DNA of 64,000 nucleotides from Ruminiclostridium josui JCM 17888 (GTDB lineage Bacteria; Bacillota; Clostridia; Acetivibrionales; DSM-1351). Position 1 is the first letter of the stretch, and each line of letters begins with the position of its first letter. The translations under genes and the position numbers were made by a program. The notes beneath the pieces were generated by a model that searched no databases, had not been told where the DNA came from, and saw nothing but the letters and a program-made list of their open reading frames with translations. The stretch lies in NCBI RefSeq assembly GCF_000526495.1, contig NZ_JAGE01000001.1:2074501-2138500 (forward strand), given 5' to 3'. Below are positions 1 through 64,000 of this stretch, one piece after another.

Positions 1-416
1 GATCAGAAGAGACGGAATATGTTTTTGAGGTGTACAAGGGGGAAGAAGAAGGCCAGTTGGAAACCTACGTTTACTTTCTGGATGATACGATTCCGTTCTC
101 AGAAGAATTTTTGGAGGTTGTGGGCCAGAAGTGTATAACCACTCCTGATGGAACGGAGTATGAAAGGTGTACAACGCCGGAATATGATTATAGGATAGAC
201 GGTGTACAGGGCTCCATAAAGGTTTATGATCTCAACTCGGAAAAAATAGAATACGAATCGGAAGTAGAGGTGTGGGACTATCAACGTGATGCCGAAGGTA
301 TTACAGAGTACCTTAATATAGAAATGCTTAAGACAAACGGGATGTTTCGAATTTTTATAGGCCAGAGGCTTGAAGGCTCACTATACAAAGTATACCAAGG
401 AATGGAAGAAAAATAG
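1..416 (+). CDS. Unknown protein, C-terminal part (5' end outside window)
   Basis: The reading frame is open from base 3 to the stop at 414-416. A GTG lies at base 30, but the frame continues upstream without a stop and no ribosome binding site precedes that GTG, so this is the C-terminal part of a longer protein. The visible ~137 residues are acidic and soluble, rich in Glu, Asp and Tyr, with alternating beta-type segments and no membrane helix or cysteine cluster. I do not recognise the family. The DUF350 membrane protein starts 19 bases downstream behind its own AGGAGG, so the two are probably co-transcribed and may work together at the membrane. That last point is inference. Confidence 0.6.
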   Translation, partial: SEETEYVFEVYKGEEEGQLETYVYFLDDTIPFSEEFLEVVGQKCITTPDGTEYERCTTPEYDYRIDGVQGSIKVYDLNSEKIEYESEVEVWDYQRDAEGITEYLNIEMLKTNGMFRIFIGQRLEGSLYKVYQGMEEK

Positions 417-435
417 CTTTTAGGAGGATAATAGA

Positions 436-1335
436 ATGTTTGAATACTTTAGTTTTTTCTTGAAAGACTTGTCATTTAGTTTTGTAATACTAACGGTTGG
501 TTTTATATTAGGATGGATTATTTATAATAATTTAGTTCTTAGAGATGTTTCCCTTAAAGATGCACTGTTTAATAAGGATAACTTTGCAGCATGGATAGAG
601 TTTATCGGAGCTTTTGTATTTCCGGTACTTTATCTTTCGTCACATGCCATAAAGGGGGCTGCCAGTGACAATATATTTGTTGATCTTGCGGTTTGTACCG
701 GTTATACCGTCTTTTACATAGTAATATTAACAGTATTAAGGCTTCTGTCCAAATCAATAGTAAGTTTGATAAATGCTGAAGATGATCACGGCAAGGTGTG
801 TCTGAATAAAGAGATATGTGAGCAGAAAAACGTTGGCGCAGCGCTGTTTTCCGTTACTCTTTCAGTTATATTTGTGTCTTTTATAAAGTACATAGATTTT
901 ATAGATATAATTGAAGGGATTGGAGCATCAATACTAATAAAGGTTCTGTTGTTTATATTGTTTGTTTTAGTTGCAATGGTGTGCTACAGCATAGTTTTGA
1001 GGAAAAAGACTACTCTGTTTAAGGAAATATTTATAGACAATAATGCAGCTGCTGGTATCGGACTTTTGGGGTTTATTTTTGCGGTGCAGACAATTGTTTC
1101 TGGAATAATTGATGCATATACAACGGATTTTGAGATAATTACAGTGGCTTTGGTAATTGCTGTTTGTCTTGTGATATATGGAATATTATCTGTATTGTTT
1201 AAGAGAATTTTTACAGCTATAGTAAAAGTGGATGTATGGAATGAAATATACGAACAGAATAACGTGGGGGCAGCAATTGGACAGGCTGCACTTTACATTG
1301 GTATTGCCATGATAATAGTGAATTTCATAATGTAA
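436..1335 (+). CDS. DUF350 family integral membrane protein, internally duplicated
   Basis: A 299-residue, very hydrophobic protein with about eight predicted membrane helices. TAGGAGGA at 420-427 gives good spacing to the ATG. The motif EQKNVGAALF (about residues 128-137) recurs near the C-terminus as EQNNVGAAIG (about 273-282), each just before a membrane helix, and a related NNAAAGIGL lies about residue 202. This repetition, with Asn-x-Ala-Ala at the head of a helix, is typical of DUF350 (YjfL-like) proteins, which usually hold one or two such units. The function of the family is not established. The acidic soluble protein just upstream is its likely operon partner. Confidence 0.75.
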   Translation: MFEYFSFFLKDLSFSFVILTVGFILGWIIYNNLVLRDVSLKDALFNKDNFAAWIEFIGAFVFPVLYLSSHAIKGAASDNIFVDLAVCTGYTVFYIVILTVLRLLSKSIVSLINAEDDHGKVCLNKEICEQKNVGAALFSVTLSVIFVSFIKYIDFIDIIEGIGASILIKVLLFILFVLVAMVCYSIVLRKKTTLFKEIFIDNNAAAGIGLLGFIFAVQTIVSGIIDAYTTDFEIITVALVIAVCLVIYGILSVLFKRIFTAIVKVDVWNEIYEQNNVGAAIGQAALYIGIAMIIVNFIM

Positions 1336-1434
1336 ATTCACAATATTAGTAAGGGGAACAAGTAACTCTACATACATTCACACATTGTTAATATTTGTTA
1401 TACAATTTTAATAATCAGACTTAGAAATTAGTGG

Positions 1435-1570
1435 TATAATACAAAGTGTAAAGCCATTAAAAGCTTTTTCATTTTGTTCCTCCTTTAAACATATTTATTT
1501 TATTTTTTGTTACATAGGGCACCCATTTATCAGGAATTATTATAAATTATATACTGAGGTGCTTTTTTTC
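1435..1570 (+). ncRNA. Possible small transcript with an anti-Shine-Dalgarno stretch
   Basis: The gene-free interval 1336-1640 holds no supportable ORF. It does contain an extended -10 (TGGTATAAT, 1432-1440), a pyrimidine stretch TTCCTCCTTTAAA (1477-1489) complementary to a strong ribosome binding site, and a weak hairpin GCACC/GGTGC (1519-1523 with 1558-1562) followed by seven T (1563-1569). Together these could mark a short RNA of about 120 nt. The hairpin has a long, imperfect interior, and it may simply be the terminator of the DUF350 gene. No match to a known RNA family is claimed. Confidence 0.22.
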
Positions 1571-1640
1571 TGTCCTAAAATACACTAGGTCACTTGAAAT
1601 TTACTTGAAATAAATACATAAATTGTAATGATAATATCTC

Positions 1641-1669
1641 TTGATATGGGACAACATTTAAGTTATAAT
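1641..1669 (+). promoter_or_regulatory. SigA-type promoter for the SRP RNA
   Basis: TTGATA at 1641-1646 and TATAAT at 1664-1669 are separated by 17 bases, a near-consensus housekeeping promoter. Transcription would start about 1676, giving a 5' leader of about 55 nt before the conserved SRP RNA core. This fits a precursor that is trimmed to the mature RNA. Confidence 0.75.
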
Positions 1670-1730
1670 GTTAAAAGTGCACTGAACTTATTTGGTTTAT
1701 GAGTTCGGGAATACATTAAAAGAGCCAGTT

Positions 1731-2002
1731 TTGGCCGTACTAGACGGGGAGGCAGCGGTGCCCTGTACCTGCAATCCGCTATAGCAGGGTTGAATTCCCG
1801 TTTGAGGTTTTAGCGTGTAGTGCCAGCCCTTTACAAGTGGCAATGACAATTTGGTCTTGCGCAATAGAATTCTGTGAACCTCGTCAGGTCCGGAAGGAAG
1901 CAGCGATAAGCAGTAAATTCTGTGTGCCGCTAGGTTACCTGATTAGAGCTAACTGTAAAGGTAACGGCTATATGCTTCTATCGATGATGGGTGTACGGCC
2001 AT
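1731..2002 (+). ncRNA. ffs: Signal recognition particle RNA (large bacterial type, 4.5S/scRNA)
   Basis: The hallmark domain IV sequence of SRP RNA (GTCAGGTCCGGAAGGAAGC and following bases) lies at 1883-1904. The 5' part (1744-1800) closely follows the Bacillus scRNA Alu domain pattern: GGGGAGGCAGCGGTGCCCTG, then a segment ending in CAATCCGCT. The terminal helix is visible: GGCCGTAC (1733-1740) pairs with GTACGGCC (1993-2000). The total of about 270 nt is the size of the large Gram-positive SRP RNA with an Alu domain. It binds Ffh and FtsY for co-translational targeting. Its position just before dnaX is common in Firmicutes. The exact mature ends are uncertain by several bases. Confidence 0.95.
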
Positions 2003-2018
2003 TCAATTTATAAAAAAT

Positions 2019-2052
2019 CAAGCCTGTTCAAATGAACAGGCTTGTATTATAT
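2019..2052 (+). terminator. Hairpin terminator after SRP RNA
   Basis: A 12-bp perfect stem, CAAGCCTGTTCA (2019-2030) with TGAACAGGCTTG (2033-2044), is followed by a T-rich but interrupted tail. It lies between the end of the SRP RNA and the dnaX ribosome binding site. Confidence 0.75.
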
Positions 2053-2111
2053 TGTAGATAGAACACCGATGATCCTTGAATTGCAGTGTACATAAAAGGA
2101 GGAGGTAGGAT

Positions 2112-3800
2112 ATGTCCTATACGGCACTCTATAGAAAGTGGAGGCCTCTTGTATTTGAAGATGTTGTTGAACAGGAGCATGTAGTCAAAACAATTAAGAA
2201 TACCGTAAAATCTGAAAGGATAGCTCATGCATATCTTTTTTGTGGTACAAGAGGTACAGGCAAAACTACAATGGCAAAAATATTTGCCAGAGCTATCAAC
2301 TGCCTTAACCCCAAAGACGGGGACCCTTGTAACGAATGTGAGATTTGCAGAGGAATCCTGGATGAATCAATTCTGGATGTTGTTGAAATAGATGCTGCAT
2401 CAAATAATAGCGTTGACAACGTAAGAGAAATAAGGGATGAGGTCGTTTATGCTCCCTCCCAGGCAAGATATAAGGTTTATATAATAGACGAAGTCCATAT
2501 GCTTTCCTCTGGTGCATTTAATGCACTGCTGAAAACCCTTGAAGAACCCCCAGGACATGTTGTTTTTATATTGGCAACAACAGACCCTCATAAATTGCCT
2601 GCAACTATTTTATCAAGGTGTCAGAGATTCGATTTTAAAAAAATAACACCTGCAGGTATTGCAGCACGAGTAAAGGAAATTGCAAAGGCAAGCGGTATAC
2701 AGATAGAGGATGAAGGCGCATTATTAATTGCAAGACTGGCAGATGGTGCACTGAGAGATGCTCTTAGTATTCTTGACCAGTGTATTGCAGAAGGTAACAA
2801 TAACATAACCTATCAAAATGTACTTGATGCAATAGGGATAGTAAGTGATGATTTTATATCGGAAATAGTGGACAATATAGAGAGCAAAAATGTTGAGGGA
2901 CTTGTAGCAGATGTGGAAAAGCTTTCTGCCAGCGGTAGAGATATTCTTAGGTTTGCATCGGACTTGGTGCTGTATTTTAGAAATCTCTTGATTTGCAAGT
3001 TGAGCGCGAATCCATCAAATATCCTTGATGCGGGGAAACAGCACCTGGACAAGATGATTGCACAGTCGGAGGCTTTTTCAAAGGAACAATTGATTGGAAT
3101 AATAAAGGAGCTGTCTTCCTTTGAAACACAGCTTAAGTATGCACTAAACCAAAGAGTTTTCCTTGAAGTAATGCTTATTTCAATAAGTGTAGGAAGTTAT
3201 GGGAAAAGGGGCGGCGATGATAATCTGGCAGATAGAATAGCCAATCTTGAAAGTGCAGTTAGAACAGGGGCTGTGGCTATAGCACCGACTTCAAAAGACG
3301 GAAGCAGTGCACCGGTTCAAGGAAAGGCAGTGAACAGCAGCCCTATTTCGACGGGGAAAAAGTTTGACAGCCTGCCTGCGGATAATGACAGTTCCCAGCC
3401 GAAAACATCAGCTAAAGGTAATTCTTATAATGAACTGGAAGAATGGGCCGATATACTGGCTGACCTTAAAGCCAGTAGAAGGATGATGCTGCTATCATAC
3501 CTTACATCTACAAAAGCAGTGGTTGCGGATGAATCTACGGTTCTTGTGGTATTTCCGCCGGCGGTAGTCTCATTAAAGGACACTGTAGCAAAGGCCGAGA
3601 ACATTGACGTACTTGAAAATGCTTTGGAAAGAAGACTTGGGAGAAGTATCCGTGTAAAGGTAGTGGATGAAGAAGCATTGGAAAGTATGGTTCAAAGTGA
3701 ACCTTCTTCTGCAAAGAATTCAGAAGAAAACCCATTGGTAAAGCTGACAAGGGAAATTTCAGACAGATTGAATGTCCCGCTTGATATAATAGACGAATAG
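2112..3800 (+). CDS. dnaX: DNA polymerase III subunit gamma/tau
   Basis: Clamp-loader ATPase of the replisome (562 aa). The AAA+ domain shows Walker A GTRGTGKTT (residues 45-53), the clamp-loader zinc module with Cys64, Cys73, Cys76 and Cys79, the DEVHML Walker B region, and the SRC sensor/arginine-finger motif (TILSRCQRFDF). Domain III follows to about residue 370. A low-complexity Ser/Gly linker (about 385-440) leads to a C-terminal tau-type domain. GGAGGAGG sits upstream of the ATG. It begins the classic dnaX-ybaB-recR recombination/replication cluster. I see no convincing frameshift signal for a separate gamma form. Confidence 0.96.
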   Translation: MSYTALYRKWRPLVFEDVVEQEHVVKTIKNTVKSERIAHAYLFCGTRGTGKTTMAKIFARAINCLNPKDGDPCNECEICRGILDESILDVVEIDAASNNSVDNVREIRDEVVYAPSQARYKVYIIDEVHMLSSGAFNALLKTLEEPPGHVVFILATTDPHKLPATILSRCQRFDFKKITPAGIAARVKEIAKASGIQIEDEGALLIARLADGALRDALSILDQCIAEGNNNITYQNVLDAIGIVSDDFISEIVDNIESKNVEGLVADVEKLSASGRDILRFASDLVLYFRNLLICKLSANPSNILDAGKQHLDKMIAQSEAFSKEQLIGIIKELSSFETQLKYALNQRVFLEVMLISISVGSYGKRGGDDNLADRIANLESAVRTGAVAIAPTSKDGSSAPVQGKAVNSSPISTGKKFDSLPADNDSSQPKTSAKGNSYNELEEWADILADLKASRRMMLLSYLTSTKAVVADESTVLVVFPPAVVSLKDTVAKAENIDVLENALERRLGRSIRVKVVDEEALESMVQSEPSSAKNSEENPLVKLTREISDRLNVPLDIIDE

Positions 3801-3861
3801 GATATAATATAAATTGATAAATTTGTAAACTATTAATTTAAAATAACAGGAGGAAGTGCAG

Positions 3862-4221
3862 ATGGCAAGAGGTGGATTCCCAGGAGGCGGTTTCGGAGGC
3901 GGCTTAGGCGGAAATATGAACAACCTGATGAAACAAGCCCAGAAGATGCAGAGAGATATGGAGAAAGCACAACAGGACTTGGAAAACAAGACAGTTGAGG
4001 CTTCTGTTGGAGGCGGAGCAATAAATATTGTTGCTACAGGTAAAAAGGAAATCAAAGAAATTACTATAAAACCAGAGGTTGTTGACCCTGATGATGTTGA
4101 AATGCTTCAAGATTTGATTCTGAGTGCGGTTAATGAAGCATTGAGAAAGGCTGATGAGCTAGCTAACTCCGAAATGAGTAAAATAACAGGCGGATTAGGC
4201 GGTTTACCGGGATTGTTTTAA
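3862..4221 (+). CDS. YbaB/EbfC family nucleoid-associated protein
   Basis: Small DNA-binding protein (119 aa) with a Gly-rich N-terminus (residues 3-20), a basic/amphipathic helix [18 protein letters not shown], a central beta-strand region, and a C-terminal helix followed by [10 protein letters not shown]. This is the standard YbaB layout. The start is ATG 3862, because AGGAGG at 3849-3854 is correctly spaced for it but too close to the in-frame GTG at 3856. The gene lies between dnaX and recR, the conserved context for this family. YbaB dimers bind DNA; the precise role is not settled. Confidence 0.93.
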
Positions 4222-4264
4222 AAAAATGCGGTCATTCAGGGCATGCCCCTGTGGAGGTTAATAA

Positions 4265-4864
4265 ATGGAATATTATGCAGTTCCCGTTGCAAAGTTGGTA
4301 GAGGAATTTCAGAAACTTCCGGGCATTGGACACAAGTCGGCACAGCGTCTGGCTTTTCATGTAATAAATATGCCCATGGAAAAGGTTAAAAAGTTGTCAG
4401 AATCCATATTAGAGGCAAAGCAAAAGACTAGATACTGCTCGGTGTGCAGCAACCTTACTGATATCGATCCTTGCCCACTGTGCAGCGGAACCTCGAGAGA
4501 TAAATCGATTATATGTGTAGTTCAGGACTCCCGTGATGTTGTTGCCATGGAGAGGACACGTGAATTCAAAGGTCTGTATCATGTTCTACATGGTGCTATT
4601 TCTCCAATGCAGGGAATCGGGCCTGATGAAATTCGTATTAAAGAATTGATTTCAAGATTGGGCAGCGGAGAAGTAAAAGAAGTAATTCTTGCAACAAACC
4701 CCAATGTTGAAGGAGAAGCAACTGCAATGTATATATCAAAACTCATAAAGCCTTTAGGTGTAAAGACTACAAGGATAGCACATGGCATACCTGTAGGCGG
4801 GGATTTGGAATACGCCGACGAGGTAACGCTTGCAAAAGCTTTGGAAGGCCGAAGGGAAATATAG
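4265..4864 (+). CDS. recR: Recombination mediator protein RecR
   Basis: A 199-aa RecFOR pathway protein that helps load RecA at gaps. It shows the N-terminal helix-hairpin-helix ([15 protein letters not shown], residues 18-32), the zinc finger Cys58, Cys61, Cys70, Cys73, and the Toprim domain with [12 protein letters not shown] and the later [12 protein letters not shown] and [11 protein letters not shown] motifs. GGAGG lies 8-9 bases before the ATG. It is the last gene of the dnaX-ybaB-recR unit and is followed by a terminator. Length is standard. Confidence 0.97.
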
Positions 4865-4904
4865 GATGAAAATACAAGGTGTCTTACCTGTATAATGTGT
4901 TATA

Positions 4905-4955
4905 AATCATGGTCATTAGGTGTAAAATATGCTATTTATGGCCGTGATTTTTTAT
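4905..4955 (+). terminator. Terminator after recR
   Basis: A 12-bp stem with G-U pairs, AATCATGGTCAT (4905-4916) with ATGGCCGTGATT (4938-4949), is followed directly by TTTTTA. It ends the dnaX operon and faces the convergent HTH gene. Confidence 0.75.
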
Positions 4956-4969
4956 TGCTATAAACTGTT

Positions 4970-6574
4970 TTAATGGCTCTTTTCAAGCAACTTGATTTCA
5001 TTTTCTATCCAAGTAATAATCTCGTTTTTATCCTTATTCATAGGAGCAATCTGATCTAATACTTCATTAAAATATGCTTCAAAAGCTTTGACGAATATAG
5101 GCTCTTTGATTGACAATCGAAGTATTGGTGAGTCTTTTGAATCATCATACGTTTCTACCATTACGGCAGATCTTTCCTTAATCACGCAATAGAATACTAA
5201 ATTTGATATTTTAAAATTTTGAGAAAGGAATGCAATATTGAAATTTTTATGGGTTTTGAGGAAAGTTACTATGTTTTTTAATATTGCAATAACATCTTCT
5301 ACACCCAAATTAATTGTTAATACTCTGCTGTACAAGTAAAGAGTAAGTTCTCTGCGTTTAACTAAATTGTTAATACAATTCATGTGGTAAATGTCTGTAT
5401 ATTTGTAATTATCAATATTTGATAGAAAAGATTTCAATCGTCTGTCGTAAAATTCCAAAGATGCATTTATTTCATCACTTTTAAGATTTTTTACTTCAAG
5501 AAGTCTCTTATATAAATTTTTTGGAAACATTAAAACACTAAAGTCTCGTTTGTACAAAATACGATTACCTATAACATCTTCCTGTTCAGCTAAAAAATTA
5601 GAATAATCGATAGCATTATTAGACTTGTAATATTTGACAACAGATTTAATCTGGTTGTTAATTAATATGTCAATTTTTTTCTTTAATATATTAACAGCTA
5701 CTTTATTTCTGAAATAGAAGGCTGTATTACTTTTGGGCTGAAGGTTATCTGAAAATCCAAACAATGCTCCTATACCAGGAATAACTATAAATTCCTGATA
5801 TGTGTGAATATGGTTATATTTTTTAAAATAATATGGATGAAACTTACCGGTAATTGCAAGTGGCTGAGCGAAATTAATAAAATTAATTATATTATTAATG
5901 CTGCTGCTTAGCTTCAATAAAAATAGTATATTCCAACCATTATTTATAGCTTTAAACATAGCATTCCTAAAATTCTCCAAGTCATTGTAATATCTATCAA
6001 TAAGCATATTCTCATTAAATGAAATATAAATCAAATCATTATTACATTTATAGTCTGAAGTAGCTTCTAATAAAGAAATACTTGCGGATAACACATTTTT
6101 CCACCCAACCAGTATTTTATCTTCACTGGATAAGTTAATGGATAAATCAGAATCCTGCGCATTTAATAAGTCAACGTTATTTGTGTTCATTTCTTTTAAA
6201 GTTTTTTTGACTTTGAATAAATTTTTATTTTCCTTTGGTAGATTTTTTTTATATTCTATGGAATACCCTTGGGCCTGCAATAAAATTTTCTTTATTTTTT
6301 CTTTTGTGTCAATTTCAATATTGTAATCTCCACATACCTTTATGAAGAACTCATCTAAATATTGTAATTGATAAGAGTTTAGTATACAGCCTGAAAGGTA
6401 TTCAGAAATTTTTTCGACATAATCTGTATTATATGCAGGAGTCCTTTTCTCGTTAACCCAGCGGTTGACAAGAGAATTATCAACATTTATGACTTTTGAC
6501 AGTTTAGCAATACTAACCTCAAAAATAGAGAGCAAATAGCGAAGGCATTCTCCAAATTTCATATTTGTTGGCAT
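4970..6574 (-). CDS. Large HTH (XRE-like) protein of unknown function
   Basis: Residues 1-60 (from ATG 6572-6574) form a helix-turn-helix of XRE/Cro type: the segment FEVSIAKLSKVINVDNSLVN is followed by RWVNEKRTP, the usual recognition-helix pattern. The remaining ~475 residues are Asn/Lys/Ile-rich, mostly helical, with no membrane segment or motif I recognise. The frame is open further upstream to 6706, but that extension looks non-coding. The chosen start follows GGGGGAA with about 10 bases spacing. It is transcribed away from the chemoreceptor at 6744, so the two share a 170-bp intergenic region. A regulator of the receptor, or of itself, is plausible but inferred. Confidence 0.7.
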   Translation of the reverse strand: MPTNMKFGECLRYLLSIFEVSIAKLSKVINVDNSLVNRWVNEKRTPAYNTDYVEKISEYLSGCILNSYQLQYLDEFFIKVCGDYNIEIDTKEKIKKILLQAQGYSIEYKKNLPKENKNLFKVKKTLKEMNTNNVDLLNAQDSDLSINLSSEDKILVGWKNVLSASISLLEATSDYKCNNDLIYISFNENMLIDRYYNDLENFRNAMFKAINNGWNILFLLKLSSSINNIINFINFAQPLAITGKFHPYYFKKYNHIHTYQEFIVIPGIGALFGFSDNLQPKSNTAFYFRNKVAVNILKKKIDILINNQIKSVVKYYKSNNAIDYSNFLAEQEDVIGNRILYKRDFSVLMFPKNLYKRLLEVKNLKSDEINASLEFYDRRLKSFLSNIDNYKYTDIYHMNCINNLVKRRELTLYLYSRVLTINLGVEDVIAILKNIVTFLKTHKNFNIAFLSQNFKISNLVFYCVIKERSAVMVETYDDSKDSPILRLSIKEPIFVKAFEAYFNEVLDQIAPMNKDKNEIITWIENEIKLLEKSH

Positions 6575-6679
6575 AATAGTTATTCCCCCGGAGCCAATAT
6601 AATTATAAAACACAAGTGTCATTGCTGTGGCTATGACATTTGGTTTAAAAAAAGTACATTTAATAAATTTTATTATATG

Positions 6680-6714
6680 ATAATAATTGCACATAATTAC
6701 ATGCAATATTATAC
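6680..6714 (+). promoter_or_regulatory. Inverted repeat and possible promoter before the chemoreceptor gene
   Basis: ATAATAATTGCA (6680-6691) and TGCAATATTAT (6702-6712) form an interrupted palindrome with one unpaired base and a 10-base spacer. TTGCAC (6687-6692) and TTATAC (6709-6714) could be a -35/-10 pair with a 16-base spacer overlapping it. A regulator bound here could control the receptor gene; the divergent HTH protein is the obvious candidate. This is inference from position and symmetry only. Confidence 0.35.
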
Positions 6715-6743
6715 AAAGTTCGAATTAAACAGGGGGGATGCAT

Positions 6744-8747
6744 ATGCAAATAAAAAGTATTAAAATCAAATTATCAATTATTTTTGGAGTTTTGATATTG
6801 TTTATCTGTTCTGTACTTGGAAGTATAAGTAGTTTACTTGCTGAAAATGCCATGACGGACAATATAAATGAATTACTTCCTGATTTGGCTGAACAAGCTT
6901 CAAAGGTTGTACAGGAAAGAATCGACAGCCAGCTCAATGCGCTGGAAGTATTAGCTGAAAGTGACATTATTAAAAGTAATAAACTAAGCACAAATGAAAA
7001 GCTGGAAATATTAAAAGTTGAGACCCAAAGAGCTAATCATCTATGGATGCTTCTTGTTGATGAATACGGAAATGCAACTACAACAGATAGCAGAGTCACA
7101 AATGTTTCAGATTTAGACTATTACAAAACAGCAAAATCCGGGAAAAATGCAGTCTCAGATCCATATAAAAGTGTAATAACTAATGATTTGATAATTGCTT
7201 ATGCGGTTCCAATTAAAGATGGGGATAAGATAAAGGGTGTACTTATCTCAGCACGTGATGGAAATGAATTTAGTCAGCTAATAAGTGACATTAAATTTGG
7301 TAAAAGCGGAGAAGCCAATATGACTAACAAAAGCGGAACTCTTGTTGCCCACAAAGACAAAAGCCTTGTTGTAAATGGCTACAATGTTTTTGAGGAAGTC
7401 AAAAAAGATTCTAGACTTACTTCTCTAGCTGAATTGCAAAAGCAAATGATAGAAGGAAAAACAGGAGTGGGTGAATATACTTTTAACGGTGCAACTAAAT
7501 ATATGGCATTTACTCCAATAAAAGGGACTGACTGGGCATTGAGTGTAACTGCGCCAAAGTCAGAAGTAATGGAAAAAGTAGTTACTCTTTCAAAAGCACT
7601 TATAATTCTAGCCGCAATTATTTTACTAGCTAGTTTGGCAATAACCTACGTTATAGCATTAAATATATCTAGACCAATAAAAACAGCTTCAGAATATCTT
7701 GAAGTTGTAGCCACAGGAGATTTTACAAAGGAAGTACCCGCAAAACTTCTAAAAGCAAAGGATGAAACAGGTGCACTAGCAAATGCCATTAATACTATGC
7801 AGACATCAATAAAAGATATTATAGAGGAAGTTGTTAATGAGTCATCAGCTGTAAGCAGTATGCTTAATAATGTCAATAGTAATATGGAACAGCTTAACAA
7901 AGGGATAGAGGACATTTCATCTATAACAGAAGAATTATCGGCAGGGGCAGAGGAGATAGCATCTTCTACTGAAGAAATGAGTGCCACTTCTGAAGAGGTT
8001 GAAAGAGCGGTAGAATCTATTGCTTCAAAAGCACAGGAAGGTGCTGAAGTTGTAAATAAAGTAAGTAATATGGCCGAAGAAATGAAGAAAAACGCAATTA
8101 CATCAAAAGAAAGTGCTATTGAGATTTATGAGACTACAAAAGACAGTGTGAAAAAAGCCATTGAGCAATCGAAAAAAGTAAATCAAATCAATGAATTAGC
8201 GGAAGGAATACTTGCAATAACTTCTCAAACTAATTTGCTTGCTTTAAATGCAGCCATTGAGTCTGCTAGAGCAGGAGAAGCAGGGAAGGGATTTGCAGTT
8301 GTAGCCGATGAAATCAAAAAGCTAGCAGACGATTCTAAAAATATGGCAACCAAAATACAGGAGAGCACTACTGTAATATTGGAAGCTGTGAATAATCTTT
8401 CACTTAGTTCAGGTGAGATATTAGAGTTCATTGATAAAAAAGTATTGAGTGATTATAATACTCTTGTGGAATCCAGTGAGAAATATAGTGAAAGCTCATT
8501 CGAAATAGATAGCATGGTTACGGATTTTAGTGCAACTTCAGAGGAGCTCTTGGCTTCAATTCATAATATGGTTAAAGCTACAGAAGAGATAGCAACTTCT
8601 GCTAACGAAGAAGCTCAAGGAACTTCTAGCATAGCGCAGGAATCTGAAAAAATAATGAATAAGTCAAATGAGACTATCAATATATCTAAATCAGCAAAAG
8701 AAAAATCCAACGCCCTTATACAAGCAGTTTCAAAGTTCAAAATTTAA
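6744..8747 (+). CDS. Methyl-accepting chemotaxis protein with extracytoplasmic Cache sensor
   Basis: Transmembrane chemoreceptor (667 aa). Order: TM1 about residues 9-31, dCache-type sensor about 35-275 ([19 protein letters not shown], then the YYKTAKSGK region), TM2 about 283-305, HAMP about 306-360, then the long cytoplasmic coiled coil. The CheA/CheW-binding hairpin tip is seen at about 485-535, with [20 protein letters not shown] and [18 protein letters not shown]. Start: ATG 6744 is preferred over ATG 6738, because the GGGGGG at 6732-6737 abuts the latter and is well spaced for the former. No C-terminal CheR/CheB tether pentapeptide is evident. The ligand cannot be deduced. It is monocistronic with a terminator. 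Confidence 0.95.
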
Positions 8748-8770
8748 ATAAAACAGTCAGATGATATTAA

Positions 8771-8827
8771 TAATCATGGTTTGGAAGGATAGAAATTAAA
8801 AGCCTTCTAACCATGATTATTTTATTT
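8771..8827 (+). terminator. Terminator after the chemoreceptor gene
   Basis: A long stem pairs TAATCATGGTTTGGAAGG (8771-8788) with CCTTCTAACCATGATTA (8803-8819), with few mismatches, followed by a T-rich tail (8820-8826). Confidence 0.8.
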
Positions 8828-8972
8828 AATAAACTATATTATTTAGGTATAGTCTTCGGAGAACAGTATCAATATTTAGAATGAAATATGTGTAATGAAT
8901 CCAAAGACATCCCGTTAATGGCATAATGATGTATAATTAATATATTGTAATATTATGTTTAATGGAGGATGC

Positions 8973-9650
8973 ATGTATAAAATTCTGATTGTTGATGACG
9001 AAGCCGGAATACGGGCTATTATTAAAAAATATGCGGTTTTCGAAGGACATGAGGTTGTAGAAGCGGCGGACGGAATGGAAGCAATACAAGTATGTAGGGA
9101 AATGGAGTTTGATATTATTGTAATGGACATAATGATGCCTGAACTTGATGGATTTTCCGCTTGTAAGGAAATCAGAAAGTTTAGTATGACCCCGATACTT
9201 ATGCTTTCTGCCCGTGGAGAAGAGTATGACAAAATTCATGGATTTGAACTAGGTATAGACGATTATGTAGTTAAGCCTTTTTCTCCAAAAGAGCTTATGA
9301 TGAGAATAAATGCCATTGTAAAAAGAAGCAAGGGTACATCTGAAGCAGAAAATAAAAAAGATATTTTTACTTTTGAAGGTTTGACCGTGGATTTTACGGG
9401 AAGGCTTGTATATATTGATAATGAAAAAATTGATATGTCACCAAAAGAATACGATTTATTTTTCTATATGGTTAAAAACAGGGGAATTGCACTTACTAGA
9501 GAGAGACTTATAACAGATGTCTGGGGATATGATTTTTTTGGGGATGACCGAACGCTGGATACTCACATAAAACTGCTAAGAAAAAGCCTAGGTTGTTACA
9601 GTAAAAATATAGTTACCCTTAGAGGGGTGGGGTATAGATTTGAAACATGA
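8973..9650 (+). CDS. OmpR/PhoB family response regulator
   Basis: A 225-aa response regulator. The receiver domain carries the acidic pair Asp8/Asp9, phospho-acceptor Asp52 (IIVMDIMMPELDG), and the Thr/Ser and Lys motifs (MLSARGEE, DDYVVKPFSPKEL). The C-terminal winged-helix domain (about 128-225) includes SPKEYDLFFYMVKNRG and the terminal GVGYRFET. The start is ATG 8973, because family homology begins at MYKILIVDDE and GGAGG (8964-8968) lies just upstream. An in-frame ATG at 8955 would place that ribosome binding site inside the gene. It overlaps the histidine kinase gene by 11 bases. Target genes are unknown. Confidence 0.93.
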   Translation: MYKILIVDDEAGIRAIIKKYAVFEGHEVVEAADGMEAIQVCREMEFDIIVMDIMMPELDGFSACKEIRKFSMTPILMLSARGEEYDKIHGFELGIDDYVVKPFSPKELMMRINAIVKRSKGTSEAENKKDIFTFEGLTVDFTGRLVYIDNEKIDMSPKEYDLFFYMVKNRGIALTRERLITDVWGYDFFGDDRTLDTHIKLLRKSLGCYSKNIVTLRGVGYRFET

Positions 9651-11109
9651 CAAAATAAGTATAAAATACAAGATATTTCTATATATTACGGCGTTTGCCA
9701 CAGTAATACTTATATTATTATGGCTATTTCAGATAGTTTTTCTTGATGATTTCTATAAGCAGATTAAGATTCACAGTATTAAGTCAATGGCAGTAACTAT
9801 CGAAAATAACGTAGAAACTGAGAATTTTCAAGAATTTCTTGCTTCACTGGCCCAAGAGGAGGACGTATGCATCAGAATATTAGATGAAAAAGGTAAAACA
9901 AAGTATTCTGTTGAATCTCGGCCAGATTGCATTATACACAAGCTGCCATCATCTGAATTATTCAGATTTTACAGTAAGGCAGAACAAAATGGGGGTACAT
10001 ATCTGGAGGTATTCTCAATGGATAAGGCAATGGATAAGCGTGCTCCTACAGGATATCCTTTTACAAATGGCTTTGCGCCCCCAAGAAATTTGCCCGGTAA
10101 TATTATCTACGTTAAAATATTAAGTACAGGTAATGACACGCATGCCATTGTGATGCTTAATACAACTATAACTCCCGTAAATGCCACTGTAAATACATTG
10201 AGAATCCAGTTAATCTGGGTTACCGGAATAACCCTGCTGATGGCTTTATTGATGGGACTTTATATTTCACGAAAGGTTTCTGAGCCTATAATCAAAATTA
10301 ACAGTTCTGCAAAGGAACTTGCAAAGGGCAACTATGAAACTACTTTCCATGGCCGGGAATATCTGGAAATAACTGAGCTTAATGACACTCTCAATTACGC
10401 TGCAAAAGAACTCTCAAAGGTAGAGGGGCTACGCAGAGAGTTAATTGCAAATATTTCCCATGATCTGAGAACTCCTCTTACTATGATAACGGGGTATGGT
10501 GAAGTTATGCGGGATCTTCCTGGAGAAAACACACCTGAGAATGTTCAGATAATAATCGATGAAGCAAAAAGACTTACCACTCTTGTAAATGACATTCTAG
10601 ATATATCTCAGCTTCAATCTGGCACTCGTAAAATCAATGTTGAGACATTCAATATTACAGAAAGTATCAGAGGAATACTAGAAAGGTACAATAAACTTAT
10701 AGAACAGGAAGGATACAGGATATACTTTAAAAGTGATAAGGATATATGGGTAAATGCTGATCCCATTAAAATTTCACAGGTAATATATAATTTGATTAAT
10801 AATGCGATAACATACACCGGGTCAGATAAGACAGTTGCTATTATTCAAAGTAGTACTCCAAAAGGAGTGAAGATTGAAATCTCAGATACAGGCGAAGGAA
10901 TATCGGAAGAAATGCTTCCCCTCATTTGGGACAGATACTATAAGGTTGACAAGGCTCATAAGAGAGCAGCAATAGGAACGGGTTTGGGACTTTCAATAGT
11001 AAAGACAATACTGGATATGCACGGAGCTAAATACGGAGTAGAAAGCACCTTAGGTAAAGGAAGCACTTTTTGGTTTGAACTGACAATAAATAAAAACATT
11101 GAGCTTTGA
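9640..11109 (+). CDS. Sensor histidine kinase, partner of the upstream regulator
   Basis: A 489-aa membrane kinase starting at TTG 9640 inside the end of the regulator gene (11-base overlap, GGGG-rich ribosome binding site). TM1 is about residues 11-35, the extracytoplasmic sensor about 36-180, TM2 about 183-205, HAMP about 206-258. The HisKA motif NISHDLRTPLTMITGY carries phospho-His274. HATPase boxes are visible: N (NLINNAITYT), G1 (DTGEGIS), F (WDRYYKVDKAH) and G2 (GTGLGLSIV). The sensor domain is not of a type I can name, so the signal is unknown. Confidence 0.93.
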   Translation: MKHDKISIKYKIFLYITAFATVILILLWLFQIVFLDDFYKQIKIHSIKSMAVTIENNVETENFQEFLASLAQEEDVCIRILDEKGKTKYSVESRPDCIIHKLPSSELFRFYSKAEQNGGTYLEVFSMDKAMDKRAPTGYPFTNGFAPPRNLPGNIIYVKILSTGNDTHAIVMLNTTITPVNATVNTLRIQLIWVTGITLLMALLMGLYISRKVSEPIIKINSSAKELAKGNYETTFHGREYLEITELNDTLNYAAKELSKVEGLRRELIANISHDLRTPLTMITGYGEVMRDLPGENTPENVQIIIDEAKRLTTLVNDILDISQLQSGTRKINVETFNITESIRGILERYNKLIEQEGYRIYFKSDKDIWVNADPIKISQVIYNLINNAITYTGSDKTVAIIQSSTPKGVKIEISDTGEGISEEMLPLIWDRYYKVDKAHKRAAIGTGLGLSIVKTILDMHGAKYGVESTLGKGSTFWFELTINKNIEL

Positions 11110-11199
11110 GATTACATAAGTTTGTTGCAGTCAAAAATCTATTAGTGTACAATAAAAATGCAAAACTGCAAATAATGGTAATTTGGAGGAATGCTATAA

Positions 11200-12846
11200 T
11201 TGAAAGATGTAATATATATTACCGGACATAAAAATCCGGACACAGACTCAATATGTTCAGCTATTGCCTATGCAGAATTAAAAAAAAGACATGCTACTCA
11301 CGCAGTTCCAATTAGAATAGGAGATATAAATAAGGAAACGGAATTTGTACTGAAATATTTTGGAGTAGAGGTACCGGAATACCGAGAAACAGTCAGAACA
11401 CAGATTTCGGATCTTGATATTGACGTAATAAGTCCTGTTTCAGAGGATATATCAATTAAGGCAGCTTGGAGCATAATGGTGAAAAATAACGTAAAAGTGC
11501 TCCCGGTGGCAGATGTTAAAGGAAAGCTTATAGGTATTATTACATTGTCAGATATTACTGGAAGTTATCTGGATGCACTGGAAAACAATATTTTATGTGC
11601 AAGTGGAACACCTTGCAGAAATATAATGGATACACTTGCTGCAAAACTTGTTTGCGGAAACGAAGAAGATTTTAAATCAGCAGGTAAGGTTGTTATAGCA
11701 GCCATGGCACCTGAGGATATGGCTCCTTTTGTTGATAAAGGAGATATTGTTCTGGTGGGAAGCAGGAAAGACAGTCAGCTAAAAGCCATAGAGATTGGTG
11801 CAAGCAGTTTGATAATTACTTGCGGTGCAACGGCAGATGAGGAAGTAATACGGTATGCCCAGGAAAAAGGCTGTATAGTAATGGATACTTATTACGATAC
11901 ATTTACTACTGCAAGGCTTATCAACCAAAGTATTCCTGTCAGTCATATCATGACAAAGGAACAACTAATCTGTTTCAATATACATGACTATATAGACAAT
12001 ATAAAAGATAAAATGCTTAAAACCAGATACCGTAGTTACCCTGTAGTTGATGACAATGGTATCATCAAGGGTTTTATTTCAAGATATCATCTCATTACGC
12101 AACGCCGAAAAAAAGTAATTCTTCTTGACCACAATGAAAGAGCCCAGACTATTGATGGTATAGATCAGGCAGACATACTTGAAATAATAGACCACCACAG
12201 AATAGGTGATATTCAGACTGGGTACCCCATATTCTTCAAAAATGATGCGGTAGGAAGTACATCTACATTAATTGCAAACATGTATTTTGAAAACGGAATG
12301 AATCCGTCTAAAAGTGTAGCGGGCCTATTATGCGCAGCCATTTTATCCGATACAATGAAATTTAAGTCTCCAACAAGCACATATGCAGACGAGTTGGCTG
12401 CAAGTAGACTGGCAAAAATAGCGGATATTAATATAGACGAATTTGCAACATCTTTGTTTAAAGCAAATGCATCTCTCCAGGGAATGACTCCTCAGACAAT
12501 TCTTGATTATGACTTTAAGGATTTTGTATTCAACAAATATAAAATAGGCATAGGACAAATAAATTCCAGCGACTCAGAGGGGCTTCAAAAGATAAAAGAT
12601 GAATTGCTGAAGCATATGAGAACTGTTCTGGAAAACAAAGACTACAACCTAATTTTACTATTGGTTACCGATATAATAAAAGAAGGCTCAGAACTTCTGT
12701 TTGTAGGAGATGACCACGCTGCTTTAATGGAAAAAGCCTTTAATATAAAAACAGGGGAAAACAGTGTTTTCCTAAAAGGTGTAGTTTCCAGAAAAAAACA
12801 GGTTGTGCCACAAATTTCCAGCACAATTCAAAGGGAATTTATTTAA
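11200..12846 (+). CDS. Manganese-dependent inorganic pyrophosphatase (family II) with CBS and DRTGG domains
   Basis: Hydrolyses pyrophosphate in the cytoplasm. The 548-aa protein starts at TTG 11200 behind TTGGAGGA. The DHH catalytic core is split: the N-terminal GHKNPDTDS motif (residues 9-17) and, after a regulatory insert, D331-H332-H333 followed by the DHHA2 domain to the C-terminus. The insert holds a CBS motif (about 75-125), a DRTGG domain (about 130-240) and a second CBS motif (about 245-300). In characterised CBS-pyrophosphatases, adenine nucleotides binding the CBS pair control activity, with diadenosine polyphosphates activating DRTGG-containing forms; the same is inferred here. 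Full length, monocistronic, followed by a terminator. Confidence 0.93.
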   Translation: MKDVIYITGHKNPDTDSICSAIAYAELKKRHATHAVPIRIGDINKETEFVLKYFGVEVPEYRETVRTQISDLDIDVISPVSEDISIKAAWSIMVKNNVKVLPVADVKGKLIGIITLSDITGSYLDALENNILCASGTPCRNIMDTLAAKLVCGNEEDFKSAGKVVIAAMAPEDMAPFVDKGDIVLVGSRKDSQLKAIEIGASSLIITCGATADEEVIRYAQEKGCIVMDTYYDTFTTARLINQSIPVSHIMTKEQLICFNIHDYIDNIKDKMLKTRYRSYPVVDDNGIIKGFISRYHLITQRRKKVILLDHNERAQTIDGIDQADILEIIDHHRIGDIQTGYPIFFKNDAVGSTSTLIANMYFENGMNPSKSVAGLLCAAILSDTMKFKSPTSTYADELAASRLAKIADINIDEFATSLFKANASLQGMTPQTILDYDFKDFVFNKYKIGIGQINSSDSEGLQKIKDELLKHMRTVLENKDYNLILLLVTDIIKEGSELLFVGDDHAALMEKAFNIKTGENSVFLKGVVSRKKQVVPQISSTIQREFI

Positions 12847-12865
12847 AAACCGTATTTAATAACAA

Positions 12866-12897
12866 GGTATCAGTGCATTACTGGTACTTTTTTATTT
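12866..12897 (+). terminator. Terminator after pyrophosphatase gene
   Basis: GTATCAGT (12867-12874) pairs with ACTGGTAC (12880-12887, one G-U) over a 5-base loop and is followed by TTTTTT. It ends the pyrophosphatase transcript before the polyphosphate polymerase gene. Confidence 0.8.
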
Positions 12898-13018
12898 TCA
12901 ATTTCGTAACAATTCTACTTCCAGAATTCACTCAATGTTCAGAAAATCATCACATTTTAAATATATTATTTTTATGTAATTGTTACGTCGGTTTTTAAAA
13001 AATTTCGGGAGGTGAAAC

Positions 13019-13705
13019 ATGGAAAAACTAAAATTAAGGCACGAATTAAAGCATGAGATTTCAACAACTGACTACATTGCCTTACAACATCGGCTTAAAT
13101 TTATAGCCCAAAAGGACCCAAATGTAGATGAAAGCGGCAGGTACAAAATCAGGAGTTTATATTTTGATAATGTTGATGATAGAGCACTTAAAGAAAAGAT
13201 TATAGGCCTTAATAACAGGGAGAAATTCAGAATCCGCTATTATAATAATGATACTCGTTATATAAAGCTTGAAAAGAAAGGGAAAATAAACGGATTGTGC
13301 TATAAAAAATCCACTCCCTTAACGGTGGAACAGTGTGAACAAATAATTAACGGTGATATAAAATGGATGAGATTTTCGGGGGATCCGCTACTAGTTGAAT
13401 TGTATGCTAAAATGAATTTTCAACAGTTGAGACCCAGAACTTTGGTAGATTACATCAGAGAACCGTATATTTATAAACCGGGTAACGTAAGGATTACTTT
13501 TGACAGTGGCATAAAAACCGGTCTTAATTCAAAAGATTTTTTTAATCAACAAACTGCTGCCATGAATGTTCACGCCATTAACAAGATAATATTGGAAGTA
13601 AAATTCGATGAGTTCCTGCCAGAAATAATCAGGGACATCATTCAGCTTGGAGATAGGCGAAATTCATCGTTTTCAAAATATGCGGCCTGTAGGATATTCG
13701 GATAA
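13019..13705 (+). CDS. VTC-type polyphosphate polymerase domain protein
   Basis: A 228-aa protein with the tunnel-fold VTC domain, the catalytic part of the yeast vacuolar polyphosphate polymerase. Typical elements are in order: LRHELKHEIS (residues 5-14), the YKIRSLYFDN strand, FRIRYYN, IKLEKKGKINGLCYKKS, the YIREPYIY arginine segment, ILEVKFDEFLP and the C-terminal SSFSKYAACR. The basic residues in these strands line the active tunnel in known members. GGAGGTG precedes the ATG. DUF4956 follows after 24 bases and CotH after that, so it probably acts at the membrane with them. Polymerase activity is inferred from the fold only. Confidence 0.85.
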   Translation: MEKLKLRHELKHEISTTDYIALQHRLKFIAQKDPNVDESGRYKIRSLYFDNVDDRALKEKIIGLNNREKFRIRYYNNDTRYIKLEKKGKINGLCYKKSTPLTVEQCEQIINGDIKWMRFSGDPLLVELYAKMNFQQLRPRTLVDYIREPYIYKPGNVRITFDSGIKTGLNSKDFFNQQTAAMNVHAINKIILEVKFDEFLPEIIRDIIQLGDRRNSSFSKYAACRIFG

Positions 13706-13729
13706 TCTAAAACTAGGAGGACTAAGTAA

Positions 13730-14401
13730 ATGAATTTTAATGATATTTTTAAATCCAATTTTATTGAAAAAGTTTCATCTTTTTCACCACTAGATATGGT
13801 AATTGCATTGGTGGTATCCTTTGCACTTGGACTATTTATATTTTATGTATACAAGAAAACCTTTAACGGCGTAATGTACTCCGCAAGCTTTGGAGTTTCA
13901 TTATTGGCAATGACACTTGTTACAACGCTGATAATTATGGCGGTAACATCTAATGTTATTCTTTCCCTTGGTATGGTTGGTGCATTGTCTATTGTACGTT
14001 TTAGATCGGCTATAAAGGAACCTATGGACATAGCATTTTTGTTCTGGTCCATTTCAGCAGGTATTGTGACAGGTGCAGGACTTATACCTTTGGGTGTGTT
14101 TGGCTCATTATTTATAGGAGTCGTCATGGTATTGTTTGTAAACAAGAAAACAACTGATAATCCATACATCTTGGTAGTAAATTGCAACGACGAAAAATCG
14201 GAAAAGCTTGTCAACAGTGCTATAAAAGATAGTGTAAAAAAGCATATGATTAAGTCAAAGGCTGTTACTACAAGTGGAATTGAACTTACTGTAGAAGTCA
14301 GACTAAAAGACAGTACTACTGAATTTGTAAACAGAATTTCAGAAATCGGGGGAGTAACAAACACAGTACTTGTGAGCTATAACGGGGAATATATGACATA
14401 A
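13730..14401 (+). CDS. DUF4956 family membrane protein
   Basis: A 223-aa protein with an N-terminal membrane part: helices about residues 22-42, 50-75 and 100-137, then a soluble C-terminal domain (about 140-223) of alpha/beta type. The conserved signature of the family is visible in the segment LSLGMVGALSIVRFRSAIKE and the following PMDIAFLFW. GGAGG stands 8 bases before the ATG. It lies between a VTC-type polymerase and a CotH protein, the arrangement in which this family is usually seen. Molecular function is unknown; it could anchor the polymerase or provide an export path (inference). Confidence 0.85.
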   Translation: MNFNDIFKSNFIEKVSSFSPLDMVIALVVSFALGLFIFYVYKKTFNGVMYSASFGVSLLAMTLVTTLIIMAVTSNVILSLGMVGALSIVRFRSAIKEPMDIAFLFWSISAGIVTGAGLIPLGVFGSLFIGVVMVLFVNKKTTDNPYILVVNCNDEKSEKLVNSAIKDSVKKHMIKSKAVTTSGIELTVEVRLKDSTTEFVNRISEIGGVTNTVLVSYNGEYMT

Positions 14402-14416
14402 AATTGGAGGCAGCTT

Positions 14417-16798
14417 ATGATAACCAGCAAATATATAAATGTACTAATTGCTGTTGTTATGCTTGTGGTGGTTGTCTTTACCGGAATATTTATGACTGTA
14501 CCAGATTCAATAGGAATAGCCAACGATAAATCCCAGCCTGAATATGCCACAAAATTATTTGACAAGAATAAGATAATTTCTATTGATATAAAGGCGGATA
14601 AGAATGAATGGGAAGACATGTTGGAAAATGCAATGCAGGAAGAGTATATTCCATGTGATGTAACTATAAACGGTACAACCTATAAATCAGTGGGTATAAG
14701 GCCGAAAGGTAATTCAAGCTTATCCATGGTAGCAGGCAGCAATTCAGACAGATACAGTTTCAAATTGGAGTTTGATCACTATATAGATGGACAAACATGT
14801 ATGGGGATGGACAAAATGGTTATTAACAACATACAGGCCGACTCCACATATATGAAGGAATACCTTTCTCTTGATATGATGTCCTATATGGGTGTTACTA
14901 CTCCTCTATATGCATACACAGATGTAACCTTAAACGGAGAAAAGTGGGGTTTCTATTTGGCAATTGAGGCTATGGAGGAATCCTTTGCCCAGAGAAATTA
15001 TGGTGATGATTTTGGAAAATTGTATAAGCCCGAAACTATGGGAGGTCCGGGAAAAGGAATGATGAAAGATTTTCCATTCCCGGGTAATAATGAAGACCAG
15101 AAAGATATAAAACCTGAAAACGGAAATCGGAAGCAGCAATCAGAAGCAGATACAGGTGCTACTGCAAAAGGAAATGGAATAAATAGCAAAACAAAAACTG
15201 CTGACACAAAAAGTAATGATCAAAACCAACAAAAAGGCCAAAATAATCAAAAAGGCCAAAATAATCAAAATCCGTGGGAAAATCAAGGAGGTCCAGGAGA
15301 CTTTCCTGGTGGACCGGGATTTGGCGGATTCGGCGGATTTGGAAATAATCAGGGCGGTGGTGCTGACCTGAAATATATTGATGATAAAATAAGCAGCTAT
15401 TCAAACATATTTGAAGGAGAAATATTTAAAGGTACTGATGCTGACTATAAAAGAGTTATAAAAGCAATTAAGAATTTAAACAACGGATATGAACTTGAAA
15501 AATATGTTAATGTGGATGAATGTCTTAGATATTTTGCAGTAAATACAGTGGTAGTTAATCTGGATAGTTATTTCAGTAATATGAAGCATAACTACTACCT
15601 TTATGAGGAGAACGGTCAGATTTCAATGCTCCCATGGGATTATAATCTGGCTTTTGCAGGATTTCAATCAGGTTCGGCGTCTGCGGCTGTAAACTTCCCT
15701 ATAGATACTCCTGTATCCGGCATTGATTTGTCTGAGAGACCGATTATAAACAAACTTCTTGAAGTTGATGAGTATAAGGAAAAATATCATAACTATTTGC
15801 AGGAAATACTAGACGGATATTTTAATAACGGTAAGTTTGACAAAAAAGTGGATGAACTGAATTCTTTAATTGGGGAATACGTTAAAAATGACGCAACGGC
15901 GTTTTTCTCATATGACAAATATACTGCAGGGATAGACATGCTAAAAGAATTTGGAAAACTAAGAGCAAAAAGTATTCAGGGGCAGCTTGATGGAAGTATT
16001 CCTTCAACAACCCAAGGACAGTCAAAGGCTGCTGACAAATTAATAGATGCATCTGCAATAAATCTTTCGGTTATGGGCTCGCAAGGTGGAGGCATGGGCA
16101 GAAATGCTGCAAACAAATCCCAAGGGGTACAACAGCTTGGTGATAATCAAATGCCACAGGGAGGAATGGAGCCACCCCAAGGAAATCAACAGCCGGGTAA
16201 TAAACAAATGCCGCAGGGAGGGATGGAGCCACCCCAAGGAGATCAACAACTGGGCAATAATCAAATGCCACAGTGGGGAATGGAGCCACCTCAAGGAGAA
16301 CAACAAGCAGGCAATAGGCGAATGCCACAGGGGAGAATGGAGCCGTCCCAAGGAAACCAACAAGGGGGCGATAGGCGAATGCCACAGGAAGGAATAGAGC
16401 CGTACCAAGGAAACCAGCAGCCGGACAATGGACAGATGCCTCCTGGCGGTATGGGGGGATTTGGAGATATGCCTGATATGAATGTGATGATGCAGGCAAT
16501 GAAGATAATACAATCCGCCAACGGAAAAGATTTGACTGACGAACAACTACAGCAGTTAAAAGAACTTGGGATGACTGACGAGCAAATAAATTTTGCCAAA
16601 AACATGCCATTTGGCAACAGGGGTATGGGAGGAGGCGGATTCCCAGCACGAAATGGTAAGGATGGTGTAGGGAGCCGTAATATGCAGTCAATAACACAAA
16701 TGTCAGTTGAGGATGCTGTGACCCTGGGGGTATGTTTAGTGTTTATGGCAGCAGGACTGTTGTTTGTCATAAAATTTAAACGCAGAAAAAGTAGTTGA
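14417..16798 (+). CDS. CotH kinase family surface protein
   Basis: A 793-aa membrane-anchored protein. Residues 8-30 form an uncleaved or signal-type N-terminal helix; the CotH domain spans about 50-540; a C-terminal helix (about 768-786) is followed by KRRKSS, a stop-transfer. Kinase-like motifs include GIRPKGNSSL, NLDSYFSNMKHNYYLY and the metal-binding PWDYNLAFAG. CotH proteins are atypical protein kinases that phosphorylate spore-coat proteins in Bacillus; other members act on secreted targets. A low-complexity Gly/Asn/Gln insert (about 205-315) interrupts the domain, and a Pro/Gln-rich repeat tract follows it. It is the third gene of the VTC/DUF4956 operon, 15 bases after DUF4956. Confidence 0.88.
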   Translation: MITSKYINVLIAVVMLVVVVFTGIFMTVPDSIGIANDKSQPEYATKLFDKNKIISIDIKADKNEWEDMLENAMQEEYIPCDVTINGTTYKSVGIRPKGNSSLSMVAGSNSDRYSFKLEFDHYIDGQTCMGMDKMVINNIQADSTYMKEYLSLDMMSYMGVTTPLYAYTDVTLNGEKWGFYLAIEAMEESFAQRNYGDDFGKLYKPETMGGPGKGMMKDFPFPGNNEDQKDIKPENGNRKQQSEADTGATAKGNGINSKTKTADTKSNDQNQQKGQNNQKGQNNQNPWENQGGPGDFPGGPGFGGFGGFGNNQGGGADLKYIDDKISSYSNIFEGEIFKGTDADYKRVIKAIKNLNNGYELEKYVNVDECLRYFAVNTVVVNLDSYFSNMKHNYYLYEENGQISMLPWDYNLAFAGFQSGSASAAVNFPIDTPVSGIDLSERPIINKLLEVDEYKEKYHNYLQEILDGYFNNGKFDKKVDELNSLIGEYVKNDATAFFSYDKYTAGIDMLKEFGKLRAKSIQGQLDGSIPSTTQGQSKAADKLIDASAINLSVMGSQGGGMGRNAANKSQGVQQLGDNQMPQGGMEPPQGNQQPGNKQMPQGGMEPPQGDQQLGNNQMPQWGMEPPQGEQQAGNRRMPQGRMEPSQGNQQGGDRRMPQEGIEPYQGNQQPDNGQMPPGGMGGFGDMPDMNVMMQAMKIIQSANGKDLTDEQLQQLKELGMTDEQINFAKNMPFGNRGMGGGGFPARNGKDGVGSRNMQSITQMSVEDAVTLGVCLVFMAAGLLFVIKFKRRKSS
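16130..16447 (+). repeat. 57-bp in-frame tandem repeats inside the CotH gene
   Basis: Five and a half units start at 16130, 16187, 16244, 16301, 16358 and 16415. Each encodes a 19-residue Pro/Gln/Gly/Met-rich unit of the form QQxGNxQMPQGGMEPPQGx. Units differ by a few substitutions, so the array is not freshly duplicated. It probably forms a flexible, extended spacer between the CotH domain and the C-terminal membrane helix. Confidence 0.85.
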
Positions 16799-16945
16799 TA
16801 AATATATCTGACCAAAATGAGAAAAGCTATATTAAACAAGGTTTCAGGACTGTTCCAATGATTTGATACAAAAATTTGAATTTTAGTATATTGAATTTAA
16901 TGAGAGTAATAAACCTTGTATATATATGGCGCGGAGGTTGGGTAT

Positions 16946-18250
16946 TTGTTAACTAAAGTATTACTGCTTGTGGTTCTTGTATTGTTAAATGCATTTTTTT
17001 CGGGGTCTGAGATTGCCCTAATTTCTTTGAATGACAAAATAATTAAGAAGCAAGCGGAGGATGGGGACAAAAAAGCAAAACAGCTTTATAACTTTCTTAG
17101 TGAGCCTAGCAGGTTTTTGGCAACCATTCAGATAGGTATAACATTAGCAGGGTTTCTTGCAAGTGCATTTGCAACCGAGAGCTTTGTAGACCATTTAACG
17201 GGATTATTGATAAAGACAGGTTTGCCTGTTGCGCAATCCGTTATCAGAAGTGTTTCACTTATAGTGATTACTATAATTCTCTCATACTTTACATTGGTTT
17301 TTGGTGAGTTAATACCTAAAAGATTGGCTATGCAAAAGGCAGAGTTCTTAGCCAATATTGCTGTAGGGCCTTTAATGTTTCTATCCCGCGTAACGAATCC
17401 TTTTGTCAGATTTCTTACATTTTCAACAAACTTCTTCATTAAGATTTTTGGTGGAAATCCAGCAGGTGCGGACAATGAAAAAGTAACCGAGGAAGAAATC
17501 AGGATGATGATGGAGGTCGGCGAAGAGAGAGGCGTTATTCAGGATTCGGAAAAAGAAATGATTGACAATATATTTGAGTTTGATAATAAACACGTATCTG
17601 AGATAATGACTCATCGTACTAATATAGATGGCATTCCTGTGGATTCTGACCTTGATTATGTTTTACATGTCATGAACAGGGACAAATATACCCGAGTTCC
17701 TGTTTATAGTGAAAATTTGGATAATATTGTAGGTATCCTACATGTAAAAGATTTATTGGAGTATACCCAAAATACTGTTAAGGATTTTAACCTGAAAGAA
17801 ATAATAAGAAGTGCTTACTTTGTGCCGGAGTCAAAGAGAACTGACGAGTTATTCAAAGAAATGCAGAAGAACAAGGTTCATTTGGCAGTTGTAATAGATG
17901 AATATGGTGGTACAGCAGGAATAGTTACTATAGAAGATTTGTTGGAAGAGATAGTGGGAAACATTTTTGACGAATACGATGTAGAGCAAAAGGATATAGA
18001 GTATCTTGAGAATGACACTTATGTATTCGATGGTGCAATCAGTCTTGACAAGGTTGAAGAAGTATTGGACGAAGAACTTCCAGTTGACAAATTCGATACC
18101 TTGGGAGGGTTTATTCTAAAGCTTCTGGGCCGAATACCTAAAGCTGATGAGAAGCCTAATGCTCAGTATGAAAATATAGTTTTCAGAGTAACGAAAATGG
18201 AAGGAAAGAGAATTGTAAAGGTACAGGCGAGTAAAAAACCGAATGATTAA
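16946..18250 (+). CDS. CNNM/HlyC-CorC family membrane protein (hemolysin-like)
   Basis: A 434-aa protein of the DUF21-CBS-CBS-CorC_HlyC architecture. The DUF21 membrane domain (about 1-190) begins LVVLVLLNAFFSGSEIALISL. A paired CBS module follows (about 205-325, IMTHRTNIDGIPVD and YGGTAGIVTIEDLLEEIVG), then the C-terminal transporter-associated domain to 430. Members of this family are linked to magnesium or cobalt efflux; substrate here is inferred. The start is TTG 16946, since GGAGG at 16933-16937 is spaced for it. An upstream in-frame TTG at 16916 would put that site inside the gene. A strong terminator follows. Confidence 0.9.
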   Translation: MLTKVLLLVVLVLLNAFFSGSEIALISLNDKIIKKQAEDGDKKAKQLYNFLSEPSRFLATIQIGITLAGFLASAFATESFVDHLTGLLIKTGLPVAQSVIRSVSLIVITIILSYFTLVFGELIPKRLAMQKAEFLANIAVGPLMFLSRVTNPFVRFLTFSTNFFIKIFGGNPAGADNEKVTEEEIRMMMEVGEERGVIQDSEKEMIDNIFEFDNKHVSEIMTHRTNIDGIPVDSDLDYVLHVMNRDKYTRVPVYSENLDNIVGILHVKDLLEYTQNTVKDFNLKEIIRSAYFVPESKRTDELFKEMQKNKVHLAVVIDEYGGTAGIVTIEDLLEEIVGNIFDEYDVEQKDIEYLENDTYVFDGAISLDKVEEVLDEELPVDKFDTLGGFILKLLGRIPKADEKPNAQYENIVFRVTKMEGKRIVKVQASKKPND

Positions 18251-18262
18251 AAAGAGTTATTA

Positions 18263-18313
18263 GACTGTCTCACACAGATTAGATTATTACATCTTGTGAG
18301 ACAGTTTTTTTAT
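18263..18313 (+). terminator. Terminator after the CNNM/HlyC gene
   Basis: GACTGTCTCACA (18263-18274) pairs with TGTGAGACAGT (18295-18305), followed by seven or more T. It is a strong intrinsic terminator. Confidence 0.88.
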
Positions 18314-18381
18314 GATAATTAAATATTTTAATATACATTTTATAAAAATTAATAAAATAGTTAAAAAAATTAAAATTAATA

Positions 18382-18475
18382 TTGACATTATATGAGATTA
18401 AGCATAATATATTAATATAAGATTAATAATATTAATTAATTGATTAAAAAAATTAATTAGTTGTTCGGGAAAATT
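18382..18475 (+). promoter_or_regulatory. Promoter and AT-rich repeat region before the DUF2089 gene
   Basis: TTGACA (18382-18387) and TAATAT (18405-18410) are 17 bases apart. From about 18409 to 18460 the sequence is almost entirely A/T with repeated ATTAAT and TTAATTAA palindromic units just downstream of the -10. The density of AATTAATT symmetry suggests a site for a DNA-binding protein, possibly the DUF2089 product itself. This is an inference from base composition and position. Confidence 0.4.
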
Positions 18476-18528
18476 AACATTAACCAATATAAACAAATTT
18501 AACTTAATTAAATTCAAGAGGTGATTTT

Positions 18529-18897
18529 ATGGCAAGAGAAGCAATCGGCAAATGCCCAGTTTGCGGAAATGAGACTGAAGTAACAAGGATAACATGTAAC
18601 AGTTGTGACACTGTTATAGAAGGGCATTTCAAACTATGCAAGTTTTGCAAGCTTACAAATGAGCAAAGAACATTTTTGGATGTATTCATAAAGTGCAGAG
18701 GAAATATAAAGGAAGTTGAAAAAGAACTGGGCGTGTCATATCCCACAGTAAAGAATAAGCTGGAAGATGTAGCGGCCGCACTTGGACATAAAGGCGAACC
18801 GCAGCCTGAAGTTCCAGGTAGAAAGAAGGAAATACTTGATAAGCTTAACAGCGGAGAAATTAGTGTTGAAGAGGCAATAGAATTAATGAAGGAATAA
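18529..18897 (+). CDS. DUF2089 family zinc-ribbon/HTH protein
   Basis: A 122-aa probable DNA-binding regulator. The N-terminus holds a two-part zinc ribbon (Cys9, Cys12, Cys23, Cys26 in CPVCGNE and CNSC, then CKFCKL). A central helix-turn-helix follows (KEVEKELGVSYPTVKNKLED, about 64-83). The C-terminal ~25 residues (KEILDKLNSGEISVEEAIEL) resemble the SHOCT-like helical hairpin that opens the next protein. GAGGTG precedes the ATG. The DUF4097 gene starts 36 bases later. A transcription factor controlling this two-gene operon is likely, but its signal is unknown. Confidence 0.85.
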   Translation: MAREAIGKCPVCGNETEVTRITCNSCDTVIEGHFKLCKFCKLTNEQRTFLDVFIKCRGNIKEVEKELGVSYPTVKNKLEDVAAALGHKGEPQPEVPGRKKEILDKLNSGEISVEEAIELMKE

Positions 18898-18933
18898 CAT
18901 TTTTCTATCTGAATTTTAGGAGGGATTAAAATA

Positions 18934-20136
18934 ATGTCTATAAGCGAAGAAAAATTATTAATACTAAAGATGCTTGAAGAAAAGAAGATTACAAGCGAAG
19001 AAGCTGCAAAATTACTGGCAGCTCTTGATGAAAAGGCAGAACAAGAAACTGCTGACGGATATAAGGGTAATCAAAAGGCAAATGTTTTTACCGAAGAGGC
19101 TGCAAAAGTAAGAGAGAAAGTTAACGAATGGAGAAAAGGCTTTAAAAACAATTATAGTCAGGCTGATTTTGATAACATGATTGATGACTTTGCCAATAAA
19201 GCTGAAAAGATAGGTAAAAATTTTGCTTCAACAACATTCGGAATTGTAGACAAAGTAATAGATTATGTAGGAAGTTTCGTTGATACAAATTCCTTTAATA
19301 TTTTCGGAAACTGTCAAACGGTTCAAAAGAACTTTGAGGTATATCCTTCAGAAAATGCAACCTTTGACATAACTGGAGTAAACGGAGCAATTACTATAAA
19401 AAAACATCTCGATTCAAAAATCGTTATTATATCAAGAATTAAAAGCTCAGTCCCTAATGGAGAGGGAATTGTTACATTTTCCGATGATCCGGCCAATATT
19501 TCTATAAAAGTTAATAGTACCGCTTTCAATGTTAGTGTATCCCATGAAATATTTATTCCTGACATTAAATTCAAAAAAATAGCTATTCAAAACTCAAACG
19601 GTAAAATATATATTGAAGATTCTATTTCAGAAGAGATAACAGCTGTTACAAAAAATGCACATATAGAGTTAATGGGAGTAAACAGTGACAGTATTTCTGT
19701 AAACACAAAAAATGGCAGAATCCAGTTAAATTACATTATAGGAAACAACATTGATATAAATACCTCAAATGCTGTTATAGATATAAAACACATTAAGGCA
19801 AAGTCAGTTAATGCATTTACAAAGAACGGCAGAATCAGTATTGAAAATGCTCAAAATATTAATGGAGAAACTGATATGGATATGTACCTTAAAACCTCCA
19901 ATGGAGGAATAAAGGTTAATATGAATGATATGGACAGCAGGGTTTACAAAGTAAAGGCTCATGCAACTAACGGAACTATCAACCTGCTAATTCCGGAAAT
20001 TCTATATCATAATGTTAACCGTCAGGGTACAGGCGGAAGCTTTATTGAAGCAGAAAGCAAAAATTATGAGGCTGGGCTTTGTAAGGTTAACATAACAGCA
20101 GAAACTATGAACGGCCATGTAGAAATTGTAAAGTAG
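18934..20136 (+). CDS. DUF4097 family beta-strand repeat protein with SHOCT-like N-terminus
   Basis: A 400-aa protein. Residues 1-32 are a SHOCT-like helical hairpin (LLILKMLEEKKITSEEAAKL), followed by a charged linker (35-100). From about 125 to 400 short beta repeats follow one another, with recurring NGxI turns (NGAITI, NGKIYIE, NGRIQLNY, NGRISIEN, NGGIKVN, NGTINL, NGHVEIV), the adhesin-like DUF4097 beta-helix. There is no signal peptide or membrane helix, so it appears cytoplasmic. Its helical hairpin matches the tail of the DUF2089 protein, suggesting that the two may bind through it (inference). GGAGGG precedes the ATG. A terminator follows. Confidence 0.85.
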   Translation: MSISEEKLLILKMLEEKKITSEEAAKLLAALDEKAEQETADGYKGNQKANVFTEEAAKVREKVNEWRKGFKNNYSQADFDNMIDDFANKAEKIGKNFASTTFGIVDKVIDYVGSFVDTNSFNIFGNCQTVQKNFEVYPSENATFDITGVNGAITIKKHLDSKIVIISRIKSSVPNGEGIVTFSDDPANISIKVNSTAFNVSVSHEIFIPDIKFKKIAIQNSNGKIYIEDSISEEITAVTKNAHIELMGVNSDSISVNTKNGRIQLNYIIGNNIDINTSNAVIDIKHIKAKSVNAFTKNGRISIENAQNINGETDMDMYLKTSNGGIKVNMNDMDSRVYKVKAHATNGTINLLIPEILYHNVNRQGTGGSFIEAESKNYEAGLCKVNITAETMNGHVEIVK

Positions 20137-20192
20137 CACAAGTAATCACTGAAAACTTACCCAACCATAAGTAGATAGATATTTTCACCCAA

Positions 20193-20238
20193 ATAAACAG
20201 TCTGAAAAGCCAAGCTTTCCAGACTGTTTATTTTTTGT
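20193..20238 (+). terminator. Terminator after the DUF4097 gene
   Basis: AAACAGTCTG (20195-20204) pairs with CAGACTGTTT (20220-20229) with additional GC pairing inside (AAAAGC/GCTTTC), followed by ATTTTTT. Strong intrinsic terminator before prfA. Confidence 0.88.
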
Positions 20239-20394
20239 AGATTAAATTAATTGTTCATGATATAATATTAAATTGCGTATAGGATTTTACGCTATATTCA
20301 GCATTTATGCAAATTAACGCATATTCGTCAATTTATATATAAAACTATTACTTATTAACCAAAAAAATGAAAAGATTGTTTTACGGAGGAATTT

Positions 20395-21474
20395 ATGTTT
20401 GACAAACTTCAGGCTGCAGAAGACAGATACGAGGAGATAAGCCACAAGCTTAGTGACCCTGATGTCATTAACAACCAGGATGAATATAAAAAGTATATGA
20501 AAGAGTATTCTGATTTGGAAGAAATCGTTCAAAAGTACAGGGAATACAAAAAAGTAACAAAAGAAGTTGAAGAGGCAAGAGAACTTCTTGACCAGACTCT
20601 GGACAAGGACTTTAGGGAAATGGTTCAGGAGGAGTTTCAAGAAGCTCAGGAAAAACTTGAGGTAATAAAACGACAGCTTAAAATATTGATTGTCCCTAAG
20701 GACCCAAATGATGATAAAAACGTTATTGTTGAAATACGTGGAGGAGCTGGGGGCGAAGAGGCAGCCTTATTTGCAGGAGTACTTTTCAGAGCTATGACAA
20801 AGTATGCAGAAAAAAAGCACTGGAAGTATGAAATATTGGACTCTAACCCTACCGAATTGGGTGGATTTAAGGAAGTTGTGTTTTCAATAGAAGGAAAGGG
20901 TGCGTACAGCAGGCTTAAATTTGAAAGCGGAGTACACAGAGTTCAGAGAGTACCTACTACAGAATCCAGCGGACGTATTCATACATCAACTATAACTGTT
21001 GCTGTTTTGCCAGAAGTTGAGGAAGTTGATGTAGATATAAATCCAAGTGACTTAAGGATAGACACATACAGAGCCAGCGGTGCAGGAGGACAGCATATTA
21101 ATAAAACTGATTCTGCAATAAGAATAACCCATATACCTACAGGGCTTGTCGTAAGCTGTCAAGACGAACGTTCACAGCATAAAAACAAAGATAGGGCCAT
21201 GAAGATACTTCGTTCAAAACTGTATGAAATAGCACAGGAACAGCAGATAAACGAGGTTGCTCAGGACAGGAAGAATCAGGTTGGAACTGGTGACAGAAGT
21301 GAAAGAATCAGAACTTACAACTATCCTCAGGGAAGAGTAACCGACCATCGTATCAATCTAACTCTATACAAGTTAGATCAAGTGCTCGACGGAGACCTTG
21401 ACGAGTTGATTGATGCCCTCATAACTACCGACCAATCTGAGAAGCTTGGAAGCGGTGCTGATGATGAGGATTAA
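20395..21474 (+). CDS. prfA: Peptide chain release factor 1
   Basis: Class I release factor for UAA/UAG stop codons (359 aa, standard length). The PTT tripeptide in [14 protein letters not shown] occupies the position of the RF1 anticodon-like PxT motif, and the catalytic GGQ is in [15 protein letters not shown] (nt about 21073-21117). The N-terminal helical domain (1-105) is intact. ACGGAGGAATTT precedes the ATG. The prmC gene that methylates the GGQ glutamine, often beside prfA, is not here; a ZIP transporter follows instead. Confidence 0.97.
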
Positions 21475-21569
21475 TGATTGTAAATAAAAAGTAGGACAAT
21501 TTAATAATATTTCACAGATAACCGGAATAGTATTTAGTAGACTACTATATAAAAAAGAAGGATATTGCT

Positions 21570-22313
21570 GTGGAACATATTATAAAGATAACAATTGTGG
21601 GCTTGATATCAGGCATTACCGGAACAGGTATTGGCGGATTGATAGCCTTTTTTGTAGATAAAAGGATAAGCAACAGGCTGCTTAGTTCAATTTTGGAATT
21701 TTCGGCTGGATTAATGACAGCTGTAGTATGTTTTGAACTTGTCCCCGAAGCCTTTAAGGTTGCAGGATTGAATTTAACAATAATAGGAATGGGATTGGGA
21801 ATACTAATTGTAATAATCCTTGATGATGTGGTGAAAAGACTTGATAGTGTGAAGAACACAAAAGGTAACTCAAGTTTACTGCGAGCAGGTATACTTGTAT
21901 CGGTAGGTCTCGCACTTCACAATTTACCTGAAGGCTTTGCTGTTGGTTCAGGCTTTGAGGCTTCTATGAAACTGGGGCTAACCCTTACTGTTATAATTGC
22001 AATTCACGATGTACCGGAAGGTATTGCAATGGCACTTCCCATGAAAATAGGCGGCTTTTCTGCAAAAAAGGCGTTCCTGTTAACCATACTGTCCGGGGTG
22101 CCAATGGGCTTGGGAGCTTTTATTGGAGCAGTTTTAGGGCATGTCTCTCAGCAATTTATTGCCCTTTGTCTTGGGTTTGCCGGAGGAGCCATGCTATATG
22201 TAGTGTTTGGTGAGCTTATTCCTGAATCCAAGAGGATTTATCTGGGGAGAATGTCATCAGTAGGCAATATATTGGGAATAGTATGTGGTATAATAGTAAC
22301 AATGCTTAATTAG
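21570..22313 (+). CDS. ZIP family metal transporter
   Basis: A 247-aa integral membrane protein with about eight helices. The metal-binding helices IV and V carry HNLPEGFAVG (about 113-122) and HDVPEGIAMALP (about 149-160), the diagnostic ZIP signatures. Members import or move divalent metals such as zinc; the exact ion is not determinable. It starts at GTG 21570 with AAGGA upstream. It lies between prfA and tsaC, a conserved order in Clostridia, and is followed by tsaC after only 27 bases, so the two are probably co-transcribed. Confidence 0.92.
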   Translation: MEHIIKITIVGLISGITGTGIGGLIAFFVDKRISNRLLSSILEFSAGLMTAVVCFELVPEAFKVAGLNLTIIGMGLGILIVIILDDVVKRLDSVKNTKGNSSLLRAGILVSVGLALHNLPEGFAVGSGFEASMKLGLTLTVIIAIHDVPEGIAMALPMKIGGFSAKKAFLLTILSGVPMGLGAFIGAVLGHVSQQFIALCLGFAGGAMLYVVFGELIPESKRIYLGRMSSVGNILGIVCGIIVTMLN

Positions 22314-22340
22314 TAGCAAACTATATTAGAGGTGAAATAT

Positions 22341-23405
22341 TTGAAAACAAAGGTTATTAAAATAGATGCAGAAAATATAGATAAAATTGCATTAGAACCG
22401 GCTGCAGAGGCTTTAAAACAAGGGATGACGGTGGCTTTCCCAACGGAAACAGTATACGGCTTGGGAGCCAATGCCCTTGATGGAGCAGCTGTAAGCAAAA
22501 TATTTAAGGCTAAGGGAAGACCCTCTGATAATCCTCTTATAGTACATATAGCAGATAAAGAGAAGGTTTCGGAATTGACTTCCTTTATCCCCCATAAGGC
22601 GGTTTTACTAATGGACAAGCTTTGGCCCGGACCTCTTACACTTGTAATGAAAAAGAGTTCTGTCATTCCAAATGAGATAACAGCGGGTTTGGATACGGTT
22701 GCAATAAGAATGCCAGGACATCCTGTAGCTCTTGAACTTATAAAACTTGCGGGGATTCCGGTTGCTGCTCCAAGTGCCAATGTTTCGGGTAAACCGAGTC
22801 CTACTACGGCGCAGCATGTACTGGATGACCTTGACGGAAAAATAGAGATAGTAGTAGAGGCAGGCAATTCCAAAGTAGGACTTGAATCCACAGTTCTTGA
22901 TGTTTCGGTAGACCCTCCGGTACTTTTAAGGCCTGGAGGAATAACACCACAGCAAATTGAAGAAATTATAGGACATATAGATATTGATAGAACAATTATG
23001 GAGAAAGTGACTGCTGAAAATGTACCAAAGTCACCTGGGATGAAGTATAAACACTATTCACCCAAGGCCCATGTTATTATAGTTGAAAGTGGTGATATGG
23101 ACAAACAGGTTGAAGTAGTTTGCCGCTTAGCGGAAAAATATAAAAAGGAAGACAAAAAAGTAGGAGTTTGTTCTACAGATCAGACCTTTGACAGGTATAT
23201 TCTCTATGAAACGATTTCCATGGGAGACAGAAATCGTCCTGAAACGATTGCATCCAGTCTGTTTTCAATTTTAAGAGAATTTGATGACAGGGGAGTGGAC
23301 ATTATTCTGGCAGAAGCCGTTGATCAAAAAGGCGTAGGATTGGCAATAATGAATAGGATGGTAAAAGCAGCCGGATATGATATTGTAAAGGCGGACCTTG
23401 TTTAG
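22341..23405 (+). CDS. Threonylcarbamoyl-AMP synthase (Sua5/YwlC type)
   Basis: Makes threonylcarbamoyl-AMP from threonine, bicarbonate and ATP for the t6A37 modification of ANN-decoding tRNAs. The 354-aa protein has the YrdC-like catalytic domain (about 15-215: FPTETVYGLGANA, KGRPSDNPLIVHI, SANVSGKPSPT) and the extra C-terminal Sua5 domain (about 230-350), so it is the long form. The start is TTG 22341, six bases after AGAGGTG (22328-22334); the in-frame GTG at 22332 overlaps that ribosome binding site. The arginine-phosphatase-like gene follows after 20 bases, the same order as ywlC-ywlE in Bacillus. Confidence 0.92.
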   Translation: MKTKVIKIDAENIDKIALEPAAEALKQGMTVAFPTETVYGLGANALDGAAVSKIFKAKGRPSDNPLIVHIADKEKVSELTSFIPHKAVLLMDKLWPGPLTLVMKKSSVIPNEITAGLDTVAIRMPGHPVALELIKLAGIPVAAPSANVSGKPSPTTAQHVLDDLDGKIEIVVEAGNSKVGLESTVLDVSVDPPVLLRPGGITPQQIEEIIGHIDIDRTIMEKVTAENVPKSPGMKYKHYSPKAHVIIVESGDMDKQVEVVCRLAEKYKKEDKKVGVCSTDQTFDRYILYETISMGDRNRPETIASSLFSILREFDDRGVDIILAEAVDQKGVGLAIMNRMVKAAGYDIVKADLV

Positions 23406-23425
23406 TTTTATTTTGGAGGTTGACA

Positions 23426-23932
23426 ATGAAAGAAAGTAGTTCAACAACAGATTCCATAAAGATAATATTTGTTTGCACCGGTAATACATGCCGCAGCTGT
23501 ATGGCAGAAGGATTGATGAAAGAGGCATTAAAGGATTTAAAGGATTCCCCAAGGATAATAGCAACATCTCGAGGAATAAGTGCATTTGACGGTGATCCGG
23601 CTTCGGGACATTCTGTTAAAGCCATGAAAAACCTGTGGGATATAGATATATCTTCCCATAAGGCAAAAATCCTTACCAATACGGATGCAGAACAGGCGGA
23701 TTTAATTCTGACAATGACACGACAGCACAGAGATATTATTAAAAGATTGTACCCACAGAAAAAAGATCAGGTTTTTACACTAAAAGAGTATGTATATCCG
23801 GATTTAAACCCAGATGGAAGTGCAGCAGACATAAGTGATCCCTATGGAATGTCATACGACGTGTATGAGGCTTGTGCCAAGGAATTACATGAATGTATAA
23901 AACTGATTTTAAGCAAAACGAGTTTTTTTTGA
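23426..23932 (+). CDS. Low-molecular-weight phosphatase, probable protein-arginine phosphatase (YwlE-like)
   Basis: A 168-aa phosphatase of the LMW-PTP fold. The P-loop is C17-TGNTC-R23-S, with the catalytic Cys17 and Arg23, and the general-acid DPYG motif lies near residue 137. Thr21 in the P-loop is the residue that in Bacillus YwlE favours phospho-arginine over phospho-tyrosine, so arginine phosphatase activity is the best guess. The first ten residues (Ser/Thr-rich) extend beyond the usual start. ATG 23426 is chosen because GGAGG (23415-23419) abuts the in-frame TTG at 23420. No McsB arginine kinase gene is in this window. Confidence 0.85.
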   Translation: MKESSSTTDSIKIIFVCTGNTCRSCMAEGLMKEALKDLKDSPRIIATSRGISAFDGDPASGHSVKAMKNLWDIDISSHKAKILTNTDAEQADLILTMTRQHRDIIKRLYPQKKDQVFTLKEYVYPDLNPDGSAADISDPYGMSYDVYEACAKELHECIKLILSKTSFF

Positions 23933-24011
23933 CATGTAATAATTTATACTATAAAATAATTAAAGATATGATTATAGTTGAAGAGTATTTTTGTCAATTT
24001 TTGGAGGAATT

Positions 24012-24461
24012 ATGATTGCAATAGGAAGTGACCATGCGGGATATCTGTTAAAAGCAGATATAATAAAGTTTTTGGAGAGTAAAGGACTTGAGGTGAAGGA
24101 CTTTGGTACAAACTGCCCGGATTCAGTCGATTATCCTGATTATGGACGAGCTGTAGCAGAGGCTGTAGCCAGTAAGGAATGTGAAAAGGGCATTATTATA
24201 TGTGGTACCGGTATTGGTATATCAATTGCTGCCAATAAGGTTCCGGGTGTAAGAGCAGCGCTGTGTACAGATAGCTATATGGCAAAAATGTGTAGACAGC
24301 ACAATGATGCCAACGTAATCGCCATAGGTGAAAGAGTTGTTGGACCGGGACTTGCTCTCGATATAATTGAAACATGGCTGGAAACAGAATTTCTTGGTGG
24401 CAGACACCAGAAAAGGCTTGACAAAATTTCAGACATTGAAAAAAAATATTTAACAAAGTGA
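24012..24461 (+). CDS. rpiB: Ribose-5-phosphate isomerase B
   Basis: Interconverts ribulose-5-phosphate and ribose-5-phosphate in the non-oxidative pentose phosphate pathway (149 aa). The family pattern is clear: [14 protein letters not shown], the catalytic Cys64 in [11 protein letters not shown], and [17 protein letters not shown] 24012 follows TTGGAGGA; the in-frame TTG at 23991 lies upstream of that ribosome binding site and is rejected. The gene sits between ywlE and upp, matching the Bacillus ywlE-rpiB-...-upp order without glyA. Confidence 0.95.
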
Positions 24462-24472
24462 GGAATTTAAAA

Positions 24473-25102
24473 ATGGAGAATGTGTTTGTTTTTGACCACC
24501 CGCTTATACAACATAAGATATCGTTGCTTAGAGATAAGAACACAAATACAAAGGAATTCAGAGAATTAGTAGCAGAGATAGCAATGCTTATGGGCTATGA
24601 AGTTACCAGAAATATGCCCCTAAAAGAAGTGGAAATTGAAACTCCTATAGGAATGGCCAAAACAAAGGTTATTTCAGGTAAGAAACTTGGAATAGTTCCA
24701 ATATTGAGAGCAGGACTGGGAATGGTTGACGGTATGCTGAGACTTATCCCAATGGCAAAAGTAGGACATATTGGGTTATATAGAGACCCTGATTCATTAG
24801 AGCCAATTGAATATTATTGCAAACTGCCAGTTGATGTTGAGGAGAGAGAGATAGTTGTTCTTGACCCAATGCTCGCAACAGGTGGTTCAGCATCAGCAGC
24901 AATCCAGTTTATAAAAAAGAGAGGCGTAAAGAATATAAAGCTGATGTGCCTTATTGCTGCAAAAGCAGGAATTGAAAGAATGCAGAAGGATCATCCAGAT
25001 GTTGAAATCTACTGTGCTGCAGTAGATGAAATTCTTAATGATCATGCATATATTGTTCCTGGACTTGGAGACGCTGGAGACAGATTATTCGGAACAAAAT
25101 AA
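24473..25102 (+). CDS. upp: Uracil phosphoribosyltransferase
   Basis: Pyrimidine salvage enzyme converting uracil and PRPP to UMP. The 209-aa length from ATG 24473 is exactly the family norm; the GTG at 24458 is part of the upstream ribosome binding region. The PRPP-binding loop [15 protein letters not shown] and the uracil-binding C-terminus [16 protein letters not shown] are intact. It is 11 bases after rpiB, thus translationally close, and followed by a dCMP deaminase, which gives a small pyrimidine block. Confidence 0.97.
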
Positions 25103-25165
25103 TTCAAACAGTTATAATTTCTGGATTTTATCTTCAGCAAAAGTTTTAGCTTTAGGGGGTTCTTT

Positions 25166-25603
25166 ATGAGGCCGTCTTGGGATGAGTATTTTATGCAGAT
25201 TGTAGAGCTGATTAAGACCAGATCTACCTGTATAAGGAGACAAGTGGGTGCCGTTATCGTAAAAGATAAGAGAATTCTTGCTACAGGGTATAACGGTGCT
25301 CCAGTTGGCTGTAAGCACTGCTCTGAAGTTGGATGCACGCGCGAAAAGTTGAATATTCCGTCGGGGCAGCGACATGAATTATGCAGAGCAATTCACGCAG
25401 AGCAAAATGCCATTGTTCAGGCTGCATACAGCGGAATCAGTGTAAACGGAGCTACGTTGTATGTTACAAATCAACCTTGCGTTCTGTGTGCCAAACTGGC
25501 CATTAATGCGGGTATTGTGAGAATCGTATTTAATGGTGAATATCCTGATGAACTGGCGATGACGCTACTTGGTGAAGCCGGTATAGAGGTTGTTAGATTA
25601 TAG
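25166..25603 (+). CDS. dCMP deaminase-type zinc enzyme (ComEB-like)
   Basis: A 145-aa cytidine/deoxycytidylate deaminase fold protein. The catalytic zinc motifs are [11 protein letters not shown] (His/Glu) and PCVLCAK (two Cys). A second, structural zinc site typical of ComEB/dCMP deaminases is suggested by CKHCSEVGC. Converts dCMP to dUMP, feeding thymidylate synthesis; in Bacillus the relative is in the competence locus. GGGGG before the ATG is the ribosome binding site. The terminator-like hairpin after the gene ends the prfA-upp block. Confidence 0.9.
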
Positions 25604-25644
25604 AACTATGACCTGGGCGTTGACACTAAAAACATGATATTAAA

Positions 25645-25672
25645 CAGAGGGGGACTGCCTCCCTCTATTTTG
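25645..25672 (+). terminator. Hairpin between the deaminase gene and the TagO-MnaA gene
   Basis: AGAGGG (25646-25651) pairs with CCCTCT (25661-25666) around a GC-rich loop, followed by ATTTTGATGTTT. The weak T-run makes it a probable rather than certain terminator. Confidence 0.5.
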
Positions 25673-25734
25673 ATGTTTGGATGGTATGTTTTTGTGTGGA
25701 TTTGTCTATGGTTATAATACGAGAAGGTGTTTAA

Positions 25735-28023
25735 ATGTCGAGTGTATATGAGTATTTTATTTCTTTCACCCTTGCATTTATAGTTGCTTTTTCAGCTACT
25801 CCGGCAGTAAAAAGCCTTGCTTTTAAATTAGGAGTTGTTGACGTTCCCAAGGACAGTCGAAGAATGCACAAGAAACCAACCGCATTATTGGGCGGATTGG
25901 CTATAATTGCGGGATTTTTTGTTTCTATACTATTTAGTATAGTTAGTTCCAAACTATTAAATGTAGAAACTGCTTTAGTTTTTGATAAACGTTTTCTTGG
26001 ATTAATAGCAGGTAGTTTAATAATTGCAGTATTGGGTTTTATAGATGATAAGATGGCATTAAGTGCAAAACTTAAATTTCCTATTCAGATAGTAGCTGCT
26101 CTTATAGTTGCATTAACCGGTACTAGAATCGAATTTGTAACTAATCCATTCTCAGTCATTGGAATATCAACCTTCGGGCCATGGATTTCATACCCTTTGA
26201 CTATAATATGGATAGTAGGTATTACAAATGCCATCAATTTTATTGACGGTTTGGACGGGTTGGCGGCAGGTGTATCATCAATAGCTTCCTTGTCTTTGTT
26301 CTTTGTTTCTGTAATGAGGGGTGATCCCGATATTCGTACAGCAGTACTGGCTGCAATTCTTGCAGGTTCTCTACTGGGCTTCTTGCCTTACAATTTTAAT
26401 CCTGCAAAGATTTTTATGGGAGATACGGGAGCAACTTTTTTAGGATTTGTGTTGGGAACGATATCCATTCAAGGTACATATAAGTCGTATACGGCCATAG
26501 CTATAGCCGTACCGCTGCTGGTTCTCGCACTACCCTTGTTTGATACGCTTTTTGCCATTCTTAGAAGAGTTGCAAGCGGTAAATCACCAATGGAAGCAGA
26601 CAGAGGGCATTTACACCACAGACTTGTTGATATGGGACTTACACAGAAACAATCGGTCTTGGTTATATACGTTGCAAGTGCGGCATTGGGACTATGCGCT
26701 GTAGTACTTGACTATAAAGGGCCCGTTAGTGCCATTATATTGGTAATAGCGGTAGCTATATTCATAGTAGGCGGATCCATGTATATGAGTGAAGTAAACA
26801 GTGCCAGCAAGGCAAAAGAGGTTCACTATCTGTACAACCCGTCAAGAATGTCTATAATAGGAGGTAGAAAGTTGGACAGACTAAAGGTAATGACAATATT
26901 CGGTACAAGACCTGATGCCGTTAAAATGGCACCTCTTGTAAAGGAGCTGGAAAGGTGCGATAAAATTGATTCAATTGTCTGTGTAACAGCCCAACACAGA
27001 GAGATGCTAGATCAGGTACTAAAAATGTTTGAGATTACACCTAAACATGATTTGAATATAATGCAGAGCAGACAAACCTTAACAGGCATTACAACAAGAG
27101 CTCTTGAGGGTCTTGAGAAGGTTATGGATCAGGAAAAACCTGATATAGTACTTGTACATGGTGATACTACAACATGTTTTGTGGGCAGCCTTGCAGCATT
27201 TTACAAGCAGATAGCTGTAGGACATGTAGAAGCTGGATTGAGGACATTTGACAAGTACTCTCCGTATCCGGAAGAAATGAACAGAAAACTTACTGGTTCA
27301 ATGGCGGATATTCATCTTGCGCCAACTCAAACAAACAGGGAAAATCTTTTAAGAGAAGGCGTAAGTCAGGATTCAATATATGTGACAGGTAATACGGTAA
27401 ATGATGCATTAAAAACAACTGTAAAGGAAGACTATACATTCCAGTGTGAAGAACTCAGAAGTATAGATTTCAAAAATAAACGAGTTATTGCTGTTACCGC
27501 CCACAGAAGAGAAAACCTTGGAGAACCACTTCACAATATTTGTCGTGCACTTTCTGCAATTGTTGATAAGTATGAAGATGTTGAACTGGTTTATACAGTA
27601 CATTTGAATCCAGTTGTACAGGAAACAGCCAGAGAGATACTTGGAGGAAAAGAAAGAGTTCACTTAATCCCTCCACTGGATGTCCAGGATATGCATAATC
27701 TTATGGCCAGATCTTATATGATAATGACTGATTCCGGTGGAATACAGGAAGAAGCACCAACTTTGGGCAAACCGGTTCTTGTATTAAGAAAAGAAACTGA
27801 AAGACCTGAAGCTGTTAAAGCAGGTACAGTAAGACTTGCTGGTACAGTTGAAAGCGAGATAATAGAACATGCCTCAAAGCTTCTTGATGACAAGGAAGAC
27901 TATGATAGAATGGCAAAGGCAGTAAATCCTTACGGCGATGGACATGCTTCAGAAAGAATTGTAAAGGTACTTCTGTATCACTTCGGTTTAACAGATGAAA
28001 TACCTCAGGAGTTTAGTGTTTGA
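25735..28023 (+). CDS. Fusion: undecaprenyl-P GlcNAc-1-P transferase (TagO-like) + UDP-GlcNAc 2-epimerase (MnaA/WecB-like)
   Basis: A 762-aa fusion of two consecutive enzymes of wall glycopolymer synthesis. Residues 1-350 form a polyprenyl-phosphate GlcNAc-1-phosphate transferase with about ten helices and the active-site motifs GFIDDK, NFIDGLDGLA, FMGDTGATFLG and RGHLHHRL. Residues 380-762 are a full non-hydrolysing UDP-GlcNAc 2-epimerase (VMTIFGTRPDAVKMAPL, HVEAGLRTFD, HRREN, TDSGGIQEE). Between them, AGGAGG (26859-26864) and an in-frame TTG (26872) would start the epimerase alone as MDRLKVMTIFGTRPD. So the fusion may also yield a free epimerase, or the signal is a relic of two separate genes. 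Confidence 0.92.
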   Translation: MSSVYEYFISFTLAFIVAFSATPAVKSLAFKLGVVDVPKDSRRMHKKPTALLGGLAIIAGFFVSILFSIVSSKLLNVETALVFDKRFLGLIAGSLIIAVLGFIDDKMALSAKLKFPIQIVAALIVALTGTRIEFVTNPFSVIGISTFGPWISYPLTIIWIVGITNAINFIDGLDGLAAGVSSIASLSLFFVSVMRGDPDIRTAVLAAILAGSLLGFLPYNFNPAKIFMGDTGATFLGFVLGTISIQGTYKSYTAIAIAVPLLVLALPLFDTLFAILRRVASGKSPMEADRGHLHHRLVDMGLTQKQSVLVIYVASAALGLCAVVLDYKGPVSAIILVIAVAIFIVGGSMYMSEVNSASKAKEVHYLYNPSRMSIIGGRKLDRLKVMTIFGTRPDAVKMAPLVKELERCDKIDSIVCVTAQHREMLDQVLKMFEITPKHDLNIMQSRQTLTGITTRALEGLEKVMDQEKPDIVLVHGDTTTCFVGSLAAFYKQIAVGHVEAGLRTFDKYSPYPEEMNRKLTGSMADIHLAPTQTNRENLLREGVSQDSIYVTGNTVNDALKTTVKEDYTFQCEELRSIDFKNKRVIAVTAHRRENLGEPLHNICRALSAIVDKYEDVELVYTVHLNPVVQETAREILGGKERVHLIPPLDVQDMHNLMARSYMIMTDSGGIQEEAPTLGKPVLVLRKETERPEAVKAGTVRLAGTVESEIIEHASKLLDDKEDYDRMAKAVNPYGDGHASERIVKVLLYHFGLTDEIPQEFSV

Positions 28024-28030
28024 TATTTTA

Positions 28031-28082
28031 AAGGGGCCGTTGTACAATGAATAATTTATATTCACTGTGCAACGACCCCTTC
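28031..28082. terminator. Convergent bidirectional terminator
   Basis: A long inverted repeat, AAGGGGCCGTTGTACA (28031-28046) with TGTGCAACGACCCCTT (28066-28081), has only scattered mismatches and A/T-rich sequence on both sides. It lies between the convergent tagO-mnaA and motB genes and can serve both. Confidence 0.85.
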
Positions 28083-28107
28083 TTAGTTTAAATGTTTTCA
28101 ATATTGA

Positions 28108-28881
28108 TTATTTAGCTAAACTGTCATTATCCGTATCAGCTTCACCAGTGCTTGATGAATCTCTCAGTATTACAATATCAACTCTTCTATTTTTTGCTCT
28201 GTTAGCATCTGATGTATTCGGAACTAACGGTGAATATTCACCGTATGGAACAGGGTGAATCATCTTTGGGTTAATACCGCCTTTCTCAACCAGAAGCTTC
28301 AAAACATTTATTGCTCTTGCCGCCGACAATTCCCAGTTAGATGCATATAAGGCACTCTTCATTGGAATGTTGTCAGTATGACCTTCTACACGGATATGCT
28401 TGTTTGGAATCTTACTCAGAATATCTTTTCCTATTTTTATTACTGTATCCTGATCTTTTGGCTCTATTACAGCACTTCCGCTTTTAAACAGTATTTTCTC
28501 ATTTATTGTAACAACTATACCGCGTTCCTGCATTGTTACAGCTACGTTTCCTTTTAACCCCTCAGAGTCCACAAGGCCATTTATTTCCTCTTGCAACGCC
28601 TCCATTTGCTGATCTTCAATCTTTGAAGGTATTACGGGAGACGGCATTGTGGCAGGAAAATCAATCAAAGAATTTCCTGAACTGCCACCATGAACTATAG
28701 ACGGTCGTTCTCCATTACCAAAAGCAGAACTCAGAGACTGTGAGAGCTGCTGAAATTTTTCAGAGTTAACCTGGCTCATGGAATACAATATTATAAAGAG
28801 TATTAACAACAAGTTCATAAGGTCAGCATAAGTCAAGAGCCAACGCTCATTATTATCCTTGACAATTTTTTCCTTAGCCAT
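28108..28881 (-). CDS. motB: Flagellar motor stator protein MotB (OmpA-type C-terminus)
   Basis: A 257-aa stator subunit that anchors MotA to peptidoglycan. The N-terminal membrane helix WLLTYADLMNLLLILFIILY (about 14-33) carries the single conserved Asp used for ion conduction. A linker follows, then the OmpA/MotB peptidoglycan-binding domain (about 115-245) with HTDNIPM, NWELSAARAINVLKLL and NRAKNRRVDIVI. It begins two bases after motA, with a ribosome binding site inside the motA end. No flagellar genes other than motAB are in the window. The coupling ion is not determinable. Confidence 0.93.
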   Translation of the reverse strand: MAKEKIVKDNNERWLLTYADLMNLLLILFIILYSMSQVNSEKFQQLSQSLSSAFGNGERPSIVHGGSSGNSLIDFPATMPSPVIPSKIEDQQMEALQEEINGLVDSEGLKGNVAVTMQERGIVVTINEKILFKSGSAVIEPKDQDTVIKIGKDILSKIPNKHIRVEGHTDNIPMKSALYASNWELSAARAINVLKLLVEKGGINPKMIHPVPYGEYSPLVPNTSDANRAKNRRVDIVILRDSSSTGEADTDNDSLAK

Positions 28882-28883
28882 TC

Positions 28884-29684
28884 TTATGCCTCAGCTCCTT
28901 CTTCCGCAGTAGCTGCTGATTTGTTTTTAGCACCGTTTAACTTTTCCATCAGGTTAAGGTTGAGTTTTTCCTTAATAATACGTGGATTTTCTCCGGCCTG
29001 TATGGATAAGAGACCTTCTATTATTATTTCATTAATCATTGTTTCACGTGCTGCTTTAGCCTTTATTTTGGTGCCGAATGGCAACCATACAAGGTTAGCG
29101 AAGGCAACACCGTACATGGTTGCAATAAAAGCACTGGATATTTTAGGTCCAAGTGCTGCGGAATCTGATAAATCTTTGAGGATACTAATCATACCCATAA
29201 CTGTTCCGCAAACTCCCATGGCAGGCCAAGTTCCACCCATTGCCTCAAATATTTTTGCACCTGACTCATAGATTTCAGCCTGAAGTTCAGTTTCTCTTGC
29301 AAGTATATCCTTTATTACTTCAGTTTCGATACCGTCAACAACTAGAGCCAAGCCTTTTCTAATAAGGTCATTCTTATTAGTTTGGGCATCCTGCTCAAGA
29401 CTGAGAAGCCCATCTTTTCTGGCCTTCTCAGATAAATCTGCCAGCTCGTTTATAATATCTATTTCGTTATATTTCTTTTGAATAAACAACATACTTAATG
29501 TCGAAAGCATTTTCTTAACTTCTGATAAAGGAAATGCAACCAGTGTCGCACCAAAACCTCCGATAAAAACAATCAGAAACGGAGCTACTTTGAAAAGGGC
29601 GCCAAGTTGGCCTCCTTCTTCCAAATATCCTGCAATAACCCCACCAAGACCTAGTACCAAACCTACAATGGTTGTAATATCCAT
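28884..29684 (-). CDS. motA: Flagellar motor stator protein MotA
   Basis: A 266-aa membrane protein with four helices (about residues 4-24, 28-50, 145-175, 180-205). The cytoplasmic loop between helices 2 and 3 holds charged stretches used for rotor contact. The conserved ...GGTWPAMGVCGTVMGMISIL segment and the GVAFANLVWLPFGTKIK region mark the MotA/TolQ/ExbB family. Its GTTVIA-like N-terminus (MDITTIVGLVLGLGGVIAGY) is typical. GGAGTGG precedes the ATG. It is the first gene of the motAB operon, transcribed away from the ATP synthase operon. Confidence 0.93.
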   Translation of the reverse strand: MDITTIVGLVLGLGGVIAGYLEEGGQLGALFKVAPFLIVFIGGFGATLVAFPLSEVKKMLSTLSMLFIQKKYNEIDIINELADLSEKARKDGLLSLEQDAQTNKNDLIRKGLALVVDGIETEVIKDILARETELQAEIYESGAKIFEAMGGTWPAMGVCGTVMGMISILKDLSDSAALGPKISSAFIATMYGVAFANLVWLPFGTKIKAKAARETMINEIIIEGLLSIQAGENPRIIKEKLNLNLMEKLNGAKNKSAATAEEGAEA

Positions 29685-29866
29685 AGAATGACCACTCCTG
29701 AATTTTTTGAATTTCTTTTGTGCATTTTTACTAAATTCACTAACCTCATTATAGCACTTTTCAGCAAAGTACCATTGATTTAGCTTTTTTACTATGCTAT
29801 TATTTAATTAATTTCTTACCAACCAATGGTTAATTATCATTGCATGAAGATAATTAACCTAAATAA

Positions 29867-29893
29867 ATATCGTAAATTTTGGCGAAAAACTTA
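29867..29893 (-). promoter_or_regulatory. SigD-like promoter upstream of motAB
   Basis: On the minus strand, TAAG (complement of 29890-29893) and TACGATAT (complement of 29867-29874) are 15 bases apart, close to the SigD consensus TAAA-N15-GCCGATAT (6 of 8 in the -10). Transcription would start near 29860, giving a leader of about 175 nt before motA. motAB belongs to the SigD regulon in many Firmicutes, which supports the call. A SigA-like TATAAT nearer the gene is an alternative. Confidence 0.4.
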
Positions 29894-29933
29894 ACAACTT
29901 TTTATTGAGATTGGCAGAATAAAATAATAATAT

Positions 29934-30332
29934 ATGAGTGATATAATAAAGTTTTTTATAAAAAGGGTTTTTGTTTTATATTTGGTGATACTAATTGCAT
30001 GTTTTTTTGTAAAACGTCATACACTACCAACAATACTTATATTCACCATCAGTGTGATATTTTCAGTGTTGAGATTAGCGGCATTTGATTTTGTATTGAA
30101 GAACTTGTGTAACGGTGTCAAAAAAAAAGTTGCAGTTGCACTTAATTTAGTGCTATATTTATTTAATCTTGGAATTATTACTATCACATTTGTCCTTGCA
30201 TTGAACTTTGGCGTATATACTTTGCTGGCTGCATTGACAGGTACTTTATCGGTTGTGATAGTTATAATGGTGAATACTATAACAGAAACCTTAGGTATTA
30301 CAAAAAATCAGTTTGGAGAGAAGGTGATATAA
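29934..30332 (+). CDS. atpI: ATP synthase subunit I (AtpI-like)
   Basis: A 132-aa protein with four hydrophobic helices (about 12-26, 32-50, 66-88, 92-112), lying directly before atpB with its stop codon overlapping the atpB start (TAATG). AtpI-type proteins assist c-ring assembly. Identification is by size, membrane topology and position, since sequence conservation is low in this family. No Shine-Dalgarno sequence is visible before ATG 29934, unlike the other genes here, so the true start is uncertain. Confidence 0.75.
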   Translation: MSDIIKFFIKRVFVLYLVILIACFFVKRHTLPTILIFTISVIFSVLRLAAFDFVLKNLCNGVKKKVAVALNLVLYLFNLGIITITFVLALNFGVYTLLAALTGTLSVVIVIMVNTITETLGITKNQFGEKVI

Positions 30333-31039
30333 TGGGAGAAAAACTTACTCATGCAATGGAGCCACACAATGCATTTACCATGAATCTGTTTGGACTTAAA
30401 ATTCCCGTTTCTGATCTTGTTGTCACAATGTGGATAATAATGGCTATAATGATCGTTCTTGCTATTGTTTTAACACGTAAACTTTCTTTAATTCCAAATA
30501 AGAGACAGAATATTGCAGAAATAATCGTAGAGTTTATTAATAATATGGTTAAGGATGCAATTCCCCATCACTGGAAAGCATTTGCACCATATCTTGGTAC
30601 TGTTATGTTATTCTTAGTTTTAGCAAATACAGTTTCAATATTTAATATTATTCCTGGAGGAGAAGAAGGCTTTAAATTAAGACCCCCTACAAGAAATATA
30701 AATGTTACTGTATGCTTGGCTGTAATGTCAATTTGTGTAGTGGCTTACGCAGGTATAAGATATAAGGGAGTAGGCGGCTGGATAAAGAGCTTTGCCAAGC
30801 CAACGCCAATTATGCTTCCTTTTAATATTCTTGACTATGTAATAAAGCCGACATCGTTAGCATTACGTCTATTTGGTAATATATTAGGTGCATTTATAGT
30901 TATGGAGCTTATTTATATGGCATTTCCGATATTTGCACCAGCAGTACTAAGCTGTTATTTTGATTTATTTGATGGCATTCTTCAAGCATATGTGTTTATG
31001 TTTTTGACTTCTATATATATTTCAGAGGCATTAGAATAA
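30332..31039 (+). CDS. atpB: F0F1 ATP synthase subunit a
   Basis: A 235-aa membrane stator subunit that forms the ion half-channels with the c-ring. Five to six helices are visible. The essential arginine is in TSLALRLFGNILGAF (nt about 30850-30895), followed by the last helix with its conserved polar residues. Start ATG 30332 overlaps the atpI stop; AAGGTG gives the ribosome binding site. atpE follows after 12 bases. Confidence 0.96.
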   Translation: MGEKLTHAMEPHNAFTMNLFGLKIPVSDLVVTMWIIMAIMIVLAIVLTRKLSLIPNKRQNIAEIIVEFINNMVKDAIPHHWKAFAPYLGTVMLFLVLANTVSIFNIIPGGEEGFKLRPPTRNINVTVCLAVMSICVVAYAGIRYKGVGGWIKSFAKPTPIMLPFNILDYVIKPTSLALRLFGNILGAFIVMELIYMAFPIFAPAVLSCYFDLFDGILQAYVFMFLTSIYISEALE

Positions 31040-31282
<243 letters not shown>

Positions 31283-31326
31283 TAGCAAAGTTTTTTAAGA
31301 GAGAACGGTATATTGTTTTGTACTAG

Positions 31327-31369
31327 GCATATCTGTGAGAGGTGTTAATAATATCTTTCACAGATATGC
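31327..31369 (+). other. Intercistronic RNA hairpin between atpE and atpF
   Basis: GCATATCTGTGA (31327-31338) and TCACAGATATGC (31358-31369) form a perfect 12-bp stem with a 19-base loop, and no T-run follows. It lies in a 194-base gap, by far the largest in this otherwise tight operon. It could protect the upstream atpE message from 3' decay, mark an RNase cut, or act as a partial attenuator to raise c-subunit output. Which of these applies is inference. Confidence 0.7.
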
Positions 31370-31476
31370 AGCAGTAAGTAAATTAATAATAAAGCTTAGT
31401 AATATACTATATATAAATAAGTATTTATTGAGTTGAAATAGAAAAAATACGGGCAGTAATAAGGGGATGTGAGAAC

Positions 31477-31962
31477 ATGTTAAAGCCTGATGGTTATACA
31501 TTTATATTTGTTGCTTTAAACCTGTTAATCTTGTTTTTCTTTATGAGAAAATTCCTCTTTAAACCCATTACAAACCTCATGGAAGAGAGAAAAAGTTCCA
31601 TAGAGCAGGGGTTAAAGGATGCTGAAAATGCAAAGATAGAAGCAGCTGAAGCTCGCAAGAAATATGATGAGCAAATAAAGAACATAAAATTAGATGGCGA
31701 CAAACTATTGAATGAAGCAAGAGCTAAAGCCGCGCGTGAGTATGATGAAATACTGGCAGCTGCAAAAAAAGAAGCTTTAGCAGTGGTAGAAAAAGGTCGC
31801 GAAGAGATTGAACGTGAAAGAGAAGAAATGCTTCGCCAGACAAAGCAGCAGATTGCAGTACTAGCAATTGCAGCAGCAACAAAGTTAGTTCAAGCCAATA
31901 TGGATACCGATGCTAATAAAGCAATGGTAGATAAATTTATAGACGAGGTAGGTGCTATTTGA
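31477..31962 (+). CDS. atpF: F0F1 ATP synthase subunit b
   Basis: A 161-aa peripheral stalk subunit: one N-terminal membrane helix (about 8-27, FIFVALNLLILFFFMRKFLF) and a long charged coiled coil to the end, rich in Glu, Lys and Ala. AAGGGGATG is the ribosome binding region. Its stop TGA overlaps the atpH start in a TGATG arrangement, showing translational coupling. Length is standard. Confidence 0.95.
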   Translation: MLKPDGYTFIFVALNLLILFFFMRKFLFKPITNLMEERKSSIEQGLKDAENAKIEAAEARKKYDEQIKNIKLDGDKLLNEARAKAAREYDEILAAAKKEALAVVEKGREEIEREREEMLRQTKQQIAVLAIAAATKLVQANMDTDANKAMVDKFIDEVGAI

Positions 31963-32489
31963 TGCCACTTGTTGAAAAAAGGTATGCACAGGCACTGTTG
32001 CAATTGTCAGGTTCAAATATTAATTCCGTAATAGAGGAATTTGGAGATTTTATCAATTTATTTAATACTGATAAGGACTTCAGAGACTTTTTGAATAACC
32101 CTGTTGTTAAAACCGATAAGAAACAGGCTCTTGTCAAAAATGTATTTACCGGGCGATTAAGTAAAAATCTCCTTAACTTGGTATTACTTCTGATTTCCAA
32201 AAAGAGAACATCTGAAATACCCGGAATATACAACCAGTTTGTCCAAATGGCAAATGAAACGTCAAATGTTCTGGATATGAAGATAATAATGGCTGCTCCA
32301 TTGGATGAAGTACAATTGGAGGCTGTAAGGCAAAAGTTTAGAATGAAATATAATGCAGTAGCAGTAAATTCCACTGAAATCGTAGATGAATCACTTATTG
32401 GTGGCATAAAGGTGATTATAGGTGATAAGGTTTACGATGGGAGTGTAAAAGGCAGGATAGAATCATTAACTGAGATAGTCAGTGTTTAG
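31962..32489 (+). CDS. atpH: F0F1 ATP synthase subunit delta
   Basis: A 175-aa stalk subunit that links b to the alpha3beta3 head. The N-terminal six-helix domain begins [14 protein letters not shown], and the C-terminal conserved segment is [20 protein letters not shown], typical of OSCP/delta. ATG 31962 overlaps the atpF stop; an in-frame TTG at 31959 is less likely. atpA begins after 32 bases. Confidence 0.95.
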
Positions 32490-32521
32490 CTGACGGTATC
32501 GGAACATATGGGGTGAGAAAC

Positions 32522-34030
32522 ATGAGTCTTAGACCAGAAGAAATAAGCTCAATTATAAAGCAGCAGATTGAAAATTATGATACTGCTGTAAAGACTGATG
32601 ATGTTGGATATGTTCTTCAGTCGGGAGATAATATTGCGAGAATATACGGACTTAAATCATGTATGTCCGGCGAGCTTTTACAATTTGAAAATGATGTATT
32701 TGGTATGGCTCTCAATCTCGAAGAAGATAACGTGGGATGTGTTGTTCTGGGAGATGACAGAGGAATAAAGGAAGGCTCAACGGTTAAAAGAACAGGAAAG
32801 ACTGTTCAGGTTCCGGTGGGACAAAGCCTTATCGGGAGAGTTGTCAGTCCTCTTGGAAAACCGTTGGATGGAAAAGGAGATATTGTAGCAGAAGAATATC
32901 GTCCTGTTGAGTTTACGGCTCCCGGTGTTATTGACAGAAAGAGTGTTAACAAGCCACTTCAGACAGGTATTATGGCACTTGATGCCTTGATTCCAATTGG
33001 AAGGGGACAAAGAGAGCTTATAATTGGAGACAGGCAGACTGGTAAAACGGCTATAGCTGTAGATACTATTATCAATCAAAAAGGCAAAGATGTTATTTGT
33101 GTTTATGTAGCAATTGGACAAAAGGCATCTACTATTACAGGTATTGTAAATACTCTGGAAAAATTCGGAGCAATGGAATATTCTATTGTTGTATCATCAA
33201 CGGCAAGCAACCCTTCATCGGTTCAGTATCTTGCGCCTTATGCAGGATGCGCTATTGCAGAGGATTTTATGTACAGATATCATAAAGATGTTTTAATAAT
33301 TTATGATGATTTGTCCAAGCATGCAGTTGCTTACAGAGCAATGTCCCTTCTGCTGAAAAGACCACCTGGAAGAGAAGCTTATCCCGGAGATGTTTTTTAT
33401 TTGCACTCAAGACTACTTGAAAGAGCAGCAAAACTTAGCGATGAACTGGGTGGAGGTTCAATTACCGCACTGCCTATCATTGAAACACTTGCGGGAGACG
33501 TTTCGGCATATATTCCAACCAATGTTATTTCCATAACTGACGGTCAGATATATCTGGAGTCTGAATTGTTCCATTCAGGACAAAGACCAGCTGTTAACGT
33601 TGGATTATCAGTTTCCAGGGTTGGAGGTTCTGCTCAGATAAAAGCTATGAGAAAAATTGCAGGTCCTTTGAGAATAAACCTTGCACAGTACAGAGAACTT
33701 GAAGCATTTGCTCAGTTTGGCTCAGACCTTGATAAATCCACAAGAGACAAGCTCACTCAGGGGGAACGTCTTGTAGAGACACTAAAACAACCTCTGTATG
33801 CAACATTGCCAGTTGAAGAGCAGGTTCTAATACTGTATGGGGCTACAAATAACTATCTTATGGACTTACCTGTTAACAAGGTTAGAAAATTTAATCAGGA
33901 ATTTGTGGCGTATGTAAAAGAGAAGTACCCTGGAATCCTGACCAGTATTGCCGAAACAGGAGATATAAGCGATGAAATTTCAAAGCTTATGAAGACTGCG
34001 GCAGATGAGTTTAAAGCTCAATTTGTTTAA
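32522..34030 (+). CDS. atpA: F0F1 ATP synthase subunit alpha
   Basis: A 502-aa head subunit. The non-catalytic nucleotide-binding site has Walker [10 protein letters not shown], and the signature [21 protein letters not shown] is complete. ATG 32522 is preferred over the in-frame GTG 32513, because GGGGTGAGA supplies the ribosome binding site for the ATG. Full length, no anomalies. An 8-bp hairpin lies in the gap before atpG. Confidence 0.97.
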
Positions 34031-34040
34031 ATTAATTAAA

Positions 34041-34071
34041 GCTTATCTAAACAACAACACAGCAGATAAGC
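34041..34071 (+). other. Small hairpin between atpA and atpG
   Basis: GCTTATCT (34041-34048) pairs with AGATAAGC (34064-34071) across a 15-base loop. The downstream sequence (AGTATAATTATATTTTT) is A/T-rich and includes a TATAAT at 34074-34079. It could be a weak processing or attenuation element; it is not a strong terminator. Confidence 0.4.
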
Positions 34072-34122
34072 AGTATAATTATATTTTTGTCATGCTGTGG
34101 GACAGAAACGGCGGGTTATCAT

Positions 34123-35007
34123 ATGGCAAATAATATGCGTGAAATTAAATCACGTATCAAAAGTATAAATCAGATGAGACAAATTACTAAGGCCATGAAG
34201 TTGATATCGGCGTCAAAACTAAAAAAAGCCAGAACACAGTTGGAAGAGACACTTCCGTACTTTAACAAGGTCAGAGAAACCATAGCCGACATTCTTGCAC
34301 ATAGTGCCGAGGTTGAAAGCAGGTTTTTTGATATAAGAAAAGAGAAGGAAGGTAAAAAGAAAGCATATATTGTTATGACAGGTGACAAGGGGTTAGCGGG
34401 AGGTTACAATAGTAACATTCTAAAGCTGACAGAACGTGAAATCGGTGATAACAAAGAAAATGCTTTGCTTCTGGTAGCAGGTACTACGGGAAGGTCTTAC
34501 TTTACCAGAAAGGGATACCATGTCCACACTGAATTTGATTATGCAGTTCAGAATCCTACAGTGTTCAGGGCAAGGGAAATTACAGAGATTATACTTGATT
34601 TATACAATAAGCAGGAAGTTGATGAGGTATATATAGCTTATACCCAAATGATATCGGCTATATCTTTGGAGCCAAGGTTATTAAAGCTTCTACCAATTGA
34701 AATCAGTGCTCTACGTGAGGATGTAAAGGCTGATGAGATTGTATTGGATCAGAAGTTTAAATATGAACCGTCAGAACAAGAAGTTCTTGATGTTCTTATT
34801 CCTAAGTATATAAAAGGTATTATGTACGGCACCTTTGTTGAAGCTTTTACAAGTGAACAGAATGCCCGTATGACTGCAATGGATAATGCAACTAAAAATG
34901 CAGATGAAATGCTGCAAAAGTTGAATCTGTATTACAATAGAGCGAGACAGGCAGCTATAACTCAGGAGATTTCTGAAATTATTGGCGGTGCCTCAGCTTT
35001 AAAATAG
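34123..35007 (+). CDS. atpG: F0F1 ATP synthase subunit gamma
   Basis: A 294-aa central shaft subunit. The N-terminal helix MREIKSRIKSINQMRQITKA and the C-terminal helix with RARQAAITQEISEIIGGASAL are the conserved ends that pass through the head. The frame is open back to a TTG at 34087, but homology begins at the ATG 34123 region (MANNMREIKSRI), so the upstream 12 residues are rejected. The ribosome binding site for 34123 (GGCGGG) is weak. Function is complete by sequence. Confidence 0.95.
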   Translation: MANNMREIKSRIKSINQMRQITKAMKLISASKLKKARTQLEETLPYFNKVRETIADILAHSAEVESRFFDIRKEKEGKKKAYIVMTGDKGLAGGYNSNILKLTEREIGDNKENALLLVAGTTGRSYFTRKGYHVHTEFDYAVQNPTVFRAREITEIILDLYNKQEVDEVYIAYTQMISAISLEPRLLKLLPIEISALREDVKADEIVLDQKFKYEPSEQEVLDVLIPKYIKGIMYGTFVEAFTSEQNARMTAMDNATKNADEMLQKLNLYYNRARQAAITQEISEIIGGASALK

Positions 35008-35030
35008 AAATAGAGGACAAAATTTACTAA

Positions 35031-36464
<1,434 letters not shown>

Positions 36465-36519
36465 TCCCCTGATTTAATGCATTTTAAGCCGGTATATGGC
36501 TTATGGAGGTTAAAAAGAC

Positions 36520-36924
36520 ATGGCCACATTTTTTTTAGAGGTATTAACACCTGATAGAAAGTTTTTTTCAGGAGAGGCAGAGTGTGTAATATTTAAATCC
36601 AGTGATGGCGAGATGGGCGTTTTGGCAAAACATGCACCCACAGTTTCAGCTGTAAGCGTCGGACCTCTCAGAATCAATGCTCAGGGTAAGTGGATTGAGG
36701 CAGTTGTTACCGAAGGGTTTGCAAAGATTATGCCCGACAAGGTTGTTATACTTACCGATACGGCCGAATACCCGGAAGAAATAGATATTAACAGAGCCAA
36801 GGCTGCAAAACAGCGTGCTGAGGAACGGCTTCAGAAGAAACTCAGTCAATTGGAATATATGAGATCAAAAGCAGCTCTTGCGAGAGCGATGGCACGTTTG
36901 AATGCAACAAACAAGAGAAGTTAA
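36520..36924 (+). CDS. atpC: F0F1 ATP synthase subunit epsilon
   Basis: A 134-aa rotor subunit: an N-terminal ten-strand beta sandwich (1-85; LEVLTPDRKFFSGEAECV, DGEMGVLAKHAP) and a C-terminal helical hairpin (about 90-134) that can inhibit ATP hydrolysis. GGAGG precedes the ATG by 11 bases. It closes the atp operon and is followed by a terminator. Subunit order atpIBEFHAGDC is the standard bacterial order. Confidence 0.95.
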   Translation: MATFFLEVLTPDRKFFSGEAECVIFKSSDGEMGVLAKHAPTVSAVSVGPLRINAQGKWIEAVVTEGFAKIMPDKVVILTDTAEYPEEIDINRAKAAKQRAEERLQKKLSQLEYMRSKAALARAMARLNATNKRS

Positions 36925-36939
36925 ATATTAAAGTTATTT

Positions 36940-36989
36940 TAAGAGCCTATACCGGATTTTTAAATAAATCTGGCATAGGCTCTTTTGTT
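36940..36989 (+). terminator. Terminator of the atp operon
   Basis: AAGAGCCTATACCGGATTT (36941-36959) pairs with AAATCTGGCATAGGCTCTT (36966-36984) with few mismatches, followed by TTTTG. It is a strong, long stem. Confidence 0.88.
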
Positions 36990-37083
36990 TACGTAACTTC
37001 AGTTTTTCGACATGCAAATATAGAACTAATGCTAAATAATAGTATATTTCAAATAAAAAAGTCGTAATATAGCGAAATTTGTA

Positions 37084-37111
37084 TAAAGTAAAAGAATAAT
37101 TTGGGCGATAT
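37084..37111 (+). promoter_or_regulatory. SigD-like promoter before the repeat-protein gene
   Basis: TAAA (37084-37087) and GGCGATAT (37104-37111) are 16 bases apart, matching TAAA-N15/16-GCCGATAT at all but one position. The same layout with the same 16-base spacer occurs before the genes at 40798 and 57525. Transcription would begin about 37118, 50 bases before the ATG. Confidence 0.55.
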
Positions 37112-37168
37112 ATATTAAAGGAAGATTAAAATTATTTATTAATCACATTAACAAGGAGGTTAAATGGT

Positions 37169-40100
37169 ATGAAATCTAAGTTTAGAGTTCAAAGTATTTT
37201 GGTTGCAGCAGCTTTATTTTTATCAACAACAAATGTAGCATTAGCCGATGGTATATCACCAAAGCCTGATGAAGCAAATATTACAGTAACCAACAATGCT
37301 GGTATAGCTGATACCGTTAAAGTAACATCATTATCAGCAGGTGACGTAGTAAGAGTATATAGCCCAAAAACACAAATAGGTACTGCAACTGTATTGTCAG
37401 GGAAGACAGAAGTTATAGTAAGTATTCCTCAAATAGGTACTGAAGCAGGTGTTGTGTATGTATCAGTAACTAATGTTGGTAGTTTGGAGAGCGATAAGGT
37501 TGAAAAAGCATACATAGCTGAAGCAACAACTACAGCACCTGAGGCAGATAATATTACAGTAAAAAACAACGTAACAGGAAAATCAGATACTGTAGTAGTA
37601 ACTGGACTTGAAGCAGGAGATGTAGTAAAAGTATACAGGGATGAAACAGTAACAACAACATTGGGAACAGCAACAGTAGCATCAGGAAAAACAGAAGCTA
37701 CAGTAACAATCCAACAGCTTGGAGTAGAAGAAGGAAGTGTGTTTGTAACAGTAACATCTCCAGGTAAGAAAGAAAGTACAAGAGTAGAAAAAGAATACGA
37801 AGCAGAAGAAGTAACAGATGCAATAGAAGCTGACGTAGTAACAGTAACAAATAATGCAGGAAAAGCAGATACTGTAGTAGTAACTGGACTTACCGCGGGA
37901 GATATAGTAAAGGTATACAAAGACGAAACAACAAAGACAGCATTAGGAACAGCAACAGTAGCAACAGGAAAAACAGAGGCTACAGTTAGCATAACCCAGT
38001 TAGGAACAGAAGCTGGAAAGGTATATGTAACAGTAACAAGTGCAGGTAAATTGGAAAGTACAAGAACAGAAGTATCATATGCAGAAGAAGCAACAACTAC
38101 AGCACCTGAGGCAGATAATATTACAGTAAAAAACAACGTAACAGGAAAATCAGATACTGTAGTAGTAACTGGACTTGAAGCAGGAGATGTAGTAAAAGTA
38201 TACAGGGATGAAACAGTAACAACAACATTGGGAACAGCAACAGTAGCATCAGGAAAAACAGAAGCTACAGTAACAATCCAACAGCTTGGAGTAGAAGAAG
38301 GAAGTGTGTTTGTATCACTAACATCCCTAGGTAAGAAAGAAAGTACAAGAGTAGAAAAAGAATACGAAGCAGAAGAAGTAACAGATGCAATAGAAGCTGA
38401 CGTAGTAACAGTAACAAATAATGCAGGAAAAGCAGATACTGTAGTAGTAACTGGACTTACCGCGGGAGATATAGTAAAGGTATACAAAGACGAAACAACA
38501 AAGACAGCATTAGGAACAGCAACAGTAGCAACAGGAAAAACAGAGGCTACAGTTAGCATAACCCAGTTAGGAACAGAAGCTGGAAAGGTATATGTAACAG
38601 TAACAAGTGCAGGTAAATTGGAAAGTACAAGAACAGAAGTATCATATGCAGAAGAAGCAACAACTACAGCACCTGAGGCAGATAATATTACAGTAAAAAA
38701 CAACGTAACAGGAAAATCAGATACTGTAGTAGTAACTGGACTTGAAGCAGGAGATGTAGTAAAGGTATACAGAGATGGAACAGTAACAACAACATTGGGA
38801 ACAGCAACAGTAGCAACAGGAAAAACAGAAGCTACAGTAACAATCCAACAGCTTGGAGCAGACGAAGGAAGTGTGTTTGTAACAGTAACATCTCCAGGTA
38901 AGAAAGAAAGTACAAGAGTGGAAAAAGAATACGAAGCAGAAGAAGTAACAGATGCAATAGAAGCTGACGTAGTAACAGTAACAAATAATGCAGGAAAAGC
39001 AGATACTGTAGTAGTAACTGGACTTACCGCAGGAGATATAGTAAAGGTATACAAAGACGAAACAACAAAGACAGCATTAGGAACAGCAACAGTAGCAACA
39101 GGAAAAACAGAGGCTACAGTTAGCATAACCCAGTTAGGAACAGAAGCTGGAAAGGTATATGTAACAGTAACAAGTGCAGGTAAACTGGAAAGTACAAGAA
39201 CAGAAGTATCATATGCAGAAGAAGCAACAACTACAGCACCTGAGGCAGATAATATTACAGTAAAAAACAACGTAACAGGAAAAGCAGATACTGTAGTAGT
39301 AACTGGACTTGAAGCAGGAGATGTAGTAAAGGTATACAGAGATGGAACAGTAACAACAACATTGGGAACAGCAACAGTAGCAACAGGAAAAACAGAAGCT
39401 ACAGTAACAATCCAACAGCTTGGGGTAGAAGAAGGAAGTGTGTTTGTAACAGTAACATCTCCAGGTAAGAAAGAAAGTACAAGAGTAGAAAAAGAATACG
39501 AAGCAGAAGAAGTAACAGATGCAATAGAAGCTGACGTAGTAACAGTAACAAATAATGCAGGAAAAGCAGATACTGTAGTAGTAACTGGACTTACCGCGGG
39601 AGATATAGTAAAGGTATACAAAGACGAAACAACAAAGACAGCATTAGGAACAGCAACAGTAGCAACAGGAAAAACAGAGGCTACAGTTAGCATAACCCAG
39701 TTAGGAACAGAAGCTGGAAAGGTATATGTAACAGTAACAAGTGCAGGTAAACTGGAAAGTACAAGAACAGAAGTATCATATGCAGAAGAAGCAACAACTA
39801 CAGCACCTGAGGCAGATAATATTACAGTAAAAAACAACGTAACAGGAAAAGCAGATACTGTAGTAGTAACTGGACTTGAAGCAGGAGATGTAGTAAAGGT
39901 ATACAGAGATGGAACAGTAACAACAACATTGGGAACAGCAACAGTAGCAACAGGAAAAACAGAAGCTACAGTAACAATCCAACAGCTTGGGGTAGAAGAA
40001 GGAAGTGTGTTTGTAACAGTAACATCTCCAGGTAAGAAAGAAAGTACAAGAGTAGAAAAAGAATACGAAGCAGAAGAAGTAACAGATGCAATAGAAGCTG

Positions 40101-40639
40101 ACGTAGTAACAGTAACAAATAATGCAGGAAAAGCAGATACTGTAGTAGTAACTGGACTTACCGCGGGAGATATAGTAAAGGTATACAAAGACGAAGCAAC
40201 AAAGACAGCATTAGGAACAGCAACAGTAGCAACAGGAAAAACAGAGGCTACAGTTAGCATAACCCAGTTAGGAACAGAAGCTGGAAAGGTATATGTAACA
40301 GTAACAAGTGCAGGTAAACTGGAAAGTACAAGAACAGAAGTATCATATGCAGCAGAAGAAGTAACTTCTGACCCTAATGCCGATAAAGTCTTAGCTATTA
40401 ATAATACCGGAAACGATCTGGTTGTTGTATATGGTTTAGCGTCAGGAGATGTAGTTAATATTTATGATGTTGAAGAAGGTGGAAAAGCAATTGCTACTTC
40501 AACTGTAGCAGCTAATCAGTCACAGGTTGTAATTACAATATCTCAACTTGGACAAGCAGGTGGAACTTTCTACTTCACAGTTACTAACTCAGGTAAGCGT
40601 GAAAGTAAACGAATAGCAGTTACATTTGCGGCTGAATAA
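37169..40639 (+). CDS. Secreted protein of twelve ~94-residue Ig-like repeats
   Basis: A 1156-aa exported protein. Residues 1-27 are a signal peptide ending ALADG. The rest is about twelve similar ~94-residue modules, each with a DTVxVTGLxAGDxVKVY strand pair, a GTATVATGKTEATVTI strand and a VYVTVTSxGKxES strand; these resemble the beta-sandwich repeats of Bacillus/Paenibacillus S-layer-type proteins. Modules alternate between two types (A and B), making five nearly identical A-B pairs, flanked by one diverged module at each end. No SLH domain, LPXTG or other anchor is present. Role is unknown; a surface-layer component or adhesin is plausible. AAGGAGGT precedes the ATG. Confidence 0.85.
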   Translation: MKSKFRVQSILVAAALFLSTTNVALADGISPKPDEANITVTNNAGIADTVKVTSLSAGDVVRVYSPKTQIGTATVLSGKTEVIVSIPQIGTEAGVVYVSVTNVGSLESDKVEKAYIAEATTTAPEADNITVKNNVTGKSDTVVVTGLEAGDVVKVYRDETVTTTLGTATVASGKTEATVTIQQLGVEEGSVFVTVTSPGKKESTRVEKEYEAEEVTDAIEADVVTVTNNAGKADTVVVTGLTAGDIVKVYKDETTKTALGTATVATGKTEATVSITQLGTEAGKVYVTVTSAGKLESTRTEVSYAEEATTTAPEADNITVKNNVTGKSDTVVVTGLEAGDVVKVYRDETVTTTLGTATVASGKTEATVTIQQLGVEEGSVFVSLTSLGKKESTRVEKEYEAEEVTDAIEADVVTVTNNAGKADTVVVTGLTAGDIVKVYKDETTKTALGTATVATGKTEATVSITQLGTEAGKVYVTVTSAGKLESTRTEVSYAEEATTTAPEADNITVKNNVTGKSDTVVVTGLEAGDVVKVYRDGTVTTTLGTATVATGKTEATVTIQQLGADEGSVFVTVTSPGKKESTRVEKEYEAEEVTDAIEADVVTVTNNAGKADTVVVTGLTAGDIVKVYKDETTKTALGTATVATGKTEATVSITQLGTEAGKVYVTVTSAGKLESTRTEVSYAEEATTTAPEADNITVKNNVTGKADTVVVTGLEAGDVVKVYRDGTVTTTLGTATVATGKTEATVTIQQLGVEEGSVFVTVTSPGKKESTRVEKEYEAEEVTDAIEADVVTVTNNAGKADTVVVTGLTAGDIVKVYKDETTKTALGTATVATGKTEATVSITQLGTEAGKVYVTVTSAGKLESTRTEVSYAEEATTTAPEADNITVKNNVTGKADTVVVTGLEAGDVVKVYRDGTVTTTLGTATVATGKTEATVTIQQLGVEEGSVFVTVTSPGKKESTRVEKEYEAEEVTDAIEADVVTVTNNAGKADTVVVTGLTAGDIVKVYKDEATKTALGTATVATGKTEATVSITQLGTEAGKVYVTVTSAGKLESTRTEVSYAAEEVTSDPNADKVLAINNTGNDLVVVYGLASGDVVNIYDVEEGGKAIATSTVAANQSQVVITISQLGQAGGTFYFTVTNSGKRESKRIAVTFAAE
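37523..40357 (+). repeat. Five tandem 567-bp repeats within the surface-protein gene
   Basis: Units begin at 37523, 38090, 38657, 39224 and 39791, each exactly 567 bp (189 codons). DNA identity between neighbours is very high, and synonymous positions are also conserved. Units 4 and 5 differ at only a few bases. Unit 2 has a distinct short patch (SLTSLGKKES for the usual VTSPGKKES region). This indicates recent duplication or gene conversion, and copy number is likely to vary between strains. Confidence 0.97.
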
Positions 40640-40656
40640 AATATAATAGCTGATAG

Positions 40657-40698
40657 GAAGCTGTACACTAATCAATTGGTGTACAGCTTTTTTATTTT
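40657..40698 (+). terminator. Terminator after the repeat-protein gene
   Basis: AAGCTGTACACTA (40658-40670) pairs with TGGTGTACAGCTT (40677-40689, one G-U), followed by TTTTTATTTT. It is a strong terminator. Confidence 0.88.
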
Positions 40699-40735
40699 GT
40701 AATGTGACATTAACATTACAAAATATACAATCTTA

Positions 40736-40763
40736 TAAAATCAAATCTTAAAATTGCCGATAA
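40736..40763 (+). promoter_or_regulatory. SigD-like promoter before the FN3-SLH gene
   Basis: TAAA (40736-40739) and GCCGATAA (40756-40763) are 16 bases apart, an almost perfect match to the SigD/FliA consensus. Start of transcription would be about 40770, 28 bases before the TTG start. It is the best of the SigD-like elements here. Confidence 0.65.
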
Positions 40764-40797
40764 AAAATAATAAAAGAAATTCTTGGGGGTATATGTT

Positions 40798-43146
40798 TTG
40801 ATTTCTAACAGGGGAAAAAAATATCACAAAATTAAACACAATTCTAAGTTAGCAATAATACTTGCAGTAGCGATATTAATTCAAAGTCTTGTTGTATTGA
40901 ATACTGCAGCTGCTACAGTAAAATCAAATATTACCGCAGTAATACATAGCATAAACGTGGTTACCCTCAATTGGAACGACTATTTATCCAATGAGATAAA
41001 TTATTACTTGGAGCGCAGTCAGGATGGCGGGATATTTTATACAGTATCATATTCTGCGGCAAACCTTACAACTTTTACAGACAGTTCGGTTCAACCAGGG
41101 CATATTTATACTTACAGGGTAAAAGTTCTGGACTCAGAATACAAAACATATGTGTATACTGATGAGATTTCAATCCGTACAGATGAAGTTGCAAGGCCAG
41201 ATTCATTGACCACAACAACTATTTCATCAAATCAGATAGATTTAAAATGGACGTATCCTGAAGGGAAAATAAGCAATACCATAATAGAGAGAAGAACGGA
41301 AGGTTCCACCTCCTGGTCAGAAGTAGCCAGAGTGCCCGCAGGTCAAAATACCTATAGCGATAAAGCAATAGCTGCGGGTATAAAGTATTATTATAAGGTC
41401 AGGTCGTATTCAACGGATTATATAAAATCTTCTGCATACCCTGATGAATATGAAGGTAGCAGTGCAGTTTCAATGCTGCCTAGACCGTCAAACCTGTCTG
41501 GTTTTGCTTTGTCGGGATATAAAATACAGCTTAAATGGCAGGATGTATCTTTTGAAACGGCATATATTATTGAAAGGAGAGCAGCAAACGAAGGTGATTT
41601 CATAGAAGTTGCTGTTTTACCTCAGAATACAACTAGCTATATTGATAACGTTGCACATGAAAATACCATATACAGTTATAGAATCAAGGCATTAACAGGT
41701 GTTACTAGCTCTGAGTATTCAGATGTCCTAAATGTAGCTAGTACATATCTAAAGCCTCCTTCATGGCTTACAGCCTTCAGTGTAGATGGTAAAAAAATTA
41801 GCTTGTCATGGCAGGATTTGACTACAAACGAAACAGGCTTTGAAATCTGGAGAAAGGCTCCCAATGAAACAGACTACACATTGTATGACACAATGGGGAG
41901 AAATGCAAACAGTTATATTGATTTGAATGTATCTCCACAATCAAACTATTCTTACAAGGTAAGGGCGAAAATTAATGATAATGAAGTGTATTCCGATTTT
42001 TCAAATGAGGCAGGTGCATTGACAACTCCTCTGAGTCCTCCTGCGAACTTGTCATTTAACATTATAAGCAAAACAGAGGTTGAACTTACATGGGACGATA
42101 CCAGTAGCATGGAGGCTGGATTCATAGTAGAGAAAAAGATTGGTCTACTGTCACAGTGGTATCAGATTTCACAGCTTGAACCTAATACAACAAAATATAA
42201 TGATAAATGGATTAGTAGCACAGAGCCTACATTTTACAGAATTAAGGCTTTTGACAGGTCAACTGCTGTCAGCTATAGCAATGAGGTGCAGTTGTCATTG
42301 GATGCTCCGGAAGCACCGAGCAATTTACAAGCATCGGTTATATCAACTAATGACGTAAAACTAACGTGGAAGGACAATTCTTCTACTGAAGAAGGATTCA
42401 TTATAGAGGCAAAACAGTTATATCTTTTTAAGGAAATAGGCAGAGTTGATTCCAATGTGACTACTTTTATATATCACGATGCAGTACCAGGTAAAACAAT
42501 GACATACAGAATCAGAGCTGTAAAGGGCTTGGTTCAGAGTAACCCGTCAAATGAAGTTGCCACAGCTACATTGGTGAATAATACATATAGTGATTTGAAG
42601 TCTGTAAGCTGGGCTGTTGAGGCAATCAATAACCTTGCAAGCAGAAATGTATTTGACTCTACCAGCAATAGATTTAATCCTAATCAGTCTATTAGCAGAG
42701 GTGAATACTGTGCCATTCTTGTTAGAAGTCTTGGTATGGAAAAAGCAGTTGCAGGAAGGTTTGCAGATGTTACTGCAAAACATAAATATTATAAAGAAAT
42801 TATGGCAGCAGAATACTTCGGCATAATAAGCAAGGATAAATATAACAAGCTTTATCCAGATAAGCTGATAACAAGAGAACAAGCAGCGGTAATGTTGGCT
42901 TTGGCTCTGAAAATAAAGGGAACTCCATTACCCCAAAAAGACAGCAGTACTTTGAAGCAGTTTGCTGACTTTAAGTCGATTTCGGACGCATCTTCCAGAA
43001 ATATAGCAGCTGTATGTGGGGCAGGTATTATTTCGGGAAGAAAAATAAATGGAAAGGTTTATTTACAACCCTCCAATAATGTCACAAGAGCAGAAGCCGC
43101 ACTAATGTCCTATAAGGGATTAATATATAATCAGAGTAATCAATAA
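40798..43146 (+). CDS. Cell-surface protein with FN3-like repeats and three SLH domains
   Basis: A 782-aa exported protein from TTG 40798, eight bases after GGGGG; the in-frame TTG 40783 overlaps that ribosome binding site. A basic N-terminus precedes a signal helix (LAIILAVAILIQSLVVL, about 20-36). Six fibronectin type III-like modules follow (about 42-590), each with a W- or L-x-W strand (VTLNWND, IDLKWTY, IQLKWQD, ISLSWQD, VELTWDD, VKLTWKD). The C-terminal ~190 residues are three S-layer homology domains, with NQSISRGEYCAILVRSLG, DKLITREQAAVMLALAL and NNVTRAEAALMSYKG. SLH domains bind pyruvylated wall polymer. The next gene follows after 21 bases. Confidence 0.88.
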   Translation: MISNRGKKYHKIKHNSKLAIILAVAILIQSLVVLNTAAATVKSNITAVIHSINVVTLNWNDYLSNEINYYLERSQDGGIFYTVSYSAANLTTFTDSSVQPGHIYTYRVKVLDSEYKTYVYTDEISIRTDEVARPDSLTTTTISSNQIDLKWTYPEGKISNTIIERRTEGSTSWSEVARVPAGQNTYSDKAIAAGIKYYYKVRSYSTDYIKSSAYPDEYEGSSAVSMLPRPSNLSGFALSGYKIQLKWQDVSFETAYIIERRAANEGDFIEVAVLPQNTTSYIDNVAHENTIYSYRIKALTGVTSSEYSDVLNVASTYLKPPSWLTAFSVDGKKISLSWQDLTTNETGFEIWRKAPNETDYTLYDTMGRNANSYIDLNVSPQSNYSYKVRAKINDNEVYSDFSNEAGALTTPLSPPANLSFNIISKTEVELTWDDTSSMEAGFIVEKKIGLLSQWYQISQLEPNTTKYNDKWISSTEPTFYRIKAFDRSTAVSYSNEVQLSLDAPEAPSNLQASVISTNDVKLTWKDNSSTEEGFIIEAKQLYLFKEIGRVDSNVTTFIYHDAVPGKTMTYRIRAVKGLVQSNPSNEVATATLVNNTYSDLKSVSWAVEAINNLASRNVFDSTSNRFNPNQSISRGEYCAILVRSLGMEKAVAGRFADVTAKHKYYKEIMAAEYFGIISKDKYNKLYPDKLITREQAAVMLALALKIKGTPLPQKDSSTLKQFADFKSISDASSRNIAAVCGAGIISGRKINGKVYLQPSNNVTRAEAALMSYKGLIYNQSNQ

Positions 43147-43167
43147 ATAAAGAGAAGGAGCAAGTTA

Positions 43168-45666
43168 ATGAAACGATATGCAAATAAAATATCTTTGATG
43201 CTTGCAGTAATATGTTTTATGGTTATCCCTTTGTCTGCATTTGCAGCTACGGGAGCATCATATTCTAACTACACAGGTTCATTGCTTACCAAGTGGAAAA
43301 ATAACGGTGTCTTGGATAAGAGCTACTCAAGTCTGGATTTAGACAAGCCTATTGAGAAAATTGACTTTATTAAAATGCTCAACGCAATATTGAAGTCATC
43401 AAAAAAGGCTGACATAAATTTCATAGACGTACCTAAGAATTCATGGTATGGACAGGAGATAGCAAAGGCTGTGGCATGCGGATATATTTCAGCAAAGGAA
43501 AATACTAAATTTTATCCCTTTTCTTTAATGACCAGAGTAGAGGCTGCAGAGATGTCTGCATATGTTTTTGGACTTGAACTTAAGAACGAGAAAATACTAA
43601 GTAAGATAACTGATGGTAAGGCTCTTGAAAAGAAACAGTTAAATGATTTAGCTGCGGTAATTGAAAAAGGGGGACTTACCGAGGTCGCTGCTGGAAGGTA
43701 TGCACCGACAGGAGTACTAAAGCTAAAAGATGCATTAATTATGCTGGATAAATGTGTTGGGCAGATTGCGCTTAAGTCGGGAGCCATAACTACTAATGTT
43801 GCAGGAAATTTGTTTATCAGTGCTGGAGCTGTTACCTTAAGAAATATTTCCGTTTCTGGAGATTTAATTATCGGTGAGGGTGTAGGCGACCAAGTTATTA
43901 CTCTAGAAAGCGTAAAGTTGTCAGGAAGGCTTATAGTAAGAGGTGGAGGGCCTAACAACGGAGTACTTATTAAGAATTCCCAGATAGGTGAAACTCTTAC
44001 CGTTGAAAAAAGTGAAGGTAACGTATATATAAGAGTGGTTGGAAGTACAACCATTAAGCAGGCATATTTAAAATCTGGATGTACCCTTGAGGAAGGTTAC
44101 ATGACAAGCGGCGACGGATTCGAAAATATTACCGCCATGCATGGGGCCTTTGAAAGCCAGAATGCTATACTCAAAGGTGATTTCAAAAATATATTAGCTG
44201 AAGACAGTAACTTGAATATTAAGTTAAGCGGTAACGCTGATAATGTTAGCATAACCAAAGAAAGTCAAGGAATTTTTTCTCTTTTGTCTGGAACGGTTAA
44301 GACCATTAATGCGGATGTAATTAAAAAACAAATTGAATTTTTGGGCGGAAAAGTTACGACTTTGAATATTTCAAAAGAAGCCAAAGGGAATAAAATAACC
44401 TTAGACGGCTCAGCGGAAATCAATGCTGCAAACATTGAAAGTACCACTGAAATTTTCTTTAAAAATGGAACTGTAACATCTTTAGTGTTGGATGCAAATT
44501 CCCAAGGTTCATATATAAACATGATGAGCGGTTCGTATATAGGAAACCTTATTATTATGGCAGATGCTGAAATAACTGGATATGGTAAAATTAATAGTGC
44601 ATATTCCTATGCAAACAACGTTAAAATGGGGATTACACCATCATTTTACTCATATAAGTATGTATCCGGTTGGGATCCGAATGATCCTTTCTTGCCAAGT
44701 GTTAATATTAGTGTATCGGGTGCAGCTGATGACAGTATAACTCTGCAGGAAGGGAAGTCAATTGACTTGTATAAAGACTTAGGCTTGTCTGTATCACCTG
44801 ATAAGAGTACAGTAGGATTCGTATCACTAAATAGCAGTGTTGCCACTGTAACTGATAAAGGTGTGATAACAGCAATTGCAGCCGGATTCGCTAAAATATA
44901 CATAACTGGACAGTACTCTGGCTTTACCAGTGGTATAAAACGAATAGACGTAAATGTGACACCGGGTAATATTACACTTCCGGGAAGTGTGGAAATAAGT
45001 CCTGCAACAGGTGAAGCAGCGACAGTTAAGGACTTTGAAATAACATATACTTTAAATGATGATTTTTCAAACGGTACAGTTACTTTCTGGCTGCCGGAAG
45101 GATTCCCTGCATTTGAATCTGATACAGTAAAGATAGGAAATGGTGCAGAGGTAACCTTGAATTCATCCCAGAGACTTAATGTCAGAACTCTGTCTTTTAC
45201 AAATCTTAATTTGAGCAAGGGACAGAAGATAGTTGTAAAGCTCAAGAATAAAACGGTACCTCAAGGAGGAGAATACGTATTTAGTGTTGTTGCAGATGCC
45301 GATGGAACAGGACCAAAGCTGCCGACATCAGGTCAGGATGAGCGAGTAGTATTTGCTTCAGATAAACTGAAAACACTCTTGGAGACCACAAATTACACAT
45401 TATCTGACTATGATTCCGAAACCGGAACTGTAAGCTTCACAAAACTGTCATTTGCAGGATTTACAGGGGCTACTAAATGGCTTATAGCTGTTCAAGACGA
45501 AGAATTTATACGTCCTGGCTATGATGATACAGTTTCAGGAACAGAATATACTGTAGGAAGTGCTATAACCATTGCTCCAAACCAGCATCTGATGCTGGCG
45601 GCAGTTGATGGGGATAGTACCATAGGATACAAGGTTAAGGCTTTTATTGATATTAAGGTTAACTGA
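43168..45666 (+). CDS. Cell-surface protein: SLH domains, beta-helix-like region and Big2-type domain
   Basis: An 832-aa exported protein. Signal peptide 1-27 (ends SAFAATG). SLH-type modules occupy about 35-195 (FIDVPKNSWYGQEIAKAV, PFSLMTRVEAAEMSAYVFGL). A long stretch of short beta repeats (about 200-490) includes NLFISAGAVTLRNISVSGDL and LIIGEG, resembling right-handed beta-helix or polymer-forming folds. A bacterial Ig-like (Big2) domain follows (about 510-590, SVATVTDKGVITAIAAGFAKIYI), then a ~230-residue C-terminal part I do not recognise. It is co-transcribed with the FN3-SLH gene 21 bases upstream and ends in a terminator. Function unknown; wall-anchored by SLH. Confidence 0.85.
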   Translation: MKRYANKISLMLAVICFMVIPLSAFAATGASYSNYTGSLLTKWKNNGVLDKSYSSLDLDKPIEKIDFIKMLNAILKSSKKADINFIDVPKNSWYGQEIAKAVACGYISAKENTKFYPFSLMTRVEAAEMSAYVFGLELKNEKILSKITDGKALEKKQLNDLAAVIEKGGLTEVAAGRYAPTGVLKLKDALIMLDKCVGQIALKSGAITTNVAGNLFISAGAVTLRNISVSGDLIIGEGVGDQVITLESVKLSGRLIVRGGGPNNGVLIKNSQIGETLTVEKSEGNVYIRVVGSTTIKQAYLKSGCTLEEGYMTSGDGFENITAMHGAFESQNAILKGDFKNILAEDSNLNIKLSGNADNVSITKESQGIFSLLSGTVKTINADVIKKQIEFLGGKVTTLNISKEAKGNKITLDGSAEINAANIESTTEIFFKNGTVTSLVLDANSQGSYINMMSGSYIGNLIIMADAEITGYGKINSAYSYANNVKMGITPSFYSYKYVSGWDPNDPFLPSVNISVSGAADDSITLQEGKSIDLYKDLGLSVSPDKSTVGFVSLNSSVATVTDKGVITAIAAGFAKIYITGQYSGFTSGIKRIDVNVTPGNITLPGSVEISPATGEAATVKDFEITYTLNDDFSNGTVTFWLPEGFPAFESDTVKIGNGAEVTLNSSQRLNVRTLSFTNLNLSKGQKIVVKLKNKTVPQGGEYVFSVVADADGTGPKLPTSGQDERVVFASDKLKTLLETTNYTLSDYDSETGTVSFTKLSFAGFTGATKWLIAVQDEEFIRPGYDDTVSGTEYTVGSAITIAPNQHLMLAAVDGDSTIGYKVKAFIDIKVN

Positions 45667-45701
45667 GATTTGTAGAAAAATAGATGTATAGTCACAATTT
45701 T

Positions 45702-45743
45702 AAAGACCAATTCAAACAAAACGTTTGGGTTGGTCTTTTTTGA
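45702..45743 (+). terminator. Terminator after the SLH operon
   Basis: AAAGACCAA plus TTCAAAC (45702-45717) pairs with GTTTGGGTTGGTCTTT (45723-45738), followed by TTT. It ends the 40798-45666 operon just before the insertion sequence. Confidence 0.88.
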
Positions 45744-45786
45744 TGGGATTAATGGTGGGTAGTGGAAGGTATACTTTTAAGATTTT

Positions 45787-45813
45787 GACGCTGTAAATAA
45801 TTTTGTGTATGAA
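45787..45813 (+). repeat. Left terminal inverted repeat of the IS256 element
   Basis: 27 bases starting GACGCTGTAAATAATTTT, identical in reverse complement to 47326-47352. Beyond base 27 the two ends diverge. Confidence 0.95.
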
Positions 45814-45876
45814 ACATAGGAAATACTCTTTTATGGTTAAAAGAATTTAAGTATTAACCAGAGAGGAGTATTTTTT

Positions 45877-47094
45877 ATGAGTGTATTATCAAAAGAGTTA
45901 GTACAGAAAATAATTGCGGAGAATGATTTTAAAAATCCCGGAGAAATAATCTCCTTTTTAAAGGAGGTATTTAAAGATGTTCTTCAGGAAATGCTTGAAG
46001 TCGAAATGGATGTTTCTCTTGGGTATTCCCGAGATGAGTCAAGACATAAAATTACCGACAACAGTAGAAACGGTTACTCAACAAAAAAACTAAAGAGTGA
46101 ATTCGGTCCTGTACAGATTGATATTCCAAGGGACAGAAAAGGTGAATTTGAGCCTAAAATAGTTCCCAAGTACAAAAGGGATGTATCAGGAATTGAGGAT
46201 AAGGTGATTTCTCTTTATGCCCGAGGCATGTCTACCAGAGATATTCACGATCAGGTTAAAGCGCTTTATGGAATAGATATTTCTGCTGAAATGGTTAGTA
46301 AAATAACTGAAAGAATCCTTCCTGAAATAAAAGAATGGCAAGGTAGGCCCCTTGAGGCTATCTATCCTTTTGTATTTATGGATGCTATCCATTACAAGGT
46401 AAGAACTGATGGACAAATAGTAAATAGAGCTGCTTATGTTGTTATGGGTGTAGATATTTCAGGTAAGAAAGATATCCTTGGAATATGGATTGGAGAGAAC
46501 GAATCCTCCAAGTTCTGGTTAGGTGTGTTAAATGACCTTAAAAACAGAGGTATAGAAGATGTACTCATATTCTGTGTGGACGGACTTACAGGGCTCAAAG
46601 AAGCTATTGCAGCTGCTTTTCCAAAGTCAGAAATTCAAAGGTGTATAATTCATCAACTAAGAAACTCATTTAAATATGTTTCATATAAGGATTTGAAGGC
46701 TTTTTCAAAGGATTTTAAAACTGTCTACACAAGCCCCAGTGAAGAAATAGCATTAAACCGGTTTGAAGACCTGAAAAACAAATGGGGCAAGGATTATCCA
46801 TATGCATTTAAAAGTTGGGAAAACAATTGGGAAGTTTTATCACCATATTACAAGTTCCCAGAGCAGATAAGAAAAATAATATATACAACCAATATAATTG
46901 AAGGATTGCATCGGCAGTTCAGAAAAGTTACTAAGACAAAATCCGTTTTTCCTTATGATACTTCTCTTGAAAAGATGCTTTATTTGGCATCAATGAATGT
47001 AATAAAAAAATGGACTCAACGATACCGGAATTGGGATCAGGTCATGAGTCAATTAATGATTATGTACGATGGGAGACTGGATAACTATATTTAA
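45877..47094 (+). CDS. IS256-family (mutator-type) transposase
   Basis: A 405-aa DDE transposase, full length. Catalytic Asp residues are in FVFMDAIHYKVR (about 164-175) and CVDGLTGLKEAI (about 230-241). The catalytic Glu is likely in TNIIEGLHRQFRKVTK (about 340-355), with the family CIIHQLRNSFKYV segment between. The N-terminal part (1-130) is the usual helix-rich DNA-binding region with YARGMSTRDI. GAGAGGAG precedes ATG 45877. No frameshift is visible. Confidence 0.95.
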   Translation: MSVLSKELVQKIIAENDFKNPGEIISFLKEVFKDVLQEMLEVEMDVSLGYSRDESRHKITDNSRNGYSTKKLKSEFGPVQIDIPRDRKGEFEPKIVPKYKRDVSGIEDKVISLYARGMSTRDIHDQVKALYGIDISAEMVSKITERILPEIKEWQGRPLEAIYPFVFMDAIHYKVRTDGQIVNRAAYVVMGVDISGKKDILGIWIGENESSKFWLGVLNDLKNRGIEDVLIFCVDGLTGLKEAIAAAFPKSEIQRCIIHQLRNSFKYVSYKDLKAFSKDFKTVYTSPSEEIALNRFEDLKNKWGKDYPYAFKSWENNWEVLSPYYKFPEQIRKIIYTTNIIEGLHRQFRKVTKTKSVFPYDTSLEKMLYLASMNVIKKWTQRYRNWDQVMSQLMIMYDGRLDNYI

Positions 47095-47325
47095 AACATA
47101 GAGCAAAGCCCCCACCGCCCTGAAGGGCTCGTCCTCATTGCCGGACGGGCTAGACCTTCAAAATACAGGTATAAGCATAGAAATACCATTATTAAATAAT
47201 TATTGCCAGATTTAATCTAAATAATGCATAAAAATAGAATAATCTGGCAATAATTTGAGATATAACATTAAATTTTTGAGAGTTAATACTTTGGAAATAC
47301 TTAGCCATCATTGAGTTTGAAAGGC

Positions 47326-47352
47326 TTCATACACAAAATTATTTACAGCGTC
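47326..47352 (-). repeat. Right terminal inverted repeat of the IS256 element
   Basis: 27 bases ending ...ATTTACAGCGTC, the exact reverse complement of 45787-45813. Confidence 0.95.
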
Positions 47353-47374
47353 TTTAATTCAACTGTACAGGTAT

Positions 47375-47550
47375 CTATAAAGACATTGTATCCACAGCCC
47401 AATCAACCTCGACTTCTTCACCAACTTTATATTTTTGTGCATGGAGATTTTGTTGTTTAGTGTACATTATTCCTTCAGGATGCTCTTTCTTGTATTCTTT
47501 CCATAAGAACATAAGCGTGACATTCTTTTTCTTTCTGTTTGTCGGTCTTA
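47375..47550 (-). pseudogene. IS21-family transposase (IstA) remnant
   Basis: On the minus strand a frame of about 58 codons reads RPTNRKKKNVTLMFLWKEYK, then KEHPEGIMYTKQQN, then KVGEEVEVDWAVDTMSL and a stop at 47375. The first part resembles IstA from IS21-type elements (RPxRKxxTLxLLWxEY) and the second the start of its catalytic domain (xGEExxVDWAGDT). The two parts are joined without the ~25 residues that normally lie between, so this is an internally deleted fragment with no start, C-terminus or IstB. It borders the IS256 element. Confidence 0.6.
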
Positions 47551-47553
47551 TAC

Positions 47554-47727
47554 TTACTTTGAACTGCCTTTTATAAACACTAATGCAGATCCAATTGCAA
47601 CACTAATTGAAAACCACAGTACAAAACTATTTGTAAAAAAACCGATAAAAATACCGATTACTATACAGAGTGGCAGTAATAAAAAAATCATATTGTTAGT
47701 TTTTTTATTAGATATCTTTTTACTCAT
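47554..47727 (-). CDS. Small membrane protein (57 aa), function unknown
   Basis: ATG at 47725-47727 (minus) follows a clear GGGAGGATA ribosome binding site. The product begins MSKKISNKKTNN, then has two hydrophobic segments (about 13-31 and 35-51) separated by TNS, with Gly/Ile-rich helices, and ends KGSSK. Such small glycine-zipper-like membrane proteins are common in Firmicutes and have no known role. It lies between IS21 debris and the lanthipeptide locus. The strong ribosome binding site makes it likely real. Confidence 0.6.
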   Translation of the reverse strand: MSKKISNKKTNNMIFLLLPLCIVIGIFIGFFTNSFVLWFSISVAIGSALVFIKGSSK

Positions 47728-47937
47728 AAATATATCCTCCCTTTCACTTCGCTCAAGGCATAAAACATAATGAAAGTGCTTTCGAGCATAAATTTTATTT
47801 AATTAAGCAATCTCATATAAAAGCTTGGTATTCGGTCATTGCTGTATCTCAGAATAGTCTCAATCGCTAGTTGTTTTTATTAGCCTTATTTCTCAAATCA
47901 TCAAAAAAATTCTCTTTAATATTGTTAGAGTATTGCT

Positions 47938-48672
47938 TTACAATTTTGGATTTCCAATTTTTTTAATAAGCTCACTATAGCTTTCGCATTCTAAATATTT
48001 ATGTTCTTTCCAATATGTATATTCGGCACTTTTTATATTATTCTCTTCTAATAGCAGGTAGTGATTTTTTAAACTTTTAAACAAGGATTCTTGAATAGGA
48101 GTAGCAATTGTTGGTTCGTTAGAAATTAAATTACAATAAATATGTTTACTTAGTGATTCAATATCAAGGTTTCCGAAATTGATTCCAGTATCATCTGCTT
48201 TTAACGCTTTAAAGTTGGATATTACATTCACACCGCAATACTGCATAAATTTATTAAGGTATCCGTTGACGTATTCATTGCCATTGGAGTCAGAAGTTGA
48301 AATAGTAACTCCAAGTTTTCCCAATAGGCGGAAAAGGTGCATCCAATAAGTAATTCTGTCCAGAAACACTTTCATATGGCCGGATACATTGTGGGCATAA
48401 ACAGGACTTGCAAGTAATATTAAATCTGACTGAAGGATTTCATTTTTTATTGATTCCATTGCATCGGATGTATCATATGGACAAAATCCTTCAATAAAGC
48501 AACACTTACACCCTTGACAAAATTCTATCTTTACTTCATCTGCAGAATAGATTTTATACTGAATACTTCCCGAACCTAACAAAGACACTTGCTCCAATAC
48601 AATATTTGTAAGCTGCCAAGTATAGGAATGATGCCCCTGTTTACTTCCAACGTAGGCAAAGATTTTTTTCAT
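47938..48672 (-). CDS. Flavodoxin-fold NAD(P)H-dependent oxidoreductase, lanthipeptide-locus associated
   Basis: A 244-aa protein of the NADPH-dependent FMN reductase/flavodoxin fold: N-terminal KKIFAYVGSKQGHHSYTWQL phosphate loop, CQGCKCCFIEGFCPYDTSDAM (a cysteine-rich loop, about 51-71, as in iron-sulfur flavoprotein relatives) and LASPVYAHNVSGHMKVFLDR (about 85-104). It probably uses FMN. Its gene follows the exporter ATPase fragment after 10 bases on the same strand, so it belonged to that operon. It might modify the lanthipeptide by redox chemistry, but this is inference; a general reductase is equally possible. Confidence 0.75.
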   Translation of the reverse strand: MKKIFAYVGSKQGHHSYTWQLTNIVLEQVSLLGSGSIQYKIYSADEVKIEFCQGCKCCFIEGFCPYDTSDAMESIKNEILQSDLILLASPVYAHNVSGHMKVFLDRITYWMHLFRLLGKLGVTISTSDSNGNEYVNGYLNKFMQYCGVNVISNFKALKADDTGINFGNLDIESLSKHIYCNLISNEPTIATPIQESLFKSLKNHYLLLEENNIKSAEYTYWKEHKYLECESYSELIKKIGNPKL

Positions 48673-48682
48673 ATCTTCCTCC

Positions 48683-49560
48683 TTAGTAAATATTAAATTC
48701 AGTTATGTTTTTATTGGATTGTTGCCGTAATACAAAATCAAAGAATATTCCTTTGTTGTTCATTAATGAGTCATACGTTCCTTCTTCTAATATCCGACCA
48801 TTGTCCATCATGACAATTTTGTCACATTGTCGAATAGTAGAAAGCCGATGTGCTACTACTATTTTCGTACAATCCAATTTTTCCAGAGAGTGGGTTATTA
48901 TTTCCTGTGTAATATTGTCAAGGGCAGAAGTCGCTTCGTCCAAAAAAAGAATTTTAGGCTTTCTAACAATTGCTCTTGCAATTAAAATCCTTTGTTTTTG
49001 CCCACCGGAAATAGAGCCATCTCCTTCGCTTATTACCGTATACATGCCCATTGGCATACTGCGTATATCGTCTGCGATTCCTGCAATTTCAGCTGCTTCC
49101 CATGCGTCCTCCAATGTTAAATCAGGATCAAAAAATGTGATGTTTGCCAAAATACTGTCAACCAATAGCTTCCCATCCTGCAATACTGTGCCGATCTGCT
49201 TCCTGAGGCTTTTCAAGCTTATCTCATTTATATTAACTTTGTCGTATATAACCGACCCACTTTCTGGGACTTCAAATCCAAGTAAAAGTCGAAGTAAAGT
49301 GCTTTTTCCACACCCTGTAGGTCCAGTTATGGCAATATGCTGACCACTTGAAATTTTTAGTGAAAAATCTTCAATAATGTGTGGACCATGGGAATTATAT
49401 TTAAAATATACATTTTTAAGTTCTATATTTCCACATAGCTTTTTAGCGGTTTGTTTACTTTCGGATGAGTCAGGAGGTGTTGATAAAATAGGGGTTAGTA
49501 TTTCGATTGTAGAATAAAAATGTGCAAATGTAATTGATATGTCGGAAAGAGATGTAAGTG
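48683..49560 (-). pseudogene. NHLM-type bacteriocin export ABC ATPase, N-terminally truncated
   Basis: The minus frame is open up to about 49560 and encodes the end of a membrane domain (ALTSLSDISITFAHFYSTI) plus a whole nucleotide-binding domain: Walker A GPTGCGKSTLLRLLLGFE, signature ISGGQKQRILIARAI, Walker B ILFLDEATSAL and H-loop VVAHRLSTIR. The wording GMYTVISEGDGSISGGQKQR is characteristic of NHLM/NHLP-system exporters, normally 700-1000 aa. The membrane and N-terminal parts are missing, and the gene runs head-on into the LanM gene. The first in-frame ATG (49216) lies after Walker A, so no functional ATPase can be made from this frame. Confidence 0.82.
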
Positions 49561-51662
49561 CACATTTTGAAAATGTAATTGCTCATGGAGAAGATCCTGT
49601 TTTAGTGGACTTGGAAACTTTGTTTTACCCTAAAGTAAAGATTCAAAGTGCTAGAAATAAAGATAGTGGATTCCAAGCTGCAAACAGCTTTATTAACAAG
49701 TCAGTGTCCAAAATCGGATTGCTTCCTACCAGAGTGCGAATTAAAAGAGACAATAAAATTCAAAGTGTTGATGTAGGTGCATTAAGCGAAAGCAAAAATC
49801 AGAGTAGTATTCTTAAGTCACTGGTTTTAAAAAATACTCAATCAGACAATTTGTGCTTATCATATGAGTACTTATCTATAGAACAAAAGAAAAACTCTCC
49901 AAAACTTTTAGGAGAAGCACTGGATCCAAAATTGTTTATGGATGACTTAATATATGGATTTCAAGCTTTTTATAAGTTTGTACAAAATGCCAAATCAGAG
50001 ATGATTGCATACACTATGTCGCTATTTTCAGAATGTCAAATAAGAGTAATACTTAAGTCTACAGTTACATATACAAGTTTATTAAATATTGCTTCACATC
50101 CTGATTTTATGAGGCATCCAATTCACCGTGTAATATTGCTTTCTAAGATAGGTGCTAACGATTACTATAATATTTATATTAAAAGATTTGAACTTTCAGA
50201 GCTCTGCCGCAATCAAGTTCCATATTTCTATACCAGGTTTAAATCACACGATTTGAAGGGCTACCCAAATGTATGCTTTCCTAATGTTATCGAACGTAAT
50301 ACTCCAGAAATGCTTGTTGATAAGGTGTTAAATTTATCAACAAAGGATATGAAAACACAAATTAGTTTAATCAAAGATGCTTTTTTTGTTCGTGATCCGG
50401 AGGATGATATAACTGGTATTAAATTTAATTATAAACAAAACATTGAGGTTAATCCCAATGAATGGTTGACATTATCGCAGCAAATAGCTGAATATTTATG
50501 TTCACGCAGTTTTTGTGGAATTAACGATGATGGGTGGGCTGATAGAGCATACATAGGTGCTCAGACATTGATGACTGATACAGAAGAGTGGAACAAAGAT
50601 GTTGATGGTTTGGATTTATACGATGGGAATTCAGGTGTGGCACTTTTTTTCACTTATTTATGGAAAGTCAGCGGGCTGGAGAAGTATCTTAACTATGCGA
50701 TTGATACAATTCAGCCTGTAGTTCAAATTGTAAACCATAGTGACGAGATAGATTACAAAGGTGCAATAGGAGCTTATAAGGGGCTGGGTGGGTTGGCATA
50801 CTCACTTAATAAAATAGCTCTCTTGACGAAAGACTTATCCTTGTCGCATGCTGTTGAGAGTGTATTGGATTTAATTGATAAAAATATTTACCATGATATA
50901 AATTATGACTTAGTAGGTGGCGGTATTGGTTGTTTGGCAGCACTATTGTCTATATATCAAAAGCCATATAATCAAACAGTTAAAAATAGATCACTGTCTC
51001 TGGCAATTAAAGTATATGAATTCCTTAAGAATAAGTTTGTAAAAGTTGAGTACGGCAAAGTTATAAACTTGGATAAAGAGCGGATCAGTTCAGGGTTTGC
51101 CCATGGAACAGCAGGATTCTCCCCATACCTATATAAATTATATACAATTACATCAAATAACGAAATATTCGAGCTGTTTCAGAGCATTTTAGCATATGAG
51201 CGGCATATTTTTTATGCCCCAGAAATGCCTGGAGGGCACTCATCACTTAAAAAAGGTGAAATGGACAATAACTGGTGCAATGGTGTTTCCGGAATACTTT
51301 TAAGCAAACTTTTATTGAGAGAATTTGGCTATCATGATGAATTGCTCGATATGGAAATTAAATTAGCATATGACTTGACAATAAAAAATAGTTTCGGGTA
51401 TAACCTTACATACTGTCATGGAGACTTATCGGCCCTTACTATTATTAGGTATTATGCTAAAACAATGAATAATCTGCAGTTGGAATCAAAGTGTATAAAC
51501 GTGTTTCAACAATTATTTGATCGTATTAAAGATAACTGGGAATCTGAAAAGAAAACCATAAATAAGTTTAACGGTTTAATGCTCGGTGCTTCTGGATTAG
51601 GATTTGCCATGCTTAAGCAATATGACTTTGATAATGTTGATGAATTTTTATGGTTGGTTTAA
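49539..51662 (+). pseudogene. LanM lanthipeptide synthetase, N-terminally truncated (LanM1)
   Basis: The open frame from ATG 49539 gives 707 aa, but the first ~8 codons are antisense ABC sequence and LanM homology begins at HFENVIAHGEDPVLVDLETLF (49563 on). Full LanMs are about 900-1100 aa, so roughly the first 250-300 residues are gone. The catalytic Asp of the D-x-H-x-E-N dehydratase motif is replaced by Ser (SAHFEN). Dehydration is therefore almost certainly lost. The C-terminal LanC-like cyclase keeps its zinc ligands (NNWCNG, TYCHGD) and the GFAHG motif. No ribosome binding site precedes 49539. It was probably paired with the second LanM for a two-peptide product. Confidence 0.85.
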
Positions 51663-51688
51663 TAACATCTGTTAGAATGGAGAAAGTT

Positions 51689-54508
51689 ATGAAAAAAGTT
51701 GAAAATGTACTGGAAAGTAGGTATTTTGAAAATTTAGGGTCATCAAACTTAGTAGACAAAATATGCAGTAATTTATCAGCTGCTTTCGGAAATATTCACC
51801 GACCATTTTTATTATACTGTGAAAAGCATATAGAAGTTTCCCTAGACAAGTTTTCTTTAAATTATTCTATAAAAGTTGATAAAGAAGTAATAATGAGTTC
51901 AGTTCTGGCAAGTGTAGCTGAAGAAATTACAGCACTGACAATACGTATTCTGATTATAGAACTGAACTGTTTAAAATCTAATAATGAATTACAAGGAAAA
52001 GATTCTACAGAAAGGTATAATGATTTTAATCAAAAATTGTCCGATGTATCATATTTGATAGCATTTTTCAAACGTTATCCAGTTTTGCTTTATTTAATCG
52101 ATACTAAAATAACCGGCAGGCTGCAACTGGTTGATGAGTTATTAGAACGGCTTGGAGAGGATAAACAAAGTATCGAGAGTACGTTTAATATTTGTATGCA
52201 CAGTCTCACAAATGTAAATATATCTTCAGGTGATTCCCATAATAACGGGAGAAAAGTTACGATACTGCAATTTGGCGAAAGATATCTTGTATATAAACCC
52301 CATGGACTTTCACCTGAAAGTTTGTTTAACCAAATAGTTGATTATATTAATAAAAAAGCGTCATTTCACTGTAAATTGAAAAAACTCAAGTGTATAGATT
52401 GTGTTAATTATGGATGGCAGGAATTTGCTGTTTATCAGAAGGCTGAAAATAACGAGGACATTTATCGGTTCTATTACCGTACCGGAGCTCTGCTCGCAAT
52501 TTTTTACATGTTTTCATGTAGTGATCTGCACCATGAAAATATTTTGGCATGCAAGGATTCACCTGCTATTTTTGATTTAGAAACTTTGGTTAATATTTTC
52601 CAACAATCTATTGAAGGTGGAAATACTAACGCAGATATATCAAGGGAGTTCGCGTGTTCCGTTTTAGGAACTATGTTATTACCTGCAAACTTCGTCAATG
52701 GAGCTTTTGATTTTGATTTGAGCGGATTAGCTGGGTCTGATGATTCAGTTTCCAGAAAATGGTTTTATTTTCAAGTTAAAAACGCCGGAACTGATGAAAT
52801 TTGTCTGAATAAAGAACCGTGTACTTCACCCAGAATGAAGAATGCTTTAATGTACAAGGATGAAATTGTATCACCTAAATTAAATGTGTTGAGTATCCAA
52901 AATGGTTTTTTGGATTGTTATAATGTTATAGAAAATAATAGAAATGAAATTTTAGATATAATTTGCAGCAATAGGATTGTTATACGGCATGTCCTTAGAC
53001 CAACTGCTGTGTATGCAAGATTCCTTGAGGCTAGCACCCAGCCTAATTATCTTGAAAATATGGAAGCAAGGAAGGCTTTGTTTTCAAAGCTATATAATAA
53101 TAACACACAACTGGATATTGTCAAATGTGAAGTAGAAGCTTTACTTAAGCATGATGTTCCGTATTTTTCCTCAGAGATAGACAGTTGTACACTATTAGGA
53201 AATCTGGTAGAGAAGATACCAGAATATTTCCAGAAAACTGCTTATCAGGTTATTGAGGATAAGGTAAAGCAGTTCAGTAATAATGATGTCAATAAACAGT
53301 TGTATTATATAAGCCAATCTTTAAGCACATTAAAAGAGCATGTAACAAATTATTCATATAATTTTGGAATGTCTGGTCAGGACAGCTATCTTTCTAATGC
53401 CAAAAAGATTGCTGATCAAATTTACAACTTGTCTGTGGTTAATTCCGAGAAAGATGAGGCAAGTTTTCTGATGACATTGGAATTGCCTAATATGAGACGA
53501 CTTATAAGTTCTATGGATTTCAACATATATACTGGCGGGGGAATTATATTATTTCTGGCTGTTTTGGGGCAAGAGCTCAAAGAACAGAAATATACCCGTC
53601 TTGCGGAACAATTTTTAAATTACCAATTGTCAAGTGCGGAACAGCAAAAATCGTTATCCGCATATACAGGTATTGGTTCTGGTGCATATATATGCTACAA
53701 TATGTTTAAACTTACAAATCGAAGCATATACTATGAAAAGTGCCGGAGGCTGGTTACTGAAATAAATTTTGTGGATAATTGCCCCAATGATTTCGTTGGG
53801 GGTATTTCTGGATTAATTATACTATTGTTAAATATTTTTGAAAAAGAACAGGACAGCTTATTTATAGAAAAAGCAGAATGGTTGGGAAAAGAATTGTATC
53901 GGTCGCTTAGGTCTGAAAATCAGGATTTAATAACAGGACTGGCACATGGGCTTTCGGGATATGCTTGGGCACTAATCAAATTGGGTAAGTTTACAAATAA
54001 CCAAACATATATTGATTTTGGTTTGGAATTGATTAGAAAAGAAAACTCCTATTATGAACCTTCTGAATATAATTGGAGAGATTTACGTGATGACCACCAG
54101 TTTTTATCTTATTGGTGTTACGGAGCAGCAGGAATTGCTTTGTGCAGAATGAAAGTTTTGGAACTGATAAATCAGGCTGACGATGTGTTGACTAATGATT
54201 TACAGAATGGGATTGAGAGTATAAAACTTAATAAAGCTAAATCACATTCTCTTTGTCATGGATCATTTGGAAACATCGATATTCTTTTGGAGATTGGTAA
54301 ATCAAGGCATATGGACAGGTGGGTAAGTTTGGCTGAAGATATTGCGAAAGATGAATTAGCAGATATTCAGAAAAATGGAGTAAGATTTGGTGATGTGGCA
54401 TCCCTTAGTGATTTTTCATTTATGCAGGGACTTGGCGGTATCGGGTACGCCTTAGTACGATTAGCCAATCATAATTATCCATCTATTTTATCCTTGGATG
54501 TAATGTAA
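51689..54508 (+). CDS. Class II lanthipeptide synthetase LanM (LanM2), full length
   Basis: A 939-aa bifunctional enzyme that phosphorylates and dehydrates Ser/Thr and then forms (methyl)lanthionine rings. The start is ATG 51689 (GGAGA 5 bases before); ATG 51650 lies within the previous gene. The dehydratase domain (about 130-560) has SDLHHENILAC with the catalytic Asp and His, and IRHVLRPTAVYARFLEAS with the conserved Arg and Thr. The LanC-like cyclase domain (about 620-939) has zinc ligands in YWCYGAAG and LCHGSFG, plus GLAHGLSGY. All key residues are present, so it may be active. Its precursor peptide is not visible nearby. Confidence 0.92.
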   Translation: MKKVENVLESRYFENLGSSNLVDKICSNLSAAFGNIHRPFLLYCEKHIEVSLDKFSLNYSIKVDKEVIMSSVLASVAEEITALTIRILIIELNCLKSNNELQGKDSTERYNDFNQKLSDVSYLIAFFKRYPVLLYLIDTKITGRLQLVDELLERLGEDKQSIESTFNICMHSLTNVNISSGDSHNNGRKVTILQFGERYLVYKPHGLSPESLFNQIVDYINKKASFHCKLKKLKCIDCVNYGWQEFAVYQKAENNEDIYRFYYRTGALLAIFYMFSCSDLHHENILACKDSPAIFDLETLVNIFQQSIEGGNTNADISREFACSVLGTMLLPANFVNGAFDFDLSGLAGSDDSVSRKWFYFQVKNAGTDEICLNKEPCTSPRMKNALMYKDEIVSPKLNVLSIQNGFLDCYNVIENNRNEILDIICSNRIVIRHVLRPTAVYARFLEASTQPNYLENMEARKALFSKLYNNNTQLDIVKCEVEALLKHDVPYFSSEIDSCTLLGNLVEKIPEYFQKTAYQVIEDKVKQFSNNDVNKQLYYISQSLSTLKEHVTNYSYNFGMSGQDSYLSNAKKIADQIYNLSVVNSEKDEASFLMTLELPNMRRLISSMDFNIYTGGGIILFLAVLGQELKEQKYTRLAEQFLNYQLSSAEQQKSLSAYTGIGSGAYICYNMFKLTNRSIYYEKCRRLVTEINFVDNCPNDFVGGISGLIILLLNIFEKEQDSLFIEKAEWLGKELYRSLRSENQDLITGLAHGLSGYAWALIKLGKFTNNQTYIDFGLELIRKENSYYEPSEYNWRDLRDDHQFLSYWCYGAAGIALCRMKVLELINQADDVLTNDLQNGIESIKLNKAKSHSLCHGSFGNIDILLEIGKSRHMDRWVSLAEDIAKDELADIQKNGVRFGDVASLSDFSFMQGLGGIGYALVRLANHNYPSILSLDVM

Positions 54509-54641
54509 TAATTTACTTTTTGGTAAGGCTAGTAATTGTATTAAAGCAAAGAGTGGGTTACGGAACTGTTGCTCAAAATAAGATAATTGTAATAATTACA
54601 GCATTTTTAAATAACATATATAGTTGAGAAAAGGGGATATT

Positions 54642-55547
54642 ATGAGTAATATAGCTGTGAGTACTAGTAATTTGACTAAAAGTTTTAATGGACATAAATC
54701 TGTGGATAATTTAAGCTTAAGTATACCGCAAGGATGCATATATGGACTTCTGGGACCCAATGGAGCCGGAAAAACTACAACCATTCGCATGTTGCTTGGG
54801 TTAATCCGGCCGGATGGTGGAGATGTACATATATTTGGTCAGAACCTATCTTTTTATCGCGAAGCAATTTTAAAAAATGTCGGGTCATTGATTGAGACTC
54901 CGTCCTATTATGCAAATTTAAATGCATGGGAGAATCTCAAAATTATCTGTATGATGAAACAAATTAACACAGATGAAATTAATCCAATACTTGATTTAGT
55001 TGGTCTACAAAATTGTGGTAAAAAAAAGGTGGGTAAATTTTCCCTTGGTATGAAACAGCGGTTGGCCATAGCAGAGGCTCTTATTGGTGGACCTAAGCTT
55101 GTTATACTGGATGAGCCAGTCAATGGATTGGATCCTGCCGGTATACATGAAGTTAGGGAAATTATTAAATCCTTGGCTCGAAAGTCCGGAATTACTTTTT
55201 TGATTTCAAGTCATTTATTAAATGAAATGGAACTTATGGCAGATAAACTTGGAATTATAAAAGATGGTAAGCTTTTATATGAAGGAGATTTACAGAAACT
55301 GACTGATAAACAGGTAAATCGAATCACGGTAGGAGTTAGCGATCTTCGAAAAGCCGTTGATTATTTCAAGAGTGTGGGAATACAGGTTTCAATTCAGGAG
55401 AAAGATTTAATGATTGAGGGTAATTACTCTACTGAAGATATTTCGAAAAGGCTGATGGGACAGGGAATAGGTATAACTTGTATTTATAAGCAAAATGATT
55501 CCTTGGAAAATATTTATTTAAGAATGATGGATGGTCAATCAAATTAA
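54642..55547 (+). CDS. Lantibiotic immunity ABC transporter ATP-binding protein (LanF type)
   Basis: A 301-aa ATPase of the BcrA/LanF group. Walker A is GPNGAGKTTTIRMLLGL, the signature FSLGMKQRLAIAEAL, Walker B KLVILDEPVNGLDPAGI, with a C-terminal extension (about 220-301) typical of LanF. ATG 54642 is chosen because the in-frame TTG 54624 precedes the AAGGGGA ribosome binding site. With the two permeases downstream it forms a LanFEG exporter that removes lantibiotic from the producer membrane. Intact by sequence. Confidence 0.9.
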   Translation: MSNIAVSTSNLTKSFNGHKSVDNLSLSIPQGCIYGLLGPNGAGKTTTIRMLLGLIRPDGGDVHIFGQNLSFYREAILKNVGSLIETPSYYANLNAWENLKIICMMKQINTDEINPILDLVGLQNCGKKKVGKFSLGMKQRLAIAEALIGGPKLVILDEPVNGLDPAGIHEVREIIKSLARKSGITFLISSHLLNEMELMADKLGIIKDGKLLYEGDLQKLTDKQVNRITVGVSDLRKAVDYFKSVGIQVSIQEKDLMIEGNYSTEDISKRLMGQGIGITCIYKQNDSLENIYLRMMDGQSN

Positions 55548-55598
55548 CTACTAAAATACATAATTGAATATGTATAAATTTTTCGGAGGTCACTATCA

Positions 55599-56345
55599 AT
55601 GATATTAAAACTTTTACGTTCCGAGCAATTAAAGCTAAAGAGAACCGGACTTATTTTTATGACTATTTTAATACCGCTTGCGATTAATATGCTAATTACA
55701 ATAGATCTCCAATTCCGATATACGGGATATTTGCTTATACATCAACAGGAAATGAACATTTCCTGTTGGCAATTGATATTAAAAGAACAGCGTATTTTAT
55801 TTTTTCCTGCACTTCTTCCTTTTTTTGCGACATTGATTCTGACGCAGATATTTTCTGTGGAAAGAAGAAGCAACGGTTGGTCTATGATTTTAACTCAACC
55901 AATAAAGCGATACCAGTTACTTTTATCAAAATATATTATTAGTTGCAAATATATCACAATTTTAATTGTTGTTAATATTGTGACGATGGCGATTGCAGGA
56001 TTCATAACAGGTATTAAGGACCCATTTGATACAGAACTGTTTTTAAGGTGTTTTTTGATACTATTGGTATCAACCTTTGCAACGGCAGCAATTCAATTGA
56101 TTGCTATTGAGATTTTTCCATCTAAATGGATAAGCCTTTTCATTGGGCTATTTCTGGGTTTGCTTTCGCAGGATACATACATTAATAGCGTATTCGGTAA
56201 ATTTAACCCATATTCATTTTCTGATTTTAGTTATCGTTCGGATTGGAATCAAGCTGTATTTATGATACTAATTTCATGTATTTATATTATTATTGGGTTA
56301 CTAGCTTCTACATCCATATTTAAAAGAAAAAACATCTACAGATAA
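55599..56345 (+). CDS. Lantibiotic immunity ABC transporter permease (LanE/MutE type)
   Basis: A 248-aa membrane protein with six helices (about 18-36, 62-85, 108-130, 145-165, 170-190, 220-240). It begins MILKLLRSEQLKLKRTGL, a basic cytoplasmic lead typical of the MutE/EpiE permeases, and contains ERRSNGWSMILTQPIKRYQ. CGGAGG precedes the ATG. It lies between LanF and LanG in the usual order and pairs with LanG. Confidence 0.85.
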   Translation: MILKLLRSEQLKLKRTGLIFMTILIPLAINMLITIDLQFRYTGYLLIHQQEMNISCWQLILKEQRILFFPALLPFFATLILTQIFSVERRSNGWSMILTQPIKRYQLLLSKYIISCKYITILIVVNIVTMAIAGFITGIKDPFDTELFLRCFLILLVSTFATAAIQLIAIEIFPSKWISLFIGLFLGLLSQDTYINSVFGKFNPYSFSDFSYRSDWNQAVFMILISCIYIIIGLLASTSIFKRKNIYR

Positions 56346-56361
56346 TGAAAGGATACAAAAT

Positions 56362-57072
56362 ATGCTAAGAGCAGAGTTGTATAAATACTTTAGAATGCAT
56401 TTGATCTCCATAACTTTTTTTGCATCCATCATTTGGGTACTCTGTATGCTATATTTTGTGATTTCATCAAAAATAGCTGATGTTACAAATATTGGTTTAG
56501 GATTGTATGTTTTTTCTCGGTATTTGTTTTGTGCAATAGCTGTTCCGGCTTATATTATCCTGATTACCAGAGTTGCTGGAGAGATGGAGCAAAGAAATAA
56601 CAATTGGGGGCTTTTGCTGAGCATGCCGATCAAAAAGGGTACCATATACTTTGCCAAAATAATTACATTGTTGGGAATGATATTTGTTTTTTATGCTGGT
56701 TATACAACCGGCATCCTATTTATTGGAGGCATTGCAAGTAATTTTCAACTACCTGTGATGGAGATTTTACTGGAGTTGTTATTATCGTTTATATGCACCT
56801 TTTCAATACTGTCATTTTTTTATGTTTTTTCTTTAGAAAAAACTTCAATAATCATTTATCTGGGAGTGGGAGTTGTCATTTTGTTATCTGGATTTTTGGC
56901 TATACAGTCAGAAATTGTATGGATATATTGCCCCTGGTGTTATCCGACAGCAGTCACAATAGTCAATTCGCTAGGATTGACTATAAAATGTATTGGTATT
57001 AATTTTGCACTTACCTTAGCAGTAAATCTTATAGGTTTTATTCGTTTTTGTAGAAGGCAATGGACTGCTTAA
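56362..57072 (+). CDS. Lantibiotic immunity ABC transporter permease (LanG/MutG type)
   Basis: A 236-aa membrane protein with six helices and the N-terminus MLRAELYKYFRMHLISITFF. The segment MEQRNNNWGLLLSMPIKKGTIYFAKI parallels the ERRSNGWSMILTQ segment of LanE, the expected homology between the two permeases. AAAGGATA precedes ATG 56362; the gene starts 16 bases after LanE. It completes the LanFEG set. The small ORF at 57105 follows. Confidence 0.85.
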   Translation: MLRAELYKYFRMHLISITFFASIIWVLCMLYFVISSKIADVTNIGLGLYVFSRYLFCAIAVPAYIILITRVAGEMEQRNNNWGLLLSMPIKKGTIYFAKIITLLGMIFVFYAGYTTGILFIGGIASNFQLPVMEILLELLLSFICTFSILSFFYVFSLEKTSIIIYLGVGVVILLSGFLAIQSEIVWIYCPWCYPTAVTIVNSLGLTIKCIGINFALTLAVNLIGFIRFCRRQWTA

Positions 57073-57104
57073 TAGGTGAGCATATCTGTATTCTCCAATA
57101 GTTA

Positions 57105-57272
57105 ATGAGAGTAATAAGAATTTTAAAGATTGCACTTTATATTATTGGCTTTGTATTTGTAACTATTATAGAGCTCCTTCGACCTGTTAAATACTTTGAG
57201 CCAAATAAAGGTAAGTTTGGTAGTAAAGTAACTCTTTACAAGACATTGGTAGATAGCTCAGGCGATATGTGA
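57105..57272 (+). CDS. Possible small membrane protein (55 aa)
   Basis: Starts at ATG 57105 and codes for a basic N-terminus (MRVIRILK), one membrane helix (IALYIIGFVFVTIIELL, about 9-25) and a soluble tail ending DSSGDM. No good ribosome binding site is visible, so it could be translated from the LanG message only weakly, or be the end of a lost gene. It contains no Cys and is not a lanthipeptide precursor. Function unknown. Confidence 0.3.
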   Translation: MRVIRILKIALYIIGFVFVTIIELLRPVKYFEPNKGKFGSKVTLYKTLVDSSGDM

Positions 57273-57373
57273 TACATATAACAGTTATTTTTTTAGTGTA
57301 ATTATTACATGTTGTATTTATTTTATCGGAGGTCAAAGTAAATCGTATAAAAAGTAAGATTTAATAACTATCC

Positions 57374-57425
57374 ATAAAAAAAGAAGCACAACCTGCCACC
57401 CGGCATGTTGTGCTTCTTTTTTTAC
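57374..57425 (+). terminator. Strong terminator after the lanthipeptide locus
   Basis: AAAAAAAGAAGCACAAC (57376-57392) pairs with GTTGTGCTTCTTTTTTT (57407-57423) in a perfect stem of about 16 bp that reads as a terminator in both directions. The sequence 57273-57373 between the small ORF and this site holds no gene I can support. Confidence 0.9.
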
Positions 57426-57452
57426 GTTTTCATTACAACTTTAACCGATACT

Positions 57453-57480
57453 TAAGTAAATAGTCCCAAAATGCCGATAA
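57453..57480 (+). promoter_or_regulatory. SigD-like promoter before the large FN3-like gene
   Basis: TAAG (57453-57456) and GCCGATAA (57473-57480) are 16 bases apart; the -10 is identical to the one at 40756-40763. Transcription would begin about 57487, 38 bases before the ATG. Confidence 0.55.
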
Positions 57481-57524
57481 ATAGGATGTAACACTAGTAT
57501 TTAACTTGCGGGGGTAAATTTACA

Positions 57525-60500
57525 ATGAAGATTAAATTAAGATTTGTTTCAGCTATACTTGTATTAAGTCTGATATTATCGAACTTTACGGGACTAATAC
57601 AACCTGTTTATGCAGCTCCGGATGTTCTTAATTTTTCCATAGATCATAGTACATTTAATGAAAATGCAGGAACGGTTAAAGCAAGCTGGAATGGACAGCT
57701 AAATGTAACGGGAACAATAACATATGAGGCACCCGCTGCTTCAGGGCACAAGACGGTAACCATAAATGTAAGTGAAGGAATGGGTTCGGTTCTGCTTACA
57801 GATATCAAAAAGGATTATATATATGATATAAACGTTTCATTATCAAATCCATCGACTGCTTATACAGCAGAAAAGTTTTATCTTGCAGGTGTATCTGTAT
57901 ATGCTGAGCAGATTAGACAGCAATATGTTGACCATCCCGGAGGGGGAAGGGAGACGGGGGTATATCCAGCTATAAAACTATCTTGGAAGCTTCCACAAAT
58001 ATATGACGGAACAGGTGCATTTGTTCCTGCTAAAGGTACCATACTCAGCAAAATAGCTCCTGCAATCGACAGGATAAACTATAAATTCCATATGGAGACA
58101 AGCAAGACAAAACCAACTCTCGCAGATGTAATAGTAAATATGAAAAATGATGGCAGCGGATACACTGCTATGGTGTCTGGAGATACAACAAGGGTTTCCG
58201 ATGTAAAATGGGATAATGCACAAGGTGAATATTCCTTGTATCTGTTTGGTGTAAAAGACGATGAAACACCAATTCCGACAATACAGCAGATAAAGGATGG
58301 AACAGCAACAATTCCTACAGGAATTCCTGTTGCTGATGTAAATTATGTACTTCCTCATCAGGAAATACGTCCAGGATGTATTTATGTTGTAACTATGGAT
58401 ACACTGGTATGCGACGTGAATGGACAATACGTTTCAAAAGCACTGTCAGGTGCTACCACAAGTCCATTGACGGGGGTTGTAAATTATACTTATACTCCTG
58501 TTAGGTTCCAGTTAACCAAAGACTCCATGGACAATATATTAATCAGAATAAACACAGTGAACCTTGGAGATGTTTCTATGCCTGAACTGAGCTACTTTGT
58601 TCAGACAAGTAATGTTGATTCTGATGATGATAGCGACTGGAAAAATATAAAAGAAATTACAAATGTTACAGGTGAATATACTATAACTAATCTTCAGGGA
58701 ATCAACCCTAGAAATACAGTATATTACAGAATTGTAGTAAGGTCTGCATCGGTAAACGATAGGATTATGTCCTTGGCTATGCCTTACAGGATGTTAGATG
58801 ATACCTCTAAGACGCCTGTACCTAAAAATGTGTCAGTGATAGGAGTAAATCTGTCGGATGCAATACCAGGTGATACAGAAAGGACTTCTGACATTAAAAT
58901 AATCTGGGATAAGCCGGCTAACTGGGAAGATACAAAAGATGATGACATATACTACCATTTCCTGTTGAGTACAGGTCAGAAGGATCTTGACCCTGCTGTG
59001 AAATATCCGCTTACAGCAAATGGAAAGGACTATGGAACAGGCAGCTATTCGGTTAAATACAGATTGGTTCAATATGTAAGCACAAAGTCTGGTTTGATAA
59101 AAGAAAATGCAAATGACAATACAAAACTAGAATATACAATAAAGGGTTTGGATCTCTTTAAGGGTTTTGAGGGAGACGGCACAGTTTCAGCTATTACTAA
59201 CCCGGATGCTTACCCTGAATTTCTATTGCCTAACAAAACATATTATTTGCAGGTTTATACCACACTGCCGGTTGATAAGGGCAATACAACCGATAGCTCT
59301 AAGATGTCAGAAAAATCATTAACAACAAGCTTTACAACTCTTTCCCTGACAAGCAGGGATGTACCTACTCCTAACAATTTTCAATTGGTTAGTACAAAAG
59401 TAAATCCTGCAACGGAAACAACACCTGCAAATGCGGTTATAACATTGAGATTTGAAGATCTTAAAATTGACTGGAGCAAATATACAAGCAACCATAGTGC
59501 TACCGACGATGCTGTAATATATGATCTCTATATGAGTAAGCAGCCTGACCTTAGCACATTCAAACTTATAGGTTCCAGTAATCAGGCTGACAGTGATGTT
59601 GAATTTAAACCAGTTATATCCGGTAATACAACATGGATAAATATGGTTATAAATAAATTTAGTGATATGGATAATATCAATTCATTTGGATACTCTTTAT
59701 CGCCGAATACAATATATTACTTTATGATAAAGGTAAGATTGAATCTTGAAAATGAGAATCCAAAGGAAAGGGAATCCACACAGACCAGTTTACTTTCAGT
59801 GACAACTCCAAGGGGTGAGCCTACAAAGCCCGATGATAATGCAAAGAAACCAGTGGCTCCATCTGATTTTGCCATAGCTTTGGATAAAAACGGGAACCCA
59901 ATGGTTACGGGACATTCCGTTACATTTGAGTGGACTGTAAAGGAAAATGAGGCGTCATACAACCTCATTTCAACAGCTAAAAAGGTTGCACTTGATACAC
60001 CTGATACAGATCCATCTATATTGGAGGATCCTACGTATATCAGTTATATATCTGTGTTTGGTGATAAAGACGGAAATATAGACGGCAATTCACAAAAGCT
60101 GACTCTTGACCCAAAGGCATCACCACTTCCGCCTAATCTGGTATACGACAGTAAGACAAAGAAATGCAGATATACTATAAATACATGGTTATATCCAAAC
60201 AGGGTTTACTATTTCAGTTTGAGGTCTGAGGTAGTGGAGGCAAATAAATCAAAGTCCAGTGTATGGATATCCATACCTGTAACAACATCATTAATAGAAA
60301 GCCCAACTATGCTTCAGACTATAAGTGACTGTGAACTAAGCTTTTACTGGTTTGATACTAATCCTCAAACAACAGCAGACAGCTACAGTATAAAGATAAA
60401 AGCTGCCAATGACAAAAACTATACTCAGCTTACAAAAGCACAGTACAACATAGTAAAAGATGGTAGTGTGTATTATGGAAGAATTTACAAACTTAAGTCC

Positions 60501-62417
60501 AATACACAGTACAATATACAGGTTGTAAGAACGATTGATAATGCAGTATTAAGCAATACTACCCAGTCAACTAGAAATGACTATTATCAGATAGAAGTAA
60601 AGTGGCAGGGAATAGAAGTTGATGATTATACAGGGTATGAAATTGCAATTAAAACTGAGGATGATACGGATTATAAAGTCCTCAGTAACTCAGATTTGGA
60701 GCAATATATTGATATAACAAGACACACATACCCGTATTATATTGAAAAAACATTTAACAACCTTGGTACAGAATACTATACCTATACTGCCAGAATAAAA
60801 TATGCAGAGGTAACTTTATCCAACGGAACAAAGGAACATAAGCCTTTGAAGCCAAACACAAAATATTATATAAAGGTAAGGGCTTATAAAAAGGATCCCT
60901 CAAATTTAGAGGCAATTACTCGCTCTAAATATATAGGGCCTGTAAATACAAGAACCGAGTTCAATCAAGGTGATTATGACGATAATGATAAAAATACGAA
61001 TATTACGGCAAAATTCCTTGATATGATTGATAAACTTGAACAGGGACTATACTGGGATGTAAACAAGGGTAGCAGTAGTACCATGGCAAAGGTGTATGTA
61101 AAGGATGACAAAGTGGTAAATCTCCTTGAAGGTCCGGGATATACTTCCTGTACAATAGATATATCCCAGATACCTGCATATATAAATACTGATGAGGTGT
61201 ATATGGCTAAAAATATATTAACGGCCATGAAGACCTATAACAAGAGTGTAATCATTAAGACAAAGAATATTGAATTTACTATAAGGCCGGATACCTTTGA
61301 TATAAACAATATGGAGGAGTTTAAAAAAGCCAGGGAAGCAGCCGGAGCAAAGGATGTATACCTTAAGCTTGATAATATCCAGACAGGGGAAATACAGCCA
61401 AAGGCACCTGCAAACACTACTTCCGTATCCAAGGTAAATATACTTACTGCACAGGCAGTTGCAAGTAGAGAGACCAGTGAGAACATAAAGGATATGATAA
61501 AAGACAAGCTTTACAATGAAGACACTGGTATAATAAAGAAAAAGCTTGATGTAATAAAAAATCCTAACAACCCTAACATAAAAGGCAGCGATGCCAGCAT
61601 TGACAAGTATTTAAACCAACTGATTGAGGAGATAAAGAGTGAGTTGTCATATTATATAAATGATACCTTGAATGGTGCTAACTATTCATCGGGATTCTTT
61701 GCAGAGAAATTTGATATAGCAGGATATAATTCTCCAATGTCCGTTAAAATGTCATATAAGGGGAATACTGTTGCAAATCCGTATGTACTTTACGGAAATG
61801 CAGGTAACTGGCAGAAGTTGACACAAAACTTAAAGTATGATACAGGGTATGTTACTTTCCTTGTATCAAGTCCCGGGAAATATACTGTGTTTGGCGGAAA
61901 GGATGTAACCGCAACAATAGGTGATGAGAGTCCCGCCAAGCCTTATATTACAAAGCTTGCAGGAAAATATGACCTGACTCTGGTATTTGCCGGGGCAGGA
62001 GAGTCCTACAACCCGGATTTGAGTGTATCGGTGAAAGAGGCCATAACACTTTATGAACTGGTATCCGATTCACAGGTGGACAACACAACTGATGTAAAGA
62101 TAAAAGCAAAGAACTATGGACTTGACAAAATAATAAATATAAGCAACGTAAACAGAAATATAACAAGACAGGAAACGGCGGCATTGATAATAAAACTTTA
62201 CTGCCAGAGAACCGGAGCAGACTATAACAGATTGAGGGCTTCCTATAATAAAATAATAAAAGATGATTCAGCTATCGAGGCAAAATATGCAACACCTGTA
62301 TATGCATGTCTTAATATGAATATCATGACCCTTGATACAAGCTCGAAGTTCAATCCATCCCTGTCAATTAACAGAAAAGACATTGTGGTTGCGTTTGAAA
62401 AGATGCTTGAAGCATAG
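57525..62417 (+). CDS. Large secreted surface protein with FN3-like modules and SLH-like C-terminus
   Basis: A 1630-aa exported protein. Signal peptide about 1-31 (ends PVYAAP). Repeated FN3-like modules run to about residue 1150: strands such as KLSWKLPQIYDG, IKIIWDKPANW and the recurring YYLQVYTTL / YYFMIKVRL / YYIKVRAYKK strands. A distinct domain follows (about 1160-1500). The last ~130 residues contain SLH-like segments (NRNITRQETAALIIKLYCQ, LSINRKDIVVAFEKML). It is probably wall-associated. GCGGGGG precedes the ATG. A similar but separate gene begins 50 bases downstream, so the two likely form an operon. Ligand or role unknown. Confidence 0.8.
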   Translation: MKIKLRFVSAILVLSLILSNFTGLIQPVYAAPDVLNFSIDHSTFNENAGTVKASWNGQLNVTGTITYEAPAASGHKTVTINVSEGMGSVLLTDIKKDYIYDINVSLSNPSTAYTAEKFYLAGVSVYAEQIRQQYVDHPGGGRETGVYPAIKLSWKLPQIYDGTGAFVPAKGTILSKIAPAIDRINYKFHMETSKTKPTLADVIVNMKNDGSGYTAMVSGDTTRVSDVKWDNAQGEYSLYLFGVKDDETPIPTIQQIKDGTATIPTGIPVADVNYVLPHQEIRPGCIYVVTMDTLVCDVNGQYVSKALSGATTSPLTGVVNYTYTPVRFQLTKDSMDNILIRINTVNLGDVSMPELSYFVQTSNVDSDDDSDWKNIKEITNVTGEYTITNLQGINPRNTVYYRIVVRSASVNDRIMSLAMPYRMLDDTSKTPVPKNVSVIGVNLSDAIPGDTERTSDIKIIWDKPANWEDTKDDDIYYHFLLSTGQKDLDPAVKYPLTANGKDYGTGSYSVKYRLVQYVSTKSGLIKENANDNTKLEYTIKGLDLFKGFEGDGTVSAITNPDAYPEFLLPNKTYYLQVYTTLPVDKGNTTDSSKMSEKSLTTSFTTLSLTSRDVPTPNNFQLVSTKVNPATETTPANAVITLRFEDLKIDWSKYTSNHSATDDAVIYDLYMSKQPDLSTFKLIGSSNQADSDVEFKPVISGNTTWINMVINKFSDMDNINSFGYSLSPNTIYYFMIKVRLNLENENPKERESTQTSLLSVTTPRGEPTKPDDNAKKPVAPSDFAIALDKNGNPMVTGHSVTFEWTVKENEASYNLISTAKKVALDTPDTDPSILEDPTYISYISVFGDKDGNIDGNSQKLTLDPKASPLPPNLVYDSKTKKCRYTINTWLYPNRVYYFSLRSEVVEANKSKSSVWISIPVTTSLIESPTMLQTISDCELSFYWFDTNPQTTADSYSIKIKAANDKNYTQLTKAQYNIVKDGSVYYGRIYKLKSNTQYNIQVVRTIDNAVLSNTTQSTRNDYYQIEVKWQGIEVDDYTGYEIAIKTEDDTDYKVLSNSDLEQYIDITRHTYPYYIEKTFNNLGTEYYTYTARIKYAEVTLSNGTKEHKPLKPNTKYYIKVRAYKKDPSNLEAITRSKYIGPVNTRTEFNQGDYDDNDKNTNITAKFLDMIDKLEQGLYWDVNKGSSSTMAKVYVKDDKVVNLLEGPGYTSCTIDISQIPAYINTDEVYMAKNILTAMKTYNKSVIIKTKNIEFTIRPDTFDINNMEEFKKAREAAGAKDVYLKLDNIQTGEIQPKAPANTTSVSKVNILTAQAVASRETSENIKDMIKDKLYNEDTGIIKKKLDVIKNPNNPNIKGSDASIDKYLNQLIEEIKSELSYYINDTLNGANYSSGFFAEKFDIAGYNSPMSVKMSYKGNTVANPYVLYGNAGNWQKLTQNLKYDTGYVTFLVSSPGKYTVFGGKDVTATIGDESPAKPYITKLAGKYDLTLVFAGAGESYNPDLSVSVKEAITLYELVSDSQVDNTTDVKIKAKNYGLDKIINISNVNRNITRQETAALIIKLYCQRTGADYNRLRASYNKIIKDDSAIEAKYATPVYACLNMNIMTLDTSSKFNPSLSINRKDIVVAFEKMLEA

Positions 62418-62467
62418 ATTAACTTGTATGTATACCCGCCGGTAATACCGGCATGTGGAGGTTAAAA

Positions 62468-64000
62468 ATGAGGACAAAAAGGATATTTGCAGCTTTAGTA
62501 TTAACGATATTTTTCATAACAACATATGGTTCAGTGTATGCAGCAACCATTGATGTGCCTGTACCTGCCGCACCAACACAGCTGTCAATTCCAAAAAGCA
62601 GTCAAGGTACAGAGCCCAGCATAGGATATGATTCGGCAGATGGGGGAAAGTCTGGTTATTATGCAGACATTCAGTGGCAGGTGGCAAATCCGGCAGGCAA
62701 GTATGTGAATATATACCTTCAGGAATCACCAAAAGGCTACAGAACTGCGAAACCTACATATTTAAAAGAGAAAGATCTTCCTGCAATTACAACCCCAATT
62801 AGAATGAGAGATCTTACTTCGGGAACTGTGTACACTGCAACTTCAAAAGCATATGCAACAGAGGTTGACCCATTAACAGGTAAAGTATATAAATCCGGTG
62901 AGTCCGAGAGCTCAAACCTTGTAAAATTTATGACTGATATAAACATACAGTGTATTACATCAGGAACAAATAAAATAAAGATAGTTTGGGATGATGTATG
63001 GAATGACGGCAAGAGAATAAATTATCAACTGTATGTTTCAGAAAATAAGGATTTTGCAAATACGCTTCCTATTACTGTTACACAGGAACAGATAAGCGCA
63101 ACCGGCCCGGTATATGTAAATCAGTCTGATGGAACACTGGAGTATGAGCATACAGTTAAAGATCCGGGAAGAGTGTATTATGTCAAAATTGTTCCTGTTG
63201 TATCTGACCAGTCAATTATTAAAAAGTCACAAACAGAAACTATATTGGTAAGCACACATATTTTAGTAAAAACATCTAGAGTATCAACGACAGATGACGG
63301 AACAATCTGGAGACTTGATTGGAGTCCCGTTATAACAGGACTTTCATCTTCTAACATAACCGTTCAGTATCAGATAAATAGATTTGAATCTGACAATATG
63401 CCTAAGATAATAATGGTGGAAACTGGTACAACAACATTTATTACAGTGCCTGACGGGCAGGAAAACAGTTACATGATAAGGGCAATTGTAAAGAAGGATG
63501 GACTGCCATATTATCCAAGCAATATAGATATAGTTTCAGACAAGGTTACACTTAAGGAGAGTGATGTTCCTGCATCGCCTTCCACACCGGAACTTGTACC
63601 TGAGTTTAGGGATTCGTTGGATTCCATTATAATAGCCTACGAAGATGTTAAGGACACTAACGGAGTAATCATTAAAAAAGGAGAACTTGGAAAGGATACG
63701 GCAACTATATTATGGCGTTTGCCTAAAAAGGCGGATGGTACAATAGACTCGGATGTTATGTATGATTTATGGCTTTTAGAGGATTCAGGAGCAATAGATG
63801 CTCCTCCTATAGAAACAAAGATACAGACAAATTTTAAACCGGGTAATGCGAATTTTGTACAGGACGAAGCCAATGGTGGAAAGGTTATAGGCTATAAATA
63901 TAAAATTGAAAACCTACAGCCAAACCATACCTATTATTTCAGAATAATAGCCAAGAAAACCTTTGCAGAAGAAAAAGACGGAATTATTCAAAATGTAGAG
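62468..64000 (+). CDS. Secreted FN3-like surface protein (3' end outside window)
   Basis: ATG 62468 follows GGAGG (62457-62461), and the last complete codon at 63998-64000 is in phase with it; I read no stop in between, though not every codon was checked by machine. Signal peptide about 1-26 (MRTKRIFAALVLTIFF, then GSVYAA). At least 511 residues follow, made of FN3-like modules with KIVWDDVWNDGKRINYQLYV, IWRLDWSPVITG, TILWRLPKKADG and a strand YYFRIIAKK. It resembles the upstream 1630-aa protein in style and is probably co-transcribed with it. The C-terminal anchor, if any, is beyond the window. Confidence 0.8.
   Translation, partial: MRTKRIFAALVLTIFFITTYGSVYAATIDVPVPAAPTQLSIPKSSQGTEPSIGYDSADGGKSGYYADIQWQVANPAGKYVNIYLQESPKGYRTAKPTYLKEKDLPAITTPIRMRDLTSGTVYTATSKAYATEVDPLTGKVYKSGESESSNLVKFMTDINIQCITSGTNKIKIVWDDVWNDGKRINYQLYVSENKDFANTLPITVTQEQISATGPVYVNQSDGTLEYEHTVKDPGRVYYVKIVPVVSDQSIIKKSQTETILVSTHILVKTSRVSTTDDGTIWRLDWSPVITGLSSSNITVQYQINRFESDNMPKIIMVETGTTTFITVPDGQENSYMIRAIVKKDGLPYYPSNIDIVSDKVTLKESDVPASPSTPELVPEFRDSLDSIIIAYEDVKDTNGVIIKKGELGKDTATILWRLPKKADGTIDSDVMYDLWLLEDSGAIDAPPIETKIQTNFKPGNANFVQDEANGGKVIGYKYKIENLQPNHTYYFRIIAKKTFAEEKDGIIQNVE

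Follow-up and report, generated by a model that had tools for sequence, protein, structure and literature searches.

A head-to-head junction of truncated exporter and LanM genes in a class II lanthipeptide cluster of Ruminiclostridium josui

A variable island carries the lanthipeptide genes

The window, by which we mean the whole 64,000-nucleotide stretch analysed, corresponds to positions 2074501-2138500 of contig 1 of a nearly closed 4.47-Mb genome (two contigs, 100% complete). Within the window, an 11.7-kb island with approximate edges (left, 45711-45763; right, 57376-57416) is flanked by two conserved surface-protein genes, at 43168-45666 (832 aa) and at 57525-62417 (1630 aa), the latter of which is 89-94% identical to its counterparts in four close relatives. 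Between these two genes, genome G002 has 71 bp, G005 and G007 have 2.1 and 2.7 kb that include YD-repeat (Rhs-like) fragments (identified by eye in the translations), and G009 has an unrelated 16.9-kb biosynthetic operon. These different inserts in close relatives mark the site as a locus with variable cargo and show the lan cluster to be horizontally variable. No target-site duplication is visible around the IS256-family element at the left of the island, the flanks AAGATTTT and TTTAATTC being different, and the left edge also carries an IS21-like transposase fragment (by eye, from the translation), indicating that the island has been reworked at this edge too.

Table 1. Features of the island (positions in the window)
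Feature	Position	Strand	Basis
Variable island with decayed lanthipeptide cluster	45747-57400		blastn against four close relatives
IS256-family element	45787-47352	+	transposase 45877-47094, NF033543 E 3.6e-130; perfect 23-bp terminal inverted repeats
NADPH-dependent FMN reductase-like protein	47938-48672	-	PF03358 E 6.6e-16
Truncated NHLP-type exporter, NHLM_micro_ABC2, C-terminal ~40%	48683-49561	-	TIGR03797, alignment, frame
Breakpoint	49559-49563		exporter homology stops and LanM homology starts (alignments on both sides)
Truncated LanM1: dehydratase from within D-x-H-x-E-N, complete LanC-like cyclase	49562-51662	+	PF13575, PF05147, TIGR03897
LanM2, full length, dehydratase and cyclase motifs intact	51650-54508	+	TIGR03897 2-931/932, 722 bits
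LanF-like immunity ABC ATPase	54624-55547	+	TIGR03740 260.9 bits, under the 309.75 cut-off
LanE/LanG-like ABC-2 permeases, two genes (55599-56345, 56362-57072)	55599-57072	+	PF12730; weak MutE/MutG matches

The genes for LanM2, the flavin reductase and the LanF-, LanE- and LanG-like proteins all appear whole. LanM2, which likely starts at the ATG at 51689 behind GGAG, contains the motifs GDSHNNG, YKP, DLHHEN, DLET, WCYG and LCHG, and the LanF-like ATPase is 37-39% identical to LanF of related clusters. In each of five further genomes (G604, G239, G219, G007 and G423), a homologue of the flavin reductase comes directly behind LanM, and the gene may therefore encode a candidate flavin-dependent LanJ reductase of the LanJB type. 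It shares with the LanJB reductases CrnJ and BsjJB (PMC10373908, PMC11519912) the position of a flavin-reductase-like gene adjoining LanM, seen in several genomes, and is placed with them as a candidate by Pfam FMN_red and gene context. The precursor gene that a complete class II cluster would have near its LanM was found neither in the gaps of the island, where no open reading frame of at least 20 aa is suitable and none is Cys-containing and precursor-like, nor by a search for NHLP leader peptides in the whole genome, in which the best match (E 0.89) falls below the cut-off.

The exporter and LanM1 are truncated at one common point

The minus-strand frame covers the last part of the transmembrane region and a complete nucleotide-binding (ATPase) domain of an exporter, the latter also recognised by Pfam. 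In the genome-wide search, the frame matches TIGR03797 over profile positions 400-685 of 686, with 408-411 bits, whereas a functional exporter would match over its full length with more than 709 bits. In an alignment with sixteen full-length relatives, the exporter homology reaches the Ala codon at 49559-49561; the minus frame at the breakpoint reads ...KCALTSLSDISITFAHFYSTIEILTPIL, and its counterpart in the relatives is GAFSALSGIAISIAQIPPVLEIADPIL. The fragment is open through about 290 codons, and no ATG, GTG or TTG codon is present from the upstream stop (49585) down to 49216, inside the ATPase domain. The initial annotation, which had called the gene a lanthipeptide exporter and had noted that the frame keeps the end of its membrane domain, was right about the exporter and about the domain, and the type can be specified further: identity is mostly 50-59% to clostridial NHLM_micro_ABC2 proteins but only 37-45% to LanT exporters from related LanM clusters. 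By its sequence, the fragment is thus assigned to the peptidase-less NHLP type.

The NHLP export system comprises three export proteins (TIGR03794, TIGR03796 and TIGR03797), and export genes of this system adjoining LanM have already been described in Nostoc PCC 7120 (Haft et al. 2010, PMC2887384). The locus here shares with this system an exporter of the TIGR03797 type, but differs from it in that one of the three proteins remains, as its C-terminal 40% only, in that HlyD and ABC1 are absent beside the fragment, and in that the genome has no NHLP leader peptide above the cut-off. In the NHLP loci inspected, the peptidase-bearing ABC1 normally lies immediately upstream of ABC2.

The plus-strand frame encodes the remainder of LanM1, which matches PF13575 (DUF4135) over positions 154-377 of 378, PF05147 over 2-347 of 350, and TIGR03897 over 245-930 of 932. 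Compared with eight intact relatives, LanM1 is missing 325-350 N-terminal residues, and its homology opens at S-A-H-F-E-N, where the relatives have D-x-H-x-E-N. The initial annotation had likewise placed the start of LanM1 inside this motif, with Ser in the position of the catalytic Asp. The alignment bears this out, and the Ser codon (49557-49559) comes from the exporter sequence, translated here in frame with LanM, so that a point substitution of Asp is ruled out. The remaining LanM1 frame is open through about 690 codons. The mechanical open reading frame (49539-51662, 707 codons) starts at an ATG at 49539 that is itself located in exporter DNA, and no recognisable ribosome-binding site precedes this ATG.

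Judged from the alignments, the retained part of LanM1 is without residues that are key to dehydration catalysis. Specifically, the region that would carry the P-loop Asp and His (Asp252 and His254 of CylM) and Lys274 is absent, and in the D-x-H-x-E-N motif (Asp347, His349 and Asn352 of CylM) the Asp is lost while the His and Asn are retained. In CylM, dehydration requires these two P-loop residues as well as the Lys and the catalytic Asp, and the D347A substitution left the substrate unmodified (PMC4550811). The LanC domain retains its Cys-Cys-His zinc ligands (WCNG, YCHG and GFAHG). The uninterrupted 707-codon frame, the complete cyclase domain with its zinc ligands and the position directly upstream of LanM2 would suit a functional LanM1, translated from the ATG at 49539 and acting by itself as a LanC-like cyclase alongside LanM2. 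We consider this very improbable, since the ATG has no recognisable ribosome-binding site and the promoter region is gone, the island has no precursor, and a leftover part of the kinase-like domain stands in front, which makes folding unlikely. We give still less credence to the idea that LanM1 represents a split arrangement of a new kind, in which a LanC-only cyclase, with part of a kinase-like domain, partners LanM2 on a precursor encoded elsewhere; if it were true, the scar would be an evolved architecture and not decay.

The junction is real

The homologies of the exporter and LanM1 meet within about 5 bp, and the alignments on either side agree that the N-termini of both genes are missing from one common point, as the initial annotation had proposed. 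The junction sequence occurs once in the genome. An assembly artefact, in which 49560 would be a false join of non-adjacent DNA and the cell would contain full-length genes, could account for so sharp a breakpoint, placed inside two conserved motifs, and for the finding of the exact junction in no other genome. An artefact is nevertheless improbable, since the genome is essentially closed, the missing N-termini are nowhere in the assembly, where a mis-join would normally leave them, and the exporter and LanM1 fragments share one biosynthetic context. We regard the junction at 49559-49563 as real.

The lost parts are absent from the genome

To locate the lost parts, we searched the complete two-contig genome with two profiles, one made from eight LanM N-termini and the other from eight exporter N-termini. 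The LanM profile matches LanM2, one further and unrelated LanM-like gene, and nothing else, and the exporter profile matches only complete, different exporters. A reciprocal junction, proposed in the initial annotation as something to look for elsewhere in the genome, is likewise absent from searches with LanM2, the exporter C-terminus and both N-terminus profiles, and an inverted LanM N-terminus, which an inversion would predict to the left of the flavin-reductase gene, is not there. The unrelated LanM-like gene (C1:3187099-3189276, 725 aa) was considered as the other half of LanM1 and rejected as the reciprocal product, because it overlaps the part that LanM1 retains, encodes a cyclase domain of its own and is represented by full-length orthologues in two further genomes.

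An intact version of the cluster was sought in overlapping sets of 60 relatives, 58 genomes from the order, 391 from the class and 398 from the phylum. None was found among the relatives searched, the best LanM1 homologues being about 31-33% identical; a scan of genome contigs for an intact cluster gave distant matches only, and no LanM1 match in plasmid records exceeds 33%. Comparison with intact relatives, which the initial annotation had envisaged, thus yields related clusters only, and in every related LanM cluster inspected LanM and the exporter are co-directional. One of these likenesses is a two-LanM class II cluster in G318 (LanM1-LanF-permease-LanM2-LanT), which has two LanM genes, a LanF-type immunity ATPase and permeases in common with the cluster here; the LanM2 proteins are 31-32% identical. 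In contrast to G318, LanM1 and the exporter here have both lost their N-termini and meet head to head, the exporter is of the NHLP type instead of LanT, and the precursor gene is gone.

Broken LanM genes are also present in other genomes. The LanM of G036 is interrupted by a stop. G007 carries two near-identical loci of LanM and flavin reductase, 224 kb apart (L058:7884-10941 and L059:7020-10076), with one LanM split into two frames (170 + 854 aa) and the other whole (1018 aa). A LanM-like gene of G026 (649 aa, L057:8124-10073) encodes the dehydratase part without a cyclase domain. Within this order, cluster decay is thus nothing unusual.

A single deletion probably produced the junction

On the evidence above, we regard the site as probably the scar left by a deletion within a class II lanthipeptide cluster, itself carried by a variable island. 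In the ancestral state, a minus-strand operon, probably with the NHLP exporter genes ABC1-ABC2 followed by the flavin reductase, would have stood back to back with a plus-strand operon of LanM1, LanM2 and LanFEG, and the precursor gene or genes and the promoters would have lain between or beside the divergent operons. A single deletion would then have run from inside the exporter permease domain to inside the kinase-like active site of LanM1. The precursor gene or genes and the promoters would have been lost with it, and so, probably, would ABC1, the partner exporter. As ABC1 normally lies just upstream of ABC2 and is absent here, its loss suggests a deleted piece of several kilobases. Since both remaining frames are uninterrupted, we infer that the loss was fairly recent.

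The initial annotation had invoked an inversion or deletion-inversion. The two courses differ in what they leave behind: an inversion leaves a reciprocal joint with both missing N-termini, whereas a deletion across divergent 5' ends does not. Because neither N-terminus is in the genome, a deletion is needed in any case, and it is sufficient; an inversion is neither required nor, given the absent reciprocal junction, supported. An exporter and a LanM1 that originally lay on the same strand could still have been inverted with breakpoints inside both genes, the reciprocal joint being deleted later, with the IS256 copy on the left of the island as one possible agent. The co-directional genes of all related clusters examined fit this course, and they leave the divergent ancestral order, like the content of the lost DNA, as our own reconstruction; the reworked left edge, where there is an IS21-like fragment and where the IS256 element shows no target-site duplication, fits it too. 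Such an inversion nonetheless requires at least two events, and neither N-terminus can be traced anywhere in the genome; we consider it unlikely.

The initial annotation had further suggested that an 11-bp direct repeat helped the rearrangement. The repeat, AAATGTAATTG, is indeed present at 49526-49536 and 49571-49581, on both sides of the junction. Its proposed role is rejected, since both copies, 45 bp apart, lie in retained sequence, where slippage or recombination would leave one, and equally long direct repeats occur in about 1% of the 120-bp stretches of the window. The repeat is therefore no evidence of mechanism.

The cluster formerly made a modified peptide, probably an antibiotic. 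The cluster now looks dead, with the peptide presumably no longer made, because a start codon is missing from the exporter, key dehydration residues are missing from LanM1 and the precursor open reading frame is gone. The biology of the junction amounts to the ordinary decay of a gene island that is horizontally variable, not a new kind of system. As a deletion scar, the site would be a clean example of RiPP cluster death, in which one event removes the N-termini of the transport and modification proteins and the presumed precursor region while leaving the immunity genes, LanM2 and the tailoring gene in place. It also carries a warning for cluster-mining pipelines, in which the locus would still be called an intact two-LanM cluster.

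A family of LanM-like proteins

The LanM-like gene met in the profile search belongs to a family of proteins of about 725 aa that is more interesting, as a by-product, than the junction itself. Members are encoded in this genome (C1:3187099-3189276; L054:10100-12277), in G004 (L051:4152-6338) and in G036 (L055:8285-10462), with 47-49% identity among the three. They lack GDxH, YKP, DxHxEN and the cyclase zinc ligands, and the family is apparently a maintained, catalytically dead LanM pseudoenzyme, possibly a peptide-binding regulator or an immunity or chaperone protein. The genes adjoin histidine-kinase/LytTR genes and, in two of the three genomes (G004 and G036), AgrB too. The member in G004 lies about 12 kb from a LanM/LanT cluster that looks catalytically intact, and a second IS256 transposase copy, 98.5% identical to that of the island, lies near the member in this genome (L054:16768-18057).
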